A stretch of 64,000 nucleotides of DNA, taken from positions 675,373 to 739,372 of the forward strand of contig RPFO01000418.1 of assembly GCA_009746045.1 (NCBI GenBank), written 5' to 3'. Position numbers and translations under genes: made by a program. The stretch is from Mesostigma viride (lineage: Eukaryota; Streptophyta; Mesostigmatophyceae; Mesostigmatales; Mesostigmataceae). Numbering within the stretch: the stretch's first letter is position 1; every line of letters starts with the position of its first letter. The notes below the pieces were generated by a model that saw nothing but the letters and a program-made list of their open reading frames with translations, was not told the DNA's origin and did no database searches. Positions 1-64,000 of this stretch are shown one piece after another.

Positions 1-363
1 TAGAGGTCGGAGTTTCTTGTTCGAGGTCATTGCAGCCATGACGTCCGAAATCCTGACCCAGGCCGTGTCGCTTGCAAAAACGTCCCGGGGGCTGCTGTTC
101 ATGGCAGAACAAAGCGCTCCGACGTTCACTGTGCCGTCGGGACGAACAAGAAATTCGATAAAGCTCTCTGCTAGCGTGTTCGGGATGGAAAATCGATCAG
201 GTGGAGAGAGATTCGTCGTTGTCTCCGTCGCAATCGACCGCCTCGCCATCGCTTTGTTTTCCTCGGTCTCTTCCGGGACTTCCGGGAGCTTGCGCAGCGC
301 GCGCTTGCTCCTTTTGCGAGAAGGGGCGGACTGACCGGGTTCGAGCATATTTATCTTCCCCAT
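1..363 (-). CDS. Hypothetical protein, 3' end cut by window edge
   Basis: An open frame of 121 codons runs from an ATG at 363 to the left edge without a stop, so the C terminus is missing. The N terminus is basic (Arg/Lys-rich, residues 14-25), then Glu-rich, then mixed. I recognise no domain. It is divergent from the cysteine desulfurase that starts at 451, leaving an 87-bp shared promoter gap. The plus-strand frames over the same bases start only with TTG or GTG and look like shadows. Confidence 0.55.
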   Translation of the reverse strand, partial: MGKINMLEPGQSAPSRKRSKRALRKLPEVPEETEENKAMARRSIATETTTNLSPPDRFSIPNTLAESFIEFLVRPDGTVNVGALCSAMNSSPRDVFASDTAWVRISDVMAAMTSNKKLRPL

Positions 364-450
364 GGTGTGTCTTGTGGAGATATTTATTTCGCGAATCGTT
401 GAACGAACCGATTTTGTGCAGAATTGTATTCCCTGCTGATAACAGAACAC

Positions 451-1569
451 ATGAGAGAGATCTACCTCGACAACAATAGCACGACGAAGCCGCATCCAGA
501 GGTAGTCAAGGTGATGACGTCCGTGTCGAAAGATCTGTACGGAAACCCCTCTTCTTCGCACGAGATTGGTAAGAGGGCGAGGAATGTGGTAGAAAAGGCG
601 CGCGCCATGATAGCAAAATATCTCAAGGAGCCATGCAAGTCGATCGTGTTTACATCCGGCGCCACAGAATCGATGAACATCGTACTTAATGGCGTTATGG
701 AAAGAAACGGGTACGAAGGTGTCGTCATCACTTCTGAAATCGAACATCCCGCTGGTATCAAGCCGCTTGAACATCTTGCAGACAAACACAAAGTAGAGAT
801 TGTTCGGATCCCGGTAGACAGAAACGGATTCGTTTCGCTAGAGAAGATCCAAGAGGCGATGAAAAAGTATGGGAAGCGCGTCAAACTAGTGAGCATTATT
901 TACGCCAATAACGAAATCGGAACGTTACAAGATCTCGGCGCTATCCGAAAAATTGTCGGAAAGCGAGTCCACTTTCATTCAGATACCACCCAGGCCGCGG
1001 GTAAATTTAAGATCCGAGGCGTGCACAATCTTGACAGTTACGTATTGTCCGGACACAAAATCCATTCCGTGAAAGGTGTCGGGGCGTTGATCATGAGAAA
1101 AGACCCTTCTTGTCTTTCCCCGCTCGCTTGGGGAGGTGGACAGGAACGTGCCGTAAGGCCAGGTACGGAATCACCGCCCCTCATATGCGCGTTAGCCGAA
1201 GCTGTAAAGTTGAACTGCGTTAGAGGCCGGTCGGACGTTGCGCGAATCAGGAAAATGCGCAAATATCTAGTCCAGCGTCTTGTGGCTAGAGGTGGCGTCA
1301 TGAACGGTCCTGAAAATCCCGAGGACGTGTTGCCGAACTTGGTATCCGTGTCACTTCCTGTCCGTAGTTCGCGCGCGCTCGTCAAGCGGTTGGCGGCAAA
1401 GGGGATTGCGGTCTCGACAGGTTCTGCCTGTCACTTGTTGAAACGGAGCGAGACTCTTAAAGCCATTGGTCTTCCTATCGAGAAAGAGAAGGGGACAGTG
1501 CGCATCGGGTTAAGTTCCCAGACGACAAAAGAGGAACTAGACGAGTTTGTTACTTATGCCTTTCTTTGA
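451..1569 (+). CDS. NifS/IscS-like cysteine desulfurase
   Basis: A 372-residue PLP-dependent aminotransferase-fold enzyme of the class V family. Such enzymes take sulfur from cysteine, leaving alanine, and pass a persulfide to Fe-S cluster or thio-modification pathways. Visible motifs in order: YLDNNSTT at the N terminus, GNPSSSHEIG, the PLP-pocket FTSGATESMN, NNEIGT, the HSDTTQAAGK strand, SGHKIHSVKG with the Schiff-base lysine, RPGTES, and STGSACHLL carrying the catalytic cysteine. The first in-frame codon is TTG at 424, but the ATG at 451 fits the family start. NifS-like genes are known in some Nucleocytoviricota. No scaffold (IscU) gene is visible nearby. Its 3' end overlaps the convergent coiled-coil gene by 16 bp. 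Confidence 0.93.
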   Translation: MREIYLDNNSTTKPHPEVVKVMTSVSKDLYGNPSSSHEIGKRARNVVEKARAMIAKYLKEPCKSIVFTSGATESMNIVLNGVMERNGYEGVVITSEIEHPAGIKPLEHLADKHKVEIVRIPVDRNGFVSLEKIQEAMKKYGKRVKLVSIIYANNEIGTLQDLGAIRKIVGKRVHFHSDTTQAAGKFKIRGVHNLDSYVLSGHKIHSVKGVGALIMRKDPSCLSPLAWGGGQERAVRPGTESPPLICALAEAVKLNCVRGRSDVARIRKMRKYLVQRLVARGGVMNGPENPEDVLPNLVSVSLPVRSSRALVKRLAAKGIAVSTGSACHLLKRSETLKAIGLPIEKEKGTVRIGLSSQTTKEELDEFVTYAFL

Positions 1570-3626
1570 TATTGGTCGCGTAGAAACTTTAGTTGTCCTA
1601 CTATATAATCTCCTGTATTTCCCAGTGTTCCGAGAGAAGCAGCATTCATAGGCGCATTGTCAGCTAAACGTTTTGAAAGTTCTCTCATCAATCTTTCTTG
1701 TTCTTTCGTCGGCGGATTGTACTCATAATTCGTTCTCAAAAACACCAAGTCGTCAGTTTCTAACAAGTTTTTGAGTCTCTTTATCTCTACTTCGTTATCG
1801 TTTATAGTCTCTGAGAGAATCGAGATTTTTTTATTTAATTCGTATGAAGCTTGGGACCTTTGTAAGCTTTGTTGTTCGTATAAACCGTTTTTTTCTTGTA
1901 GTTGTGTCAATTGTGACCCTATATTTTTAATTTCCTTCAAAGCTTTATCTCGTTCTTCGGTTGCTTTTATGAGTTTCTGTTCCCAAGTAAGTCTTTCTTC
2001 GAGGTTTTGTTTATCCCATTTTAGCTTCTGTTCGTTTAGTTTTGCGTCGATAGCGTTATTCCGCCGTTTTTCTTTATTTTTCTGTAACTCTTTTTCGAGT
2101 TGTTGTAGAACGTCTGTTTTTCCGTTTCCAAACCAGCTTCGAAAGGCATCAACAGTCTTCCACGTGTCGGCCACATACGTGTTAGCAAGCTTTTCTAATA
2201 GCTCCTTGTCTTGATCGTCGGGAGGGTTAAACTTTTGCATCGCTTCAAGATATCTGTTTTGTTTTTCTAGTTTCTCTCGCATCGTTACTTCAATTGTATA
2301 TTGTTCAGTTTTCGCGCTTATTTCCCCGTTTAATTCCGCTAATTGTGTTTTCAACGAAGCGATTGTATTCGTTAGCGCCCCATTCTCTTTTCGTAGCGTA
2401 ATTGCCTCTGTGGCGTCATTGCCATTTCTGTCGAATTTTTGTTTATTTTCTAACAATTCCTTACTTGCCTGTTTAAGCTGATCCTCCAGGTTTTGCTTCT
2501 CATATTTGAGCCCCTCAATTTGATCCTCTAACCCTTTGCTTTTCCCTAAAGACGCTTTAATTTCGCTCAACTGTTCCGCAGTACTGTCATTGTCCGCGAT
2601 GAGTCGTGCAATGTTTTCTTCTTTTTCAGCAACAATTCGTCTTTGTTTTGCAAGCTTTACACTGAAATCCTCGCTCAATCCTTCAAGCTCTTTAATTCGA
2701 TTCAAAAAGACCTGTCGCTCACGACCAAAAGTGCCTCGCTCTCTTTCGATGGTCTCTGTGATCTGTGTGGCGACTTCGCTTCTCATGGTCTGCATTTCTG
2801 CTAATTTGCGAACAGCTTCGTCCCGCTCTTTTACGACAACCGCCATTTCACTTTTGCCTCCCGCCTCTCTCTGTTTAATTTCTAAAAGTTCAACATTTGC
2901 TTTCTCGAGTTCTTGTGTGACTACTTGTTTGCTGTCTCGTAGTTCTGCGACTTCATCCCTTAGTTTACTTACCTCAGTCTCCAATTGTGTCGTCGAGTCT
3001 GAATCGATTCTAAGTGTTTTCAGAGTGTTTAACTCCATTTCTCGCTTGTAGAGTTGATCGAGAGTTTCTTTAAGCAGATTTTGAATACCCTCCTTATCCA
3101 TCGAAAGCAATTCGATGTCTTTTTCAAGTCTTTTAGATTGTTCCTTCTGTTCGTCTGCTAGCTTTTTGAGTTCTTCATTCTCGAGTTTGATTTTGTCAAT
3201 TTCTTGTGACTGTATCAAGATTTTTTGGTTATATTCTTCCTCTGTACGGCTACTTATCAAATCAGTTAGCCGTTCTTCAATGTACGTTCGCAGCGAGGCT
3301 TTCAATTCATCAGATGCTGCAAAATCCTTTAGCGTACGGTCGGACAAAATATCCTCGATAATTTCTCCCCGCAATCGCCCGCCGAATAAAGAGGAGTACG
3401 CAGACTTAAACAATTCCATAAGACGTGTGAAGACCTCGGCCGGCGCGTCGACTAACTTAGCAAGCATCGTTCGAAGAAAACCTGGACGCGTCCCCACATC
3501 AGGACCGACACTCACGACCTCGAAGGGAATTTTACGAGCGTCCATCCACGGGTTATACGCCTGGAGACCCGTGACGACGTTGTTGATTATGGTTTCTTCG
3601 GATGGTCCGAACAGAGCGTTATTCAT
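1554..3626 (-). CDS. Long coiled-coil protein
   Basis: A 690-residue protein. The first ~140 residues look globular (proline, aromatic and glycine residues present). Residues ~145 to ~640 are an almost unbroken Glu/Lys/Gln/Leu-rich heptad pattern typical of coiled coil. The tail is again mixed and ends with basic residues. I use the ATG at 3626 (MNNALFG) because a TATA-like stretch lies just upstream; the frame is open 14 codons further. No enzymatic motif is seen. A structural or tegument-like role is only a guess. Confidence 0.8.
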   Translation of the reverse strand: MNNALFGPSEETIINNVVTGLQAYNPWMDARKIPFEVVSVGPDVGTRPGFLRTMLAKLVDAPAEVFTRLMELFKSAYSSLFGGRLRGEIIEDILSDRTLKDFAASDELKASLRTYIEERLTDLISSRTEEEYNQKILIQSQEIDKIKLENEELKKLADEQKEQSKRLEKDIELLSMDKEGIQNLLKETLDQLYKREMELNTLKTLRIDSDSTTQLETEVSKLRDEVAELRDSKQVVTQELEKANVELLEIKQREAGGKSEMAVVVKERDEAVRKLAEMQTMRSEVATQITETIERERGTFGRERQVFLNRIKELEGLSEDFSVKLAKQRRIVAEKEENIARLIADNDSTAEQLSEIKASLGKSKGLEDQIEGLKYEKQNLEDQLKQASKELLENKQKFDRNGNDATEAITLRKENGALTNTIASLKTQLAELNGEISAKTEQYTIEVTMREKLEKQNRYLEAMQKFNPPDDQDKELLEKLANTYVADTWKTVDAFRSWFGNGKTDVLQQLEKELQKNKEKRRNNAIDAKLNEQKLKWDKQNLEERLTWEQKLIKATEERDKALKEIKNIGSQLTQLQEKNGLYEQQSLQRSQASYELNKKISILSETINDNEVEIKRLKNLLETDDLVFLRTNYEYNPPTKEQERLMRELSKRLADNAPMNAASLGTLGNTGDYIVGQLKFLRDQYQRKA

Positions 3627-3688
3627 TCCCTTATATTGCGTCAGTTTATTATCCGAGAAAATGCACAATTCAATATGAAAAACGCGTT

Positions 3689-4102
3689 ATGAAACGATGT
3701 CTCTCGTGTCTCAGAAAATTATCCGCCATTCTCGACGATTTTAAGCGGATCGGGATTTGTCGCGTCTGTGCGATCTCGTGTGCAAAAACGGTAGATGACA
3801 CAATGACCGGATTCGTCGACAAGGAACTGGTGGTCGCGTGTCTTGTGCGTCATCTAGCGTTTGAAAAGGGACGAGACAGCGCCTCCGGAACTCTGAGAGC
3901 ATACCGTGAAGCCGTGAACTGGATGGGATGTTATAGTGAAGTGAGGCGGACGACAGAGTGGATACAAAGAAAAATTCTCGCTGAACTTGCGAGGTCTTGC
4001 GCTTTGAAAGCGAAAGGCTCGTTTTCGTTATTGTCAATGTCCTTCTTCGCTGTACCTACTAGCGAAATTCCCTCTGCGATATTTTTGTTGAGAACATACT
4101 AA
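3689..4102 (+). CDS. Small Cys-knuckle protein
   Basis: A 137-residue protein. Two CxxC pairs near the N terminus (C4/C7 and C24/C27) make a plausible four-cysteine zinc site. The rest is helical and basic without known motifs. The ATG at 3689 is chosen over an upstream GTG at 3602, which would run into the divergent coiled-coil gene. The stop codon is directly followed by the ATG of the next gene (4103), so the two may be co-transcribed. Confidence 0.6.
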   Translation: MKRCLSCLRKLSAILDDFKRIGICRVCAISCAKTVDDTMTGFVDKELVVACLVRHLAFEKGRDSASGTLRAYREAVNWMGCYSEVRRTTEWIQRKILAELARSCALKAKGSFSLLSMSFFAVPTSEIPSAIFLLRTY

Positions 4103-4339
4103 ATGTCACAATTCGGAGTCGTGCTTATCGAGGCCGCGGTCGTAGCGGCCGCCATGGCGGGTGTCATGACGCTCGTGCATTCGGTCCACATGCACTATGA
4201 CGGGGAAAGGGCGATGACGCATGCGGGGATTCTCATACAGGTCGCTATATCGGCGTCTATTTTGCATGTGTTGTTCGAATTGATCGGTTGGAATCGGAAG
4301 TTTTGTTTGAGAATGCAGAAAACTGCGAGAATGGGCTAG
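4103..4339 (+). CDS. Small two-helix membrane protein
   Basis: A 78-residue protein with a hydrophobic segment at residues ~5-26 (Ala/Val-rich) and a second at ~43-63, separated by a short charged loop. The tail is basic. It starts on the base after the stop of the previous gene. Small membrane proteins of this kind are common in the inner membrane of giant-virus particles, but nothing here proves that location. Confidence 0.6.
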   Translation: MSQFGVVLIEAAVVAAAMAGVMTLVHSVHMHYDGERAMTHAGILIQVAISASILHVLFELIGWNRKFCLRMQKTARMG

Positions 4340-4348
4340 ACTTTGTTA

Positions 4349-4669
4349 TTAGTTATTCACGCGCGCCTTCGCCATCATATGGTACAAGGACAGGCCAAGC
4401 AAAGTAGAAAGTAGGGCCGATGTACCAAAGATAGACCAGCCGATGACCGGTTTCTGATCCTTGTTCAGCAAGTCGTTTGCACGGGCGCTCATCGACATGT
4501 GCAAATTCAGAGCGAGGAATCCGGCGATGATCGCCGCAAACGGAGGAAACACGTTCCCGTCGGAAGTAATAAACTTGAACTTTTTAGCAGCGTCGGTCCC
4601 TAACTTAGCCGCTGTCTCTGGCAACTTTGCCGCCATATCTGCCACTGCGTCAGCTGCACTTTTCACCAT
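4349..4669 (-). CDS. Small membrane protein
   Basis: A 106-residue protein with an Ala/Lys-rich amphipathic N terminus (residues 1-35) and two hydrophobic segments (about 41-59 and 77-97). It ends in a basic tail. An upstream TTATACGAACACA sequence sits directly before the ATG, like other start sites in this window. It converges on the gene ending at 4339 with a 9-bp gap. Family unknown. Confidence 0.65.
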   Translation of the reverse strand: MVKSAADAVADMAAKLPETAAKLGTDAAKKFKFITSDGNVFPPFAAIIAGFLALNLHMSMSARANDLLNKDQKPVIGWSIFGTSALLSTLLGLSLYHMMAKARVNN

Positions 4670-4731
4670 TGTGTTCGTATAATGTATTGCATTCGAAAAA
4701 ATATTTAGTCCCAGTACGGTATATATCTGAC

Positions 4732-4995
4732 ATGTACGGTCTGCAAGCCGTCAACGAAGTTCCCCAGCATCTCAGATGCTCTCTCAACGACGGAACCTGT
4801 GTCTACGTGGACAAGGAGAAACCGCATCTCATCGTGGAGTACGTGTACGACGACCAGCCGACATGGACCCCGCGCCCCCTCTTATGCGTCATCATCGTCC
4901 TCTTCTTATTCGCTCTCGTCGCCCTCGTCCTTCGTTGGAAAGCTTCGTCCAACTCTTCCGCACCCGCGTACCAGCAAAACAATCTCGTAGGATAA
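4732..4995 (+). CDS. Small tail-anchored membrane protein
   Basis: An 87-residue protein with a charged N-terminal part (residues 1-45) and one strongly hydrophobic helix (about 49-67, LLCVIIVLFLFALVALVL), followed by a Ser/Asn-rich tail. GTATATATC lies just before the ATG and resembles the promoter motif seen at other genes. Two bases separate its stop from the next ATG (4998). Family unknown. Confidence 0.65.
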   Translation: MYGLQAVNEVPQHLRCSLNDGTCVYVDKEKPHLIVEYVYDDQPTWTPRPLLCVIIVLFLFALVALVLRWKASSNSSAPAYQQNNLVG

Positions 4996-4997
4996 CC

Positions 4998-5291
4998 ATG
5001 TCCTACGGATGCGCCAAGCCCGAGTTCGTCGTACAGAGGGAACGGGAGGAAATCATCAATGCTAAAAAACGTGCTGCCAGGGCTGACAGAGTCGCACAAC
5101 TCGAAGCCATGGAGGATCAGAAACACGAATCGTGCGCGTACTGCCACAGTCCTGTTTCCGAAGACGGGTGGAAGTTCGAAGGCCGATGGATGACGAGACC
5201 GGCAATGGAAAAACAACCAGAACCATGGATCTTGTGTTGCAAGTCTTGCTACGATACCAAGTTCGGTGTGGGAGAAACGAGTCCGACATGA
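4998..5291 (+). CDS. Small zinc-ribbon-like protein
   Basis: A 97-residue protein. After a basic helical N terminus come C46-x2-C49 and C81-x2-C84, a spacing compatible with a zinc ribbon. A tryptophan-rich strand region lies between the pairs. The frame is open upstream to 4776, but that part overlaps the membrane protein in another frame, so the ATG at 4998 is used. The 3' end overlaps the convergent gene by 43 bp. Confidence 0.6.
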   Translation: MSYGCAKPEFVVQREREEIINAKKRAARADRVAQLEAMEDQKHESCAYCHSPVSEDGWKFEGRWMTRPAMEKQPEPWILCCKSCYDTKFGVGETSPT

Positions 5292-6021
5292 TGAAGGTTT
5301 TTAAGAACGCGTATTCCCCGCATCTTACGTATCACACCACCGTCAACGAGCACGCCTGTTTCGCGACGAACCGCGTCACGCCGTTCTGTCATCCCAATAG
5401 CGTATGCGAACAGACGCACGCCTTGCGTTTCGATGACGAGAGTGATTCCCCATCCGTCCATGTCGAAATGGGTTATCATCCGTGTTGGAAACCGGTTCCG
5501 GAATCGGTTCACGATGTCGCAGCGTCGAATCGCCTGAAGCCAGCTCTTGCTTGTGTACACGTCGTCAAGAGTGCGTATAAGACGTTCTCTGTCCCAAGGT
5601 GTTGGCTCTTGCTCCAAGATCAATTCGTTAGATGATGGAGTCGCGTCACGAACGACGATGAATCCGTTGGCAGCCTCCATGACGAAAATGCCTTGACGAA
5701 CTCCGTCGTCTGATGGAGTTTTGATAACCTTGGTAACCGTGAAGGGACCTGCGTTCAAATCTTTTGATACCCGTTCTGCATCGACACGTCTTACTTCAGG
5801 CTGCTTGCCGTCTGGAATCGAGTAGCCTATGTAGGAAGACGGCGAGAGACACATCTTGTTTGCCATCGAGCTTTTTTGCAAACGTCGAGAACCGACTTGG
5901 TTTCCTGTTCCTCATGATTTTCTGGATCAGTTTCTGATTGTAGCGCATATTGAGAAGCAGCATACGCTACAAGTAGTCCAGCTCCTGTAGCAGCTGCTAT
6001 TTTGACCAATGTGTCTGACAT
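5249..6021 (-). CDS. Membrane-anchored hypothetical protein (frameshifted in this sequence)
   Basis: Two overlapping open frames, 5827-6021 and 5249-5866, join if one A is added to the AAAAAA run near 5877. The repaired gene has 258 codons. The N terminus carries one Ala-rich hydrophobic helix (residues ~8-24), then an acidic linker, then a soluble domain of ~200 residues with no motif I recognise. If the shift is real, the downstream frame could start at its own ATG (5866). The joined reading is preferred because the same defect recurs across the window. Confidence 0.5.
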
Positions 6022-6435
6022 GATATCTAATAAAATGCGATATTTTTAGGGTAGCACTGGGCTCGGAAACCAATGCGTATGATCCCCCGAACGTGATCAC
6101 ATGCAGCAAAGCGTGCATCGTGTTGCTATCTTTCGACAATCGAAAAATCCAATAAGCGAGCAGTGCGTACATTAAAGAAGCGTACATCATGATAACGCGC
6201 CACGAGATTATACCGCACACGATCCCCGCGTACGCTCCGTACAGAGCCATGTAGTTTGCGACGACCATATCGATCTTTCGCACGACGCGTTCGTTTAAAG
6301 AATGATTGATTTGAGACATCACTACAAGTGCAACGTATCCATACCTGAACGTGACCGTATGTGTACGGCCCACACATGAATCATAGGGATCGCGTACAAC
6401 ATAGACGAAACGTTCAAAATACTCATCGTTACCAT
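5927..6435 (-). CDS. Multi-span membrane protein (frameshifted in this sequence)
   Basis: A short frame starting with ATG at 6435 encodes a hydrophobic segment. It continues naturally into a second frame if one G is added to the GGG near 6368. The combined protein has about four hydrophobic helices: near the start, then around FRYGYVALVV, ALYGAYAGIVCGIISW, and a long stretch through MMYASLMYALLAYW. The last ~30 codons run over the start of the next gene and may reflect another missing base near 6050. Family unknown. Confidence 0.45.
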
Positions 6436-6459
6436 CTGCGCTACAAATCCAGAGAACGA

Positions 6460-6935
6460 CTAATTTTTTATAAACGGAAGCGCGTGGCCAGATGCCAGCA
6501 TCACTTCGTTTACAGTTACCCCGTCTTCAATGACGAGTGTCCCTAAAACGCGACCGAACGCGTCATTCTGATGGCAACGAAGTGTAATGATCTTCGTGTT
6601 TGTATCCACTAACTCTTGTATATCCTTGGGGCTGAACGTTGTGTCGGACGGGTCAAACTTGCAATCGGTCGCTAGCTTTATGAGTGCGTTGCGAGAAAGA
6701 CACGCTGATTTCTTGACCGTGTCTCGGTTCCAAGTAAAGGCTGGCGGGTGCATTTCCGGTGCGTTGATACCGGCTAGGCGGACGTTGAGTTTGACGCAAA
6801 GTTCCGTCCAAGGAACATTCGCGGCAACACGGACGGTATCGCCGTCATGACAGCTTACGACTTTACAGGCAGTTCGAGGCCATCTAATGATAAAAGTGGC
6901 AGATCGGAGTCTTTCATTGTTTTAAGAGAATCCAT
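6460..6935 (-). CDS. Staphylococcal-nuclease-like protein (frameshifted in this sequence)
   Basis: The C-terminal frame carries the SNase-fold signatures CHDGDTVRV (metal-binding strand), VRLAGINAPE (active-site Arg region) and DAFGRVLGTL followed by VNEVMLASGHA. These enzymes cleave DNA or RNA phosphodiester bonds with calcium. No ATG precedes the first signature in that frame. An ATG at 6935 in another frame connects to it if one A is added to the AAA near 6863, giving 159 codons. No signal peptide is seen, so an intracellular or virion nuclease is more likely than a secreted one. Confidence 0.7.
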
Positions 6936-6944
6936 TTCATTAAA

Positions 6945-8007
6945 TCATATATTACATAAAATCACTTCTTCTTCTGCCGAACCTTTACAGTTTTTTTTTC
7001 TAACTCTTCTTAGTCTTTTGCGTTTCTGTCCCGCCCCGTGGCCATCAGCATCAGATGGTTCAGGAGCGGAAGGCTCGGATGCAGCTGGAGGGGCGACACT
7101 GCCCGCAGTAGCAACGTGGATGGCGCAGGGGGGTGGGTCGCTCGATGTATCTTCGTTCGACGATGTAGACAGGTGGGCGGGTGTAGACGCGAGGAAAAAC
7201 GCCTCGAGATGGGGCGGAGGCTGCGTCCTTCATTCTTCGAATATGTGTTCTGCACTTGGACTTTGAAGAGACCGTCTTGCAGGACATTTTCCCGTCCTTT
7301 GTTGCGGCACAGCAGCGGATTTTCGACACCATTGTTACTACGAGGACCGAAAAAAACGACGATGTCGTTTCGTTGTCGTAGCTTTTTGCAGGCGTCGAGA
7401 GCCTCCATAGCTTTCAATACGACACAGAGGTCGCCTTTTTTGATCGCAAGATCTCGGCGGCGGATCGAGCCCTTGCCCATGCGATCATCTGGTTGTGAGG
7501 AGGCAGTGAGCGAAACCTCGTCTCTGCTTCGTGCAGAGTACCGATTTCCTTCCTCAACGCTCGACCCCAAACAGTGACGCACACGCTTAGGTTTGAAACA
7601 TCGATCAACTCTCGTGTCAAATCGGCGAATGTGTCGCCGAATACTTTCTGAGAGCTCGTTGGGGAAACGCCGCGTCCGTATACCCGCTGCACAACGTCGA
7701 AGAGCTGACTGGCACATTCAGAGGCGTCTTGGTTCTTGTCTGGATGCACGACGAGACAGAGGTCGAGATAGTGCTTCCGCTTGATCGGCTGTTTTCCGAT
7801 CTGGCTCTGCTCCTTTACGCGCTTGAAATCGCGCAACACGCACTCAGAAAGAGAAACGGAACCTTCCATTAAACAAGTCGCCAACAGCTCTTGTTCTGAA
7901 GCGGGCATTGATAGACATTCGCAGAAAATGTCTTGGCGTTGAAAGGAAGGAAGGTTGCCCATTTCCGTGGAAGGAGAGAGACTGTCTTCGAAGGATGACC
8001 TGGACAT
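6945..8007 (-). CDS. J-domain-like protein with basic tail (two frameshifts in this sequence)
   Basis: The 5' frame (7414-8007) contains KRKHYLDLCLVVHPDKNQDA, the HPD loop of a J domain (co-chaperone for Hsp70), with the following helix ending in VVQRVYG. The frame then stops, but reading continues naturally in a second frame if one A is added to AAAAAA near 7453. It continues in a third if one C is added near 7214. The result is 355 codons ending in a Pro/Ser-rich linker and a Lys/Arg-rich tail. An A-AAA-AAG heptamer at the first site could support programmed -1 frameshifting, but a missing base is simpler. Confidence 0.55.
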
Positions 8008-8125
8008 TTATCCGTCCTGACAAAATATCTGGAGCGCCGCGCCGTTGATGACGTTTGTAACCGGCTTTCGGTGATACTTTTGTCATCAAGTTTGCACGCG
8101 CCGTGGTAGAGTCGCCTCGACTACC

Positions 8126-8964
8126 ATGGCCTCCAGCACTGCCTTGGCCCTCGTGGGCGTCTCTACCGAACAATTCAAGGAGGTTTTCGCGCAAGGAAAA
8201 CTCGTTTCGAAACAACAGTTCGACGGAAAACTTCCCTGCCCTCTAAAGACGATGTCGAGGCAGACCAGTGCGAATTCTGCGGGATCTGACTGCAAAAAGT
8301 GCGGGACAGATCGTTCCGTTTATACCCGAGAAAGTCGTCAGCGGGAGGCGTTTGTTTCATCTGCTCAACTTCTTGCGGTTCATTCTCGAGAAATGGACGA
8401 CCAACATTCCCTCTTCGTTCGTCGATTTCGTCCACCAATCCGGAGGGACGATACTGAAGGTCGAAAAGACTGCGTACGCCTGCCCTGTGGTCTTGGCGAA
8501 TCTCGCTCGTGCGGTCTCGTGCCCCGTTGGGAGCGGGAAAAGCGTAGCGCGCTCGTGAACGAATGGTTCAAGTCTCACAGGATTTCCATCACCGTCTCTG
8601 TCGAGGAAATCGTCATCGACAACGCTCCTGTCGAGAAGACTGCCGTATTCAGGGAAATGACGAGACGGACGCTTTTCTTCGTTTCGAGATTCAGAGACTC
8701 GAGGACGTCTGGGCTAAATACAACGAGGCATTTCGCGACTACGAGAAAGATCACCGCGCAAGAGAGCAGTTTCAGAAACTCTGCGAGGATTCAAACCACG
8801 CCATGCGGCGTCTACCAGTCGCTAGGCACGAGCTGGATGTCGTTTCAACAGTCCTCGCAACCCCAGAGTTGCTCAGGAGTCTCGAGACCATCTCTATTCC
8901 TGCCGCTTTTGAATACGATCCTAGAATGGTAGTTTCTTCAAGCAAATCGCTGGGGCGTTGTTGA
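8126..8964 (+). CDS. Hypothetical Cys-containing protein (four frameshifts in this sequence)
   Basis: Three frames contribute in turn: MASSTALALVGVS at the start, a short piece with CEFCG, a long natural stretch from about 8280 (PFIPEKVV... to ARAVSCP), a piece around 8540-8655, and a Glu/Arg-rich helical C terminus from about 8660. Each switch is repaired by adding one C or G to a CCC or GGG run (near 8240, 8281, 8529 and 8655). That gives 281 codons. I see no known domain. Four shifts in 840 bp in the same direction point to sequence error or recent decay. Confidence 0.5.
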
Positions 8965-9021
8965 GAAATTTGTAAAATAATTAAATGATTATTTTCATTA
9001 ATAAATATCATTTACATCAAA

Positions 9022-9881
9022 TCAAGACACATTCTCAGACTTGCTGATCTCGTCTAGGTTGGCCTGGAAAATGGCATCCAAATCGAGTTGAAAATCGTCC
9101 ATGCTAACTTCCGCGGGGCGTGAGCCTAGAACCCCCAACAGCATTTTCTTGATAAGTAGGCTCACTTCTTCCTTTGTCGCGGAAGCGGTCTCGTCTTGCG
9201 TGTTTCGAGAAAGAAAATGAAGAACGCGTTCGCTGAGGCCACATACGTCCATGCATGCCTTGATTTCCAATTCTCGCTTCTTGACTTCGAGTTCCGCTCG
9301 AAACAGTTCAGAATGTGAAGCCAACAGAGAGCGAACCTCCTCGCTTGCGTTGGAAACCGCCTGGGACGTGTCTTTGATGGTGGCCGCCATGGCTGCGTAT
9401 CTCGACTCTGCGTTCAAAATCTCTTGACCGATGCGGTCTTGCGCGTTCTCGAGTTGTCGAGAAAAGCATCCGAGTTCAGCGAGCCACCTTGAGCGGTCGA
9501 AAATACCGGAAGAGACGCTCTCGGCCTCTCTGAGAGCCGCAAACTCCGGCAAGACAACGCTGATAAGCGGCCACAATAAAGCAGGAGCGATCCAGCACGC
9601 GTCGGTGTCCTTGCAAACAAGCGTGGGAGCTTTTGTGAACGCCTCGATGGACTCTGCGAACGTTTTGATATGTTTTAGCTCTGAAAAAGCCTGGAACGTC
9701 TCGAAGGCGTTGTCAAAACCGCAAAGACTCCGCACGACGTCGATTCCTTGAATGAGCGTCGAAGGGAAATGCACGCGTATAAGATTTGGACCTTTCAGTG
9801 GGACGTGCGGTTTAAAATTGTAGCACTCAGCCCTTTCCCGATAGTAAAATCATGGCGAAGGAGGCAGTGTACGTCCGCCAT
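9022..9881 (-). CDS. Helical hypothetical protein (frameshifted in this sequence)
   Basis: The long frame begins without an ATG. It joins an upstream ATG at 9881 (MADVHCLL) if one G is added to GGG near 9840, giving 287 codons. The protein is largely helical, with a Glu/Ala/Ser-rich segment at residues ~150-215 that could form a short coiled coil. No motif is recognised. Convergent with the preceding gene; divergent from the gene at 10040 with a 158-bp promoter gap. Confidence 0.5.
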
Positions 9882-10039
9882 CGTCTCGTCACCGGGGTAG
9901 TTTGAAACGCGAGAGATATTATATGCCTTTCTGGAATCGTAACCGACGCGAAACGATAAGGCGCCGCGCCAGATATTTTCGACATCAAAACAGGATAAAT
10001 AGACAGCGCTACCCGGCGTTTCTGTTCTCGACACTCGCC

Positions 10040-11200
10040 ATGGAGACCGTCTTTGTCGACAACGAGAGAGGTCTCATAAGCATATTAGACGTTCTCTTTC
10101 ACGAGCTAAAAGTCGACCGCGTGGAAGACCTCGTTCGTCAATTTCCATCAGTGTTTTCAAAGTGCGAGCGAGTTGTGCGAAACGGGCGCGAAGATCTTCT
10201 TGCGGACGCTGTGACCGCTTTGCTTATCATTCGAGCCTTATCGTGGGCTTCCAGAGCAAGCGCCCGCCTTTCATGTGCTCGTTACGTCTCAAATCGTCTC
10301 GGAGCGCATCCGAAACTCGTTTACGCCGTCTTCGATATCGATGCGAGCGACGAACCACACCATGGTGCTTACTCCGACCTTCTAATAACCCCTCTTCCGG
10401 AGGGCATGATGGGAGCGGACAGGAACACGAAAGATCAGTTCAGCGACACGAATCTCGTCGCGGCTGAACGCTACTTGATGCGATTTCGCCGAAAGTTCAC
10501 CATCCCTGACGAGGCATGGAACGATTTTTCCAACGCAGTGAAGGTGATGGCGGGCGTCGACCAAGAACCCGTGAAGCCAGCCAAGGACTGCGAGCCGCGA
10601 TGGAGGCTCGTGAACTTGTGTTATGCGTCCGCGGCTAATTCTTTTCGTCTTTTTGGCGAGAAGGCGCATTACTCGCTTATTTTTCACACCGTCGTGCATC
10701 AATTTGATCGCGTGAAGCATTACAACGTTCACGCGGCCCCAGAGACGAAGCGGCATGACATCGATTGGTGCGCTGCCGTTGATGACCGGGCCCACTTCAT
10801 CGTCACGGGCATGACGAAAGAAGAGTTTCGCAAATTGCATCCACAGCTCGCCTCCGACGAGCCAGTGAAGTACGCGTACAATGGGACTACGTGCGACCTG
10901 CACGACTACGTCCTCAGAGTCCTCTTCGCCCTTCAAGATCATTGCCGTCCCAGCGAAATCGACCACGCCGTGTTTGTGGCTCATGAGCAGTGGTCAGTCA
11001 TCGCCCGCCGATTCGGCTGCAGGCTTCTCTGCAGACACCCGAGAACGCGATCTCAGATCGAGTACGTGAAGAGGCTCGAGGAGGCCAGCCGGCTCAGGCA
11101 TTTGTATTGGAGCGGGATCAGCAAGGTCGATGCGGCGAAGAAATGGAAGATGACATTTACGAACAGATGTGGACTGACGGGATTTTTTAAGTCGTTGTAA
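10040..11200 (+). CDS. Hypothetical protein, 386 residues
   Basis: An intact frame from the ATG at 10040; a TTG-started extension to 9902 is basic and unlikely. The protein is rich in Arg, His and aromatic residues, with several His/Cys in the central part (LIFHTVVHQFDRVKHYNVHA). No domain is recognised. It is not hydrophobic enough for a membrane protein. The stop lies 6 bp from the end of the convergent Rieske gene. Confidence 0.65.
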   Translation: METVFVDNERGLISILDVLFHELKVDRVEDLVRQFPSVFSKCERVVRNGREDLLADAVTALLIIRALSWASRASARLSCARYVSNRLGAHPKLVYAVFDIDASDEPHHGAYSDLLITPLPEGMMGADRNTKDQFSDTNLVAAERYLMRFRRKFTIPDEAWNDFSNAVKVMAGVDQEPVKPAKDCEPRWRLVNLCYASAANSFRLFGEKAHYSLIFHTVVHQFDRVKHYNVHAAPETKRHDIDWCAAVDDRAHFIVTGMTKEEFRKLHPQLASDEPVKYAYNGTTCDLHDYVLRVLFALQDHCRPSEIDHAVFVAHEQWSVIARRFGCRLLCRHPRTRSQIEYVKRLEEASRLRHLYWSGISKVDAAKKWKMTFTNRCGLTGFFKSL

Positions 11201-11206
11201 ATATAT

Positions 11207-12153
11207 TTAATATGATCGACTTCTTCTTCCTCTCATGTTGTATGCGAATCCAATTTTTTCGCGATATGCTCTGATCAAGGCGTCTTTTTCGTCCAAATGA
11301 TCGACCATGTTTCTAGAATTGTCAATATTTCTTGCCCGGAGTGCTTGTCGGAGCCATCGACAACTAAACATAAATAACTTAAGGCGTGAAATGGCGCTTT
11401 TCGATATCCGATAGCTCGCGAGAACAGTGACGCGATTTTTTCCGCATTCGGTCTCGGGCGTGACGCTGGCTAGAAGCGACATTACGGGCAAGCGATCGCA
11501 ATCACTTGCGCGGATCGGATAAACGTGAAGAACAGTAGTATAAGGGACCACGACTTCTTGCTTGACGACAGCTTCCAACGCGTCGTGAACATAACTTGAA
11601 GAAGAACGAAATACCGATTCGTGTGTAATGTTCGCGGCGTTCTGATTGTCGAGTAGACTTTCGAGAATGACTTGTGGAGATCCCCGAACTCTCATCGAGA
11701 AAGAAACCGTTTTAAAATCCGCATACGAACCTAGTCGTGTGGAGGGGGGGAGGTCACGAATTCTTGGCCATGCTCGAGTTTGCACCAAACAAGGTTTTCT
11801 GATACTCGCGTGTCGAAAAAACCATCTCCTGGACGAACATGTTTTCCGTGGTAAGCGCACACAACTCCGTCTTCTCTTACTCTTCCTCCACAAGATAGCC
11901 TAAAACCTCTATGCGGACACCGGTCCAAGCACGTTGCGATCTTATCGCTGGAAGATCTGTATACAAACAAGTCGGAATCGTTCACCCGAATCACTTTGGG
12001 TCGTTTGAACATTTCGACATGTCCTAAACAAACCCATTTGTCGCAAAAACTCGAGACAATTGGAATCGCGGGTTTCGGTTTGCGACAGAGCCTTTGAATA
12101 TGTTCTGCGCAAAATAACGTTGAAAGGTTCGGCCGCCTGATACTTATTTTCAT
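11207..12153 (-). CDS. Rieske-type [2Fe-2S] oxygenase-like protein (frameshifted in this sequence)
   Basis: The N-terminal frame contains CPHRGF and, 17 residues on, CAYHG. Together they give the Cys-His/Cys-His ligand set of a Rieske [2Fe-2S] cluster. The frame then meets a stop inside a run of seven C. Adding one C (near 11747) opens the rest, for 316 codons. The C-terminal part includes an acidic/Asn-rich segment around ESLLDNQNAANITHES, reminiscent of the start of the catalytic domain in Rieske mononuclear iron oxygenases, but I cannot confirm the iron ligands. Chlorophyll-catabolism type oxygenases are a possible parallel. The substrate is unknown. Confidence 0.68.
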
Positions 12154-12227
12154 CTCCGTGTGAAGGTATCTGTGAAAAACAGTCAAGTGGTGGTGACGAA
12201 CCTTTATTTTGTATTATTATAACACAA

Positions 12228-12836
12228 ATGCGCGCCTTCACAAGTTTTTTGCCTCGCCCGGCTCCTGTCCCTATCCCAATACCAATCCCGCTGCCTGTTC
12301 CTGTTCCTCGACCAAGGCCGCGTCCACGACCGAGAGTTTTGGCCGGAAACCAGAGTCCGTGGGATCGCGACGTGTATATCGTGAATAAAAACCACCCGTT
12401 CCAATCTCTTCTGGCGGTTTGCGACATTGAACGCGATCGAAAAACTAACGTTATGCGGCCCATGACACACGTTCTTGGCTTCAACGATGAGAAAATGGCG
12501 CTTCTCATGGAAAAGATTGCGCAAGATGATGAGAAAACGGGGCGTCTTAACGAATGGGCGATCGACGACGACAAAGTCGAGTCTTTCTTGAAAACAAAAC
12601 TTGAAGACTTTGTCATGTCTATTCAAGAAGAAGAAACACCACAGGTTTCTATAAGCCATGAAACTCACATCGAAGTCCGACAGATGCCATTTCGGGACTT
12701 GATCAATTGGACTGGTTTGTCCGGAATGGTACTTAGAATTATAGAGATACAAAACGGAAAAGTCGTGATTTCTTCACATTATCCCAGGGATGATTGCATG
12801 TATTTCATTCCATTTATTAAGATGTGTTTACGGTAG
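12228..12836 (+). CDS. Hypothetical protein with proline-dipeptide N terminus
   Basis: A 202-residue protein. Residues ~10-36 are a run of Pro alternating with Val, Ile, Leu or Arg (PVPIPIPIPLPVPVPRPRP), which should form an extended polyproline-type rod or anchor. The rest is a mixed soluble domain. TATTATTATAACACAA precedes the ATG. Its stop abuts the end of the convergent membrane-protein gene. Antisense frames over it are low-complexity shadows. Confidence 0.65.
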   Translation: MRAFTSFLPRPAPVPIPIPIPLPVPVPRPRPRPRPRVLAGNQSPWDRDVYIVNKNHPFQSLLAVCDIERDRKTNVMRPMTHVLGFNDEKMALLMEKIAQDDEKTGRLNEWAIDDDKVESFLKTKLEDFVMSIQEEETPQVSISHETHIEVRQMPFRDLINWTGLSGMVLRIIEIQNGKVVISSHYPRDDCMYFIPFIKMCLR

Positions 12837-13337
12837 TCATGATTCGTTGAATCGGACGCTTCTGTCCACAGGCTCTATGGCCTTGAATGGCTGTGTATGA
12901 TTCTGCTGCCCAAGTTTCCAGTGGGCGAAACAAAATGGCAATGAAACAAGAACAGCTACTGCTATTCCCATGACGGAATAAAAAGGGACCACTCGGAACA
13001 ATGAATCTTTCCCGAGATATTTATAGGTTTGAAACGTAAGAGCGCTCCAGATGGCTGCACCAATGATCTGGGCCGCAATTCCCGTCCAATTTCGTTTTTT
13101 ATCAGTTCCTGATGACGTCATTCTTGCCGTCGCGTATATGATGCCGGACATTGCGAGAAGGGCGACATAATTGACGTTCTTCGTCACGCTTGTCTGCCAT
13201 ATCCACATTTTGCTCAAGGGGTCTTGCGTCTGATATTGAAAGAGCTGCCGAAAGAGTGTCGGACGCAGGATTTTTGTTTCACGTCCTCTGAGTTCGTTAC
13301 TATCGACGAAGTCAGAATTCTCGTTACGAGTTTGCAT
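12837..13337 (-). CDS. Three-span membrane protein
   Basis: A 166-residue protein with a ~50-residue charged N terminus and three hydrophobic helices: about 56-72, 84-102 and 113-135 (the last is followed by Cys/His). The C terminus is hydrophilic. It abuts the convergent gene end at 12836 with no spacer. Family unknown; a virion membrane protein is plausible. Confidence 0.65.
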   Translation of the reverse strand: MQTRNENSDFVDSNELRGRETKILRPTLFRQLFQYQTQDPLSKMWIWQTSVTKNVNYVALLAMSGIIYATARMTSSGTDKKRNWTGIAAQIIGAAIWSALTFQTYKYLGKDSLFRVVPFYSVMGIAVAVLVSLPFCFAHWKLGQQNHTQPFKAIEPVDRSVRFNES

Positions 13338-13387
13338 GGTTCGTTACCATACGCAAACGATTTTTTAATCCGAGTGGTCTGACTTCT

Positions 13388-13833
13388 TCACTGCGGGGTG
13401 TAGCTCCCGAGGACATACTTCAGACAGAAATCGCCGGCGGTCCATCCGTTGTGGAGTTTGTGATCTACTGTGGCGCTCGCTCCCAGCTTCCGTAGCTCGT
13501 TTAACGTCTTTCGAACGTCTCCGACAGACATATCCGGAATCGACGTGCTCATAATAGGAGCACGCTTCCTCTTCTTCCCACTGTCGTCCGAGTCGCCGCC
13601 CGAGTCCTCCATATTGACATCCGCGTCAGTCTTGGGCGGATCCGGGTCCGATACGACCACCTCGGTCTTTGGCGGCTCGGTCTTTGGCAACTCAGCCTTT
13701 GGCGGCTCGGCTTAGACGGCTCGGACTTGGACGGCTCGGCCTTAGACGGCTCGGCCTTAGACGGCTCGGCCTTAGACGGCTCGGCCTTAGACGGCTCGGC
13801 CTTGGAAGCTTTCTCGGAAGTCTTGGCAGGCAT
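13388..13833 (-). CDS. Repeat-bearing acidic/basic protein (frameshifted in this sequence)
   Basis: Translation from the ATG at 13833 (MPAKTSEKASK) goes through six or seven tandem AEPSK pentapeptides. It then needs one G added (near 13711) to continue into the ordinary C-terminal frame with KTEPPKTEVV, an Asp/Ser-rich patch, KKRKRAP (nuclear-localisation-like) and a ~60-residue helical end. Repaired length is 149 codons. The repeat-rich linker followed by a basic patch suggests a nucleic-acid or chromatin-associated protein, which is inference. Divergent from VLTF3 with 84 bp between. Confidence 0.5.
13709..13806. repeat. 15-bp tandem repeat encoding AEPSK
   Basis: A 15-bp unit (gacggctcggcctta on the plus strand) repeats about six times with minor changes. 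On the minus strand it encodes the pentapeptide AEPSK, so it lies in frame within the protein starting at 13833. One copy lacks a base, which causes the frameshift. Confidence 0.8.
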
Positions 13834-13917
13834 GTTGTGTAGGAAAGTTTGTTGATACTGATGCTCGACTTTTTTTTCTCGCCTGTTGAACGAACGGAGT
13901 AAAACTACGTCAACACT

Positions 13918-15054
13918 ATGGACAAGACCACAGTCGAGGCCAAGTACAAGGAGTGCATGAAGTGGTTCGATGATAACGAAGAAACCCACGGCAAGTTCCG
14001 GAACGACTTTATTCTAGACGTGATCCCAGTGTACATGCGGTACTGTCACTCTGTTCAGCGCAGAAAACCGGTGTCTTCCAAGTCGAGCGTCTGGACCAAA
14101 ACAAAGCACGGCGAGCTCGTCGAGGTCACATTCCTCGAAAACGAGTGGGCGACGATCAAACAACAGAACAAAGAGACGACGCTCCCCTTCTCTGAGGCAG
14201 TCGAGAAAGGGCTGGTCAGCGAGCGTCTGAAGTACCGTCCACCTGTATCGGACAACGGGGATTTGGTGACTCGAGACAAGGGCTATCTTTACGACGAGTT
14301 TATGCTGGCGCTGTCGAAGTGGAGTTTCCTTCCATCTAAGATCACCGCTTGCTCAACTCCAGTGATGCTCTATGATTTATACGGCTTCTGTCCCGAATGC
14401 AAGGTCAACATGGTCGAGGACGTCTCGAGAGGCGACTTGATGTGCAGCAAATGCGGTCTCGCGACTCCGGCTACTAACCAGGGCGTAGAGTCCGTGCCAT
14501 ACGGCACTCAAATCGACACCACAGACTACTGCTACAAGCGCATCAATCATTTCAACGAGTGCATCGCGCAATTCAATGCTCGCGAAAAATCGAGCATTCC
14601 TGACGACATTCTGGACTCGATTCGCCTGGACTTCAAGAAGATGCGGCTTAGCAACAAGAACGACATCACCGTCAAGCACGTCCGCAAAGTGCTCAGAAAG
14701 CTGCGACTTTCTAAATATTTCGAGCATTCTGTTCAGATCACCCACATCCTCCACGGATCCACGCCGCCTACTATGACAATGGAGCAAGAGGAAAAGCTGC
14801 GTAACATGTTCCGAATGATTCAGAAGCCTTTTGAGGATGTGTGTCCCAAGAACCGAAAGAACTTTTTGAATTACTCGTATACAATTCACAAAATGTGCCA
14901 GTTGTTGGGGTATGACAAATTCATTCAGTACTTTCCGCTGTTAAAGAGCAGAGAAAAGCTGTGGGGTCAGGATGTCATGTGGAAAGGCATCTGTAACAAG
15001 CTCAACTGGCAGTTCATCCCATCCACATTTATTCCTCCTGGTTCTCATCCATAG
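13918..15054 (+). CDS. VLTF3: VLTF3-like late transcription factor
   Basis: A 378-residue protein matching the poxvirus late transcription factor 3 family, a hallmark of Nucleocytoviricota. It carries a zinc ribbon CPECK...CSKCG at residues ~158-181. That is followed by the conserved helical region with YCYKRINHFNECIAQFNARE and KHVRKVLRKLRLSKYFEH. The C-terminal part ends in FRMIQKPFEDVCPKNRKNFLNYSY and a tail typical of the family. It activates late viral promoters with the viral RNA polymerase. The frame is intact. Its last 26 bp overlap the convergent PCNA gene. Confidence 0.93.
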   Translation: MDKTTVEAKYKECMKWFDDNEETHGKFRNDFILDVIPVYMRYCHSVQRRKPVSSKSSVWTKTKHGELVEVTFLENEWATIKQQNKETTLPFSEAVEKGLVSERLKYRPPVSDNGDLVTRDKGYLYDEFMLALSKWSFLPSKITACSTPVMLYDLYGFCPECKVNMVEDVSRGDLMCSKCGLATPATNQGVESVPYGTQIDTTDYCYKRINHFNECIAQFNAREKSSIPDDILDSIRLDFKKMRLSNKNDITVKHVRKVLRKLRLSKYFEHSVQITHILHGSTPPTMTMEQEEKLRNMFRMIQKPFEDVCPKNRKNFLNYSYTIHKMCQLLGYDKFIQYFPLLKSREKLWGQDVMWKGICNKLNWQFIPSTFIPPGSHP

Positions 15055-15769
15055 CTTCTCGCTCGCCTTCTCCTTCCTCGGTCTCTTCGCCGACCTGAGG
15101 TGCGAGTGCGAACATCAATGATCCGAGATCGCCTATCTTGTATTTAACTATCATCGGATATTCTGGCATAATAAAAATATCAACTGTGTTGCATAGCCCC
15201 GAAGCTTTGGAAAATGTGCACAAGTAGCGGACAGAGTAAGTCTCGTCGATCCTGTCTCCGTTGACTGCATTCAGCGTCATTTCGGGGTGATTCTTTCCGA
15301 TCTCCAGTTGGCAGTTTCCGATGTCGCCCGAACCGCTCAACACGATGTTATCTCCCCCGCATTCGATCCTGACCTTGTCGGCCACAATGGAAATGTCGCG
15401 ACAAATTTTCTGGAACTCGGAGCTGACCATGGTGATGCAAGTCATGTACTCCTTTTCGGGGATCTCGATCATTTCCTCGTCGATGTCCATAAGTTTCATC
15501 TCGTAAGTCCATCGGGTGTTCTTCACGCGGTTGAGAATTGTGATCTGCAAAACGTCCAGGTTAGCGTCGTCAAGACGAAGTTCCAACTCGTCGTTGACGG
15601 TGACGTTTTTAAGAAGCTTGAACAGGTTGACGAGGCTGATACCGATCGTGTACTGCTTGTTGCATTTGTATTCCTCGATCTTGGACGCCTCGAGAAACGC
15701 GTGAAAGAGTGCGCAGTGAGCGAGGTCGAAAGAAACAATCCGGACACCTTTCTGATCGAAAAAGAAGTT
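15029..15769 (-). pseudogene. PCNA: PCNA sliding clamp, C-terminal 246 codons (gene split by retrotransposon)
   Basis: Open minus-strand frame from the transposon junction to the stop at 15029. It shows the PCNA fold signatures: FDQKGVRIVSFDLAHCALFHAF, the ELRLDDANLDVLQI region, and IFIMPEYPMIVKYKIGDLGSLMFALAPQ at the C-terminal end. An acidic tail follows. PCNA is the trimeric DNA clamp for replication. The first Met of this piece (15586) is internal. The missing first 25 codons lie at 21269-21343, beyond a 5499-bp element. Phase matches exactly across the gap, so the gene was whole before insertion. As it stands it cannot make full-length PCNA unless the element is removed. Confidence 0.93.
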
Positions 15770-15905
15770 TCTATTAACCGTGGAACTCCAGGGTAACCAG
15801 ACTCTTTATTAAAACAATGAGTGGAGCACATACAAAAGGCAGGCCACATCCCGGCCGCCGATGCTCATGGGAACACTTATTGCTTGGCAAAGGCTAGCCT
15901 TACCC
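15770..15905 (-). repeat. Split direct repeat (short), outer copy, element 1
   Basis: A 136-bp repeat starting tctattaaccgtggaactcc on the plus strand, with its partner at 16365-16500 (offset 595). It forms the left terminus of the element against PCNA. Confidence 0.9.
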
Positions 15906-15930
15906 CCAAACACGCAGGGAGGGTGGGCGG

Positions 15931-16364
15931 GAAAAGAAAAGAGGCCGACCTTAGCTAGGTGGGTTTGTTTTTGTCCTTTTTTGCGTGTCATGCGGCCTTG
16001 GCCCGGACGGCATTTTTTCGCCACGCAAATGTTGCGTCTGAACAAATGACGCCATGTGGCGTTCTAATTGCCGGCAGCTTACGTAAGGCTGCCGGGGCTA
16101 TTAGGTCACATATTGCGTGAGAGAAAGAATCTAGATCTAGTTAATCACTACGCCATGAGCCAAGAAACCTAGACAGTGGCAGGTTTATATCTCAACGTAG
16201 CTCCTGCCACCTGGCCAAGAAAAAACTGGCCAAAGCTTTGGCCACGACTGATCCGGATCAGGCCGCACCGGCCTCAAAAGGTTTGTCACGTGAACCCAAT
16301 AACCTAGCTATAGCGGCTACCCTTCCATCTCACTATAAAGAAACTATGTTCAGAGAACCACGAT
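15931..16364 (-). repeat. Split direct repeat (long), inner copy, element 1
   Basis: A 434-bp noncoding repeat beginning gaaaagaaaagaggccgacc, with its partner at 20835-21268 (offset 4904). No gene is visible in it. It ends in accacgat, directly followed by the inner short repeat, and this junction reproduces the joined termini of a circular intermediate. Confidence 0.9.
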
Positions 16365-16500
16365 TCTATTAACCGTGGAACTCCAGGGTAACCAGACTCT
16401 TTATTAAAACAATGAGTGGAGCACATACAAAAGGCAGGCCACATCCCGGCCGCCGATGCTCATGGGAACACTTATTGCTTGGCAAAGGCTAGCCTTACCC
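16365..16500 (-). repeat. Split direct repeat (short), inner copy, element 1
   Basis: Second copy of the 136-bp repeat at 15770-15905; it adjoins the 3' untranslated end of the pol ORF. Confidence 0.9.
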
Positions 16501-16572
16501 TTATATCCCTCCCTGGCGATCCATGCCAGGGGCAAAGAACCTAGCATAATGACAGAGAAATGAACAACCAAA

Positions 16573-19500
16573 TTAGGTGGAGGGCAATTTCAAAATAGCC
16601 CGCCAGGCCCGAGGGGGGCAGGCGGCCATGGCCCGAAGAATAACCTCAGGCAGCTGCACCTCCAAACTGCGGTGCAAGCCCACATAATGGGCAACCGTGG
16701 AGCTGCTAAGCCAGCGCCCCCGGCCCTGGATGTCCCCCATGCTGCGACCCGCGAGGAAATCGTGAGTGGCACCTCCATGCCGCAGCCCGTGAATGGTGAA
16801 AATCTGGGCGACCCCCAAGGCCTGACTCGCAGCCTGCCAAATGCGCCGGAATTGCGGGTAGGTGAAAGGGAACACGGCCTCCCAAGCGTGCTTACCCGCG
16901 ATGCAGTGACGGAGGATGGTTTCAGACATCACATCTTCTACCACCACTGACTGAGTCTTGCCCTTAGAGGTCTTGGTAGACCTCAGCAGTAGGGCGCCCC
17001 GTTGAGCCGGCCCAAGCCGAACGTCAGGCTGGAGGCGCACATGGCCAACACGGAGGTTCAGCGCCTCCGAGATTCGCAGGTAATGGCGGAACACGATGAC
17101 AACCAGCAGGCCCGCAAGGCGCTGACCTTGCATGACCATCGTGCTGGCAAGTGCAAACGCCGCCTCCCATGGAATGGGAGGAGGGGCACGGGGGGGCACA
17201 AGTGTTTTCCACCCAGCGAGGACGCCACGGGCCAAGTCCCACCGCTTCACCATACCGGGATAATAAAGTTGCAACCCCATCAAGGCATTGACACACACTT
17301 GGCGGCTGTACCCCCGAAAATGAGCCCAGGCGACATACGCACAAAATGTCTCCTCAAGGGTGTCAGCTCGTGACGATGACCCGTCCGCCCGCCCACCAGC
17401 CTCCCACCAAGTCAAGAGGGAATCAAGACCACGACGGTAGGCCAGCAAAGTAGCCGGCTTTACTTTCCCCTCTAGCAATGGAAGGTAGCTAACAGGTGCA
17501 GGGGGCCCCGGGTTAGGATGGATGCCTTCCGCGGTCAGGTCGCGCACCCAGCCTGCCAAGAAAGTCGCCATGGATTGGCCGCGAGAAACGCCATCGGCTG
17601 GTTGAAGTGCACTCGGCGTCCACACCCACTGGGAACGACTCCCCGTGGCGAGGGTCAGCGCGCACAAGCGGCGGCACTGCTTGTTGAGCTTGTGGGATGA
17701 GGACCGCCCCTTAGCCAAGCAGCCCAACGCCGCGGTGGAGTCCACCAACCTCACCACCCGCTTGCCTCGGTTTGCCAAGCTGCGCGCACTCCTCTCCACG
17801 CCCTTCACTGCAGCCCGCACCTCCTTCTCGTTGATGTGCATCCCCGGATCCCGCCAACGACTCCGGACCCCAACCCGCCATTGCTGGCTAGTGATTGCTT
17901 GTTGCGCCCGCGCGCTCAGTGGCCTAGGGCCAGCGTAGGCCACCTCACTTGGTATGAGCAAAGTCGGGTACCCCCGCACCTCTCGTGCCCTCGCCAGCTC
18001 CGTCACATCGCCCGGCTCCATGGTTGCGTACACGACACCTTGCCCGTAGGTGGACGCGTCAGATGCAACCACCTCACGGGCCAAAGGTGCGCTTCGGTCA
18101 ACCCTTAGCATGGGAGCCAAGGCCAGGGCACACTCTAACTCCTCCCGCACCCCGGCCCACAGCACCCAGGATCGCTGCCCCCACCCTTGCAGGCTGATGA
18201 ATTTGAAACATTGCTGCCAAATGGACAAGCAGCTGCGGCTTAACATCTGCAGCCACAACCACCGCCCCAAGACGGCAGCCAGCCCCTCGGCCGTAGCTCG
18301 GCCTCGAGTGAGTATAGCCTGCGTGTGGGCGATCACAAGGTTGAGCTGCTTGACCGTTGGTTCCAGCACGCCGTTCCGTCGGTGCACCACCCCTAGGGCT
18401 TCTAGCTCGTCCCCTTCCAGGCTCGCCATCTTAGTCTTCTCCTTAGACGGCACAAGGTTGTTAGGGAGGTAGCCTTCCTCAATAGCGCGCGTGATGAGCT
18501 GGTTCACCGCCTCGCAGGTCCGCCCGTTGCTGGCCACCAAGTCATCAATAGTGATGGACAGCATGGGGGCAGGGGGGTTTTCCAGGTCAATCTGAAGCTC
18601 CCCGGCGCGCTCCTCCTTGTACTCGATGGCCAAGCGCAGTGGCTGGCCACACTCGTCGCGCACCAAGGTGAGCTCACCTGCGCTTGAGAGGTAGTTGACC
18701 TGGCGCCTCGGATCCAGGGCACCGGTCATGTAGAGCACCATCTCATGGATGGCCTCCCCCAGCGCCACCGCATGGGAATGTCCCATGGCCAGCACCTTGA
18801 GCACGGGCCACACCTTCCGCCTGGGCCCTGCCAGACCTACGCTAGTCGACCACACACTAGGAAGCCCTTGGTAGTCCCACCACCACTCGGGCACCTCGAT
18901 GGAATAGTAGTATGACACGAGGTCGCTCTTGGCGCAGTAGCACCAGCCTTTGATGTAGACCTCCACGAGGATGCCCAGGTGGGGTAGCAGGATCTTGGGG
19001 GGGTCCACCCACAGCAGGTTGCCCAGCTTCCTGTTGACGATGAACCGAAGCTCACCCACCCCCTTGGCCACTCCAAAGCAGCCATCCACCCACTTGGGCC
19101 GCCTCTCCCGGAACGCCACCATGCCCACGCCCGCTGCCCGGCTCATGAGCTTGCCCCATTCAGCCATGGAGCATCCCCGGCTGGGCTTGGGCACATTCCA
19201 ATACTTTGCGCTCGCCACGACCGCTGGCTTGATGCAGTTCTCTTCGCTGGCATATATCTCCCGCCAGCTCGGCCGCATAGCCAACAGGTCGAGCAGCCGT
19301 GCCTTCCCCGCCACCTCCGCCTTTGGTAGACTCACCGCGTCCGCGCGCAGTTGTTCATACTTATTCTGCTTCCCATATATTGCATCAGCACCTTCTTGCT
19401 CCTGGCCTGTCGCAACGCCCCCTACGCGGCGACTGTGCCAGGTGCAGTGCCTCTTGACCCTCGCAAGGGCCTCCTCCCTCCCCTTAGAGCACGCCCCTCT

Positions 19501-20016
19501 AGGGTTAGGAGGAGGGTCTTGCCCCCCTCCCCACAGCCAATTAAGCCAACGCACTACCTTGCATTGCAGTGTGTACTCGCGGTGGCGGCGCGTGGCACGC
19601 TGTCGCCGGCGTGCCGATCTCACCCTGCCCCACGCGGTGTACGCTGGCCTAAGTGGGTATGGCAGCGGGAAAAGGGAGCGGTCCCGCTGGGATTCTATTT
19701 CCCTACTTGTTGAGCCTTGCTGAGCTTGTCCAAGAGGATGGCAGTTTGGAGAGCTGCCTTGACAGCCGGGGTGGCTGACAGTGCAGCCTCCTCCCCCAAT
19801 GGCAGGAGGTGGCTGGCCACCTTCCACCCCCCCCCTCCTTGCCCTTCCACCTGCAGCAAGGCCGCCACCACCCTCATTAGGTACTCCATGCCCACAAGCT
19901 CCCCGGCTGCTGAGCCCAGCTCCTTGAGAAGGGTGTCCATGGCCAATGCAATGTTCATGACAATTTTCCTGTTCTCCATGTTCCGCCAATTTCCAGGCTT
20001 TACCGTCATGACCCAC
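16573..20016 (-). CDS. DIRS-type pol: reverse transcriptase, RNase H, tyrosine recombinase
   Basis: A 1147-codon open frame. RT region: PPKILLPHLGI, the SYYY segment, and SITIDDLVASN near residue ~490 in place of the usual YxDD. RNase H: VVASDASTYGQG (~655), INEKEVRAA, LVDSTAALG and QPADGVSR. A 2A-like motif EGIHPNPGP lies near ~834. Tyrosine recombinase: R in HYLRISEAL (~983), HGLRHGG (~1077), and Y in VAHYVGLH (~1112), the R-H-R-Y catalytic set. The first ~110 codons overlap the Gag-like ORF in another frame and may not be translated; no ATG exists at the homologue's likely start, so expression by frameshifting from Gag is possible. Confidence 0.9.
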   Translation of the reverse strand: MGHDGKAWKLAEHGEQENCHEHCIGHGHPSQGAGLSSRGACGHGVPNEGGGGLAAGGRARRGGVEGGQPPPAIGGGGCTVSHPGCQGSSPNCHPLGQAQQGSTSREIESQRDRSLFPLPYPLRPAYTAWGRVRSARRRQRATRRHREYTLQCKVVRWLNWLWGGGQDPPPNPRGACSKGREEALARVKRHCTWHSRRVGGVATGQEQEGADAIYGKQNKYEQLRADAVSLPKAEVAGKARLLDLLAMRPSWREIYASEENCIKPAVVASAKYWNVPKPSRGCSMAEWGKLMSRAAGVGMVAFRERRPKWVDGCFGVAKGVGELRFIVNRKLGNLLWVDPPKILLPHLGILVEVYIKGWCYCAKSDLVSYYYSIEVPEWWWDYQGLPSVWSTSVGLAGPRRKVWPVLKVLAMGHSHAVALGEAIHEMVLYMTGALDPRRQVNYLSSAGELTLVRDECGQPLRLAIEYKEERAGELQIDLENPPAPMLSITIDDLVASNGRTCEAVNQLITRAIEEGYLPNNLVPSKEKTKMASLEGDELEALGVVHRRNGVLEPTVKQLNLVIAHTQAILTRGRATAEGLAAVLGRWLWLQMLSRSCLSIWQQCFKFISLQGWGQRSWVLWAGVREELECALALAPMLRVDRSAPLAREVVASDASTYGQGVVYATMEPGDVTELARAREVRGYPTLLIPSEVAYAGPRPLSARAQQAITSQQWRVGVRSRWRDPGMHINEKEVRAAVKGVERSARSLANRGKRVVRLVDSTAALGCLAKGRSSSHKLNKQCRRLCALTLATGSRSQWVWTPSALQPADGVSRGQSMATFLAGWVRDLTAEGIHPNPGPPAPVSYLPLLEGKVKPATLLAYRRGLDSLLTWWEAGGRADGSSSRADTLEETFCAYVAWAHFRGYSRQVCVNALMGLQLYYPGMVKRWDLARGVLAGWKTLVPPRAPPPIPWEAAFALASTMVMQGQRLAGLLVVIVFRHYLRISEALNLRVGHVRLQPDVRLGPAQRGALLLRSTKTSKGKTQSVVVEDVMSETILRHCIAGKHAWEAVFPFTYPQFRRIWQAASQALGVAQIFTIHGLRHGGATHDFLAGRSMGDIQGRGRWLSSSTVAHYVGLHRSLEVQLPEVILRAMAACPPRAWRAILKLPST

Positions 20017-20747
20017 GACCGGATTCCCATCCCATTGTCGCTGGCGTCCTCCAACACCCCCGGCAGCACCCGCTCCGAAACCCGATATTTCACGCTCTTG
20101 GCTCGGCTTGGCAGCGCCACCCCTTTCGAGGCCTTGAAGTGGCTTCCCGCCCCCTCCATTCCTCCCAGCGCTGCCTTCAAACCTTGCATGAATTTCTCGG
20201 CTGCGACCTCCCCCTCCTCGTCCTCCTCGTCGTCCTGATTTTCGGTTTCCGGAGGTGCCCCAACGAATGTCGCCAACCTCGCCCTCATTTCCTTTCCGAC
20301 AGCCCCCCCACCTGCCGAAACCTTGGCCGCGCCTTTCGGCTTGGCCATTTTTCGCTGCGCAGGTGTCGTTGGTGGCAGCGCCTGATCCTCCTCGTCCGCC
20401 GCGAGATCTGCCACGGCCAGCAGTTTTGCCACCAACGTTCCGTTTGGGTCACGTGCGTCCAACACGTCGCCAACATCAACGTGATCGGCCAGCAACTGCA
20501 CGACAGACTTCAGCTGGCTCGAGCTCCACGAGCTGGCGTCCGTCACCCAGTCCTCGGCACCGAAGACCTGCTCGACTGCCCCCACCGCCTCTGCGGGGCT
20601 GATGCACTTGGCGAGCAGAGTGGCGAGCTGCTTCTTTTTGGCGCTGAAGGCGACTGGCGCGTGACTGGCGGCAGCAGCCCGCGGTGTGGGCGTCCCGTCC
20701 TCCCCGCGCGCTGCCTGCCCTCCTGTAGCTTTGCGCCCCTTCGGCAT
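19695..20747 (-). CDS. DIRS-type Gag-like protein, element 1
   Basis: A 350-residue protein from an ATG at 20747. It has a basic N terminus (MPKGRKATGGQ), an Asp/Glu-rich middle (ENQDDEEDEEGE) and a helical C-terminal part. The C-terminal half aligns by eye with the corresponding ORF of element 2 (shared SERVLPGVLEDASDNG-like and RKIVMNIALAMDTLLKELG segments). No zinc knuckle is seen, which is usual for DIRS Gags. It overlaps the pol frame by 322 bp. Confidence 0.8.
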   Translation of the reverse strand: MPKGRKATGGQAARGEDGTPTPRAAAASHAPVAFSAKKKQLATLLAKCISPAEAVGAVEQVFGAEDWVTDASSWSSSQLKSVVQLLADHVDVGDVLDARDPNGTLVAKLLAVADLAADEEDQALPPTTPAQRKMAKPKGAAKVSAGGGAVGKEMRARLATFVGAPPETENQDDEEDEEGEVAAEKFMQGLKAALGGMEGAGSHFKASKGVALPSRAKSVKYRVSERVLPGVLEDASDNGMGIRSWVMTVKPGNWRNMENRKIVMNIALAMDTLLKELGSAAGELVGMEYLMRVVAALLQVEGQGGGGWKVASHLLPLGEEAALSATPAVKAALQTAILLDKLSKAQQVGK

Positions 20748-20834
20748 TGCTGCTCAGGGCCAAAAATGGCTCCGACAGTACAGGTTCGTCAAACCAGAGG
20801 TTCGTTTCCCCTGGCTTGCTGTCGCCGCCCTCGT

Positions 20835-21268
20835 GAAAAGAAAAGAGGCCGACCTTAGCTAGGTGGGTTTGTTTTTGTCCTTTTTTGCGTGTCATGCGGC
20901 CTTGGCCCGGACGGCATTTTTTCGCCACGCAAATGTTGCGTCTGAACAAATGACGCCATGTGGCGTTCTAATTGCCGGCAGCTTACGTAAGGCTGCCGGG
21001 GCTATTAGGTCACATATTGCGTGAGAGAAAGAATCTAGATCTAGTTAATCACTACGCCATGAGCCAAGAAACCTAGACAGTGGCAGGTTTATATCTCAAC
21101 GTAGCTCCTGCCACCTGGCCAAGAAAAAACTGGCCAAAGCTTTGGCCACGACTGATCCGGATCAGGCCGCACCGGCCTCAAAAGGTTTGTCACGTGAACC
21201 CAATAACCTAGCTATAGCGGCTACCCTTCCATCTCACTATAAAGAAACTATGTTCAGAGAACCACGAT
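20835..21268 (-). repeat. Split direct repeat (long), outer copy, element 1
   Basis: Right terminus of element 1, a 434-bp partner of 15931-16364. It is noncoding and is expected to hold the element promoter upstream of the Gag ORF. The next base on the plus strand belongs to PCNA codon 25. Confidence 0.9.
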
Positions 21269-21343
21269 CACATCGTTCGTGAGTTCCTTCAAAACCTCCA
21301 CGAGCATCTTGATGGAAGAACCTTGCACGGTTCGGAATTCCAT
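21269..21343 (-). pseudogene. PCNA: PCNA, first 25 codons (gene split by retrotransposon)
   Basis: ATG at 21343 followed by 25 in-phase codons (MEFRTVQGSSIKML...) that match the first strand and helix of PCNA and end exactly at the element border. The rest of the gene is at 15029-15769. A CTTTATAGGG sequence lies upstream as a possible promoter. Without the element the gene would have 272 codons, the usual PCNA length. Confidence 0.88.
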
Positions 21344-21346
21344 GAT

Positions 21347-21598
21347 TTAGGCCGCGACGGACCCTAGGTACGTGTACCCTATAAAGTTGACGTCTGTGTC
21401 TTTCGTGATCGGGTTTTTACCTCCTTTTTCGAGAAAAAAAATCACTCGCTGACCCTGAATCACGGTTGAGTATATGCGATGGTTGCCGATATCGAACGGG
21501 TTCACGCGAGAAAGAGTCTCTCCGCTTTGAGAAAACCGCAAAAACTTGTGGATGTTGACGATGTTCGCTTCCAATACCTTGGCTTTCTGCGCGTTCAT
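21347..21598 (-). CDS. Small hypothetical protein upstream of PCNA
   Basis: An 83-residue frame from the ATG at 21598, ending 3 bp before the PCNA start, so the two were probably co-directional neighbours. It contains a strand-rich segment (IYSTVIQGQRVIFFLEKGGK). No family is recognised. Confidence 0.6.
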   Translation of the reverse strand: MNAQKAKVLEANIVNIHKFLRFSQSGETLSRVNPFDIGNHRIYSTVIQGQRVIFFLEKGGKNPITKDTDVNFIGYTYLGSVAA

Positions 21599-21676
21599 CG
21601 AAGTCTGACCATTTCCAACAATCTTTATGTTCGTTCTAGAACGAAGGTGGAAAATATCAGTTACAATTATCCCAAA

Positions 21677-21973
21677 ATGCCGTCCTCTTCTACAACCGGA
21701 TCTATCGCCGATATCTTATATGACGGCGTGCGTCGTGGTTGGTCGGTGTCCATGAACAAGGACGGACACGTCGTTTTCGAGGTCCCAAGCGACGAAGACG
21801 ATGACGTAAGCTTGCCCGTTGCAGATATTATAGATGCTGTGCCGATACTTGACGAAACCACTACGTGCAAGCGACGCAGAAGCGTTCACAAGACATCTCA
21901 ATACGTACCATTGGCTTCCGGAAAGAGACTCCGCGTGCAAGTCAAAGTGACCGAGGAGGAAGATCCAAATTAA
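21677..21973 (+). CDS. Small hypothetical protein
   Basis: 98 residues from the ATG at 21677 (MPSSSTTGSIAD). The frame is open upstream to 21479, but that part is antisense to the neighbouring gene. An acidic patch (PSDEDDD) is followed by a basic segment (CKRRRSVHK). No domain is recognised. Divergent from the gene starting at 21598. Confidence 0.55.
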   Translation: MPSSSTTGSIADILYDGVRRGWSVSMNKDGHVVFEVPSDEDDDVSLPVADIIDAVPILDETTTCKRRRSVHKTSQYVPLASGKRLRVQVKVTEEEDPN

Positions 21974-22032
21974 ATCTTTGAACATTATAGAAACTCAAAC
22001 TGGATCTTCCAAGAGCACCGTCCAGCGGAAAC

Positions 22033-23994
22033 ATGGTTGCCGTCCCTCAAGATTTACTAGAGCGGATGGTTCGCATGTTTCCGGATCAGTCAACACTCAA
22101 ATCTGAACCTGCCAATCCGGAAACGCATCCGGATACGATTATAAAGAACGCGTATGAGCGAAATATTTTGCCAGCATACGCGATCGAAGGTAATGGACTG
22201 TACGGTAACAAAAACGGTCACGTGACTGAAGAAGGGGACACGTGGAAGTCTATCTCAGAAAAATTCGGGGTATCTGTGGATGACCTTATTATCGCAAATC
22301 CTCATCTTTCTCCCCTCGTTTTGGCGCCGAATAGTTTTATTCTTCTACCCAAGCGGTTCACGTTTCCTGACTTTGTCGAAGGCGTCATTCATCAGGACAA
22401 CAACATGGACTTGTGGTCCGGAGTCGGCGAAGATAAAGGAGAAGACCCTGGTGGAAAAGGGATGGGAATGATAGAGGCACTTAAATACGCTTGGAACAAC
22501 CCTAGACAAGCCGCGCAATCTGCAGTCGGTATCGCTAGACAGACAGCGAACAACCCATGGAAAGCTGCCACGCTTGGAATGACGGGTGCGGCAACGTTTC
22601 TTAATCCCATGAACGCTGCTAATCTCGTCGCAGTTGCCAACGCAAATCGAAACAACGACTGGAAAACTTCGCTCGCTTACGCTATTCCCAGTCTTCTTGG
22701 CGGAGTGGGTGCCGCCGCAGGTTTCATACCGGGTATGAAGGGTGTTGGGAACGCTTTGACGTACGCTTCTGGTCTTTCAAACACATCCATGGGCAGGTAC
22801 GGAACAATGGCCGCTTTGGACGCGGGTCACGCGTACTCCAACTCGAGAGCAGGACAAGGTCTACGTGCTGCTGGCATGTCCCTCGCGAACAACGCTGCCG
22901 GAGCTGCGTTGCAGATGGCCGCTACGGATGAACGAATCGGATCAATGCTGAACACGTTCGGCATAACGAATGTGTCGCCCTCGAAGCTGTCTGCATACAT
23001 CAATATGTACGGACCCGCTGTTGTTGAACGATTCTTGCCACGCGACATGCATCAAATGGACAAGCGCGATGCCATGACAAAGCTAATGACAGCATTCACA
23101 AAGCGGTCTTCTTTAATGGAATACATGAACCCTGACATGGCTGTCGAGTCTCTGGGCGATGCGTGGAACTTGTACGGTCTCGGAAACGGGCCGACTCAGC
23201 GGCAACAACGTGCATTTGATGAAAGGTTGAAAAACCAGGTACAAGACCAAGGTGTAGTTGACGTCGATTTTCAAGAACGCAATACACCAGAAAATCTGAG
23301 AGACCTTGTAATCGCTGCTAAAAAATATAGGGTTCCTGGAGGGACCATCGATCAAATCATGAGCGGTAGTGGTGATAAAGCGTACAATCTAACGCAAGCA
23401 ATTGATCGACGGTATGCAATTGATGACTTGAAAGAGGACTGGGCACGCGTGTCCGATCCAGTACACGACCATCCGGATAACGTCAAACGACTAGTCGATG
23501 AAGCTAGAAGTTATGGGATTTCAGAGAAAGATATTAATGACGCTCTTCAGATCCAGACCGGTGGACAAGGTGGTAACCTCACCAGCTTGATCGATGAAAA
23601 TTATAGAGGCCCGGGACAATCTCCTTATGACCCTCTGAATCTTAATAATGGATTCACAGAGTTGCCATGGGACGGAACCGATCTTCTTACACAACTCGAA
23701 AAAGACCGGCTGTTCCGCAAGAGGGACGGGAAGTTATACGAAATGTACCGTGACATGACTAACAAACTCGGACCGCAAGATGCTAGAAAGCTCGATGCTT
23801 GGTATGACAAGCTTATAGACAGTGACAAAAACACGTGGTCGTCTATGATGACGGAGCCTGGCAACTTCATTGGTCGACAGAATCGGGCGTTTGAAGCAAA
23901 TCGAAACATTAACAATTACAAGGGTTCTGTAGATCCCGCGTATTATCGAAAGCTCCGTGACCTTATTGCACAGAGAGGACAATTCCGTCGCTAG
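22033..23994 (+). CDS. LysM-domain protein, probable virion component
   Basis: A 653-residue protein. Residues ~62-107 match a LysM domain (HVTEEGDTWKSISEKFGVSV, then NPHLSPL and an LLP end), a fold that binds N-acetylglucosamine polymers such as chitin or peptidoglycan. Residues ~150-300 are Ala/Gly/Asn-rich with long weakly hydrophobic stretches. The C-terminal half is charged, with repeated short helical motifs (KRLVDEARSYGISEKDINDAL and RDLVIAAKKYRVPGGTIDQIM share a pattern). It may attach to a polysaccharide wall or act inside the particle; this is inference. Its stop overlaps the MCP stop on the other strand by 4 bp (ctag). Confidence 0.75.
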   Translation: MVAVPQDLLERMVRMFPDQSTLKSEPANPETHPDTIIKNAYERNILPAYAIEGNGLYGNKNGHVTEEGDTWKSISEKFGVSVDDLIIANPHLSPLVLAPNSFILLPKRFTFPDFVEGVIHQDNNMDLWSGVGEDKGEDPGGKGMGMIEALKYAWNNPRQAAQSAVGIARQTANNPWKAATLGMTGAATFLNPMNAANLVAVANANRNNDWKTSLAYAIPSLLGGVGAAAGFIPGMKGVGNALTYASGLSNTSMGRYGTMAALDAGHAYSNSRAGQGLRAAGMSLANNAAGAALQMAATDERIGSMLNTFGITNVSPSKLSAYINMYGPAVVERFLPRDMHQMDKRDAMTKLMTAFTKRSSLMEYMNPDMAVESLGDAWNLYGLGNGPTQRQQRAFDERLKNQVQDQGVVDVDFQERNTPENLRDLVIAAKKYRVPGGTIDQIMSGSGDKAYNLTQAIDRRYAIDDLKEDWARVSDPVHDHPDNVKRLVDEARSYGISEKDINDALQIQTGGQGGNLTSLIDENYRGPGQSPYDPLNLNNGFTELPWDGTDLLTQLEKDRLFRKRDGKLYEMYRDMTNKLGPQDARKLDAWYDKLIDSDKNTWSSMMTEPGNFIGRQNRAFEANRNINNYKGSVDPAYYRKLRDLIAQRGQFRR

Positions 23995-25613
23995 TTTAAG
24001 AATGTCTTTCGAGCGTGTCCGTTTGAAATCTCAAAAATGTTCAAAACGCGAGCGTACACATGAACGCGCCCGTTCGACATGATTGGACCCTCTCTAACTC
24101 CTGGCAAGTTTTTAAAAAACAAACGAAGGGTCGCCCTGTCCACTTTGCTGAAGTTAATGCTTCCCGTGGGCTGGTCTTCTTCAGGCTTTAGCGAAAACGG
24201 AATAAAGTACACCATCTCAAAGTTGTTTTCGACAGGTATGCGTCGATGGAACTCGGCAGGCAAAAAAAAGTTGAACCAAAGAGGGTCCCTCGGAGGTGAG
24301 AACAGATCGCCGTTATTAAGAGTCAGCGTCGCGCGGTCAAAAAAAGCATTGTCAATGTGCACCATCTGCTTTCCGTACGTGCGCACAAAATAACGACCAC
24401 GATCGATCATGTCGTTTTTCGCAAATGGACGATTTCCTTCAAAGTTCCAGTATTCTTCGTTTGCGTTCTTTTCATCGCTGCCTTCTAGACGACGATGGTC
24501 GGCCCTGAAGAAAAATATGAGCTCTTTACACGCTCCCGAAATCGGGTCTAACGAAAGGTCCTTGATTAGCTTGTCTCGTTTGGTGAGCGGGAACTCGAGG
24601 TGCTTTGTCTCCGTTATCAGGTACGAATGCGTGCCTTTGTTGAATTGAGCTCGTTCGAAATCGTCCAAAAGTATGTAGCGCGTGACGAGGCGTACTGCGC
24701 GCAGGTCACCTCCTAATTCTGATCGCATCAACTGTTCGCCAGTGTCTGTAAGGCCAGAGTTCACGTCGCCCTCAAAAATCGTCACGGGTTTCCGCACAAA
24801 CCGCTCTGGATCGACTGAAGGGGCAGTCTTGAACGGGATTTTCTCCATGTAGCTCAAATAGTCTTGACGGAGCGGCTTTGCACTCATCTTTAACACGACT
24901 TCCACGTCGTGATACTGAATCGCAGCAATCGGTAGTGCGTATCCCGCCTCTTTGTTGAAAAAGAAACGCAGAGGGACGTAAACATGTTGATCGTGCATGG
25001 TTCCAATGTTACCGACGCCTCCGTGCTCTGAAGGCAGACCCTGTATCACGCTCAAATCTGAATTACGTGTCACGCAATCCCAAATGCGTAGAAAATCGCC
25101 TGTGTGGCTGTCAATCATGTTTCCGCCGACCCACAATTCGACCGTGTTTGTCAACACGTAACCAAGGTAGTCGATCCAAGCGGGTTGGAATGACTCGTGT
25201 GTGATCCCATCGTAATCCGCATCCGCTAACAACGGATAATTAGACGCCTTGAACGCCGCGAGTGTCCTCGTAGTCACAGTTTCGAGGCCTGGATTCGTCG
25301 GAGTGACTCCGTCCTCATCCACAGCGTTCTTGTCTACGTGAACTTGCATAACCCCGTAGTTAAGTTTTGTGATATTGAAGTAAAGATACATCTGCGTCAC
25401 TAAATCGCCAATCCTCGGTATCTTGAACTTAACTTGGCCTCCGTACATGGGAACCACGTCGGGCAAAATTTCGACATCGGTCCAGCTAAAATTTGTGTGA
25501 CGGGAAAACACGGACTTGAAAAAAGTCTTCTCTGGATCGACTGTGAGGAAGGTGTCAAAAGCCCCCTTGGCTTTCAGCCAAGTCAGATGGGCCGTAATGT
25601 TTTGAGAAGCCAT
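23991..25613 (-). CDS. MCP: Major capsid protein 1 (double jelly roll)
   Basis: 540 residues, intact. It begins with the NCLDV capsid pattern: TFLTVDPEKTFFKSVFSRHTNFSW, then the IPRIGDLVTQMYLYF strand. The middle holds LWVGGNMIDSHTGDFLRIWD. The second jelly roll has the RYILLDDFERAQF and FNFFLPAEFHRRI motifs and ends with PTGSINFSKVDRATLRLFF and VHVYARVLNIFEI. Capsomers of such proteins form the icosahedral shell. The usual C-terminal GxGGKRFAS-type end of the other three copies is replaced by NGHARKTFLN, so this is the most divergent copy. Confidence 0.95.
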   Translation of the reverse strand: MASQNITAHLTWLKAKGAFDTFLTVDPEKTFFKSVFSRHTNFSWTDVEILPDVVPMYGGQVKFKIPRIGDLVTQMYLYFNITKLNYGVMQVHVDKNAVDEDGVTPTNPGLETVTTRTLAAFKASNYPLLADADYDGITHESFQPAWIDYLGYVLTNTVELWVGGNMIDSHTGDFLRIWDCVTRNSDLSVIQGLPSEHGGVGNIGTMHDQHVYVPLRFFFNKEAGYALPIAAIQYHDVEVVLKMSAKPLRQDYLSYMEKIPFKTAPSVDPERFVRKPVTIFEGDVNSGLTDTGEQLMRSELGGDLRAVRLVTRYILLDDFERAQFNKGTHSYLITETKHLEFPLTKRDKLIKDLSLDPISGACKELIFFFRADHRRLEGSDEKNANEEYWNFEGNRPFAKNDMIDRGRYFVRTYGKQMVHIDNAFFDRATLTLNNGDLFSPPRDPLWFNFFLPAEFHRRIPVENNFEMVYFIPFSLKPEEDQPTGSINFSKVDRATLRLFFKNLPGVREGPIMSNGRVHVYARVLNIFEISNGHARKTFLN

Positions 25614-25704
25614 AGGAGATGTATGTCTATATAATTCTACGATCGTTTATTTTCTTTCTAGGCCGCGTAGAAACTTTTTTTTTCGGGAACAATACTATAT
25701 CCAT
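25614..25704. promoter_or_regulatory. Divergent promoter between MCP1 and MCP2, split by element 2
   Basis: Minus strand: attatatagac lies 12-22 bases before the MCP1 ATG. Plus strand: aatactatatcca ends at the transposon border. Its continuation ttatcc plus the MCP2 ATG is found after the element at 31021. The undisturbed gap would be about 97 bp, typical of this genome. Confidence 0.6.
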
Positions 25705-25764
25705 TCTATTAACCACATCCTTACCCATGGGAACACTTTATGTCCAAAAAGGCTAGCCTTACCC
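25705..25764 (-). repeat. Split direct repeat (short), outer copy, element 2, internally deleted
   Basis: It starts tctattaacc like the inner copy at 26178-26310, then jumps directly to atccttacccatgggaac. About 73 bp present in the inner copy are missing. Confidence 0.8.
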
Positions 25765-25797
25765 CCAAACAGGCAACACACAGGGAGGGCGGGTGGG

Positions 25798-26177
25798 AAA
25801 ACAAAAGAGACCGCCATGAGCTAGGTGAGCAAGCTTTTATCGTGTTTCAAGGCCAACGGCTCTCTACCAACGGCCAGATCCGGCAACGGCCTCTAAACAG
25901 TTTTAGCCGTCAAGTTTTACTTCAGATATTGCCTGTTGCAAACCCGTCCGCAATCACAGATCTGCTAGGAGAACCTAGACGCAAAAATCCGTCGTCAAGG
26001 TACTCAGCACACCGTCAAGGTATGGGCCGCAACAATTAGGCCATATCTTCCGTAATACTCGTACACTAGAAGCCTAATCAACCTTATTACGATCACATCA
26101 CCCAGCTCTATTTCACCTAGCATCAGCGGCTCCCCTTCCGTATCACTATAAAGAAACTATGTTCAGAGAACCCCGAT
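25798..26177 (-). repeat. Split direct repeat (long), inner copy, element 2
   Basis: A 380-bp noncoding repeat beginning aaaacaaaagagaccgcc, with its partner at 30641-31020 (offset 4843). It ends gaaccccgat, joined to the inner short repeat. Confidence 0.88.
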
Positions 26178-26310
26178 TCTATTAACCGTGGAACTCCAGG
26201 GTAACCAGACTCTTTATTAAAACAATAAGTAGAGCACATCGGGAAGTGGCCCTCAACTGGCCATCCTTACCCATGGGAACACTTTATGTCCAAAAAGGCT
26301 AGCCTTACCC
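26178..26310 (-). repeat. Split direct repeat (short), inner copy, element 2
   Basis: Full-length (133 bp) version of the short repeat. Its first ~50 bases are nearly the same as the short repeat of element 1, showing that the two families share a terminal recognition sequence. Confidence 0.85.
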
Positions 26311-26386
26311 TTACATCCCTCCCTGGCGACCCAAGCCAGGGGCAAAACAAAAACCGGTGGACGCATAAGACAAGAATGAAGGGAAC

Positions 26387-29300
26387 TTAAGAGGAAGGCA
26401 GAGAAAAGACGCTCCGCCAAATGCGCGGGGGGCAGGCGGCGATAGCCCGAACCAGGGCGTCAGGAAGGGTGAGGGCCAAGCTCCGGTGCAATCCCACATA
26501 GTGGGCGACAGTTTTGCTGCTGCGCCAGCGACCCCGATGCTGAATATCAGCCATGCTGCGCTGCCGCAAAAAATCATAGGTAGCCCCCCCATGCCGCAGC
26601 CCGTGAATGGTAAACACCGTGTCGACCCCCAAAGCTTGCGTGGCCTGATGCCAAACCCGGCTGAACTGGGCATAATCGTAAGGGAACACCCGCTCCCAGG
26701 CCGCCTTGCCACGCATACAAGCCCGCAAGAGGGTCTCAGTCATGACATCCTCGATCACCACAGACTGCACCTCCCCCTTAGCCGTCTTAGCTGACATCAA
26801 CAACAAGGCGCCCCGCTGCGAACCCCGCAACCGAACATCAGGCTGCAAGCGCACATGGCCGACCAACAGGTTGAGCGCCTCCGATACCCGCAGGTATTGT
26901 TGGAAAATAACGATGACCATCATAGCCGCACGAGGCTGCCGCTGGAGCACCATAGTACAAGCAAGCGCAAACGCAGCCTCCCATGGAATGGGGGGGGGGC
27001 ACGAGGGGGTGCCAACGTGCGCCAGCCAGCCAAAACACTTCGTGCCAAGGCCCAATCCCGCACCTCCCGGGGGAAGTACAAATTCAGGCCCATAAGCGCA
27101 TTGACACACAACTGGCGGCTGTAACACCGTGAGTGCGCCCAAGCGACATACTCGCAATAGTATTCCTCTATCGTCAAGCCGCGCAACAAGCTGCCAACCC
27201 GACCCCGCCGGCTCGCCCACCATGCGAAAAAGGACCTAAGACCCCGATGGTAAACCATCAAAGTAGCCGGCTTCACCTTGCCCTCAAGAAGGGTCAAGTA
27301 GCTAGCGCCAAGCCGAGGCCCGGGATTGGGATGAACACCCTCGCGAGTCAAATCGCGGACCCACCCGGCCACCGAGGCAGCCATGGAAAGCCCCCGCGAA
27401 GGCCCATCCGCAGGCTGAAGCTCACTTGGCGTCCAGACCCATTGTGAGCGGCTGCCGGTGACCAACGTAAGAGCGCACAACCGGCGGCATTGCTTGTTTA
27501 ACCGGTAAGAAGAGGAACGCCCTTTAGCCAAGCAGCCCAAAGCGGCAGTGGAGTCCACTAACCTCACCACCCGCTTACCCCATGTTCCGAGGTTCCGGGC
27601 CGAGCGCTCCACCCCCTTCACAGCGGCCCGCACTTCCTTCTCGTTGATGTGCATGGTCGAATCGCGCCAGCGACTCTTGATCCCGACGCGCCATCGCCCG
27701 TGGATGATGGCTTTTTCCGCGGCCTTGGTCAAGGGTCTAGGCCCGGCATACATGGCCTCACCTGGGGTGAGGAGGGTTGGGTAACCCCGCACCTCCCGGG
27801 CCCGAGCTAATTCCGTCACCTCAGCTGGGGCCATCTCAGCGTAGACAACCCCCTGCCCAAAACTAGACGCATCCGAGGCCACCACCACCGGAGCCAGGGC
27901 AGCCCCCCGGTCCACACGGAGCATGGGGGCCAACGCCATGGCACACTCGAGCTCATCGCGCACACCTTGCCACAAAGGTCGCGTTCGCTGGCCCCACCCC
28001 TTGAGGTTGATGAACTTAAAACTCTGCTGCCATATGGACAAGCAAGTGCGGCTGAGCATCTGCAGCCACACCCACCGGCCCACGACGGCCGCCAGCGCCT
28101 CAGCGGTAGCGCGTCCCCTCTCGAGGAGTACACGAGTGTGCGCAACCACAAGGGTGAGCTGCTTAGCTGTCGGCTCCAACACCCCATCCCGCCGGTGAAC
28201 AACACCCAGAGCTTCTAGCTCGTCCTCCCCCTCCGGGCTAGCCATGATCGTCTTGTCCTTGGAGGGCACAAGGTTGTTAGGCGCGTACCCGTCTTCAATA
28301 GCACTCGCGATTAAGCGATTCACCGCCTCGCACGTGCGCCCATTGCTGACCACCAGGTCATCAATAGTGATGGATACCATAGGGGCAGGGGGGTCCTCAA
28401 GGTCGATTTGCATCTCCCTCGTGCTCTCCTCCTTGTACTCGATGGCTAGGGCGGTTGGGTTACCCCATGCATTCCGAAGCACGGTCAGCTCCCCTACACT
28501 TGTGAGGCGGTTCACCTGCCGTCTAGGATCCAAAGCGCCCGTGGCATAGAGGACCATCTCATGGATGGCTTCCCCTAGCGCTACAGCGTGGGAGTGCCCC
28601 ATGGCCAGCACTTTCAGCACTGGCCACACCCTCCTCCGCCGCCCCGGCAGCCCGACATCGGTGGACCACACATCAGGTAGCCCTTGATAATCCCACCACC
28701 ACTCCGGCACTTGGATGGTATAGTAATACGAGACCAGATCGCTCTTGGCCGTGTAGCACCGACCCTTGATATAGACCTCCGAGTATATGCCCAGGTGGGG
28801 TAACACCGTCTTAGGGGGGTCCACCCACAGTGCGTTCCCCAACTTCTTATTCACAATGAGCCTTAACTCCCCCACTCCTTTGGCCACCCCAAAACATCCG
28901 TCTACCCACTTTGGCCGCGTCTCTCGGAACTCCACCATCCCCACGTCCGCTGCCCTCCCCATCAACTTGCCCCACTCCGCCATGGTGCACCCTCGGCTGG
29001 GGGCAGGTACATTCCAATACCTCGCACTGGCAGCCACCTCCGGCTTGATGCAGTTGGCTTCGCTCGCGTACACCTCTCGCCAACTAGGTCGTAGCGCCAG
29101 CAAATCCAGCAGCTTCGCCTTTCCTGCCACCTCGCGCTTCGGCAGACTCACCCGCTCCGCCACAAGTTGTTCATACTTATTACATTTCCCATAGATTAGA
29201 TCACTTCCTTCTGCGGGGCCTGTCGCAACGCCGGTTACGCGGCGACTGTACCACTCGCAGTGCTTCTTGACCCTTTTCAGGGCCTCCGCCGTTCCTCTGG

Positions 29301-29463
29301 AGCACGCGCCTCCAGATTTAGGCGGAGGGTCTGCCCCCCCGTGCCATAGCCAATTCAACCACGTAATCACCTTGTGTTGTAGAGTGAAGGTCCGGCGGCG
29401 GCGAGTTGCACGCTGGCGTCTGCGTGCTGACCTCACTCTCCCCCACGTAGTGCTTAGAGGCAT
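26387..29463 (-). CDS. DIRS-type pol, element 2 (frameshifted in this sequence)
   Basis: The frame 26920-29901 carries RT (SITIDDLVVSN), RNase H (VVASDASSFGQG, INEKEVRAA, LVDSTAALG, QPADGPSR) and a 2A-like EGVHPNPGP near 27325. It is cut within a run of ten C at about 26996. The continuation 26387-27223 in the next frame holds the tyrosine recombinase (YLRVSEAL, HGLRHGG, VAHYVGLH). Adding one C restores the same APPPIPWEAAFALA segment seen intact in element 1. I place the start at the ATG at 29463 (MPLSTTWGRV), downstream of the Gag stop; the frame is open farther upstream. Confidence 0.85.
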
Positions 29464-29510
29464 TGTAGGAAGAGGCAGTGGGAAGGGGGAGCGGTTTACC
29501 CTTTCGGTGT

Positions 29511-30569
29511 TTACTTGGTTTGCTGGGCCTTGCCCAGCTTCTCCATCATCGTGGCGCTTTGCAGGGCCATCTTCATGGCCGGGTTGCTCACCAAGGAGGC
29601 ATCTTCCTTGAGAGCAAGGAGGTGGCCAGCCACCTTCCACCCTCCTGACCCCTGGCTCTCCACTAGGAGCATGGCTGCCACCACCCTCATGAGATACTCT
29701 ACCCCAGCCAACTCCCCGGCTGCCGGCCCCAACTCCTTGAAGAGTGTGTCCATGGCCAGGGCGATGTTCATGACCACCTTCCTGCTTTCCTGGTTCCTCC
29801 ACCCCCCTTGGCGAGTAGCCATGATCCAACTCTTTATCCCCCCTCCATTGTCGTTGGCATCCTCGAGCACCTCGGGGAGCACTCTCTCTTGCACCCTCCA
29901 ATTCACCACTTGTGCTCGAGTGGGCAGCGTCACCCCTTTGGTCTTTTTCGGCTTCCTGGAAGCCCCATCTGCCCCGGCCAGCGCATCCTTCAATTTCGTC
30001 AGGAAATCCTCTTCCTCGGACTCCTCCTCCTCCTCCTCTTCTTTGCCCGCCTGCCCCTGCTTGCCAATAATAGCCGCCAGCTCCAAGAGCTGCTCCCTCA
30101 CATCCCCCGCGGCCTTTCCCTTGCTCGGGGCTGGGCTTCCGACTTTTTTCGTCCCCTTTTTCGCCCCTTTCGTGGGCCGGCGTGGTGGCTGCATCTCCTC
30201 TTCGTCCGAGTCCGCCAAGTCCCGGGCGCTTTGGAGGGCTGCCACTAGCGCTTCGTTTGGGTCCGCTGCTGCCAGAATTTCAGGCCCGTCCACGTGGTCG
30301 ACCAGCAGTCCAACGACGGACTCCAGCTGGGCCGCAGACCACCGGCTGACAGTAGTTACCCAGTCGGTCCCGAGGACCGCCTCAAAGGCAGCGCACACTT
30401 CAGGCAGGCCCGAGCAAGTGGAGAGCTCCTGATGGAGCCTTTTCTTCTGCGTCGGCCAGCCTAGTCGGCCCTTTCCCGTCTGTTTAGTAGCTGTCGGCAC
30501 CTCGGGATTAGCTTTCGGTAATTGCTTCCCAGCACCTGTCGAACCTGGCTTCCGCCCGGGCTTCGGCAT
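29511..30569 (-). CDS. DIRS-type Gag-like protein, element 2
   Basis: 352 residues from the ATG at 30569 (MPKPGRKPGSTG). It is basic at the N terminus, with a Glu-rich run in the middle (KEEEEEEESEEED) and a conserved helical C-terminal half (VQERVLPEVLEDANDNGGG, RKVVMNIALAMDTLFKELG) shared with element 1. It is probably the particle-forming protein of the element. Confidence 0.8.
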   Translation of the reverse strand: MPKPGRKPGSTGAGKQLPKANPEVPTATKQTGKGRLGWPTQKKRLHQELSTCSGLPEVCAAFEAVLGTDWVTTVSRWSAAQLESVVGLLVDHVDGPEILAAADPNEALVAALQSARDLADSDEEEMQPPRRPTKGAKKGTKKVGSPAPSKGKAAGDVREQLLELAAIIGKQGQAGKEEEEEEESEEEDFLTKLKDALAGADGASRKPKKTKGVTLPTRAQVVNWRVQERVLPEVLEDANDNGGGIKSWIMATRQGGWRNQESRKVVMNIALAMDTLFKELGPAAGELAGVEYLMRVVAAMLLVESQGSGGWKVAGHLLALKEDASLVSNPAMKMALQSATMMEKLGKAQQTK

Positions 30570-30640
30570 CCCAGCCGCTTTGCAGAAAGGAATTCTGGGC
30601 GTCAGCTACGCTGCCCCTGACCCCTGTCGCCGCCTTCGTT

Positions 30641-31020
30641 AAAACAAAAGAGACCGCCATGAGCTAGGTGAGCAAGCTTTTATCGTGTTTCAAGGCCAAC
30701 GGCTCTCTACCAACGGCCAGATCCGGCAACGGCCTCTAAACAGTTTTAGCCGTCAAGTTTTACTTCAGATATTGCCTGTTGCAAACCCGTCCGCAATCAC
30801 AGATCTGCTAGGAGAACCTAGACGCAAAAATCCGTCGTCAAGGTACTCAGCACACCGTCAAGGTATGGGCCGCAACAATTAGGCCATATCTTCCGTAATA
30901 CTCGTACACTAGAAGCCTAATCAACCTTATTACGATCACATCACCCAGCTCTATTTCACCTAGCATCAGCGGCTCCCCTTCCGTATCACTATAAAGAAAC
31001 TATGTTCAGAGAACCCCGAT
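30641..31020 (-). repeat. Split direct repeat (long), outer copy, element 2
   Basis: Right terminus of element 2, partner of 25798-26177. Noncoding; the small frame inside it (30685-30882) is repeated in the other copy and is not a credible gene. Confidence 0.88.
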
Positions 31021-31026
31021 TTATCC

Positions 31027-32706
31027 ATGGCTTCATCTTCCGGCGCCCAAATGATGATGCTTAAGGCTCGCGGTCCCCAGGACATCGCGACCATTGGCAA
31101 CCCCGAGGTAACTTTTTTCAAGTCCGTGTTTCCTAGGCACACCAACTATGCATGGGAGGACCTCGAAATTACGCAATCAACCGGGTCCTCTGGGTACGGT
31201 CAGAACTTGGAGTTCAAGATGTCTCGCGTGGGAGACCTCATCACTAAGATGATGTTAGTCATAAACATGTCCGCTGTTCCTGGATGGGACGGTTCTTTCG
31301 CCCCTTTCATCTGGGACTTCCCTCGCGCGCTGATCGAGTACGTCGAGTTTATAGTTGGAGGATACATGATTGAACGAATCACGGGTGACATGCTCCATAT
31401 CTGGGACGTCATTAATCGCCCGGATTACGCCAGTTGGGTAGAAAACATGCCAACTAGTCACGGAGGCAGCGTCAAGTTTAACAAGGCTGGAAAGATGACC
31501 GAGTTCTTCGACGGCAGGTCTCCTCAGTACATTTACATCCCTCTCGAGTTCGCGTTCACGTGCGAGCCGGGCACTTGTTTCCCCATGATTGCTTTGTCTT
31601 TCCACGAAGTCCGCGTGAAGGTAAAGTTTGCCACGGCCGACAAGATCTTCACTAGCTACTCAAAGTCCGACCCAGTTTACGACACAGTCCCCGGAGTGAT
31701 CGGAGCGACCGTAAAGTCAAGTCTGAACACCTCTGCAACCCCTGACTACAACTTGATCCGTTCCATTATCCGGTCGAGGTATTTGGACCAGTCATATGGT
31801 AACCAAATGGCGCAGCTCATCTCGGAGACCGGAGATCGCAAGTGGGTTAAGCACGTGATCGAGAACGCAATGTATACCGACAAGATTACAAACGTGTTAG
31901 CTACTGCCACTCCTCCCAACGGGACTTCTGACGGAAAGCTGGAGATTTCTTTCGAGATCGCCGACTACAATTCGGCGACGGGGACGACTCGGAAGTTTGT
32001 TATCACCGATTCGATGATTCCTCCCGCCGAAAAGTTTGTGCCTATGTTTACTTCCGTCGCCCCAAATCAGCGTCAGGTGTGGGCTAGCAACCCACCCACG
32101 TTCACAACTCGACTTGTCGGTCGGTATGTCTTTTTGGACGACTACGAGAGGCAACAGTTTGCCAGTGAGTCGCATGAGTTTCTGATGACTGAGAACCAGT
32201 TGCACACTCAGTATGTGGGCGGGCAAGAGCAGGTGACGATCGACCTCAAGTTCAACCATCCCGTAAAGGAGCTGCTGTTTTTCTATCGACCTGACAACTG
32301 GGCAGAGCCCGAGACAACGGTAAAGGGCTACTATAAGGGCTATTGGTCGTTTCGCAACCCGAACAGCAGCTTTGGAGAGGGGCACCTCTTCCGTTCCGCG
32401 AATCTCATTTTGAACTCCCAAAATATGTACGGAGACGGCAAGGATCCTGTTTACTTTTCATACGTGATCCCAACCCAGTTCCATAAGCGCGTTGACTCGG
32501 ATCACAACATTTACATCATCCCCTTTTGTTTGGACCCTGGCAGCTGCAAGCCTACCGGTTCCGTGAATATGTCTCGTTTGGACGATGTGAAGTTGGTCCT
32601 GACTGGTCTCGGCGGCGTGCCACCTGGTACCATTCACGTCTATGCTCGGAACTTCAACTTGCTTTCTATCCAGTCCGGCATGGGAGGCAAGCGTTACGCG
32701 TCGTAA
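31027..32706 (+). CDS. MCP: Major capsid protein 2 (double jelly roll)
   Basis: 559 residues, intact. N-terminal capsid pattern MLKARGPQDIATIGNPEVTF then FKSVFPRHTNYAWEDLEI; EFIVGGYMIERITGDMLHIWD; PMIALSFHEVRVKVKF at the end of the first jelly roll. About 130 residues that MCP4 lacks precede the second jelly roll (GRYVFLDDYERQQF, FNHPVKELLFFYRP, YFSYVIPTQFHKRV). It ends in the family tail IHVYARNFNLLSI...GMGGKRYAS. Its promoter is now 5.3 kb away because element 2 sits in the leader, so expression may be abolished or driven by the element. Confidence 0.95.
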   Translation: MASSSGAQMMMLKARGPQDIATIGNPEVTFFKSVFPRHTNYAWEDLEITQSTGSSGYGQNLEFKMSRVGDLITKMMLVINMSAVPGWDGSFAPFIWDFPRALIEYVEFIVGGYMIERITGDMLHIWDVINRPDYASWVENMPTSHGGSVKFNKAGKMTEFFDGRSPQYIYIPLEFAFTCEPGTCFPMIALSFHEVRVKVKFATADKIFTSYSKSDPVYDTVPGVIGATVKSSLNTSATPDYNLIRSIIRSRYLDQSYGNQMAQLISETGDRKWVKHVIENAMYTDKITNVLATATPPNGTSDGKLEISFEIADYNSATGTTRKFVITDSMIPPAEKFVPMFTSVAPNQRQVWASNPPTFTTRLVGRYVFLDDYERQQFASESHEFLMTENQLHTQYVGGQEQVTIDLKFNHPVKELLFFYRPDNWAEPETTVKGYYKGYWSFRNPNSSFGEGHLFRSANLILNSQNMYGDGKDPVYFSYVIPTQFHKRVDSDHNIYIIPFCLDPGSCKPTGSVNMSRLDDVKLVLTGLGGVPPGTIHVYARNFNLLSIQSGMGGKRYAS

Positions 32707-32720
32707 AAAAAAAAAAGACT

Positions 32721-32731
32721 GTATTATATTA
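32721..32731 (+). promoter_or_regulatory. TATA-like late promoter motif of MCP3
   Basis: gtattatatta, ending 17 bases before the MCP3 ATG. Very similar sequences precede MCP4 (agtatatca) and the fibre gene (gtattatatcaac). Confidence 0.45.
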
Positions 32732-32747
32732 GAATCTACACCAAACC

Positions 32748-35700
32748 ATGTCTTCGTGCGCAGTTATGTGGATCCGTAGCAAGGGAAGTCAAGATGTGAT
32801 GTTGGTCGTGGACCCAGAGATCACTTTTTGGAAGTCCACGTGGAGCCGTCATACGAACTACGCGATGGAGGATGCCGAGATCACTCAAACTGCGGGTGTT
32901 GTGACGTACGGCCAGCTTATCGAGTTCAAAATCCCGCGCTCCGGAGACCTTCTTCACAAGGTCATGCTTTACTTGGACGTCGAGGAGTTTCCGAATCTAA
33001 AGTACTCTCCTTTTGCAAAGGACTTTGCGCGCATCCTCATCAAGTACGTTGAGCTTGTGATTGGCGGGTTTAGCATCGAGCGGCTTACCGGTGATTTCTT
33101 GCACGTGATGGACATCCTGTCGCGCAAGAGTCACAAGAGTAGCGTTGATAACTTGCCAACCAACCACGGTGGTAGCGTTAAGTTTGACGAGTTTGGCGAT
33201 GTGTATGAGTATTGCAACGGTACCCGGCGGCAGCACATTTACATCCCTATCGAGTTTGCTTTTACAATGGACCCTGGCCTGGCCCTTCCTATGATCGCGA
33301 TTCAGCATCACGATGTGGTAATTCGCGTCCAATTCGCCGACCCTGATGACATTTTCACGTATTACGCAAACGATTTCCCCGTAGACACCGCGACCAGCGC
33401 TCCGATCGACTACTCCAAGTTCCCTTATAACCAGACTACCGCGGACAACGCAGCTGCTGGGTACTGGGACTTCGACGGTGACCTAGACAACACTGGCAGT
33501 CGTCAGCCGACTGCTCTGATGCCCAAGTTCCAGCTGTTTAATTATACTAATAGCGAGAACGCGATAAAGTCGTCTGGGGGCGTCTACGGCGCCACTTCTA
33601 ATCACGCAATGGTTGATCTGAGTGATGCCGGGTTTAACGGTGGGGACGATACTTTCACCGTTGCGACAACGGTTACTTGTCCAGCAACCAATCAGCAGGG
33701 TGTCGGGCAGAACATCTTGACGTACGGAAGTGCCACGGACAACATTTCACTCCAGACCGGGTCGTCCGGAGACTTGAAGCTGTGGGTCGAGACGGGCGGG
33801 GTTAGGACTCAGATGGAGACCTTTCCTCAGGACCAACTTTACATCGGAGACGGCCAGAGCCACGCGCTCGTGCTCACCCGCGTCGAGACGATCACGGCCG
33901 GTTCAGTCCCTGGTACAGTTCCCGGGCGATGGGAGTTTGCGGGCGGATCGCCTGCAAACACCGGTACCGGGTCAGCGGCTGCCCAGGTGATCGGTTCTCA
34001 AGTTTCGATCGCCGGCGGCGAGATCGTATGGTCGAATACGGCTGCTGATTACACGACAGCGGTGAACTCTCATGACCGAGTCCAGATTCCTCTGACAGAC
34101 GGGGATAAGACTGGCTTGAACCTTTTTTCAGTCTCGTTCGAGTTCTATTTGTCAAGTGCCGCTCTTAACTCAAACCCCATTCCCTTGTTCAATATTGGCC
34201 CGGCGACAACGTCCGACATGGCCGCAAACCGCAAGAACAGGATGTCTCTCTACCTCTCACCTAATGCAACTGAGATGTACATCGTGACTCAGGGCGATAA
34301 TGCAACCACGGACCGTAGGATGCGCGTTAACGTTTCTGCCGTTTCGTTGAACGCGTGGCACACGTTTACGGTCACTCGTCTACCATATCCGAAGTTCGGC
34401 ACCTCTACTGGTACTTCTGCCCAGAGCATCAACTCCGTGGGTATTTTCATCGACGGCGTTCAGTGCCCGCTTCTGCTAATTGATGGTTCTTTGGGCGGTT
34501 TTGAGGCAAGCGCTGTTTTTGGAAACATCCTCACTTTCGGTCCTAGCGGGATCAGTGGTGTTGCATATTCCCCGAAGACAAAGCTCAAGATCCGCGGTGT
34601 GGATTTCTGGAACGGCCACTATCGCAATAACAACGACGTCTATCAGCTGTATGTTGATGGGCAGAATAAGGAGATCCATCCTCTGTGGCCAAAGATGTCA
34701 CAGCCAACGATTGTTGACAAGAAGCTGTATCTCGGTAACAGTCCCGACACTGCAACCACGTTTGCGGCTAAGAACAATGTCAAGTGGGAGTACGTCTGGT
34801 TCTACAATCTGGCGGTCACGCCTAACGATATCGGTGCGACTTCAGGCGTGGTTTCCAGCTCGGCACGCTTGCCAGTCGTTCGGCAGATTTTCGCTCTCCA
34901 ACCCACGACGATGTTCGCAGCCACCAAGGGGTCGGACGTAGTTACCAACAACGGAGCGTATTGGGCGAACCTGGTTGACACGCAAGGGACGTCGCGTTTC
35001 TCTGTGGACACATGGACAACGGGAACGGGCGGTATCCTGACTGCGGCAGTCGTCCGTGTTAAGGCGCTCGGAAATGGCGATCTTTTTGGCAATTCAGGTG
35101 ACTGGGTTATCGCTATCGACTCTTTCAAGATTCCTCAATCCATTAACTACACCGTCGGAGAGTCTCAGGTGTTTGTTCATCCGCGTGCAGGATGGATTGC
35201 TAGGCCGCCAAAGTTCGAGTGCAAGCTGGTGGCCCGGTTTTTCTACCTTGACGACTTTGAGAGGAAGCAGTTTGCTCTTAACGGTCACGAGTACCTTATA
35301 ACGGAAACGCAGTACTTCCAGCAGCACGTCGGGGGGGAGAACGAGGTCGACCTCGACCTTCGTTTTAACCATCCCGTGAAGGAACTTTTGTTCTGGTATA
35401 AGCCTGCGGATTTGTCTTTTGTGGCAAACAAGTTCCGCTCCGACGCGGATTTCGGATACAACGCGTATTGGAAGTTTTACAATGACAATAGCGAGTTCGG
35501 AGACGGACACCTTTTCACCCGGGCGAACTTGTATATGAACTCGCAGAGCCTTTACGGAGATGGTCGCGATCCTATTTATTTCTCTTACCTCGTCCCCGCC
35601 GATTTCCATACGCGCGTGGAGAAGAACTCCCGCGTGTACTGCATCCCGTTTTGTTTGAGGCCGGAGTCGTGGAAGCCGTCAGGGAGCGTCAACATGTCCC

Positions 35701-35845
35701 GCCTAGATAGCGTGAAGCTGGCTCTTAAGGGGCTAGGGTCTTCCTCTAAGGGAGGAATCCCGCCGGCACTATCGACGTATATGCGCGTAGTTTCAACCTT
35801 GTTCGAATTCAGTCTGGTATGGGAGGCAAGCGGTTCGCCTCGTAA
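32748..35845 (+). CDS. MCP: Major capsid protein 3 with a ~600-residue insertion (frameshifted near its end)
   Basis: The first jelly roll (residues 1-204: FWKSTWSRHTNYAMEDAEI, ELVIGGFSIERLTGDFLHVMD, PMIAIQHHDVVIRVQF) and second jelly roll (from ~805: VARFFYLDDFERKQF, FNHPVKELLFWYKP, YFSYLVPADFHTRV) are separated by about 600 residues. The insert resembles concanavalin/LamG-like sandwich domains (FSVSFEFYLSSAALNSNPIP, WHTFTVTRLPYPKFGTSTG, IRGVDFWNGHYRNNNDVYQL). Such inserts normally project from the capsomer surface. The frame as given slips at CCC near 35761 and runs to 35960 with a foreign tail. Adding one C restores the common ...GMGGKRFAS end and a stop at 35845 (1033 codons). Confidence 0.92.
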
Positions 35846-35884
35846 TTGCATGCTTAACTCAGTAATAAAAATTCTTTCCATTCA

Positions 35885-35896
35885 TATAAGTATATC
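35885..35896 (+). promoter_or_regulatory. TATA-like late promoter motif of MCP4
   Basis: ataagtatatca, seven bases before the MCP4 ATG, lying between the repaired MCP3 stop and the MCP4 start. Confidence 0.45.
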
Positions 35897-35902
35897 AACA
35901 CG

Positions 35903-37279
35903 ATGTCGGGCTGCCCTGTCCTTATTTTGCGAGCCAAGGGTCCTCAGGACGCTTCCTTGACGGTCGCGCCCACGAAGACGTTTTTTAAGGCTATCTATCC
36001 TCGCCACACTAATTTTTCGTTCGAAGACATGGAGGTTGTTTCCGTCGCTGGAAACCAGGGGTTCGGGCGTGAAGTGACTTTTCAGCTCCCAAAGAGCGGC
36101 GATCTTGTCACCCGCGCGTTTCTGTACATGGAAATCCCTCCCATCATCGAATGGGGCAATCCAGAATTTGGGAAGGCTTGGTGGAAGATCTTTGACCCGT
36201 TTCTAGACGACATTGCTCGTATCATGATCAAAAAGATCGAGTTCAAGGTTGGCGGGACAACCATCGAAGAAATGACGGGAGAGTTTATGCACGTGTACGA
36301 CCAGCTTAGCCGTGACCCTTCCACTTCTTACGTCGACAACACTCCGACGCGCCACGGCGGCACTATCCTCGTGGACAACGGAGGACAGACTGGAATGACC
36401 AAGTCGCACATCTACGTCCCTCTCCAGTTTTCATTCTGTCTGGAGGACGGCATGGCTTTTCCCATGATCGCCCTTCAGTACCACGATGCCAAGATTGTCG
36501 TGACTCTTAACACGAAGGAAGCCATTTTCACCCAGGTTGTTGGTGGGCCTAACTATCCAGGGACGAGTTTAGCAAAGGGCGTAGTCTCGTGGGACCATCC
36601 GACATTGGAGGCCTGGGATATCGCGAGGCATGATGAACGCTATGCCAGACATCACAAAGTTGCGCCTTTTGTGCCGGTTTGTTTACCTGACGACTTTGAA
36701 CGCAAGCAGTTCGCAGAGGAAAAGCACCAGTATCTTATCACAGAGACTCAGCACTACTCCCACTACGTTAGCGAGGGATCTGGTCTAGAGACCATCGGCC
36801 TCTCGTTTAGCCATCCAGTGAAGGAGTTGATCTTCTACTACAAGGCCGATAACCGTATGATCGACCCTGCGCTGGCAACGGACCCCACTGCCGCGTATTG
36901 GAACTTTACCAACAAGAATAGCAAGTTTGGAGACGGTCATCTTTTTGAGCGTTGCAACTTGTCTCTCAACTCGCAACAGATGTTTGGAGAAGGCCGTGAC
37001 CCCATTTACTTCAGTTATGTCCTTCCTTTGCAATTCCACACTCGTCTTCCGAGCAACAAGCACGTATACGTGATCCCCTTTGCTCTGGAGCCTGAAAACT
37101 GGAAGCCAACGGGATCTCTGAACTTTAGTCGCATGGACACCGTAAAACTGTTGCTGCTAGGCCTTCAGAAGAACAGCGTGACACATCGACTCCCGAAGGG
37201 CGTCATCGAGATTTACGCCCGGTCTTTCAATGTCCTTGCAATCAGTTCTGGGATGGGAGGAAAGCGTTTTGCTTCGTAA
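35903..37279 (+). CDS. MCP: Major capsid protein 4 (double jelly roll, shortest copy)
   Basis: 458 residues, intact, with the usual size for the family. Motifs: TKTFFKAIYPRHTNFSFEDME, IEFKVGGTTIEEMTGEFMHV, PMIALQYHDAKIVVTL, LPDDFERKQFAEEKHQY, FSHPVKELIFYYKAD, YFSYVLPLQFHTRL, PTGSLNFSRMDTVKLLL and the terminal SGMGGKRFAS. As the plainest copy it is the best candidate for the bulk capsomer protein, although abundance cannot be read from sequence. Confidence 0.95.
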   Translation: MSGCPVLILRAKGPQDASLTVAPTKTFFKAIYPRHTNFSFEDMEVVSVAGNQGFGREVTFQLPKSGDLVTRAFLYMEIPPIIEWGNPEFGKAWWKIFDPFLDDIARIMIKKIEFKVGGTTIEEMTGEFMHVYDQLSRDPSTSYVDNTPTRHGGTILVDNGGQTGMTKSHIYVPLQFSFCLEDGMAFPMIALQYHDAKIVVTLNTKEAIFTQVVGGPNYPGTSLAKGVVSWDHPTLEAWDIARHDERYARHHKVAPFVPVCLPDDFERKQFAEEKHQYLITETQHYSHYVSEGSGLETIGLSFSHPVKELIFYYKADNRMIDPALATDPTAAYWNFTNKNSKFGDGHLFERCNLSLNSQQMFGEGRDPIYFSYVLPLQFHTRLPSNKHVYVIPFALEPENWKPTGSLNFSRMDTVKLLLLGLQKNSVTHRLPKGVIEIYARSFNVLAISSGMGGKRFAS

Positions 37280-37304
37280 ATGTTTTATTTATCAACATGT
37301 ATAC

Positions 37305-37610
37305 ATGGACAGGAGGCCAAAAAAGATCGATCAATCTTCTGTGTTGGTCGTTAAAAAACCTTTGATAACCCATGTTGGTCGTCTTCCACCAGAAACGCCT
37401 CCAGCTTCCAAAGAAGAGTTAAAGCCGCGACGAGAAGTGTTCGAAATGATCACATGTCCTTCTTGTCAATCCCAGATCGCTCTGCGTCCAGTTTCTTCAC
37501 CCGAGTATTCACGGCCTTTTTCGGGCCCATCATCTCGTCGTCGGAATCGCTCGCGTAATCTTTGTTATAATTCAGCCTCGCGTAGTTCCAAAATCGGGAA
37601 GACCCGATAG
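37305..37610 (+). CDS. Possible small basic protein
   Basis: 101 codons from the ATG at 37305 (MDRRPKKIDQ), preceded by ttttatttatca. It contains one CPSC pair near residue 51 and an Arg/Ser-rich tail. The first half is free of other genes, but the last 160 bp are antisense to the end of the packaging ATPase, and the Arg/Ser-rich tail there may be a shadow effect. The true protein could be shorter. Confidence 0.35.
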   Translation: MDRRPKKIDQSSVLVVKKPLITHVGRLPPETPPASKEELKPRREVFEMITCPSCQSQIALRPVSSPEYSRPFSGPSSRRRNRSRNLCYNSASRSSKIGKTR

Positions 37611-38265
37611 TAAACCGGTCGTGTGGGACAGCCTTGTACCAAAAAATGACGTCTTCAATACGATTTGACTCGCTTGTATGATCCACGACCAAGCATTCGT
37701 AATTGCGAGTGCATTGGTCCAAGATCTCACAAAACGCCTCAAAGGTAGGAATGACGCCGAAATAATTGCGATAGAGGCGTTCTCTGTTCATTATAATGTT
37801 TTCGCGGAGAGCAAACACGTAATCGATGTTGCTTCGAATATCCGGAGTCACGTCCATACTGTACTGGCTGATGAACAGCAGAAAAATCTTATAGTGCCGA
37901 CCGTTTAACGCGATTTCACGCATGCACGGGTCGCGCATTACGCTTCGGTCATAAACGCAATCATCCATGATAACGAAACAGTTTTGAGCTTTGCCGAGTT
38001 TGCAAAGTTTTTTTTGGTTTTTGATCAGCGCTCGTAGTGCCGGTTTATTAAAGGATTCGTACACAAAGAGTTCGGGGACGAATTTTTGCCAATGCCGATT
38101 TGAACCTTCGGTCCCTGACATAACGATCCCCGAAGGTATGTCACGCTTGTGGTACATTATGTCCGTCGCGAGCGTTGTTTTACCCCCGCCTCGCTTTGAA
38201 ACGATGCATACTACTTTGTCATTGCCCATTTTAGATGGGTCGAATTTCTTCAACTGAAGATCCAT
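37450..38265 (-). CDS. A32-type DNA packaging ATPase
   Basis: 271 residues, intact. Walker A SKRGGGKTTLATD at residues ~23-35; Walker B CFVIMDDCVYD at ~90-100; then NGRHYKIFLLFISQYSMDV with the sensor region and DIRSNIDYVFALREN. These belong to the FtsK/HerA-type ATPase family that pumps genomes into NCLDV capsids. The C-terminal ~40 residues are acidic then basic (SDSDDEMMGPKK). It is convergent with MCP4 and next to the capsid cluster, consistent with a morphogenesis block. Confidence 0.95.
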   Translation of the reverse strand: MDLQLKKFDPSKMGNDKVVCIVSKRGGGKTTLATDIMYHKRDIPSGIVMSGTEGSNRHWQKFVPELFVYESFNKPALRALIKNQKKLCKLGKAQNCFVIMDDCVYDRSVMRDPCMREIALNGRHYKIFLLFISQYSMDVTPDIRSNIDYVFALRENIIMNRERLYRNYFGVIPTFEAFCEILDQCTRNYECLVVDHTSESNRIEDVIFWYKAVPHDRFTIGSSRFWNYARLNYNKDYASDSDDEMMGPKKAVNTRVKKLDAERSGIDKKDM

Positions 38266-38334
38266 GTCCCAAACGTGCTATATCATGACATGAACAAAAT
38301 CAAACTAGTTTCAGACGAGCTAGGTCTTACATTT

Positions 38335-39045
38335 CTAAATGCGCACAATAATGTCCTGATCGTAACGATAAAATGACACGTTTAAACCGCTCGAAAGCGC
38401 AGTTCGCATCCATTCTCTTTGGTGCCATTCCTCCGCGTTGTCTTTTGATGTTTCGTCACGCGTTTTGTTGTACTTTCTAGCGAATTCGTCTTGAAGCATT
38501 GTGAATTTTTTAATAATTGCATTAGAAATCCGTTTAGTTTGAGACCGCAAAAGTAACAAAAGTCGAGGAGATAAAGACATCACGAACACTCCGTCGTGAT
38601 TAAACACCATGTGAGAGATGTTCTCAGTCTTCGCGTCGTTCACCAATATTCCTACATCTGTGTCGCTCGGACTCGACAAGGAACAATCTGTCATGCCGCA
38701 CTTCTGAGGGTGCGTGTGCCACTCAAATGTTCCGTGCGGTATCTCCACGTCATTCGAGTGACCAAAAGGAGTCGTTGTAAACCGATGTAGAACGCCTTGC
38801 GAGTCAGGAACAAATGTCCCTCCGATTTCTTTTCCCGATTGTAAACTCGAACGTATGAACTGAACATCCGATTTTGAAACTACAAAAACATTACGCGAGT
38901 TACCGGAAATTATTTTTCGACCGTCCGGTAACATTTGAACTGGCAGAAGCTCTCCTGCACGAGGCATTACAACGTATAGATTCTGCGGACATTTTATAAC
39001 GTTAAAAACCGTCGTCGACGACGTCCGCCTCTTCGTCCTCGTCAT
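38335..39045 (-). CDS. JAMM/MPN-like metalloprotein
   Basis: 236 residues from the ATG at 39045. The MPN+ (JAMM) zinc-peptidase ligand pattern is complete by eye: Glu in GKEIGGTFVPD, then HTHP in FEWHTHPQKC, and SPSD after a ten-residue gap. In cells this fold removes ubiquitin or processes other isopeptide-linked tags. NCLDV genomes sometimes carry JAB-domain proteins. The C-terminal ~80 residues are helical and charged. The 5' end overlaps the tail of the upstream gene by 44 bp. Confidence 0.72.
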   Translation of the reverse strand: MTRTKRRTSSTTVFNVIKCPQNLYVVMPRAGELLPVQMLPDGRKIISGNSRNVFVVSKSDVQFIRSSLQSGKEIGGTFVPDSQGVLHRFTTTPFGHSNDVEIPHGTFEWHTHPQKCGMTDCSLSSPSDTDVGILVNDAKTENISHMVFNHDGVFVMSLSPRLLLLLRSQTKRISNAIIKKFTMLQDEFARKYNKTRDETSKDNAEEWHQREWMRTALSSGLNVSFYRYDQDIIVRI

Positions 39046-39779
39046 CAAACTGCACTCTGTTACCGCTTGGTTTCATGTTGCGCTTTGCAACTGAAACACT
39101 CCGCAGTGCATCCTCTCCTTCGTCCGCCTTGTCCTCTAGTTCCGCGCAAACGTCGTCTTCGAGTTCCTCCCTCCGCGGAAAGTGTCTCTCTCCAGCATAT
39201 CACCCATGTACTCCTTCAAAATGTCGTCGATTGGCATCAGAGTGTGAACTGCATTCCGGACCGCCTCGCGAATGTAGCCGCAAAGATTCGGCGATGAAGT
39301 TTGTACGTACTATCTCCTGTATCTGTTACAAAAAAGTCCATGTCGTCCAAAATGTCCGATCCTATGTTCTTCATCACAAGATGGACAAATTTTGTCGCAG
39401 ACGGTACTCTGACCTTCATTGTTTGGTTTGGATCCTTTGACATTCGAATCGACCCCATTATCATGCTCGTGCATACAAAGTAGGCTTTCAGGAGATCACG
39501 AAAGTACGGCATCGCGTCCATGACGTTCTCGGTCTCCTCTTCGACGACATCGGGCGTCCATTCGGTAATCTCGTTCAAAAGTTGTTCGAAGGCGTCCAAA
39601 GGGTCCATGCCGAGTTTTTCTGACGCTTCCATGGCATCGTTGAGAATTTGTTTGAGGGACTCAAAAATTGGTTCCGTGAGACCCCTTTCCAGCTGATCGA
39701 CATACTCTTTCTTGCTATCGACTAGCACGTTAATATTCACAACGGGGTCCGAAGACGACTGCGCCGGGCGATGACTCAT
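39002..39779 (-). CDS. Uncharacterised conserved giant-virus protein, A494R/DUF5764-like (two frameshifts in this sequence)
   Basis: The long frame (39237-39779) has the layout of an uncharacterised family found in phycodnaviruses and relatives: PIFESLKQILNDAMEAS, FEQLLNEITEWTPDVVEEE, a helix with ALLKAYF-like residues, then KVRVPSATKFVHLVMKNIG. The family assignment is from memory of the pattern and is moderate. The frame stops at 39237. Adding one G near 39244 and one G near 39176 continues it into an acidic C terminus ending in DDEDEEADVVDDGF at 39002 (260 codons). Function unknown. Confidence 0.6.
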
Positions 39780-40107
39780 GGTTTAGAGTTTGCGAACAAA
39801 ATTTAACATCACTTCGAGACGAACGAGATAAATAACGACATCTCAATTCCTCTGCTTCTTTCTCCGCGCGAAGGGCTCGATCCTCGAGAGACAATAGAGT
39901 CTTTCTCATTCGTTCAGATGGATTCGAGTAGTGTGAAAAGTTCGGAAAATCTCCGTGGTGCATAGTTGGCAAGTTCAACAGAGAACGATAATACCTACAC
40001 TCCTCGCGAGATTTGCCGATTCGAGAAATGTAATGATGCCTGGCCGTTTGAAAGTCCTCGTACATGCCCATTGTCAACGTTGTTTTCGCCAACGAATGTT
40101 TTTTCAT
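39730..40107 (-). CDS. Small hypothetical protein
   Basis: 125 residues from the ATG at 40107. A Tyr/Arg-rich N-terminal region (HHYISRIGKSREECRYYRSL) is followed by a charged helix (EDRALRAEKEAEELRCRYL). The last ~17 codons overlap the start of the next gene in another frame. No family is recognised. Confidence 0.5.
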   Translation of the reverse strand: MKKHSLAKTTLTMGMYEDFQTARHHYISRIGKSREECRYYRSLLNLPTMHHGDFPNFSHYSNPSERMRKTLLSLEDRALRAEKEAEELRCRYLSRSSRSDVKFCSQTLNHESSPGAVVFGPRCEY

Positions 40108-40110
40108 GTA

Positions 40111-40565
40111 TCATGACGAACATCTACTTTCGAAAGTCAGCGCGAGCTGAACAAGACCCCAAACAACGACCCCTGAGACAGCTCCTGCAAGATGAACCCT
40201 CATCTTGCTGATCTCTCCCGACTTCTTGTCCTCGAACCAACGGGGCTGATACTTAGGGACTAACTTGATGACGCCAATCGCGGCGATAACACCAGCGCAC
40301 AATGCCGGAATAGAAAAACCGCGTTTTACGCCCCACCCGCGGTGGCATGATTCGTCAGCAGAGGTTCTTTCGCAGTAGTGATATCCATCACGTCCGAATC
40401 GTATCTTTCTGGAATCCGAGCCGCTGGACGTTCGCGAATCATAGCAGGTACCGATGGTTCGATGATCGATTCCCTCATCGCGGGTGCAGGAGTGGGAACA
40501 ACTACCGGGTCTGCGGCAATCGCAGTGCCCCGTCGAGCAGCGCGGGTCATTTCGGTGAGACTCAT
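40111..40565 (-). CDS. Proline-rich membrane protein (frameshifted in this sequence)
   Basis: The frame 40326-40565 starts MSLTEMTRAARRG and holds a Pro/Val/Ala-rich segment. It ends in a TAA that disappears if one G is added to GGGG near 40332. Reading then continues into 40111-40325, which encodes two hydrophobic helices (around ALCAGVIAAIGVI and LAGAVSGVVVWGLVQLAL). Repaired length is 152 codons. Without repair, the membrane part has no ATG. Confidence 0.5.
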
Positions 40566-40614
40566 AATGGTATATGTTTACCTCTGTGGCAAAAAAATGA
40601 CATTGATAAACGCG

Positions 40615-41162
40615 TCAATCATAACTAGTAAAATCGGGTTTGTCCAGGTCCCATTGAGGGGCCACGTCGTCTGGCGTGGACACTTTGTCCTCCGCACACG
40701 AACTGCGCTCTTCTTTTGAAGACATGAAAGGATTGTACGGCTCGCGTTTCCAAACGGGACAAGAGACTTTTCGTAGCACTCCCCGTGATAAAAAGCGAAA
40801 AGTCGGGTGTGAGACATGGGTACCATCTCCTGCACCTTCCCACTAGGCATCGGGATTCGACAATATTGACAACCGACCCATCCGTGACCCGGTTCACTTT
40901 CCATCCAATCGCGCATTATGACGCATCCATCAATTATTTCCCCCCCTCCATTTTCTATGTAGTTTCGCAAAATAGTTTTTTCTTCTTCTGACAGATCGCT
41001 TTTTCTCGAAACACCGCGGACAAAACACAAACGCGACAACCCTCCTCGGTCATGCATCAAGCGACTCGAGTGACGCTCTTTGTATCTCGCAGTGACGGCA
41101 GTCCAATAAGTGTCAGCCGCTTTTTTGTTTTCGGCGAGCTCGTTTACGCGCGTTTCCTTCAT
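40615..41162 (-). CDS. Zinc-finger-like hypothetical protein (frameshifted in this sequence)
   Basis: From the ATG at 41162. A C-x2-C pair (GCQYCRIPMP) and a downstream H-x2-C (YHGECYEK) suggest one zinc site at residues ~98-127. As given, the frame runs on to 40578 with an unnatural tail. Adding one C to the CCC near 40759 gives a natural acidic C terminus ending at 40615 (183 codons). Family unknown. Confidence 0.5.
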
Positions 41163-41199
41163 ACACCACGACGTCTACCGAAGCCACGAACATATTTTT

Positions 41200-42687
41200 T
41201 TACCTCCGCCTAACGGTGCGCTTCCGAACACCTGTCTTGCCGGTTCGCCGACGTACCCTGCGAGCCGCGCCCGAGTGGAAGTTAGGAAGCGGCATCCCGT
41301 TGTTAGAAGGCAATCCACCACCCTCGTAACCAGACGGACCGCCGAACAAGTCTTTTGACATTTTGGACCTTGCGCAAACAGGACCGTACACGGCATTCGG
41401 ATTTTCGACAACGGACCCGTCGGCTGCGACGATATACGGGTCCACGATGCGCAACTTGTCCTGGGCGTTCTTGGTCGCAGGGTCGACGTTGAAAAAGACG
41501 GCGCCGTAACCTGACCCGCAAGACGGCTGGGGAAGACCACTGACACGATAATCAGCGTCGACCAAGTCTGCGAACGCCCTCCATGGCTCGGATAAGTGGA
41601 CGCCCTTGACCAACGCCAACGCCCCCGCATTTCGCCACCATGAGTCGATCTGGTTCAAAATGGAAGTGCGCATACGATTAAAAGCAAGCAAATCCCTACG
41701 GATAAAAGGTTTAAGGTAATTTTTTATATCTGGTGACATGCTGGACCTTGCTGACCAATCGTTCATATTGAGAATCTGTTTCAGGTGCTTTGGAGCTAGC
41801 TGTCGCAAGTCTTCTTTTTTGATTTTATCCTGAAACAAAAGAGGGATTAGCTTTGATGGAAAGGAATCGAGAGAAGGAACATCTTCAACGGCGCCTGTAA
41901 CGTTATCATCCGCGTCGGCTGCTTTCTTGTTATACATTGGCAAATAGCTTATCCCGGTTTTCCAGACGGTGATCTGCGTGGCATAGCTAGTGGCGTGAGG
42001 CCCAGGGGCAAATATTTCGATGCGTCGCTTCCCTTTGTAATCTTTAATAAGATCTGTATCCGTTGTAGTAGTAGTGTTGTCTTTCATCATAAAATTGTCG
42101 CCTTGCAAGCCGACAATTATGTCTTTATTACTATCAGATACTGTAAAGTCAACATCATTACCCTTCGAAGGCGGAACTTCTAAGGTTAGCTTCGATATGA
42201 TTCGCAAAGTGTTCAGCGGGATTCGGTGGAGATAAACAGCGTCTGGGGCCCATTGTCCATCCGTCTTCTCAGGTTTTTCACCCGGAGCGAGTGTCTGTCC
42301 CTTGTGTTCGAGAGCTACGAATCCGCGCAAAAGAGTGACGATCTTTCCGATCTGTGCGCGACTTGTATCCGCTAGCAGAGAAGATGTCGCGTTATGTACG
42401 CGATCCGTGATATCCCTCATTAAGTTCGTAAGTATGTCGTACAAGTACACGCACGTTACAAACGTCTTTAGTTTCCCTACAAGAGCTGGATCGTCGTCGA
42501 TGATGTTGTGCGTGTACATTTTACCTTCTTCAATCTTGAAAGCAATGTTAGGAATATAGCGCTTGATTTTTTGAAGCTCATATCCTGTAAAAATACGACT
42601 CGCAAGATCTTCTATGCGCGCTTGCGATTGTGCGGACCTTCCCGTGGGCGTCGAGACGGCAGTAAACAGCGGGTACGAAGAGGACAT
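41200..42687 (-). CDS. Tandem paralogue A, probable structural protein
   Basis: 495 residues. It shares with the next gene the pattern TPTGRS, IFTGYELQ, FKIEE, a THNI..DDP-type segment, VYLYDIL.NLMRD, RRDLLAFNRMR, GYGAVFF.VDP, KLRIVDPYIVAADG.VVENP.A.YGP and a basic Arg/Lys-rich end. No enzyme motif is present. The basic C terminus would suit contact with DNA or with an acidic partner. Expression as a late gene is suggested by TTATAATAACATAGG before the ATG. Family unknown. Confidence 0.65.
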   Translation of the reverse strand: MSSSYPLFTAVSTPTGRSAQSQARIEDLASRIFTGYELQKIKRYIPNIAFKIEEGKMYTHNIIDDDPALVGKLKTFVTCVYLYDILTNLMRDITDRVHNATSSLLADTSRAQIGKIVTLLRGFVALEHKGQTLAPGEKPEKTDGQWAPDAVYLHRIPLNTLRIISKLTLEVPPSKGNDVDFTVSDSNKDIIVGLQGDNFMMKDNTTTTTDTDLIKDYKGKRRIEIFAPGPHATSYATQITVWKTGISYLPMYNKKAADADDNVTGAVEDVPSLDSFPSKLIPLLFQDKIKKEDLRQLAPKHLKQILNMNDWSARSSMSPDIKNYLKPFIRRDLLAFNRMRTSILNQIDSWWRNAGALALVKGVHLSEPWRAFADLVDADYRVSGLPQPSCGSGYGAVFFNVDPATKNAQDKLRIVDPYIVAADGSVVENPNAVYGPVCARSKMSKDLFGGPSGYEGGGLPSNNGMPLPNFHSGAARRVRRRTGKTGVRKRTVRRR

Positions 42688-42720
42688 TAGTCTATACCTA
42701 TGTTATTATAAAAAAAAAGT

Positions 42721-43977
42721 TTATCTTCGCCTCTTGGTCGATTTTTTCCTATGAACGCGCCTCGCTTGATTCACGTGAAAGTTGGCAGCGTATCCGCTAG
42801 AAGTACCTAAAGAAGGGCCGTTTAACAGATCCGATGCAACACGTTGTCTCTGACAATACGGGCCGTACAATGCGCGAGGGTTTTCGACTAGAGCCCCGTC
42901 GGCGGAGACAATATATGGATCGACAATCTTCGCCTTCGAGTTTGTCCGCGGATCTGCGTCAAAGTACACGGCTCCGTACCCCGGACCGCAATTGTACTGC
43001 GGAATACCCGACACACGCTGATCCGCGATTGCCAAGTTGTGGAGGTAAGGCGCGTAGTTCTCACCTTTGATTGTCCCATCTAAACTCTTCAAAGCCCCAA
43101 CGGACCTGCTCCAATTGTCCAGCATGTTCAAAATTGCAACGCGCATTCTATTGAACGCGAGAATGTCCCGCCGAATAAACTTTGCGATTCTGTTCGAAAA
43201 AGATGTTGCAGTCGGTATATCCAATGCGGATCGGATCTTTTTTAAGTGATGATCTGCGTACTCTGTGATATCCACCGTGTCAGCTGCCAGATCGTAAATT
43301 ACATTGCCCGGAATACTGTCTCGCGAAGGTCCTCCCGTAACAGCCTTTACGTTATAACTCGGAAGATCATTTGATGTACCAGTTACGTCCAGTTTGTCGA
43401 TCTGCACATCTGTGCTATCTAGCGGGTCGGGATTCAGTCCCAAAGATGGGACTTTAATGGTACCTCCATTAGTCACGTTTGCGAGTAGCTGAGTCGGGAT
43501 TCTGCCAAGATACACAGTTTTCGTACCTAAATCTGTTGCCTTAAATCCCCGAAGCGCGTTTGCTACCTGTCCAAGTTTGTTTGTATCAGCTGAGTCGTTT
43601 TCAAACCTTGTTGCATTCGAAACTCGCTCGTGAAAGTCTCTCATCAGATTCGAGAGAATGTCGTAGAGATATACGGAGGCAAGAAACTCTCGTAGCTTTG
43701 TTATGAGAGTAGGGTCTGTATCTAAAATATTGTGCGTGATCATAGGGGCTTCTTCAATTTTGAAACTCATACTTGGCATATAAGTCCGGATAGATTGAAG
43801 CTCGTACCCAGTAAAGATTTTCGTCGCGAGATCGTTGATCCGCTCCTGAACCTGCATGGACCTCCCTGTGGGCGTACCAACAGCCGTGTGCATGGGATAA
43901 CCGGATCCACCAAACGCGGGTGCGGGTGCGGGTGGTGCCGAAGCTGACGGACCTGTACTTGCTGTTAATCCTGCCAT
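42721..43977 (-). CDS. Tandem paralogue B, probable structural protein
   Basis: 418 residues, homologous along its length to the protein encoded directly downstream (41200-42687), so a local duplication. Its N terminus has an extra Ala/Pro/Ser-rich leader (PSASAPPAPAPAFGGSG). The region between the shared ends differs most, and the C terminus is again basic (RRVHRKKSTKRRR). The gap between the two genes is 33 bp. Family unknown. Confidence 0.65.
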   Translation of the reverse strand: MAGLTASTGPSASAPPAPAPAFGGSGYPMHTAVGTPTGRSMQVQERINDLATKIFTGYELQSIRTYMPSMSFKIEEAPMITHNILDTDPTLITKLREFLASVYLYDILSNLMRDFHERVSNATRFENDSADTNKLGQVANALRGFKATDLGTKTVYLGRIPTQLLANVTNGGTIKVPSLGLNPDPLDSTDVQIDKLDVTGTSNDLPSYNVKAVTGGPSRDSIPGNVIYDLAADTVDITEYADHHLKKIRSALDIPTATSFSNRIAKFIRRDILAFNRMRVAILNMLDNWSRSVGALKSLDGTIKGENYAPYLHNLAIADQRVSGIPQYNCGPGYGAVYFDADPRTNSKAKIVDPYIVSADGALVENPRALYGPYCQRQRVASDLLNGPSLGTSSGYAANFHVNQARRVHRKKSTKRRR

Positions 43978-44043
43978 TTTTCTCTATAATTTCGACGTAG
44001 AAAAAAAATGCTCGTCTAATGCGGTTTTTATAAATGCTTCCCC

Positions 44044-44580
44044 ATGGTTGAATCACCACACATGCCCCCTAAGAAGGCCGAAAAGAAAATGGAGGAGGTC
44101 ACGACACTTAGCAAGCGAGAGACAAGGTCTGGCCGAAAGGTGAAGGCGCCGGCACGTTTCGAACCCGACGAAGTACCCTTAGACGATTTCGACGATGGAG
44201 AGTACGACTCTGACGACCCTGTGGGCGACAACCTTAACGATTCAGAGATTTCTGTGGAAGATGAAGACGGGGAAGAAGATGACGACGACTCTTATGACAG
44301 CAGTTTCATAGACGATGACGATCCGGATGATGCAACTAGAGTTGATACGGATGCCAACGAGGAAGAACTGACTGACACAGAGACAGAGGAAGACGAAGAT
44401 CTTGACCTATCTTCGGAATCTGACGAGGAAGAAGAAGAAGACGACGAAGAAGAAGAAGAGGAAGAACAGAAACCGAAGAGGGTTCAGAAACCTACGCCCG
44501 CAAAGAGAAAACTCAGTTCTTTTCGGGATGATGGAGAAGAGGAAGTTATCTCTTTTGCAAGGCCGAAAATCATAAAGTAG
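44044..44580 (+). CDS. Highly acidic protein with basic ends
   Basis: 178 residues from the ATG at 44044 (a second ATG at 44062, MPPKKAEKK, is an alternative start). The N terminus is Lys/Arg-rich (RSGRKVKAPARFEPDE). The middle ~90 residues are mostly Asp/Glu, and the C terminus is basic again. This charge layout is typical of histone-binding or DNA-mimic proteins, but no specific family is seen. Confidence 0.6.
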   Translation: MVESPHMPPKKAEKKMEEVTTLSKRETRSGRKVKAPARFEPDEVPLDDFDDGEYDSDDPVGDNLNDSEISVEDEDGEEDDDDSYDSSFIDDDDPDDATRVDTDANEEELTDTETEEDEDLDLSSESDEEEEEDDEEEEEEEQKPKRVQKPTPAKRKLSSFRDDGEEEVISFARPKIIK

Positions 44581-44601
44581 TTTAACCGCCGTACATGTAA
44601 T

Positions 44602-45471
44602 CTAACTTACCTCGAGCCCTTCCTGGTTTACATTCGGAATGTACAGCGGGTTCGAGTCGAGAGCCGAGTACGCAACATCTGTCGATATCTCTGTCACCTG
44701 CTTCGAGAAGTCCTGAGGCCCTAGCCGAACAGGTCTTTCTATCCGATCGCCCTGAATCCAGGCTAATTTTTCGACAAGCAAATCGCTCTCCTCCGGGCTC
44801 GTCCTAACGGCATGGATCTGATCATCATCGATCTTACGGAAACGAGTGTTTGCATTAAAATCGCCGTACACGAGCTTTCCTTCCTTACAATCAGGGAGCG
44901 CGACAGCAGCTTTGAACACGCGAGGCTCCGACGTCCTCGTGTGATTGTTAAGGTCCTTCTCGGAATGCAGCGATGAACCTCGGTTTTCGTCCTGGAAATT
45001 TGGAACTATGGACTCGTGGGTTCTTTCGTTTACAGGGACTTTGACCATGACATTGTATGCTCCGATACCTATCGATTGTTGTAACGGGGCTTCAGAAGGC
45101 GCGAGATGGGCGTTCTCTATGACCCCGGCACGTCGAGCGATCACCCTAGTAAATTGCTGCATGTCGCTCCATCTGCTACCATTTGTAGACCCTCCCGTCA
45201 AGTCCTCGACGGGTTGAAACGTAGACAACGGCACGCTTCGTTCGGGAAGAACCGTGGCTTCGAAAGCTTTGGACTCGTAAGGCCGCGACTCGCTCTCATA
45301 TTGAGCGTTTGCCGGTCTGGACTCTGTCCCCGCTCGGTTGGCACGATTCAGCGGATCCAAAATCACGAGTCTTGTTTGGAGAGCGCTCTCTTGAGGCCCG
45401 GGTTTCGAGACAATGAGCTGTTCGTCAGGAGCTGTCCAATTTTTGGACATGATTTCAGAACTCTCGTGCAA
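44602..45471 (-). pseudogene. Viral membrane/virion protein, C-terminal part (gene split by LTR retrotransposon)
   Basis: 290 codons in phase from the LTR junction to the stop at 44602. It joins exactly to the 158 codons at 53333-53806: the last N-terminal codons DNY are followed here by LHESSEIMSKN. The ATG at 45510 (MDSLGGKL) lies inside the LTR and makes an artificial fusion. The protein is soluble-looking, with no known motif. See the N-terminal part for its membrane anchor. The split gene would encode 447 residues. Confidence 0.8.
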
Positions 45472-45476
45472 GTAAT
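45472..45476. repeat. Target-site duplication, left
   Basis: gtaat, directly repeated at 53333-53337, flanks the LTR element exactly. Confidence 0.88.
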
Positions 45477-46092
45477 AGTTGAGTGAGAGTTTACCACCGA
45501 GGGAATCCATGGCTCTTGCAGGAAAGTTGCCTTTATTATAATAAGCAAACACAGACGTAAGTCACGTCAAGTCCGAGACTGCACGTAGCACAGACGACAG
45601 GGTCGTTGTGCCAAGAGAGCGTGCACGCAAGAGCTAGCGTCCCGGTGCGACCAAGTCACACATATAGCTTGCTAGGGACGCGTCCAAGTATTCAGCTGTA
45701 CTGTCACAGCTGAACTGTCAATCAATTGATTACACGGACTCTGGCACGCCTTTGGCGCGCAGATCTATCAATTGTCCATACGGCTAGTCCTGTGGACCTA
45801 TCCGTACATTACTCAGCACCAATTGTCTCATAGGTCCTGGCGCGCTACAGCACGCCTACCTATCAATTGACTATCAAGTCCTGTACAAGTCCTGTCAACG
45901 TCCTGCGGACTATCAAAGTGACACTTGTACATCCTGTGTCCGTACGCGCCCACAGTGGCGCGCCGGGTACTGTCGGCACAGCCTAGGAAACGTCATAACT
46001 TTTACGTCCCGTATCCAAATGAGGCGTTTAAGGTGCCGTTGGAAAGAGCGTAACAATCTCTATCCACCTAACGTAAATCCTTTACGTTAACT
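45477..46092 (-). repeat. 3' LTR
   Basis: 616 bp, matching 52717-53332 at an offset of 7240. It contains several short palindromes around caattg and, near its left end, an AATAAA signal on the minus strand (45531-45540) suited to polyadenylation. Confidence 0.92.
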
Positions 46093-47041
46093 CCAATCCC
46101 TTCTTTTCTTTAGGGATCACATCCCCTGCCAGGGACCCTTGAAGTAGCTTGAAATGTCCTTCACTCCAGCTTGAAGCTTGAACAGATGTCTTTAATGGCC
46201 AATGCCATTCCCCCAGCCCTTTCTTTTAAGGAACTGGAAAAGAAACAGATCTGCCACAGGGAAAACCATTCCATGAGAAATGGATAAAAACCTATGGAAG
46301 TGGCATTACAGAGTACCACCAGATATTAGGAACAAACAAAATTAAATACATACAGGTTAATTCTATGAGGTCTTCTCCAGGAATTAATCCCATCACCTCG
46401 GTAGAGCCTCCAGTACAATGACCTTCTGGCGGTGAGTTACATTAATCCCAGATACTAATCCCATAAAACCCAGTACATATTCAATATAAGTACAATAAAT
46501 CCATGACAATTAAAATACCACTTGACAAAGTAAGGCGTATTACAATAGTTTCCCCGTCATTCTCTCAACAGGTTAGTATTGGCGCCCGTCTTACGGCGCC
46601 CGTCTACTTGTCAGATGATAAATTGCCACAGCAAACAAATGACAAAATGAAACACATAGGCAACAATTAAATCCTGCCCTGGGGAACTAGGGAAGTCTGA
46701 ACAGGTGAAACACCTGAGCAGGCCAGCTTGTAGAAACATAATACCAGGGAATCGAACCCCGCCCTATAAACCCCAGCATATAGGTTCCCAGACCATTGTG
46801 AGAGGTATGTACAAACATACATTTTTTAAAATAGAATACATGGTCTGTAATGGACCTGTCAACCTTGTGTAGTCAACAGCATGAACCCCAGCCAAAACCT
46901 GGCTGTATCCTGATCAAAATCAGAGTGAGTGTACCATGGTCCATGAGCCTTAGTACAGACTAATATACAGGTATTATGCCAGTCACAATGCTGACACTAC
47001 CACACAATCTGCTCTCCAATGCCCTATAACCAGGCACCAGC
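46093..47041 (-). other. Noncoding 3' region of the LTR element
   Basis: About 950 bp between the pol stop and the 3' LTR without a credible gene; AT-rich in part. On the minus strand, AAAGAAAAGAAGGGA (46097-46112) is a polypurine tract. A perfect RNA polymerase III B-box (GGTTCGATTCC, minus strand, 46748-46758) lies in the middle, but no matching A-box or cloverleaf was found. Confidence 0.6.
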
Positions 47042-50000
47042 TTAGGCAGCTTGCTGAGATGGGTCCATCAGAGACTGAAGAACCTTGTATTGCACTGCTG
47101 CCTTCTGCACTAGCTTGGTCAAAGCATCAGCAGGATTGTCAACCCCAGGGATATGCTCAATATTGGCCAAGGAGGACAATTCCTTAAGAAGGAGATAATC
47201 CAAGTCCCTACTTCTGGCCATCTGCCTGTGCACAAACTGCACCATCCCCATGGAGTCTGTTTTTAGAAGAGTGGTGACCTGAAGTGGCCAAGGAGTGTTA
47301 GAAGTCATCTGATGAAGCAACTCCTTCAGATAAAGGCTTGTGTGAATGCCTTCACAAATAGCCCTGCATTCTGCCACATCACTGCTGACAGCCACCCGTT
47401 TGTGCAGGCGACTAAACCAGCTCACCAAACTCCCCAGGCCTTCCTGTCTGAGCACAAAGAGCCCTGCAGCCCTGCCCCTGACCTTGGAGACCTGCCTGCT
47501 GTCCATTGAGCTATCCACATACAGCTCCATGCAAATGGGTTGTGATAAATCCACTGCAGACAACAGAATGCCAGACGAAGCCCTGACCTGATCAGCCACC
47601 TTGGCAGACCCTAGCTCTGTCAGCATGTCATCAGGCAACCTGGCTATGACCATAAGGTCTGGCCTGGAAATGCCTGCCACCCAAGCAACCATGCCCCTCA
47701 CCATAGGACACAGTGCCTGTGTGATGGTTGGAGGAAGCTTGCTAATGAGGGTCTTTTGATAATCATTGCCCCCCACCAGCAGCATACGCCACTCCCCCCC
47801 TTCTTCACCAGTGTGGCCTCCATGCCCACAAACAGCAGAGGCTCATTCTCCACCTGCCATTGCTCCCTACCCAGAGGAAACTTGGACTTAATGATGGAGA
47901 TCAGCTCCTTAAGCCACGACGTGGGAGCTATCAGATGTAGGTCATCCCCGTGCAGCGAAGCATACACTGGTAGGCCTTCCCATTGCCCCAGAAACAGACA
48001 GGGGTCTACAGGAGAGACCTTCAAGTTGCAATGCTCCTTCAGGAAACGGTTTAAAGTCTCCCTCCAGATTATTGGACTTGACCTCAGGCCCTCCAGGCCC
48101 TTGAGGATTTTAAGGAACACTGTGTGGATGTCCCTTTTCCATACAGCAGGCACCCTAACATAGAAAGGCGTCTTGCCCTCCCACTTTTCCTGTGCCACAT
48201 CTGCATCCCCTCCAGAAATGCCCTCTTGAAGTCTACCACCACTGAGCCATAGTCCAAGCCCTTGTTGAGAAGGCCTAGAAATACACACAGCAGCAGCCTC
48301 CAAGTGTCATGCAACATGCCAGGGGTATACAACTCCTCAGCAGTGCACTCACCAGTACCCTTGAACTCATTCAGCACTGGCCTGACATGTGGTACCTTGA
48401 CCCCGTCCACCTCCTTCATCTTGATGACAAACTTGAGCTTGAGTAGACGTCGTGCAGGAGGCAGGTCATTGACAGGTTCCACGCATTTCTTGGAGATCCA
48501 GTCCTCCCCAGATTTAATCAGACCCAGTGTGACCTGGGGACACATAATGGGAGAGGACATGAGCTTCACCAGGCCTTGGTAGTTGATAGGGCTGTGTCCA
48601 GCAAGTGAGTGAGGACCAATGCCCAAACTGCTTGGATGACTAGCAGCTGGCAGTATGAGGTCATCAACCAAGGGCTCCTGCCCCTGGCACACTTGCACAC
48701 GCTTAACCGTCCTGGTTACTGCACGTGATAGGTGAGTGGTCCTGAAATTAATCAGTGGGACCTGACCAGCCCCTTCCTTAGTCAGGAGAGAGGACGTGAT
48801 CACTACCCCATCCTGGCATAGGAAATTCTGCCCCAGAAGAGCAGGTCCTTGATAGCCCTCCAAGACACAAAAAGCAGTGTCCTGTCCAAGGATAGGAATG
48901 AATACCTCACCCAGTACCTTCACGTGTACCCCGCCACTGAAGTCAGACACAAACTGATAGCTGGGTTCAGACATGCTGTACCCTGCTGCAGCCCTGGTCC
49001 CAATGATGGAAACCTGAGAATTAGTGTCTACCTCTAAGGCAGTGTCCAGCCCCAGATTGCCATGCCACCTGAGCTTGGCTACCTTGGGCTGCTTCTTGGC
49101 TCTTTGTAGAGCCCCAATCAATCCAGCCAAACTTGTCCCCCTGGGCTTGGTTAGTGCCTTGGGCTTGACAGTTGACTCCCCAGCTGTTGACCTTGCAGCC
49201 TGTTCAACAAGTACCTCTGCAACCTGGCCAGGGCTGACAGATTCCCCTGCAACAGATGTGGTCGTTGCGTCAGTGATGTCACTTGGGACCTGAAAATCCT
49301 GCAGATCCTGTGAGCCTTGTGCCTGACTGCCCTCATTCATCAGGTTAGGCTTGACATATGACCAACTCAGCCGGTGCACATGCTTTGGTTCGTCCTCCAT
49401 GCTGACCAAGCATGCGTGGCTAGCTTCATCAACCTGGGTAACCACCCCAGGACTCCAGCTACCACGTTTGCCATAAAGGCTAGGTTCCTTCCAAGCTAGG
49501 ACCTTCTGACCCACTTGTGGCTCCAGCATCTTCCAACCCCGGTCCTTCTCCCTCAGCTTGGCAAAGGTGACATGTGCAGCATGTTTCCAGCCCTCCAGCA
49601 CATGTGGTGGGCACAGGCCATGATATAGACCCATTGGGCTGACAGCAACTCCATCATAGTAGAAGTTAACCCTGCTGTTCAGCTGCTGCTCCACGTTCCT
49701 CAGCCATGCACTCCTGACAAGTGCAGGTGCAGACAAGGGTACCCAGTCTTCAGAGATGATCAATTTCTTGACCTCCTGGATTGCCCTCTCGATAGCACCC
49801 TGCTGCCCATGAGCCTCCCTAGGTGTAACCAGCAACTCAGGAAGGGTAGGATCACCCTTGAGATGCTGAAACTGCATGTCCACCTGGATCCTTGTGGTAG
49901 GAAACTTGGCTCTTACATTCTGCAGGGCAGCCAGCAAGTACCTGTTCTTCATAGAAGGTAAATGCTCTAGCACCTTGTATTTCGTGTACCTGTCCACGCA

Positions 50001-50525
50001 CACCAACAGTTGCATGCCCCTGATGTGTTGGATATCACACTGCAGATCACCAATGCTCTGAGGTAGAGCTTTGGCATGTGATTTCCTGGGCTTGTTGGAG
50101 GACAACTGGCACTTACACCGTGAGGCAGCTTGCTGACACGCCTTAAGAAGGGGTGCCCTGCCCATACGGAAGGCAAAGTTGTTTGACAGAGAAGTGGCAT
50201 GCCCAAACATGTTGTGGATTCGGGCACCCAACTCCTGGTACACAGAGGAAGCAGTCCCTGGCACAGTCAGGACTGTGCTGTCAGGTTGTCCAGCATCACC
50301 ATGCTGACTTCCATCCTGTTCTGACTCAGAGCCTGAGTCACCCTGCTCATGCCCAACACCTGGACCGCCAGCAGGGACCACATGCATACCACCAGAGGCC
50401 TTCACACCCCTCTGTGGTTGTACATTGGTTTCTCTCAAAATGAGAGGTCCACCCTCGTGCCCAGCACGAGGATGCATGGGGTCAGACATTCTTACAGCTG
50501 CATCAGCTGTCAAGGACGTCTTCAT
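47042..50525 (-). CDS. Copia-like pol: integrase, protease-like, reverse transcriptase, RNase H (two frameshifts)
   Basis: From the ATG at 50525. The HHCC-type finger H-x5-H...C...CKC lies at ~100-140. The integrase core has CDIQHIRG (~162), VDMQFQ (~217) and GAIERA (~245). A retropepsin-like segment LEVDTNSQVSIIG...ALLGQNFL sits at ~498-580. RT has VVVDFKRAFLEG (~765), then YASLHGDDLHLI after a shift. RNase H has ELYVDSSMDSRQ, VAVSSDVAECRA, DNPADALTKL. The frame slips at GGGG near 48212 and at GGGGGGG near 47796; adding one G at each restores a continuous protein. Protease-like residues lying between integrase and RT are unusual. Confidence 0.82.
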
Positions 50526-50665
50526 AGGAACCTGTACCTCTCCAGGTGACCTGGGGCCACCCTGAACCTGGAGATCACCCTCTTGTTGCCCAGATATAAA
50601 ATCTGCATTGGAGCACCTGGCCTCCCCCTGGGTGAATTAAGGTGTGTAGGGGTTGCCTCAGACAG

Positions 50666-51781
50666 TCACTGCTCCTTGTTGTCTTCTTGCTGACTGCCCT
50701 TTGAAGGCTGGCCCTGGGACTTGTTGTTGTTCTTCTTGTTGTTGTTGTTGTTATTCTTGTTGCTGCCCTGGCCCTGGGACTTCTTGAAGCTGGGACACTC
50801 CTTCTTGATATGCCCCCACCCCTTGCACAGGTAGCATTGTATCTTTGACTTGCCCTGGCCTCCTCCCCCGTTGTCAGGCGCGTTGCCCTGCTTGGGCTTA
50901 CCACCCACTCGCCTGAACACCGACTTGGAGTGTGACCTCCTGTCAGAGTCGGGTGAATGATCGCCCTTGCGCTTGTTATGGTTGCCCCCTCGTCCTCCCT
51001 GGCTTCTGTCAGCCTCAGACGTCTTGGAGCCCCCCTGGGTACGCCCACCTGCGTGGGTAGCCTTCACTGCTGGCACTCCTCCCTCAAACAGCTCCTCTGC
51101 CTCGAGTGCTTGTTTGATTATGACCTTGTAGGCCTTGAGAGTTGAGTGTGGGGCACACATGACCTTTAAGGAGCCACGTGTAGCCTTATCCAGCCCAGAG
51201 ACCTTCAACCAGTTGGTCAGGGCTATGTTATCTGCCACATTGAAACCGTGGGCCCTGCCTTCCTCAACCATTTTGCAATAGCTAAGGAAATTCTGGATGA
51301 GATCCCCCTTGACCTCCCACCCTTGATACTTGTCTTGCCAATGGATGCCGACCTTCTTTCGCTGGTCTTCAAGCAACTCCTTCAGCTCAGCTACATACAC
51401 TGCCCAGGCCTTGTTGGCCTTCTTACATTCCCTGGTTAGGTCCTTGATCTGATCAGTGCACTTGCCAAACGTGCTGCTGCCTATCCAGATCTGATAGTAG
51501 TTGGTACCCCCGTACAAACTAGGAAACCCTTCCAGCCCTTCTACAAACTCTTCAGCCTGCTTAGGCTTAGAGTCAGATGTCACAGGTTGCAGCTGATTTA
51601 CAATTAATAATCCCTGAGTGGTAAGGTCATATCCAGAAACAGCATGTGTAGTATTATTATTCAAAGGGATATTAGTAATCTCTCCGGTGACCCCCACGTC
51701 ATCTACGTGAGCGGTCCCGCTACCAGCACCCCCATTATTATTCCCACTGGCTAGGCCCTTGCTACGGCGTCCCTCAGCCAT
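50666..51781 (-). CDS. Copia-like Gag
   Basis: 371 residues from the ATG at 51781 (MAEGRRSKGL). An N-terminal Asn/Thr-rich leader is followed by a helical capsid-like region (WIGSSTFGKCTDQI, CKKANKAWAVYVAELKELL). A basic linker comes next, then the nucleocapsid knuckle CYLCKGWGHIKKEC, and an Asn/Lys/Gln-rich tail. The stop is a single TGA. If one base is added to a G run near 50632, the frame beyond it is open into pol, which would allow readthrough expression of pol. Confidence 0.85.
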   Translation of the reverse strand: MAEGRRSKGLASGNNNGGAGSGTAHVDDVGVTGEITNIPLNNNTTHAVSGYDLTTQGLLIVNQLQPVTSDSKPKQAEEFVEGLEGFPSLYGGTNYYQIWIGSSTFGKCTDQIKDLTRECKKANKAWAVYVAELKELLEDQRKKVGIHWQDKYQGWEVKGDLIQNFLSYCKMVEEGRAHGFNVADNIALTNWLKVSGLDKATRGSLKVMCAPHSTLKAYKVIIKQALEAEELFEGGVPAVKATHAGGRTQGGSKTSEADRSQGGRGGNHNKRKGDHSPDSDRRSHSKSVFRRVGGKPKQGNAPDNGGGGQGKSKIQCYLCKGWGHIKKECPSFKKSQGQGSNKNNNNNNKKNNNKSQGQPSKGSQQEDNKEQ

Positions 51782-51903
51782 GGTAAACCACACTAGCTGT
51801 GTACAGCCCTGAGCTAAGCAGCTGGAAAACAAAAGACAGGTAGATATGTACAATCTGTCAAAAAGCCGCCTGCCCCGGTGCCGACCGCGCCACCAAGCCG
51901 AAT

Positions 51904-52689
51904 TCAGTCGAGACCACGAAAATCGCAGTAGTCGTAGTCGTAAATTGGATCGTTGGCGACAGGCGCAGGCGCGTCCTGGCCTTGCCCAACCTCAATCGTC
52001 ACCGGTGTTTCGATGACGATGGGGTCCAACCGACGTCCCGTCACCGGATCAATGCGGCGACGACGGCGGCGGGTGACGATGCGGAGCGGGTTGGTAAGAA
52101 TCGTTAGAAAATCCCACCCGTCCGGCGCCCACTCTCGCAATGCAGACAAGAACGCGACAAGATTGAGCAGCAATTGCCGCTCACGCGTCCGGAAGCCTCG
52201 CGACAGCAACTGCAGAATCGCAAGGTCTTGAAACAGGTTGGTCGTAATCGTCGGAATGACGCCCGAACGAACCGACAGCCAGTTAGCGAGATTGCGCTGG
52301 TAACCTGTAAGCGATGAAACCGCGTTGTCGATCTCCTCAGAGACCTCGGCAACCGCGCTGGGCGCTTGCAACCCCGCCCGGGTATGGACCTCGAAGTCCG
52401 CGAGCAAAGCGCGAATGGAATCAAGGTAATCGCGAAACCCCGAAACAATCGAAGGTTGCGGAGGCGGGGGCGGCAGTCGTAGGTTTTGCAGCAGTTCTTG
52501 CTGCTGAGCGCGTAGCTCCGCACTGGACGCTACCGCCTGGTCAACAACACGCTGCCACGCCGGATTAAGAACCGGACGATCTTCACGAACAGGAGTCGTT
52601 GAAGGACCAGCCGGAGATTCGGCGATGTCCGCTGGACTGCCCAAAATTTCAGAATCCCTCGGAATGCGGAACTCCATTGAGTCCGGCAT
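51904..52689 (-). CDS. Extra ORF between 5' LTR and gag
   Basis: 261 residues from the ATG at 52689 (MPDSMEFRIPRDSE), lying fully inside the LTR element. It contains a polyproline patch (RLPPPPPQPS), a helical centre (NLVAFLSALREWAPDGW), an Arg run (TRRRRRRIDPVTGRRL) and an acidic/aromatic end (YDYDYCDFRGLD). No retroelement domain is recognised. It could be a captured gene, an accessory protein, or the Gag of an older element that the copia-like body replaced. Confidence 0.6.
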   Translation of the reverse strand: MPDSMEFRIPRDSEILGSPADIAESPAGPSTTPVREDRPVLNPAWQRVVDQAVASSAELRAQQQELLQNLRLPPPPPQPSIVSGFRDYLDSIRALLADFEVHTRAGLQAPSAVAEVSEEIDNAVSSLTGYQRNLANWLSVRSGVIPTITTNLFQDLAILQLLSRGFRTRERQLLLNLVAFLSALREWAPDGWDFLTILTNPLRIVTRRRRRRIDPVTGRRLDPIVIETPVTIEVGQGQDAPAPVANDPIYDYDYCDFRGLD

Positions 52690-52716
52690 TTTTCTTGGTA
52701 CGAAGATTGTAATACG

Positions 52717-53332
52717 AGTTGAGTGAGAGTTTACCACCGAGGGAATCCATGGCTCTTGCAGGAAAGTTGCCTTTATTATAATAAGCAAACACAGACGTAA
52801 GTCACGTCAAGTCCGAGACTGCACGTAGCACAGACGACAGGGTCGTTGTGCCAAGAGAGCGTGCACGCAAGAGCTAGCGTCCCGGTGCGACCAAGTCACA
52901 CATATAGCTTGCTAGGGACGCGTCCAAGTATTCAGCTGTACTGTCACAGCTGAACTGTCAATCAATTGATTACACGGACTCTGGCACGCCTTTGGCGCGC
53001 AGATCTATCAATTGTCCATACGGCTAGTCCTGTGGACCTATCCGTACATTACTCAGCACCAATTGTCTCATAGGTCCTGGCGCGCTACAGCACGCCTACC
53101 TATCAATTGACTATCAAGTCCTGTACAAGTCCTGTCAACGTCCTGCGGACTATCAAAGTGACACTTGTACATCCTGTGTCCGTACGCGCCCACAGTGGCG
53201 CGCCGGGTACTGTCGGCACAGCCTAGGAAACGTCATAACTTTTACGTCCCGTATCCAAATGAGGCGTTTAAGGTGCCGTTGGAAAGAGCGTAACAATCTC
53301 TATCCACCTAACGTAAATCCTTTACGTTAACT
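52717..53332 (-). repeat. 5' LTR
   Basis: 616 bp, no difference from the 3' LTR noticed by eye. The element reads leftward from here. No clear tRNA-complementary primer site beginning TGG was found directly downstream of it. Confidence 0.92.
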
Positions 53333-53806
53333 GTAATTATCTCTAGCCCCTTGGCTTTCATAAACCTCTTGCATTCCAAACTTTCTATCGGGTTGTATCT
53401 TTCCAACGAGATCCGTAACCTCCTGGACTGTCTTCGAGTTCCATGGCTCTGGTCCGGGGACTTTTGTCGGAATGGAGTCGAACTTTACGGGCACGCCCGT
53501 CATATTTCTAAATTCGTTATAGGGTTGATAATAAGACTTCGGCTCTACGTGCATTTGAATTTTAGACGAATTTCGACCATAACCAAGACTAGCTCTCATG
53601 GTTGGACCGGTTACATAGTCCGGCTGTTGCGGACCGTAACCTCCTCTAGCGGTATACATCGGGATGGGCTCAACCCCCGAAGTGGAGGATACCAAGTCCG
53701 GCCTCGTAGCTTGTAGTTCTGTAATCGAGTCAGGTCGATGAGAAACTAACGGCTTTGGTCGCATAAGAAAACCCGTCAACGCTACGATGGAAAGCGAAGC
53801 GAGCAT
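53333..53806 (-). pseudogene. Viral membrane/virion protein, N-terminal part (gene split by LTR retrotransposon)
   Basis: 158 codons from the ATG at 53806, including the target duplication. The N terminus MLASLSIVALTGFLM is a short hydrophobic helix (signal anchor). The following region is Pro/Tyr/Gly-rich (MYTARGGYGPQQPDYVTG). As sequenced, the frame ends within a few bases of the LTR (…RDNYS stop). The rest is at 44602-45471. Confidence 0.8.
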
Positions 53807-53841
53807 TTATTATTGAATGATATTTTTAACAAACGATATAT

Positions 53842-54180
53842 TTACATCGAAACTTTGCACGGCTCAGGACGCAAAAGACTTGTGATGATTGGGAATTCTA
53901 GGTACCTGTCCGAGCGTTTCATGCTTTCCCAAAACATGTGTTGGTAAGGGGCCGTGGCTCTCTCGTCCATGGTTATCGCCTTATTAAAGTTGGCTGTGTG
54001 AACGCCACCCTTAAGTCGCATGCACTCTAGAGATGGGTCGAGACGCCCCCCAAGCGTCAAAAACGATTGCACGTGGTCGTTCGTAATAGGAAATCCGACA
54101 TTGTTGTCAAGGACCTTATCCAGCGTCTTGCCGCACTGTTCCTTGACCCCGTTTTCGGTGATGATGATAGCGAATGACAT
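53842..54180 (-). CDS. Small hypothetical protein
   Basis: 112 residues from the ATG at 54180 (MSFAIIITENGVKEQCG), intact and compact. It looks like a small mixed alpha/beta domain, with two Cys. It lies directly upstream of the split membrane-protein gene on the same strand. No family is recognised. Confidence 0.62.
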   Translation of the reverse strand: MSFAIIITENGVKEQCGKTLDKVLDNNVGFPITNDHVQSFLTLGGRLDPSLECMRLKGGVHTANFNKAITMDERATAPYQHMFWESMKRSDRYLEFPIITSLLRPEPCKVSM

Positions 54181-54193
54181 GTTTATCTAATGT

Positions 54194-54408
54194 TTAGAAT
54201 AAATGCTTCCCGATCACGATTTGCTCTTCTCCTCTTTCTTCGAGGTCTAGTCGTACAGGTTCCGGGATTGGAATCGTTTTTCGATCCATGGTAAAGTACT
54301 CGGGACAGGGTTCTTCTTTGGGGGGTCTTTATGATTCCATCTGGTCCATTCGATAAAACTGATGCCCAAGACGATCATCAACAAACTAACAAACGGGAAT
54401 GACGACAT
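54194..54408 (-). CDS. Short single-span membrane protein (frameshifted in this sequence)
   Basis: From the ATG at 54408. The N-terminal helix SFPFVSLLMIVLGISFI spans a membrane. The frame would stop after 53 codons, but adding one C to the CCCCCC run near 54327 gives 72 codons with a natural acidic tail (PEPVRLDLEERGEEQ). The next gene downstream starts 14 bp away. Family unknown. Confidence 0.5.
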
Positions 54409-54424
54409 AGCGTTCTATATACCG

Positions 54425-54940
54425 CTAGAAATATTCCCCGCCGATTCTGTTCATGATCTCGACTCTTGCGGCCGCGCGAAGAAGAGGTGGAACATTGTTC
54501 ATTACGTAGTTCTCGACGCCTTTAGAAGTTTTAGGCAAAGGGGGGCCGGAGGCAAGAACGTCGTTTAAAGAATCTCGCTCCTCCCTGCGTATCGCCTCCG
54601 GAAGCTCTCGAAGAACTGCACACATTTTTGAATTTTTGATTCCGTCTGATCGAAGATGAAACCAAGCATTGTGCCACGCGGCGTCTCTTGAGAGAACAAA
54701 TATCTCGTCGTTTTCCGCGTCGATTTCTTTTCTGGCGACTCTTTTACCTAGCTCGTAATGAAACAAAGTGTCCGCGGCCTCTTTGATCATGGAGTCGGAC
54801 CGCATGAGTTCGCAACCCAGAGGCACAGGGCCTTCATACGCTTTGCCGCAAAACCCGATTACAGAGCAGCGTGACGTGTCTATGCAGCACGCGTCTTTGG
54901 CGCATTGGTCCAGGTCCACGAAAACCCAAGTTCGAGGCAT
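54425..54940 (-). CDS. Hypothetical protein, 171 residues
   Basis: I place the start at the ATG at 54940 (MPRTWVFVDLDQCAKDA); an upstream ATG at 55006 would overlap the previous gene by 20 bp. The opening strand WVFVDLD and several Cys (ACCIDTSRC) look like a compact alpha/beta fold, reminiscent of PIN/NYN-type nucleases at the first acidic residue, but the other catalytic residues cannot be assigned. Confidence 0.55.
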   Translation of the reverse strand: MPRTWVFVDLDQCAKDACCIDTSRCSVIGFCGKAYEGPVPLGCELMRSDSMIKEAADTLFHYELGKRVARKEIDAENDEIFVLSRDAAWHNAWFHLRSDGIKNSKMCAVLRELPEAIRREERDSLNDVLASGPPLPKTSKGVENYVMNNVPPLLRAAARVEIMNRIGGEYF

Positions 54941-54986
54941 CGTCTTACACTCTCGATCAAAATAAATAATTCTCCGAAGCGAGCCC

Positions 54987-55394
54987 TTAGTAACTAAGGT
55001 CTCCATTTGTGTACAATTCCCAGATTTTGTTCTTATTTTCTACCGTCGGCGGGAGTCCTTTCTTCTTAAGTTGCTCGTTTGTCCATTCAGCCGCGCGTAT
55101 AAGGACATCTTTATAAGCCACGACAGGTTTGACGCCGGTTTTTTCATGAGATACCCCGTTTGGCTTCTTTGGGTCTTTGATCTCTCTAAACGACTCGGGA
55201 TTTAAATCCTTGTACAATTTTTTGGTCATGCCAACCCAATTTTTTACTTTAGGGTGAGAGTCCTTACCCAATTTCGATCGATCCAAGCGGACATATTCCC
55301 CTGTTCTAACGTTTTGAACAATGTCGTCCGCCCGGAGACCGTCAGACGTCATCTCGGCCTGAGTCGCCCCTCTTAACCTGCGCCATGCTTCCAT
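54987..55394 (-). CDS. Small basic hypothetical protein
   Basis: 135 residues from the ATG at 55394. Lys-rich throughout (HPKVKNWVGMTKKLYKDLNP, KDPKKPNG), with no membrane helix and no clear motif. It precedes the gene starting at 54940 on the same strand. Confidence 0.58.
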   Translation of the reverse strand: MEAWRRLRGATQAEMTSDGLRADDIVQNVRTGEYVRLDRSKLGKDSHPKVKNWVGMTKKLYKDLNPESFREIKDPKKPNGVSHEKTGVKPVVAYKDVLIRAAEWTNEQLKKKGLPPTVENKNKIWELYTNGDLSY

Positions 55395-55458
55395 ATTGTC
55401 TCGTCGCCATCTTAATATAACGACCCGAACACAATTTTTTTACTCCGTCGAACGAAGT

Positions 55459-58400
55459 TTATACTGTCAAAATGTTTGAATAAACCGATGGGACTCGGAC
55501 CAGCTCGTCCTTGTTTATCGGGACTGCCCGTTTTTCACGTGCTTTAGCGACGGGGTCTGACGCGTTCTTCACGATGGCTCGAACAATTTTTGCTCGCTCT
55601 TTGTAAGTTTCGAACCCTGGACGCCCAAAAACTTGGTCGCGAAATGTCTTCATGTTTTCAGCTTGCCTCTTTCTCTCGGCATCGCGCATTCGAATCATCT
55701 GTTTCCTCCTCTTTTCGCTTTCCTCCCATCGTTTGTTCGCCGCGTCTTCTTGCTCCTTTCTCGTCTCAGGAGTAGGTCTCACGCGGTTAACCGTCACCCA
55801 AACAGGGTCTGCAGAACCTTCCAATCTGACAGAAAGCCACGGATTATGTTGACTCGACCGAGGACCAGGCGCGCGTTCAATAGTCCCGTTGATCCACATA
55901 CGTTTGCCGAGGGGTAGAACAAGGACTTTTTCTCCTTGCACAAAAGCCGACGCTGGCCTTTGTTTACAACGGGTTACAACGTTTTGAGACTCGACTGGCT
56001 CCGTTCTCTTCTCTATCTCGATTCCTCGAGCTCCACTTTCTCCTTCCGTCGTGCGTATGCAAGAGCGCGTAACAGGGACGCGGAAGTCAAACCCTGTGCG
56101 ATACTCTTTTCCGGGATAATTGTCGACCACAGGGGTCGCTTCCGAGTAATTTCGGATCATCTCGGGTCTCGACGTAGAAGCCTTTCGAGTTCTTACTTCG
56201 GAAGGGTCCGCGTACTTTCCGTCCACGAATCTACCCATACAACCTCGGCGCGGTGCTATCAAAACATCAGTGGCTGTGTCTGGTGGCAACACGCGTAGAT
56301 CCGATGGCGGAATTGGAGCAGGCACCACGTTCTTCTGTACGCTGCGATACCCCGAACAAAGCATGTAGATTTTTACCGCGTGTGCGCGAATCAACGCGTG
56401 AAAAGCATTAATTATTATGTACGAAAGGTTGAGCCGAGTCCTTGGAACTTTCGGCGCTTCTCGTCGTATGAACGTTTTTGCCGTGTTGAAAGATAACTCG
56501 ATCGGGTTGTACTCTGGCGAATAGGGTGGAAGAAACAAGAGCGCGGGACGGCGATTCATATACGTCTTTCGAGTAGGCGGGTGTAGAACGCCGTCTCCCG
56601 CGCCTTTGGCACGCAAGAGCGTCGCAAACTCGCTCAACTCTCCCTCTGGAAACACGGCGTTTTCTTTAAGTAGATCATTTTTTTGGACTTCATCGTCTGT
56701 TGGTTTGCCATGAATAGATGCGCCGTCCATAACGATCGTTTTGCGATGCACGAAGCCGTCTGGAAGGGTCTGTAAAAACCACCGAAATAAGCTCTTCGAT
56801 ACTTTTAATGCAGGCGCTCCGGCGTTTTTGTCCGCGAGCTGGTTTTTTGACATCCTTATTGGCAGCGCTTTCGACCGTTGGAAAGACACGGCCTTTCGAA
56901 ACGCGCTCCAAGCTTCTTTATTGAAGTTCCATCCCGTGAAGCTACCATCCACTTGCGGAGGGTTGCCGTACAACTTCGGCGAGGAATCCAGCTCGGCCAA
57001 GTTTCCGTCCATCCATTTCGCGTCCCCTTTGCAATGGTGGACGATAAACCAAATGTGCGTCGCCACGTCCAGACCGTGCATTACGGTCTTCCTGTTTTGA
57101 GCGTCGTTCACTTTCCACACGATATTGAGAGCGTCATATATGGCCCGGGGTAGACTGTTTTCTTGGTCGATGTCTCTTTCTTTTCGGGACACGTATTCGC
57201 GGTCAAACATGTAGGAATCGTCCGCGTCCGACGAAAAGAAGGTGTCTAGCGCCTTGTAGTTATCGCTCGGTTTCGAATGATCGTACAAGTCTCGTAAAAT
57301 CTGGGCAAAAGACCGGTCTCCAAAAACGTTGACGAGCTTTTCGACCATAAAAAAAACTCCTCTTTGTATATTTTGGTCGTCGTCTCTCGTCCCGCTTTTG
57401 TCAGGGCACGGCAACATCGCGGCGACCGCGTCCTTGTTCGTCCTCGAAATCATACCCACCACTTTGATGGAGTCGTCTCCCAATCTCAATATGGGAGTTT
57501 CATCTTTTACGGTGACGCCAGGTGGGACGTGTATATCATCTCCGAGCGCTGCGATCGAGTCACCCATAGACTCTTCGCCAATACTATAATTGTGTCGCCG
57601 GATGTACTCGAGCCATACAAAATCATGAGCGGCTAAACGTATGACGAACTCGACCTGTTTTTCCGGATCTTTCAAGGTCGAGTCGTTGCTAATCATGCTT
57701 CCGATAGACTTATACGCGGATTGGTTGTTTTTCCCAGGTAAGAACGTCCAATACGTTCGAAACATCGAGTGTTCCCAAAAAGCTTTTTTGTCTAGCACAA
57801 CGTCGTCTTCTTTTCGCAACCAGAAATCGGATGGAACTGAATCTTTTTTTACTTTTGCTCCTCTCGCGTTAGTTTTATAAGCGATTTCGAACTTTGAGTA
57901 GTTACCTCTCACAATAAAAGCCTTAAAATCAAACTCAGTTTTCTGGAGAAAGAAACGAACCATGTGTTCTCGAATTCTGCTAAGGCGAATATCCGAAGAG
58001 TTTTGGACCGGGTCAAATATTCTACACCAAGATCCGACCACCGTGACAAGGCCCTCCCACCACAGTTGGGAGCGAAGTAAATCCACGGCGTTCATTTCAG
58101 CGGGCGACTTGGCGGGGAACTGGTTGCTGATGCGTACAGGCACGGGAGGAAATATGCGTAAAAAAAAAGCCACTCGAAGATTTCCTTTTTCGTCTTCAGG
58201 CCATCTCATTGCCGCAAAAACGGTCGTTTTTGAGGCTCGTTGTTCTTTTCTGCGCATGTTAGGTTTCTCTCCGGGCTTAGTCCATGCTCGCAATGGGGCC
58301 AGATTCATGTACGTGTGAAACTCGTCGATGAACACGCAGTCTTCCGCAAACAACAGAGATTGGACGTCGGTAAAATCTTTTTTAGCAGATGCGACTGCCT

Positions 58401-59028
58401 CGAGATCTTTCTCTTGGTAATCGTAATGAATTGTTTTGTACGACAATTTGTGATCCTCTCGGGCTCTTTTCACATGCTGTTCTGTAAATTGAAAGTCTTT
58501 TTCACCACTGAGCTTGTCTGCGAGTTCTCTCACCTTTTGAAACGCTAGTACGGTGCTTTCGGCATTTGGATTGACCCCGAGATCTTCCTTGGCCGCGGAA
58601 CGGTCATTAAGTATTCTGACGATGTCAAAAGCCGTGTATTGAGGAACGTGAGCGGTTTGAAGGTTTGCGAGGGCGTTTGAAAGAGACTCCCACGCCTCTT
58701 TCATTGTCTCCTCCATAAAGACATCTTTCGTGCGTGGCTTGCTTCGTGCATAGGGTTTTAGAAATGACCGGTCTGCGTCCTCTTTGATATTATAATCAAA
58801 AATTTGTTGTTCCGCATCAGCTAGCATCTTCCTAAAATACTTTCGAGCTGTCTTTGGATCAACCTGAAACACTTGCGCTAGTTTCTTAAAGTCTCTTCTT
58901 TTGTTTAGAGCAGCATACGCCATCGCCCTCCCTATTCGCTCTCGTAACTCGATTGGATGCGCTTTTCCGAGATGCTTCGTCTTTATCACGGGGTCGACGA
59001 GGCCTTTATTATCGTTGTCGAACATCAC
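55459..59028 (-). CDS. Giant DDE transposase-like protein (IS630/Tc1-mariner type core)
   Basis: 1189 residues, intact. An N-terminal helix-turn-helix-like segment (FKKLAQVFQVDPKTARKYF, ~48-66) precedes the core. First catalytic Asp in CVFIDEFHTYMN (~234) with the typical following RAWTKPGEKP; second Asp in IVMDGASIHG (~768); Glu in PPYSPEYNPIEL (~842), the signature of IS630/Tc1-mariner DDE enzymes. Between the first two acidic residues lies an insertion of roughly 450 residues with no known motif. The C-terminal part includes a small beta-barrel-like stretch (EKVLVLPLGKRMWINGTIE, WVTVNRVRP) and ends in a basic coiled region. No terminal inverted repeats are seen around it, so it may be a resident viral gene rather than a transposon. 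Confidence 0.8.
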   Translation of the reverse strand: MMFDNDNKGLVDPVIKTKHLGKAHPIELRERIGRAMAYAALNKRRDFKKLAQVFQVDPKTARKYFRKMLADAEQQIFDYNIKEDADRSFLKPYARSKPRTKDVFMEETMKEAWESLSNALANLQTAHVPQYTAFDIVRILNDRSAAKEDLGVNPNAESTVLAFQKVRELADKLSGEKDFQFTEQHVKRAREDHKLSYKTIHYDYQEKDLEAVASAKKDFTDVQSLLFAEDCVFIDEFHTYMNLAPLRAWTKPGEKPNMRRKEQRASKTTVFAAMRWPEDEKGNLRVAFFLRIFPPVPVRISNQFPAKSPAEMNAVDLLRSQLWWEGLVTVVGSWCRIFDPVQNSSDIRLSRIREHMVRFFLQKTEFDFKAFIVRGNYSKFEIAYKTNARGAKVKKDSVPSDFWLRKEDDVVLDKKAFWEHSMFRTYWTFLPGKNNQSAYKSIGSMISNDSTLKDPEKQVEFVIRLAAHDFVWLEYIRRHNYSIGEESMGDSIAALGDDIHVPPGVTVKDETPILRLGDDSIKVVGMISRTNKDAVAAMLPCPDKSGTRDDDQNIQRGVFFMVEKLVNVFGDRSFAQILRDLYDHSKPSDNYKALDTFFSSDADDSYMFDREYVSRKERDIDQENSLPRAIYDALNIVWKVNDAQNRKTVMHGLDVATHIWFIVHHCKGDAKWMDGNLAELDSSPKLYGNPPQVDGSFTGWNFNKEAWSAFRKAVSFQRSKALPIRMSKNQLADKNAGAPALKVSKSLFRWFLQTLPDGFVHRKTIVMDGASIHGKPTDDEVQKNDLLKENAVFPEGELSEFATLLRAKGAGDGVLHPPTRKTYMNRRPALLFLPPYSPEYNPIELSFNTAKTFIRREAPKVPRTRLNLSYIIINAFHALIRAHAVKIYMLCSGYRSVQKNVVPAPIPPSDLRVLPPDTATDVLIAPRRGCMGRFVDGKYADPSEVRTRKASTSRPEMIRNYSEATPVVDNYPGKEYRTGFDFRVPVTRSCIRTTEGESGARGIEIEKRTEPVESQNVVTRCKQRPASAFVQGEKVLVLPLGKRMWINGTIERAPGPRSSQHNPWLSVRLEGSADPVWVTVNRVRPTPETRKEQEDAANKRWEESEKRRKQMIRMRDAERKRQAENMKTFRDQVFGRPGFETYKERAKIVRAIVKNASDPVAKAREKRAVPINKDELVRVPSVYSNILTV

Positions 59029-59047
59029 TTACATTTAAAAGAGGAAT

Positions 59048-59481
59048 TTAGTACCGTACTCTTTGATCAAGGTCCGGTCTCGGAAAAGTCATGAACCTGA
59101 GTGTGTCCGAAGAGTGCGGGTCTTCGACGACAGATTGATACGTGTTTCTCATGCAAGCGCTTGGGCCTTGCTTGTTAATTGTCTCAAAGTCTCTTCCGAT
59201 AGAAAAATTTGCATAAGGATTGGTCGCGTCCTCGGTCTGGAATGTGAGGTCCTTTTCTTTCGGTTCATAAGAACCTGGTCTGCGAGGTAAGCGACGTGCG
59301 ATATGACAATGATTAAAAACCCCACGATAACGGCGCGAACTGACCACATTACAGCGCCTCCCACGACCATCACGTACAACCCAAACCTTTTTGCTGCGAG
59401 GACCTTTTCTTCGATGGTCATTCCAGGAATGAACGGCCAAAAACACATGGGGTCGTCGAATACATTTTCAAAAATGTTCAT
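59048..59481 (-). CDS. Two-span membrane protein (frameshifted in this sequence)
   Basis: From the ATG at 59481 (MNIFENVFDDP). Two hydrophobic helices (about 33-50 and 52-66: FGLYVMVVGGAVMW, AVIVGFLIIVISHVAYL) are followed by a soluble tail. The tail is read only if one C is added to the CC near 59274; this gives 145 codons ending PRPDLDQRVRY. The promoter-like gtatac lies 10 bases upstream. Family unknown. Confidence 0.55.
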
Positions 59482-59522
59482 CTCAGCGGCTGTATACTAG
59501 TAATGGTACAGTAAATTTGAAT

Positions 59523-60023
59523 TCAAGGAAGTGCCGGCAACTGAACCCTGTCAGTTATATCAGACACGCCAGTGATGACCTCGTTAAGGATCTGGCTTGT
59601 GTTAGTCTCCCCGCTCTCAATTTTTTGTACGATGTTTTGTGCAAGCATTTCCGCTTGGCGCAGGATGTCATCGGGGATGTTTCTAACACCGGTTCCGATC
59701 ATCGAAAGTGTTGAAAGATATTGCCATATGGCGTCCTTCGTCCCTTGTGGCGCAGAGTCCCAGTGTTTTCCGATGTCGATCTCTTTCACGTATGGAATCG
59801 TTTTTGCCGCCTCTTGGAAAAACGATTCGTCTCTGGCCATGATCGAGGTCAAATGAGGCTCGACGGCGTCCATGAACGTGTTCAGAGGAAGTCTAGCATT
59901 GGCTTTCGAAGCGAGTGACACCGCAGTGCGTACTCCTGGAATGGATGTCTCGTCCGGAAAAGCCAAAGACAGCTCCTCAAGGAACATAGAAAGCATGTTG
60001 TTGAACGCCTGGATCGCAGACAT
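59523..60023 (-). CDS. Helical hypothetical protein, 166 residues
   Basis: Intact from the ATG at 60023 (MSAIQAFNNMLSMF). Amphipathic helices throughout, no membrane span, no Cys. The C-terminal ...NEVITGVSDITDRVQLPALP end is smooth, so the frame looks complete. Divergent from the gene at 60102 with a 78-bp promoter gap. Family unknown. Confidence 0.6.
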   Translation of the reverse strand: MSAIQAFNNMLSMFLEELSLAFPDETSIPGVRTAVSLASKANARLPLNTFMDAVEPHLTSIMARDESFFQEAAKTIPYVKEIDIGKHWDSAPQGTKDAIWQYLSTLSMIGTGVRNIPDDILRQAEMLAQNIVQKIESGETNTSQILNEVITGVSDITDRVQLPALP

Positions 60024-60101
60024 GGTTGGTTTATAGTAGAGGTCGTATGATTATTTACGCGTTCAAAACGAACCGCATTATTTCACTGACGACAAGTAGT
60101 A

Positions 60102-60715
60102 ATGGAAGTCAAAGTTCGCCTGGAAGGAAAAATTCACGCATGGAAGTTTCCGAACTCCATGGTGCAAAGTGTAATGACGAATCTCGGAGAAGACGCGGAA
60201 ACGTGCAAGCGCGTCATCAAAAATATCGTCGTCCGACTAGCGAACGTTCTTGAAAGCAGAGAGTTAAGTGGGACCGTCACCGACGTCGAAGTTATATGTC
60301 TTATGCATATTCGAAGTCAGGAAAACCTCCCCGAATTCATTAGAAAATCCGTTACGGACGTTCTTTCGGGTTGGAAGGACGCTGAGGACAGCATCTCGCA
60401 GGAGGCGAGAAGAGGTCTTCGCGTCGCGGAGAGAATGATTCCGATTCTTCTGTCGTGCCAAAACCGCGACGAGTTTGAAAAGTACTTCACACAAGTTATC
60501 TATCCCAACCTCGAAGAAGGTCACGTACAATCCATTATCCGGTTCTTTACCGTTTTGGGCGATTGGGCTAATCGCGACGAGTCACCTGTAAAGGAAGATA
60601 GTCATTACTGGAAAAGTACCTCCTCCGGATTTTCACGAACCACGTCGTTCCTTTCCTTGCTGTGAAAAAGCGCGAAGTATTTCCAAACGGTTCGCGACAG
60701 CCGCGGATGTCATGA
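60102..60715 (+). CDS. Helical hypothetical protein (frameshifted in this sequence)
   Basis: From the ATG at 60102 (MEVKVRLEGKIHAWKF). The sequence is natural up to about residue 170, after which the given frame ends in a Ser/Thr-rich tail at 60665. Adding one C near 60608 continues it through a strand- and helix-rich end (RIFTNHVVPFLAVKKREVF) to a stop at 60715 (205 codons). No domain is recognised. Confidence 0.55.
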
Positions 60716-60777
60716 AGGAGTACGTCTAAGAAGTTCGTTTTGACAACTTCATTTATTGTGATAATAAAAACTACATC

Positions 60778-61260
60778 ATGAGCGGCGCTCCTCTTACTCA
60801 AGCGTATAACTTTACCCCGTCCGGTGAAACGGTGTCTTCCCACATGCCCGCACAGGCGATGGCGGTTGAGCCACAACAGCCCCCGCCTTTTCTTCACCCT
60901 GACAGTTCAGGCCGCGAACCCATCCACATTCCAGGGCCTCTTACCATCCCGCCCCCGAATCACGCGAGCGCACAAACGCAACATGTTCACCCACACCCCG
61001 GTCTTCACAGCATGCCACACCAACAGCACGCACAAATGGTTCAACAGCCCCCGATCCGGCGCGAAAGGCCTCCGGAACCTTCTTCTCAGAGTCTTCTTTT
61101 CGAAACTAGGATGCGACAAATAGCTGCCGAGGAATCGAGGGGAAACGTAATCATGTACATGGTCGTCGGGGCAGGCATCGCGTTCATCCTGGGTTATCTT
61201 TACAACAACCGTTCCAACTTTGCGAAAGCGGTGGACCCCAACGCGTTCATGAGAGTTTGA
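60778..61260 (+). CDS. Proline/histidine-rich tail-anchored membrane protein
   Basis: 160 residues, intact. Residues ~25-100 are Pro/Gln/His-rich and probably unstructured (PPPNHASAQTQHVHPHPG). A hydrophobic helix at ~123-141 (VIMYMVVGAGIAFILGYLY) is followed by a short C-terminal tail. Type and size fit a small virion membrane protein. TTATTGTGATAATAAAAAC precedes the ATG. Confidence 0.65.
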   Translation: MSGAPLTQAYNFTPSGETVSSHMPAQAMAVEPQQPPPFLHPDSSGREPIHIPGPLTIPPPNHASAQTQHVHPHPGLHSMPHQQHAQMVQQPPIRRERPPEPSSQSLLFETRMRQIAAEESRGNVIMYMVVGAGIAFILGYLYNNRSNFAKAVDPNAFMRV

Positions 61261-61278
61261 AAATTTTTTATGGTAGTG

Positions 61279-61290
61279 TATTATATCAAC
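61279..61290 (+). promoter_or_regulatory. TATA-like late promoter motif of fibre gene
   Basis: tattatatcaac, ending 7 bases before the ATG at 61298; the same TATATCAAC core stands before MCP4. Confidence 0.45.
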
Positions 61291-61297
61291 GAACAAA

Positions 61298-64000
61298 ATG
61301 GCTCTCTGCGAGAACATGGGTGCTTCTAAGCTTAGAAAGATCGCCGTCAATGAGCTGTGGAGTGACGACTCGAACTCCGCCACCGTGCAGGACCTGAAGG
61401 TCTACGGTTGGGACAAGATCGATCTTATCCCAAACCGCTCTTCTGGTAACGACCCAAACAATCTGGTCACGGATCCCACGAATAAGGTTACTATTTATGG
61501 TGACCTCGCCGTCATGGGAGCGTTCACCAGCGGAGGCGCGGATGGAGCCACCATTGGCGACGTTAAGCTGACAAACTATGTCTATGAGAAGGATTCTGAC
61601 ACCGCCGAGGCTGACAATGGTGCGATTCAGTCCATCTCGAACCACTTGCTTCTGAAGGCCCAGTCCTCCGCTTTCGAGGTCGTTATTGACGACTCGCGGC
61701 TGGTGGCGCACAAGGCCGCAAAGACTTCCCTCCATTCCGAGCCTGATGCGTTTGCTGTTCGCGGCGACAATGGCAACGAGAACCAGCAGGTGCTTCTCGG
61801 AATGGTGTATGATATCGCGCACAAGACTGGCAGCCAACCGGGTCCACGAACTGGCGTTCCGTCGTTGACGGTGGCGCCAACGATATGGAGCTGGTTTCGG
61901 ACGCCCAGGTCCGCATTTCTGCGGATAGCTCGTCGACTGGTCGCGTCGTCTGGCTGCCGGGTCTTCAGTCGAGATCTGTCCTTCGGTCGGGGCGAATCGT
62001 GGCCAGGACCCCGACTCGAAGCTGATGATCACTCATTCCGTGGACCGGTTCGGCGCTAAGATCGCCGCGGTCTCAAAGGGCGGTGCTTCCAGCACCGGAG
62101 AGCACATCTGGATCACAGGTGACACGGCCGTTGCGAACTCGAGTGTTACCGTCGAGGAAGTCAAGTTCATCGACTCCTCTCTCTCAACGGCCAACGCTGT
62201 TATCTCCTTGCAGGCCACTGACTCTGTGGATCTCAAGAACGACGTTATTCTGACAAACTCGGCTGGCACCGCTGGGTCGATCACGACGTCCATTGGTCCC
62301 ATGAATCTGACTTCGGAGTCGGGAGGCATCAACGTGGACGAGGTGAACGTGTCTGGGTCTGGGATTTCCACCGATAACGCCGTGCTGTCTCTGGACGCCC
62401 AGACCTCCGTCGACATCACGAGCGACCTTATCCTCACCAACACGGCCGGAACGGCGGGTAGCATTACCACCGCGGTTGGTTCGCTTAACCTCACTTCTGC
62501 ATCCGGGGGGGTCAACGTGGATGCGGTCAATGTGGTCGGTTCCGCTATTTCCACTTCCAATGCTGTGCTGTCCCTTGACGCAGACTCGTCCGTTGACATC
62601 ACGAGCGATCTTATTCTCACCAACTCTGCGGGTACGGCCGGAAGCATCACCACCGCTACCGGTTCTCTGGACCTTACTTCCGCCGCTGGGGGTGTCAATG
62701 TCCAGGACGTAAACGTGACTGGTTCCTCCGTTTCCACGACCAACGCGATCCTCGGACTTCAGGCGGCGACCTCGGTCAACGTGACCAGCGACCTCATTCT
62801 TCTGAACTCCGCGGGAGTCGCGGGCAGTGTCCACTTCTGCCGGTCCGCTTAATCTGACCTCTACCGCCGGGGGTGTGAACGTCCAGGACGTGAACGTGAC
62901 CGGCGCTGCAGTCTCGACGACTCAGGCTGTGATGTCTCTCGAAGCGGCGACGTCGGTTGATGTCATGAGCGACCTTATTTTGACCAACACGGCCGGAACC
63001 GCTGGTTCGGTCACCACGTCCGTCGGTAGTCTTAATCTGACTTCCTTCAACGGAGACGTCAACGTGGCAAGTGTCAAGGTCAATGGCGCAAGCATCTCCA
63101 CGTCTTTGTCATCCATGTCCTTGGATGCCGCCTCCAACATCGCTATCACTTCCGACCTTGTCCTGACGAACACTGCGAACAGCGGTGGTGACATTACCAC
63201 GTCTGTCGGTCCTCTCAACCTCACTTCGGTTTCCGGTGGCGTGAACGTTCAGGACGTCAATGTTACCGGCTCGTCTATCACCACGGCTGAAGACGTCATG
63301 TCTCTGTCTGCCGCGATCTCGGTCGACGTTAACAGCGACTGGTGCTGAAGAACGCCCTCGGCACTGCTGGCAAGATCACAACCTCGGTCGGGCCTCTTGA
63401 GCTGAGTTCCGCGACTGGCGATGTCACTATCAATGGCAATCTCAACATTCTCGGGACGACCAATAGCATTAATCAGACCACCACGAATATCGCCATCACC
63501 GACAAGGTCATCTCCGTCTCTAAGCCCGCGGACACCACCGTCTCTTCCTGGCCGTTTGACGCGGGAACTCCCAGCGTCGATATCACCTCCTCCGTCTCTA
63601 TGTCCGTTTCTGGAGGGGCCGCTTTTGAGGGGGAGAAGGTCTCTATTCCCAGCTCTGGTGCTTTTGCGACTGCTACCAGTGCCCTGTACCCCGCGTCTCT
63701 CTCTGGTTTCCAGCTCTCCACCAACATGACTATGCTCACTCCTCTGGTCAGCAGTTTCTTGATGGCGTACGGTAGCTTGACCGGAGCCTTCTACCGCCTG
63801 AGCTTCGACGTGGCCAACGATTGGATCGTCCTCAGCGATGGCACTCACTCCGCTCACCTCCCAGCCGGCCTCGTGCAGCCGGACGTCTCGTTCCATCTCG
63901 CTCTCCGCAGGGATCCTCAGACAAAGACCATCTTGGTCATGACCAACTATGTTTCGAGGACCCTGACTGAGGCCGCCCCGGGCGACCTCGCGGCTCTGTA
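61298..64000 (+). CDS. Large repeat protein, probable virion fibre/adhesin, 3' end cut (four frameshifts)
   Basis: From the ATG at 61298 to the window edge with no final stop. An N-terminal head of ~290 residues (MALCENMGASKLRKIAVNEL) is followed by tandem 61-residue repeats. Their pattern is NLTS..GGVNV..VNV.GS.IST, LSL, SVDITSDLILTN.AGTAGS. These have the regular strand-turn-strand look of a beta-solenoid. A distinct C-terminal domain begins near 63500. Frames switch near 61837, 61990, 62830 and 63342. Three are repaired by one C; the one near 62830 needs two bases. After repair one protein of more than 900 residues results. Late promoter motif upstream. Its size and repeats suit an exposed fibre; that role is inference. 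Confidence 0.7.
62274..63551 (+). repeat. 183-bp tandem repeats in the fibre gene
   Basis: Unit starts at 62274, 62457, 62640, 62823, 63004, 63187 and 63369, i.e. every 183 bp except where bases are missing. The first and last copies shade into degenerate partial copies. Each unit encodes 61 residues beginning GSITTS-like. Confidence 0.85.

What the first reader, a model, noticed from the sequence alone, without database searches (positions are those of the whole stretch)
15029..21343. PCNA gene cut seamlessly by a tyrosine-recombinase retrotransposon
The PCNA reading frame stops at codon 25 at 21269 and resumes in phase at 15769, with no bases gained or lost. The 5499-bp element has the PAT/Ngaro repeat layout. 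Tyrosine-recombinase retroelements insert without target duplication, which fits exactly. Loss of an essential replication gene implies this viral copy is no longer replicating by itself, or that another PCNA or wild-type genome complements it. This is strong evidence for viral DNA resident in a eukaryotic genome.
Basis: partly seen in the sequence, partly recalled or inferred. Interest (0 to 1): 0.87.

Follow-up and report, generated by a model that had tools for sequence, protein, structure and literature searches.

The report
Retrotransposon splits an endogenous virus gene
A jumping element of the green alga Mesostigma viride has landed, without losing or copying a single base, inside the DNA-clamp gene of a giant-virus genome that sits in the alga's own DNA, and sister viral copies elsewhere in the same genome show the site before the landing.

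Summary
Confirmed and extended. A 5,499-bp Ngaro-type tyrosine-recombinase retrotransposon (15770-21268, one-base ambiguity) splits a viral PCNA after codon 25, with no base gained or lost. The window lies at 675-739 kb of a 2.96-Mb scaffold in a 440-Mb assembly, inferred to be Mesostigma viride. Eight copies of the PCNA stretch there are 99-100% identical; 7 of 7 others are uninterrupted, 0 bases between the flanks. The element family is young and high-copy: 40 of 40 scored repeat copies are about 100% identical, and 12 of 12 fetched ends stop at the same base. A related element beside a capsid gene is absent from 5 of 5 sister copies fetched; a third insert is an LTR retrotransposon with identical LTRs and a 5-bp duplication. 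So an endogenous giant-virus region is being broken up by host retrotransposons. That process is known (Euglena, Cafeteria). The scale, 111 PCNA_N matches in one alga, was not found in print, some capped. Complementation, viral activity and the exact host-virus boundary are untested.

The parts
21269..21343 (-). N-terminal 25 codons of viral PCNA
   Evidence: 75 nt, in frame; aligns to residues 1-25 of 12 of 12 models with both pieces
15029..15769 (-). rest of viral PCNA (residue 26 to stop)
   Evidence: Pfam PCNA_N/PCNA_C; frame; starts at residue 26 of relatives
15770..21268 (-). Ngaro-type tyrosine-recombinase retrotransposon, 5499 bp (one-base ambiguity: 15769-21267)
   Evidence: repeats; empty sites 7 of 7; same end base in 12 of 12 other insertions fetched
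20835..21268 (-). repeat A1 (outer, 434 bp)
   Evidence: 40 of 40 scored copies genome-wide at about 100%
15931..16364 (-). repeat A2 (inner, identical to A1)
16364..16500 (-). repeat B1 (inner, 137 bp)
15769..15905 (-). repeat B2 (outer, identical to B1)
19695..20747 (-). ORF1, gag-like by position only (350 aa, no Pfam match)
16573..20016 (-). ORF2 open frame: reverse transcriptase/RNase H region then tyrosine recombinase (Phage_integrase, residues 971-1113)
13918..15054 (+). viral late transcription factor VLTF3, convergent neighbour overlapping the PCNA end
   Evidence: PF04947 4.2e-46
25706..31021 (-). second, about 73% identical element of the same type, between two capsid genes (3 shared bases at the ends)
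   Evidence: empty in 5 of 5 sister copies fetched, of 7
45477..53332 (-). LTR retrotransposon, 616-bp identical LTRs, 5-bp target duplication GTAAT, inside a viral-block ORF
23991..25613 (-). viral major capsid protein gene
31027..32706 (+). viral major capsid protein gene
32748..35960 (+). viral capsid protein, long form (1070 aa)
35903..37279 (+). viral major capsid protein gene; matches solved capsid proteins including PBCV-1 (1m4x)

Best explanation
The window is part of an endogenous giant virus (Nucleocytoviricota) integrated in the nuclear genome of the streptophyte alga Mesostigma viride, which carries many related copies. After the near-identical copies had separated, a host Ngaro-type retrotransposon was transcribed, reverse-transcribed and made into a circle; its tyrosine recombinase then exchanged the circle junction with a short T-containing target between PCNA codons 25 and 26. 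That exchange makes no staggered cut to be filled in, so no duplication or loss results. This copy's PCNA is split after 25 codons by 5.5 kb and cannot be read as one protein. Shown: the layout, exact ends, empty sites, family copy number and location in a multi-Mb scaffold.
For: Repeat structure A1-ORFs-B1-A2-B2 with 0 mismatches. Phage_integrase domain and RT homology through relatives. 8 copies of the PCNA stretch at 99-100% identity, window included; 7 of 7 others empty with 0 bases between flanks. They differ from the window by only 0-9 substitutions in 1,920 bp and 1-4 in 1,482 bp. A repeat: 1,015 first-look candidates, 40 scored, 40 of 40 at about 100%; 25 of the 40 lie on contigs with no PCNA match. 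Of the 40, I fetched 12 right-hand ends: 12 of 12 end at the same base. Window inside scaffold C1535, 2,957,239 bp. A sequence from C1535:607 kb recurs at 98-100% at 11 other places and lies 57-75 kb from the sister PCNA on C446, C113 and C1478, against 83 kb here. ORF density is 0.13-0.33 at 300, 400, 500 and 550 kb of C1535 against 0.73-0.74 at 600 and 665 kb. P0001, an M. viride gene model, is 100% identical to element 2 in both exons.
Against: No raw reads were available, so both junctions rest on the assembly. Of the 7 empty sister copies 3 are on Mb scaffolds and 4 on contigs of 32-121 kb. Left-hand ends of other insertions were not fetched. No host-virus boundary was located, and no certain host gene was identified on C1535: no tRNA in 17 samples, no Rfam match in 13, only weak RVT_1 and zinc-finger matches in 10 ORFs, no kinase among 122 matches genome-wide, though C446, C113 and C1668 have some. 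ORF density is not uniformly low outside the viral block (0.68 at 100 kb, 0.50 at 450 and 900 kb, 0.55 at 1,000 kb). Pfam RVT_1 does not match the window ORF directly (2 of 5 aligned members). The structure model was useless (mean pLDDT 40).
Confidence: 0.93

Rival explanations
1. The element in PCNA is an assembly chimera: repeat-rich reads wrongly joined at this place.
For: The family is high-copy with identical repeats, the situation in which assemblers err; the scaffold holds gaps or masked N stretches.
Against: Both joins fall exactly at the element's ends; the A end is the same base in 12 of 12 other insertions fetched. The flanks are viral sequence that meets with 0 bases between in 7 of 7 sister copies, and reading phase is kept on both sides. 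A random misjoin would not give this.
Confidence: 0.03
2. The window is a free-living virus genome that picked up host retrotransposons during infection, not resident DNA.
For: Viral ORFs are long and mostly open; many related copies, 4 of the 7 nearest among them, lie on contigs of about 20-121 kb, which could include virus DNA from the culture.
Against: The window is at 675-739 kb of a 2.96-Mb scaffold. Three near-identical sister copies lie deep inside 2.1-, 5.9- and 6.2-Mb scaffolds. Three retroelement insertions in 64 kb, one splitting PCNA, would be selected against in a replicating virus (inference).
Confidence: 0.04
3. The insert is removed from the transcript (or excised from DNA), so PCNA is still made from this copy.
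For: Insertion is exact and in phase; tyrosine-recombinase reactions can in principle run backwards (recalled).
Against: The only two exact removals would be AT..GA or TC..AA on the minus strand (read), not GT-AG, GC-AG or AT-AC. The published model P0018, probably from this locus, starts inside the C piece without the N piece. The uninterrupted model P0008 does not match the window letter for letter: it changes frame within the C piece, so it comes from another copy.
Confidence: 0.03
4. The near-identical viral copies arose by segmental duplication of one integrated virus rather than by repeated integration of one virus lineage.
For: Copies differ pairwise by 0-10 substitutions in 1.9 kb, and two markers keep similar spacing (57-83 kb) on four scaffolds.
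Against: Not decided: letters for the outer flanks were not available to me. Copies of other lineages at 74-76% (32 of 40 scored) need several separate entries in any case (inference).
Confidence: 0.4

Closest known systems
Ngaro retrotransposons inside endogenous virophages (EMALEs) of Cafeteria burkhardae, PMC8547959 (passages read)
   Same: Same A1-[ORFs]-B1A2B2 layout, GC-rich about 6-kb element in lower-GC integrated viral DNA, gag-like ORF1, RT/RH, tyrosine recombinase; 7 of 20 analysable insertions lie in viral genes, among them primase/helicase and pPolB.
   Different: There the target is a virophage of about 20 kb (size recalled); here it is a giant-virus region of at least about 130 kb in a green alga. 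RT/RH and YR lie in one open frame here. In Cafeteria some Ngaro types strongly prefer viral DNA; here 2 of the 38 scored A repeats outside the window lie within 15 kb of a PCNA match.
Giant endogenous viral elements of Euglena gracilis invaded by transposons, PMC12455990 (passages read)
   Same: Giant-virus DNA in an algal genome, near-identical copies, erosion by host mobile elements.
   Different: A text search found no 'tyrosine', 'PCNA' or 'Mesostigma' in that paper; here precise empty sites are available inside the same genome.
PAT / Toc3 / Kangaroo elements of green algae, PMC4157794 (passages read)
   Same: Split direct repeats, tyrosine recombinase, algal hosts.
   Different: Those are defined by a methyltransferase domain; none is found here.

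Membership tests
Ngaro (YR retrotransposon) | Split direct repeats A1-[ORFs]-B1A2B2 | tested here: met
   A 434 bp and B 137 bp, 0 mismatches, in that order on the coding strand
Ngaro (YR retrotransposon) | Tyrosine recombinase | tested here: met
   Phage_integrase 7.2e-07 over cut-off; HGLRHG and HY motif visible (motif meaning recalled)
Ngaro (YR retrotransposon) | Reverse transcriptase and RNase H | tested here: met
   indirect: aligns to P0004, which has PF00078; RVT_1 in 2 of 5 members of A1; profile hits an RT/RNase H chain at E 0.0021; the window ORF alone has no Pfam RT match; RNase H judged only from the alignment
Ngaro (YR retrotransposon) | No methyltransferase domain | tested here: met
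   none in Pfam at E up to 1
Ngaro (YR retrotransposon) | Integration without target-site duplication | tested here: met
   0 bases between flanks in 7 of 7 empty copies; that the class does this is recalled
Ngaro (YR retrotransposon) | Position in an RT/YR tree with reference Ngaro elements | not tested
   no reference element sequences at hand
PAT / Toc3 / Kangaroo | Methyltransferase domain | tested here: not met
   definition from PMC4157794
Giant endogenous viral element (Nucleocytoviricota) | Hallmark genes: NCLDV major capsid protein, VLTF3, PCNA | tested here: met
Giant endogenous viral element (Nucleocytoviricota) | Lies within a long host scaffold | tested here: met
   C1535 2.96 Mb; sisters in C446, C113, C1668
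Giant endogenous viral element (Nucleocytoviricota) | Sequenced host-virus boundary | tested here: inconclusive
   ORF density changes between 550 and 600 kb but the boundary was not located; searches meant for it did not complete

The most novel reading that the evidence does not exclude
Mesostigma viride, at the base of the plant lineage, holds on the order of a hundred endogenous giant-virus copies, some near-identical and spread over several large scaffolds, so a giant-virus lineage amplified in this genome very recently or is still active; copies broken by host retrotransposons persist beside uninterrupted ones that could supply the missing proteins, as with defective and intact proviruses.
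Probability: 0.25. Interest if true: 0.8.

Novelty: new member of a known kind. Interest (0 to 1): 0.55.

Why it matters
It is a clean natural experiment: one viral gene with and without a tyrosine-recombinase retrotransposon, in near-identical copies within one genome, which shows base by base that this element inserted without a scar. It also shows how a resident giant virus is taken apart by its host's mobile elements, and points to M. viride as an alga with a large, young stock of endogenous giant viruses that I did not find reported.

Tried and rejected
Viral-contig scans (IMG/VR) with the PCNA C piece, a capsid protein, the putative ATPase and a VLTF3 alignment confirmed no relative. The structure of the RT/YR ORF was predicted at mean pLDDT 40 and discarded; no fold search was run. 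The VLTF3 protein search listed 120 of 1,391 hits and none came from the EukProt M. viride models, against the expectation that annotated sister copies would appear; perhaps the gene finder dropped a gene that overlaps the PCNA end, not tested. The empty site of the LTR element was sought in 4 sister places and not settled: L063 read N only, L064 mapped to window 39323-41117 and L065 to an element-2 relative, L066 had no match at E 1e-20. tRNA, Rfam and Pfam scans of the C1535 samples gave no certain host gene; a kinase search gave none on C1535 among 122 matches. Intron, chimera and free-virus readings were weighed and rejected as given under rivals.
Full report
What is there. The PCNA frame on the minus strand begins at 21343, runs 25 codons to 21269, and resumes at 15769, ending at 15029; both pieces are in frame, and the only stop is at the end of the C piece. 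Pfam calls the C piece PCNA_N plus PCNA_C, with the N-domain match starting at profile position 31. Aligned apart, the N piece ends at residue 25 and the C piece starts at residue 26 in 12 of 12 M. viride models holding both; a 13th, P0018, lacks the N piece.

The element. Between the pieces lie 5,499 bp, at 62-63% GC in the ORFs against about 47-50% around. Repeat A (434 bp) and repeat B (137 bp) are each present twice without a mismatch. Read on the minus strand the order is A1, a 350-aa ORF, an open frame of 1,147 aa, then B1, A2, B2: the layout that PMC8547959 gives for Ngaro (passages read). The long ORF has a Phage_integrase domain. Reverse transcriptase is supported through relatives and a weak profile match, not by a direct Pfam hit. 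No methyltransferase is found, which by PMC4157794 (passages read) speaks for Ngaro and against PAT. A structure prediction failed.

Whose genome. The element ORF's best hit among 7 is P0001 from the EukProt M. viride set, and P0001 is 100% identical to the window's second element over both its exons. The PCNA C piece hits 13 clusters named as M. viride models with 45 member sequences in all (one cluster, P0017, also holds another source). The held genome G000 has 439,911,974 bases in 2,243 contigs; the NIES-296 assembly of PMC6947507 has 441.8 Mb in 2,363 scaffolds (section 6 read).

Resident, not free. The window is C1535:675373-739372 of a 2,957,239-bp scaffold. A sequence from C1535:607 kb recurs at 98-100% at 11 other places, and on C446, C113 and C1478 it lies 57-75 kb from the sister PCNA, against 83 kb here. 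By these two markers the viral block spans at least about 130 kb of C1535 and keeps its order on other scaffolds. ORF density is 0.73-0.74 at 600 and 665 kb and 0.13-0.33 at 300, 400, 500 and 550 kb, though 0.50-0.68 at 100, 450, 900 and 1,000 kb. No certain host gene was found on C1535.

Empty sites. A DNA search with the C piece scored 40 of 109 candidates: 8 at 99-100% including the window, 32 at 74-76%. In 7 of 7 sister copies (C1668, C446, C272, C113, C2135, C1478, C392) the 20 bases ending at 15769 and the 20 starting at 21269 are adjacent. They differ from the window by 0-9 substitutions and 0-2 gap columns in 1,920 bp on one side and by 1-4 substitutions and 0-1 gap columns in 1,482 bp on the other. 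In 5 of 7 the C piece reads through at 100% amino-acid identity; 2 of 7 seem to carry a frame change of their own. So uninterrupted copies exist; whether any works is unknown.

The family. The A repeat gave 1,015 candidates; the 40 scored are all about 100% identical, and 25 of the 40 lie on contigs without any PCNA match. Of the 40 I fetched 12 right-hand ends: 12 of 12 stop at the same element base, followed by different sequences, the first flanking base being A or T in 12 of 12; in the window it is C. Two of the 12 flanks (L052, L059) share a repeated stretch nearby. This is a young, active-looking host family.

More insertions. Element 2 (25706-31021), about 73% identical, sits 5 bases before a capsid ATG and is absent from 5 of 5 sister copies fetched (2 of 7 not fetched), with 3 shared bases at the ends. 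Element 3 (45477-53332) has identical 616-bp LTRs and GTAAT on both sides; with one GTAAT counted, the two flanking ORF pieces are in phase. Sister copies seem to have their own extra DNA: an element-2 relative, 100% over 1,700 bp, lies about 12 kb further on in C1668, and C113 has about 5 kb more than the window between 32.5 and 39 kb (judged from distances).

The virus. Four capsid genes, VLTF3 and PCNA mark it as Nucleocytoviricota; capsid sequences match solved major capsid proteins, PBCV-1 (1m4x) among them. The best VLTF3 relative is 48% identical, on a 4,120-bp contig of the source 'lgn'. No relative was confirmed in IMG/VR.

Known or new. Transposons invading giant-virus elements are reported for Euglena, and Ngaro inside endogenous virophages for Cafeteria, 7 of 20 in genes. 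Searches for Mesostigma with giant virus, Nucleocytoviricota, NCLDV or capsid terms listed no paper that, by title and start of abstract, describes such copies (two searches showed 20 of 507 and 15 of 164). In the two M. viride genome papers, searched for 'virus' and 'viral', viruses appear only in methods or references. Papers outside this library may exist. PCNA_N matches number 111 on 106 contigs, 31 of them at positions beyond 300 kb; one, at 170.7 bits against 80 or less for the rest, is probably the alga's own.

Mechanism. From the class of element (recalled): RNA, reverse transcription, a circle whose B-A junction is the inner junction seen at 16364, and recombinase exchange with a T-rich target. 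The shared base(s), 1 here and 3 for element 2, fit exchange over a short overlap. That PCNA is essential and that this copy cannot replicate alone are inferences.

Noticed in passing
25706-31021: Second YR element of the same type, 5 bases before a capsid gene's ATG; its outer B repeat shares only 49 bp of identity with the inner one (134 bp), as if internally deleted.
   Followed up: yes
45477-53332: LTR retrotransposon with 616-bp identical LTRs (AGTT...AACT) and GTAAT duplication, splitting an ORF in phase (44602-45471 and 53333-53806).
   Followed up: partly
whole genome G000: 111 PCNA_N matches on 106 contigs, many in groups of identical score: an unusually large stock of endogenous giant-virus copies of several lineages, differing in GC among those read.
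   Followed up: partly
L051-L062: First base after the element end is A or T in 12 of 12 other insertions, a possible target preference; the window's own is C.
   Followed up: no
L065 (C1668:849001-850700) and L064 (C113): Sister viral copies appear to carry their own private insertions: an element-2 relative in one, about 5 kb of extra DNA in another.
   Followed up: no
32748-35960: 1,070-aa capsid protein with Capsid_N and Capsid_NCLDV domains far apart, next to two ordinary capsid genes.
   Followed up: no
55459-59025: 1,188-aa ORF matching IS630/DDE_3 transposases, far longer than the 299-position model.
   Followed up: no
451-1569: Intronless NifS-like cysteine desulfurase gene within the viral block.
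   Followed up: no
62222-63339: Diverged tandem repeats at 65-68% identity.
   Followed up: no
L019 (C1535:770001-780000), 5990-6964 and 7929-8903: A 324-aa ORF with the same first 60 residues twice in inverted orientation, about 1 kb apart.
   Followed up: no
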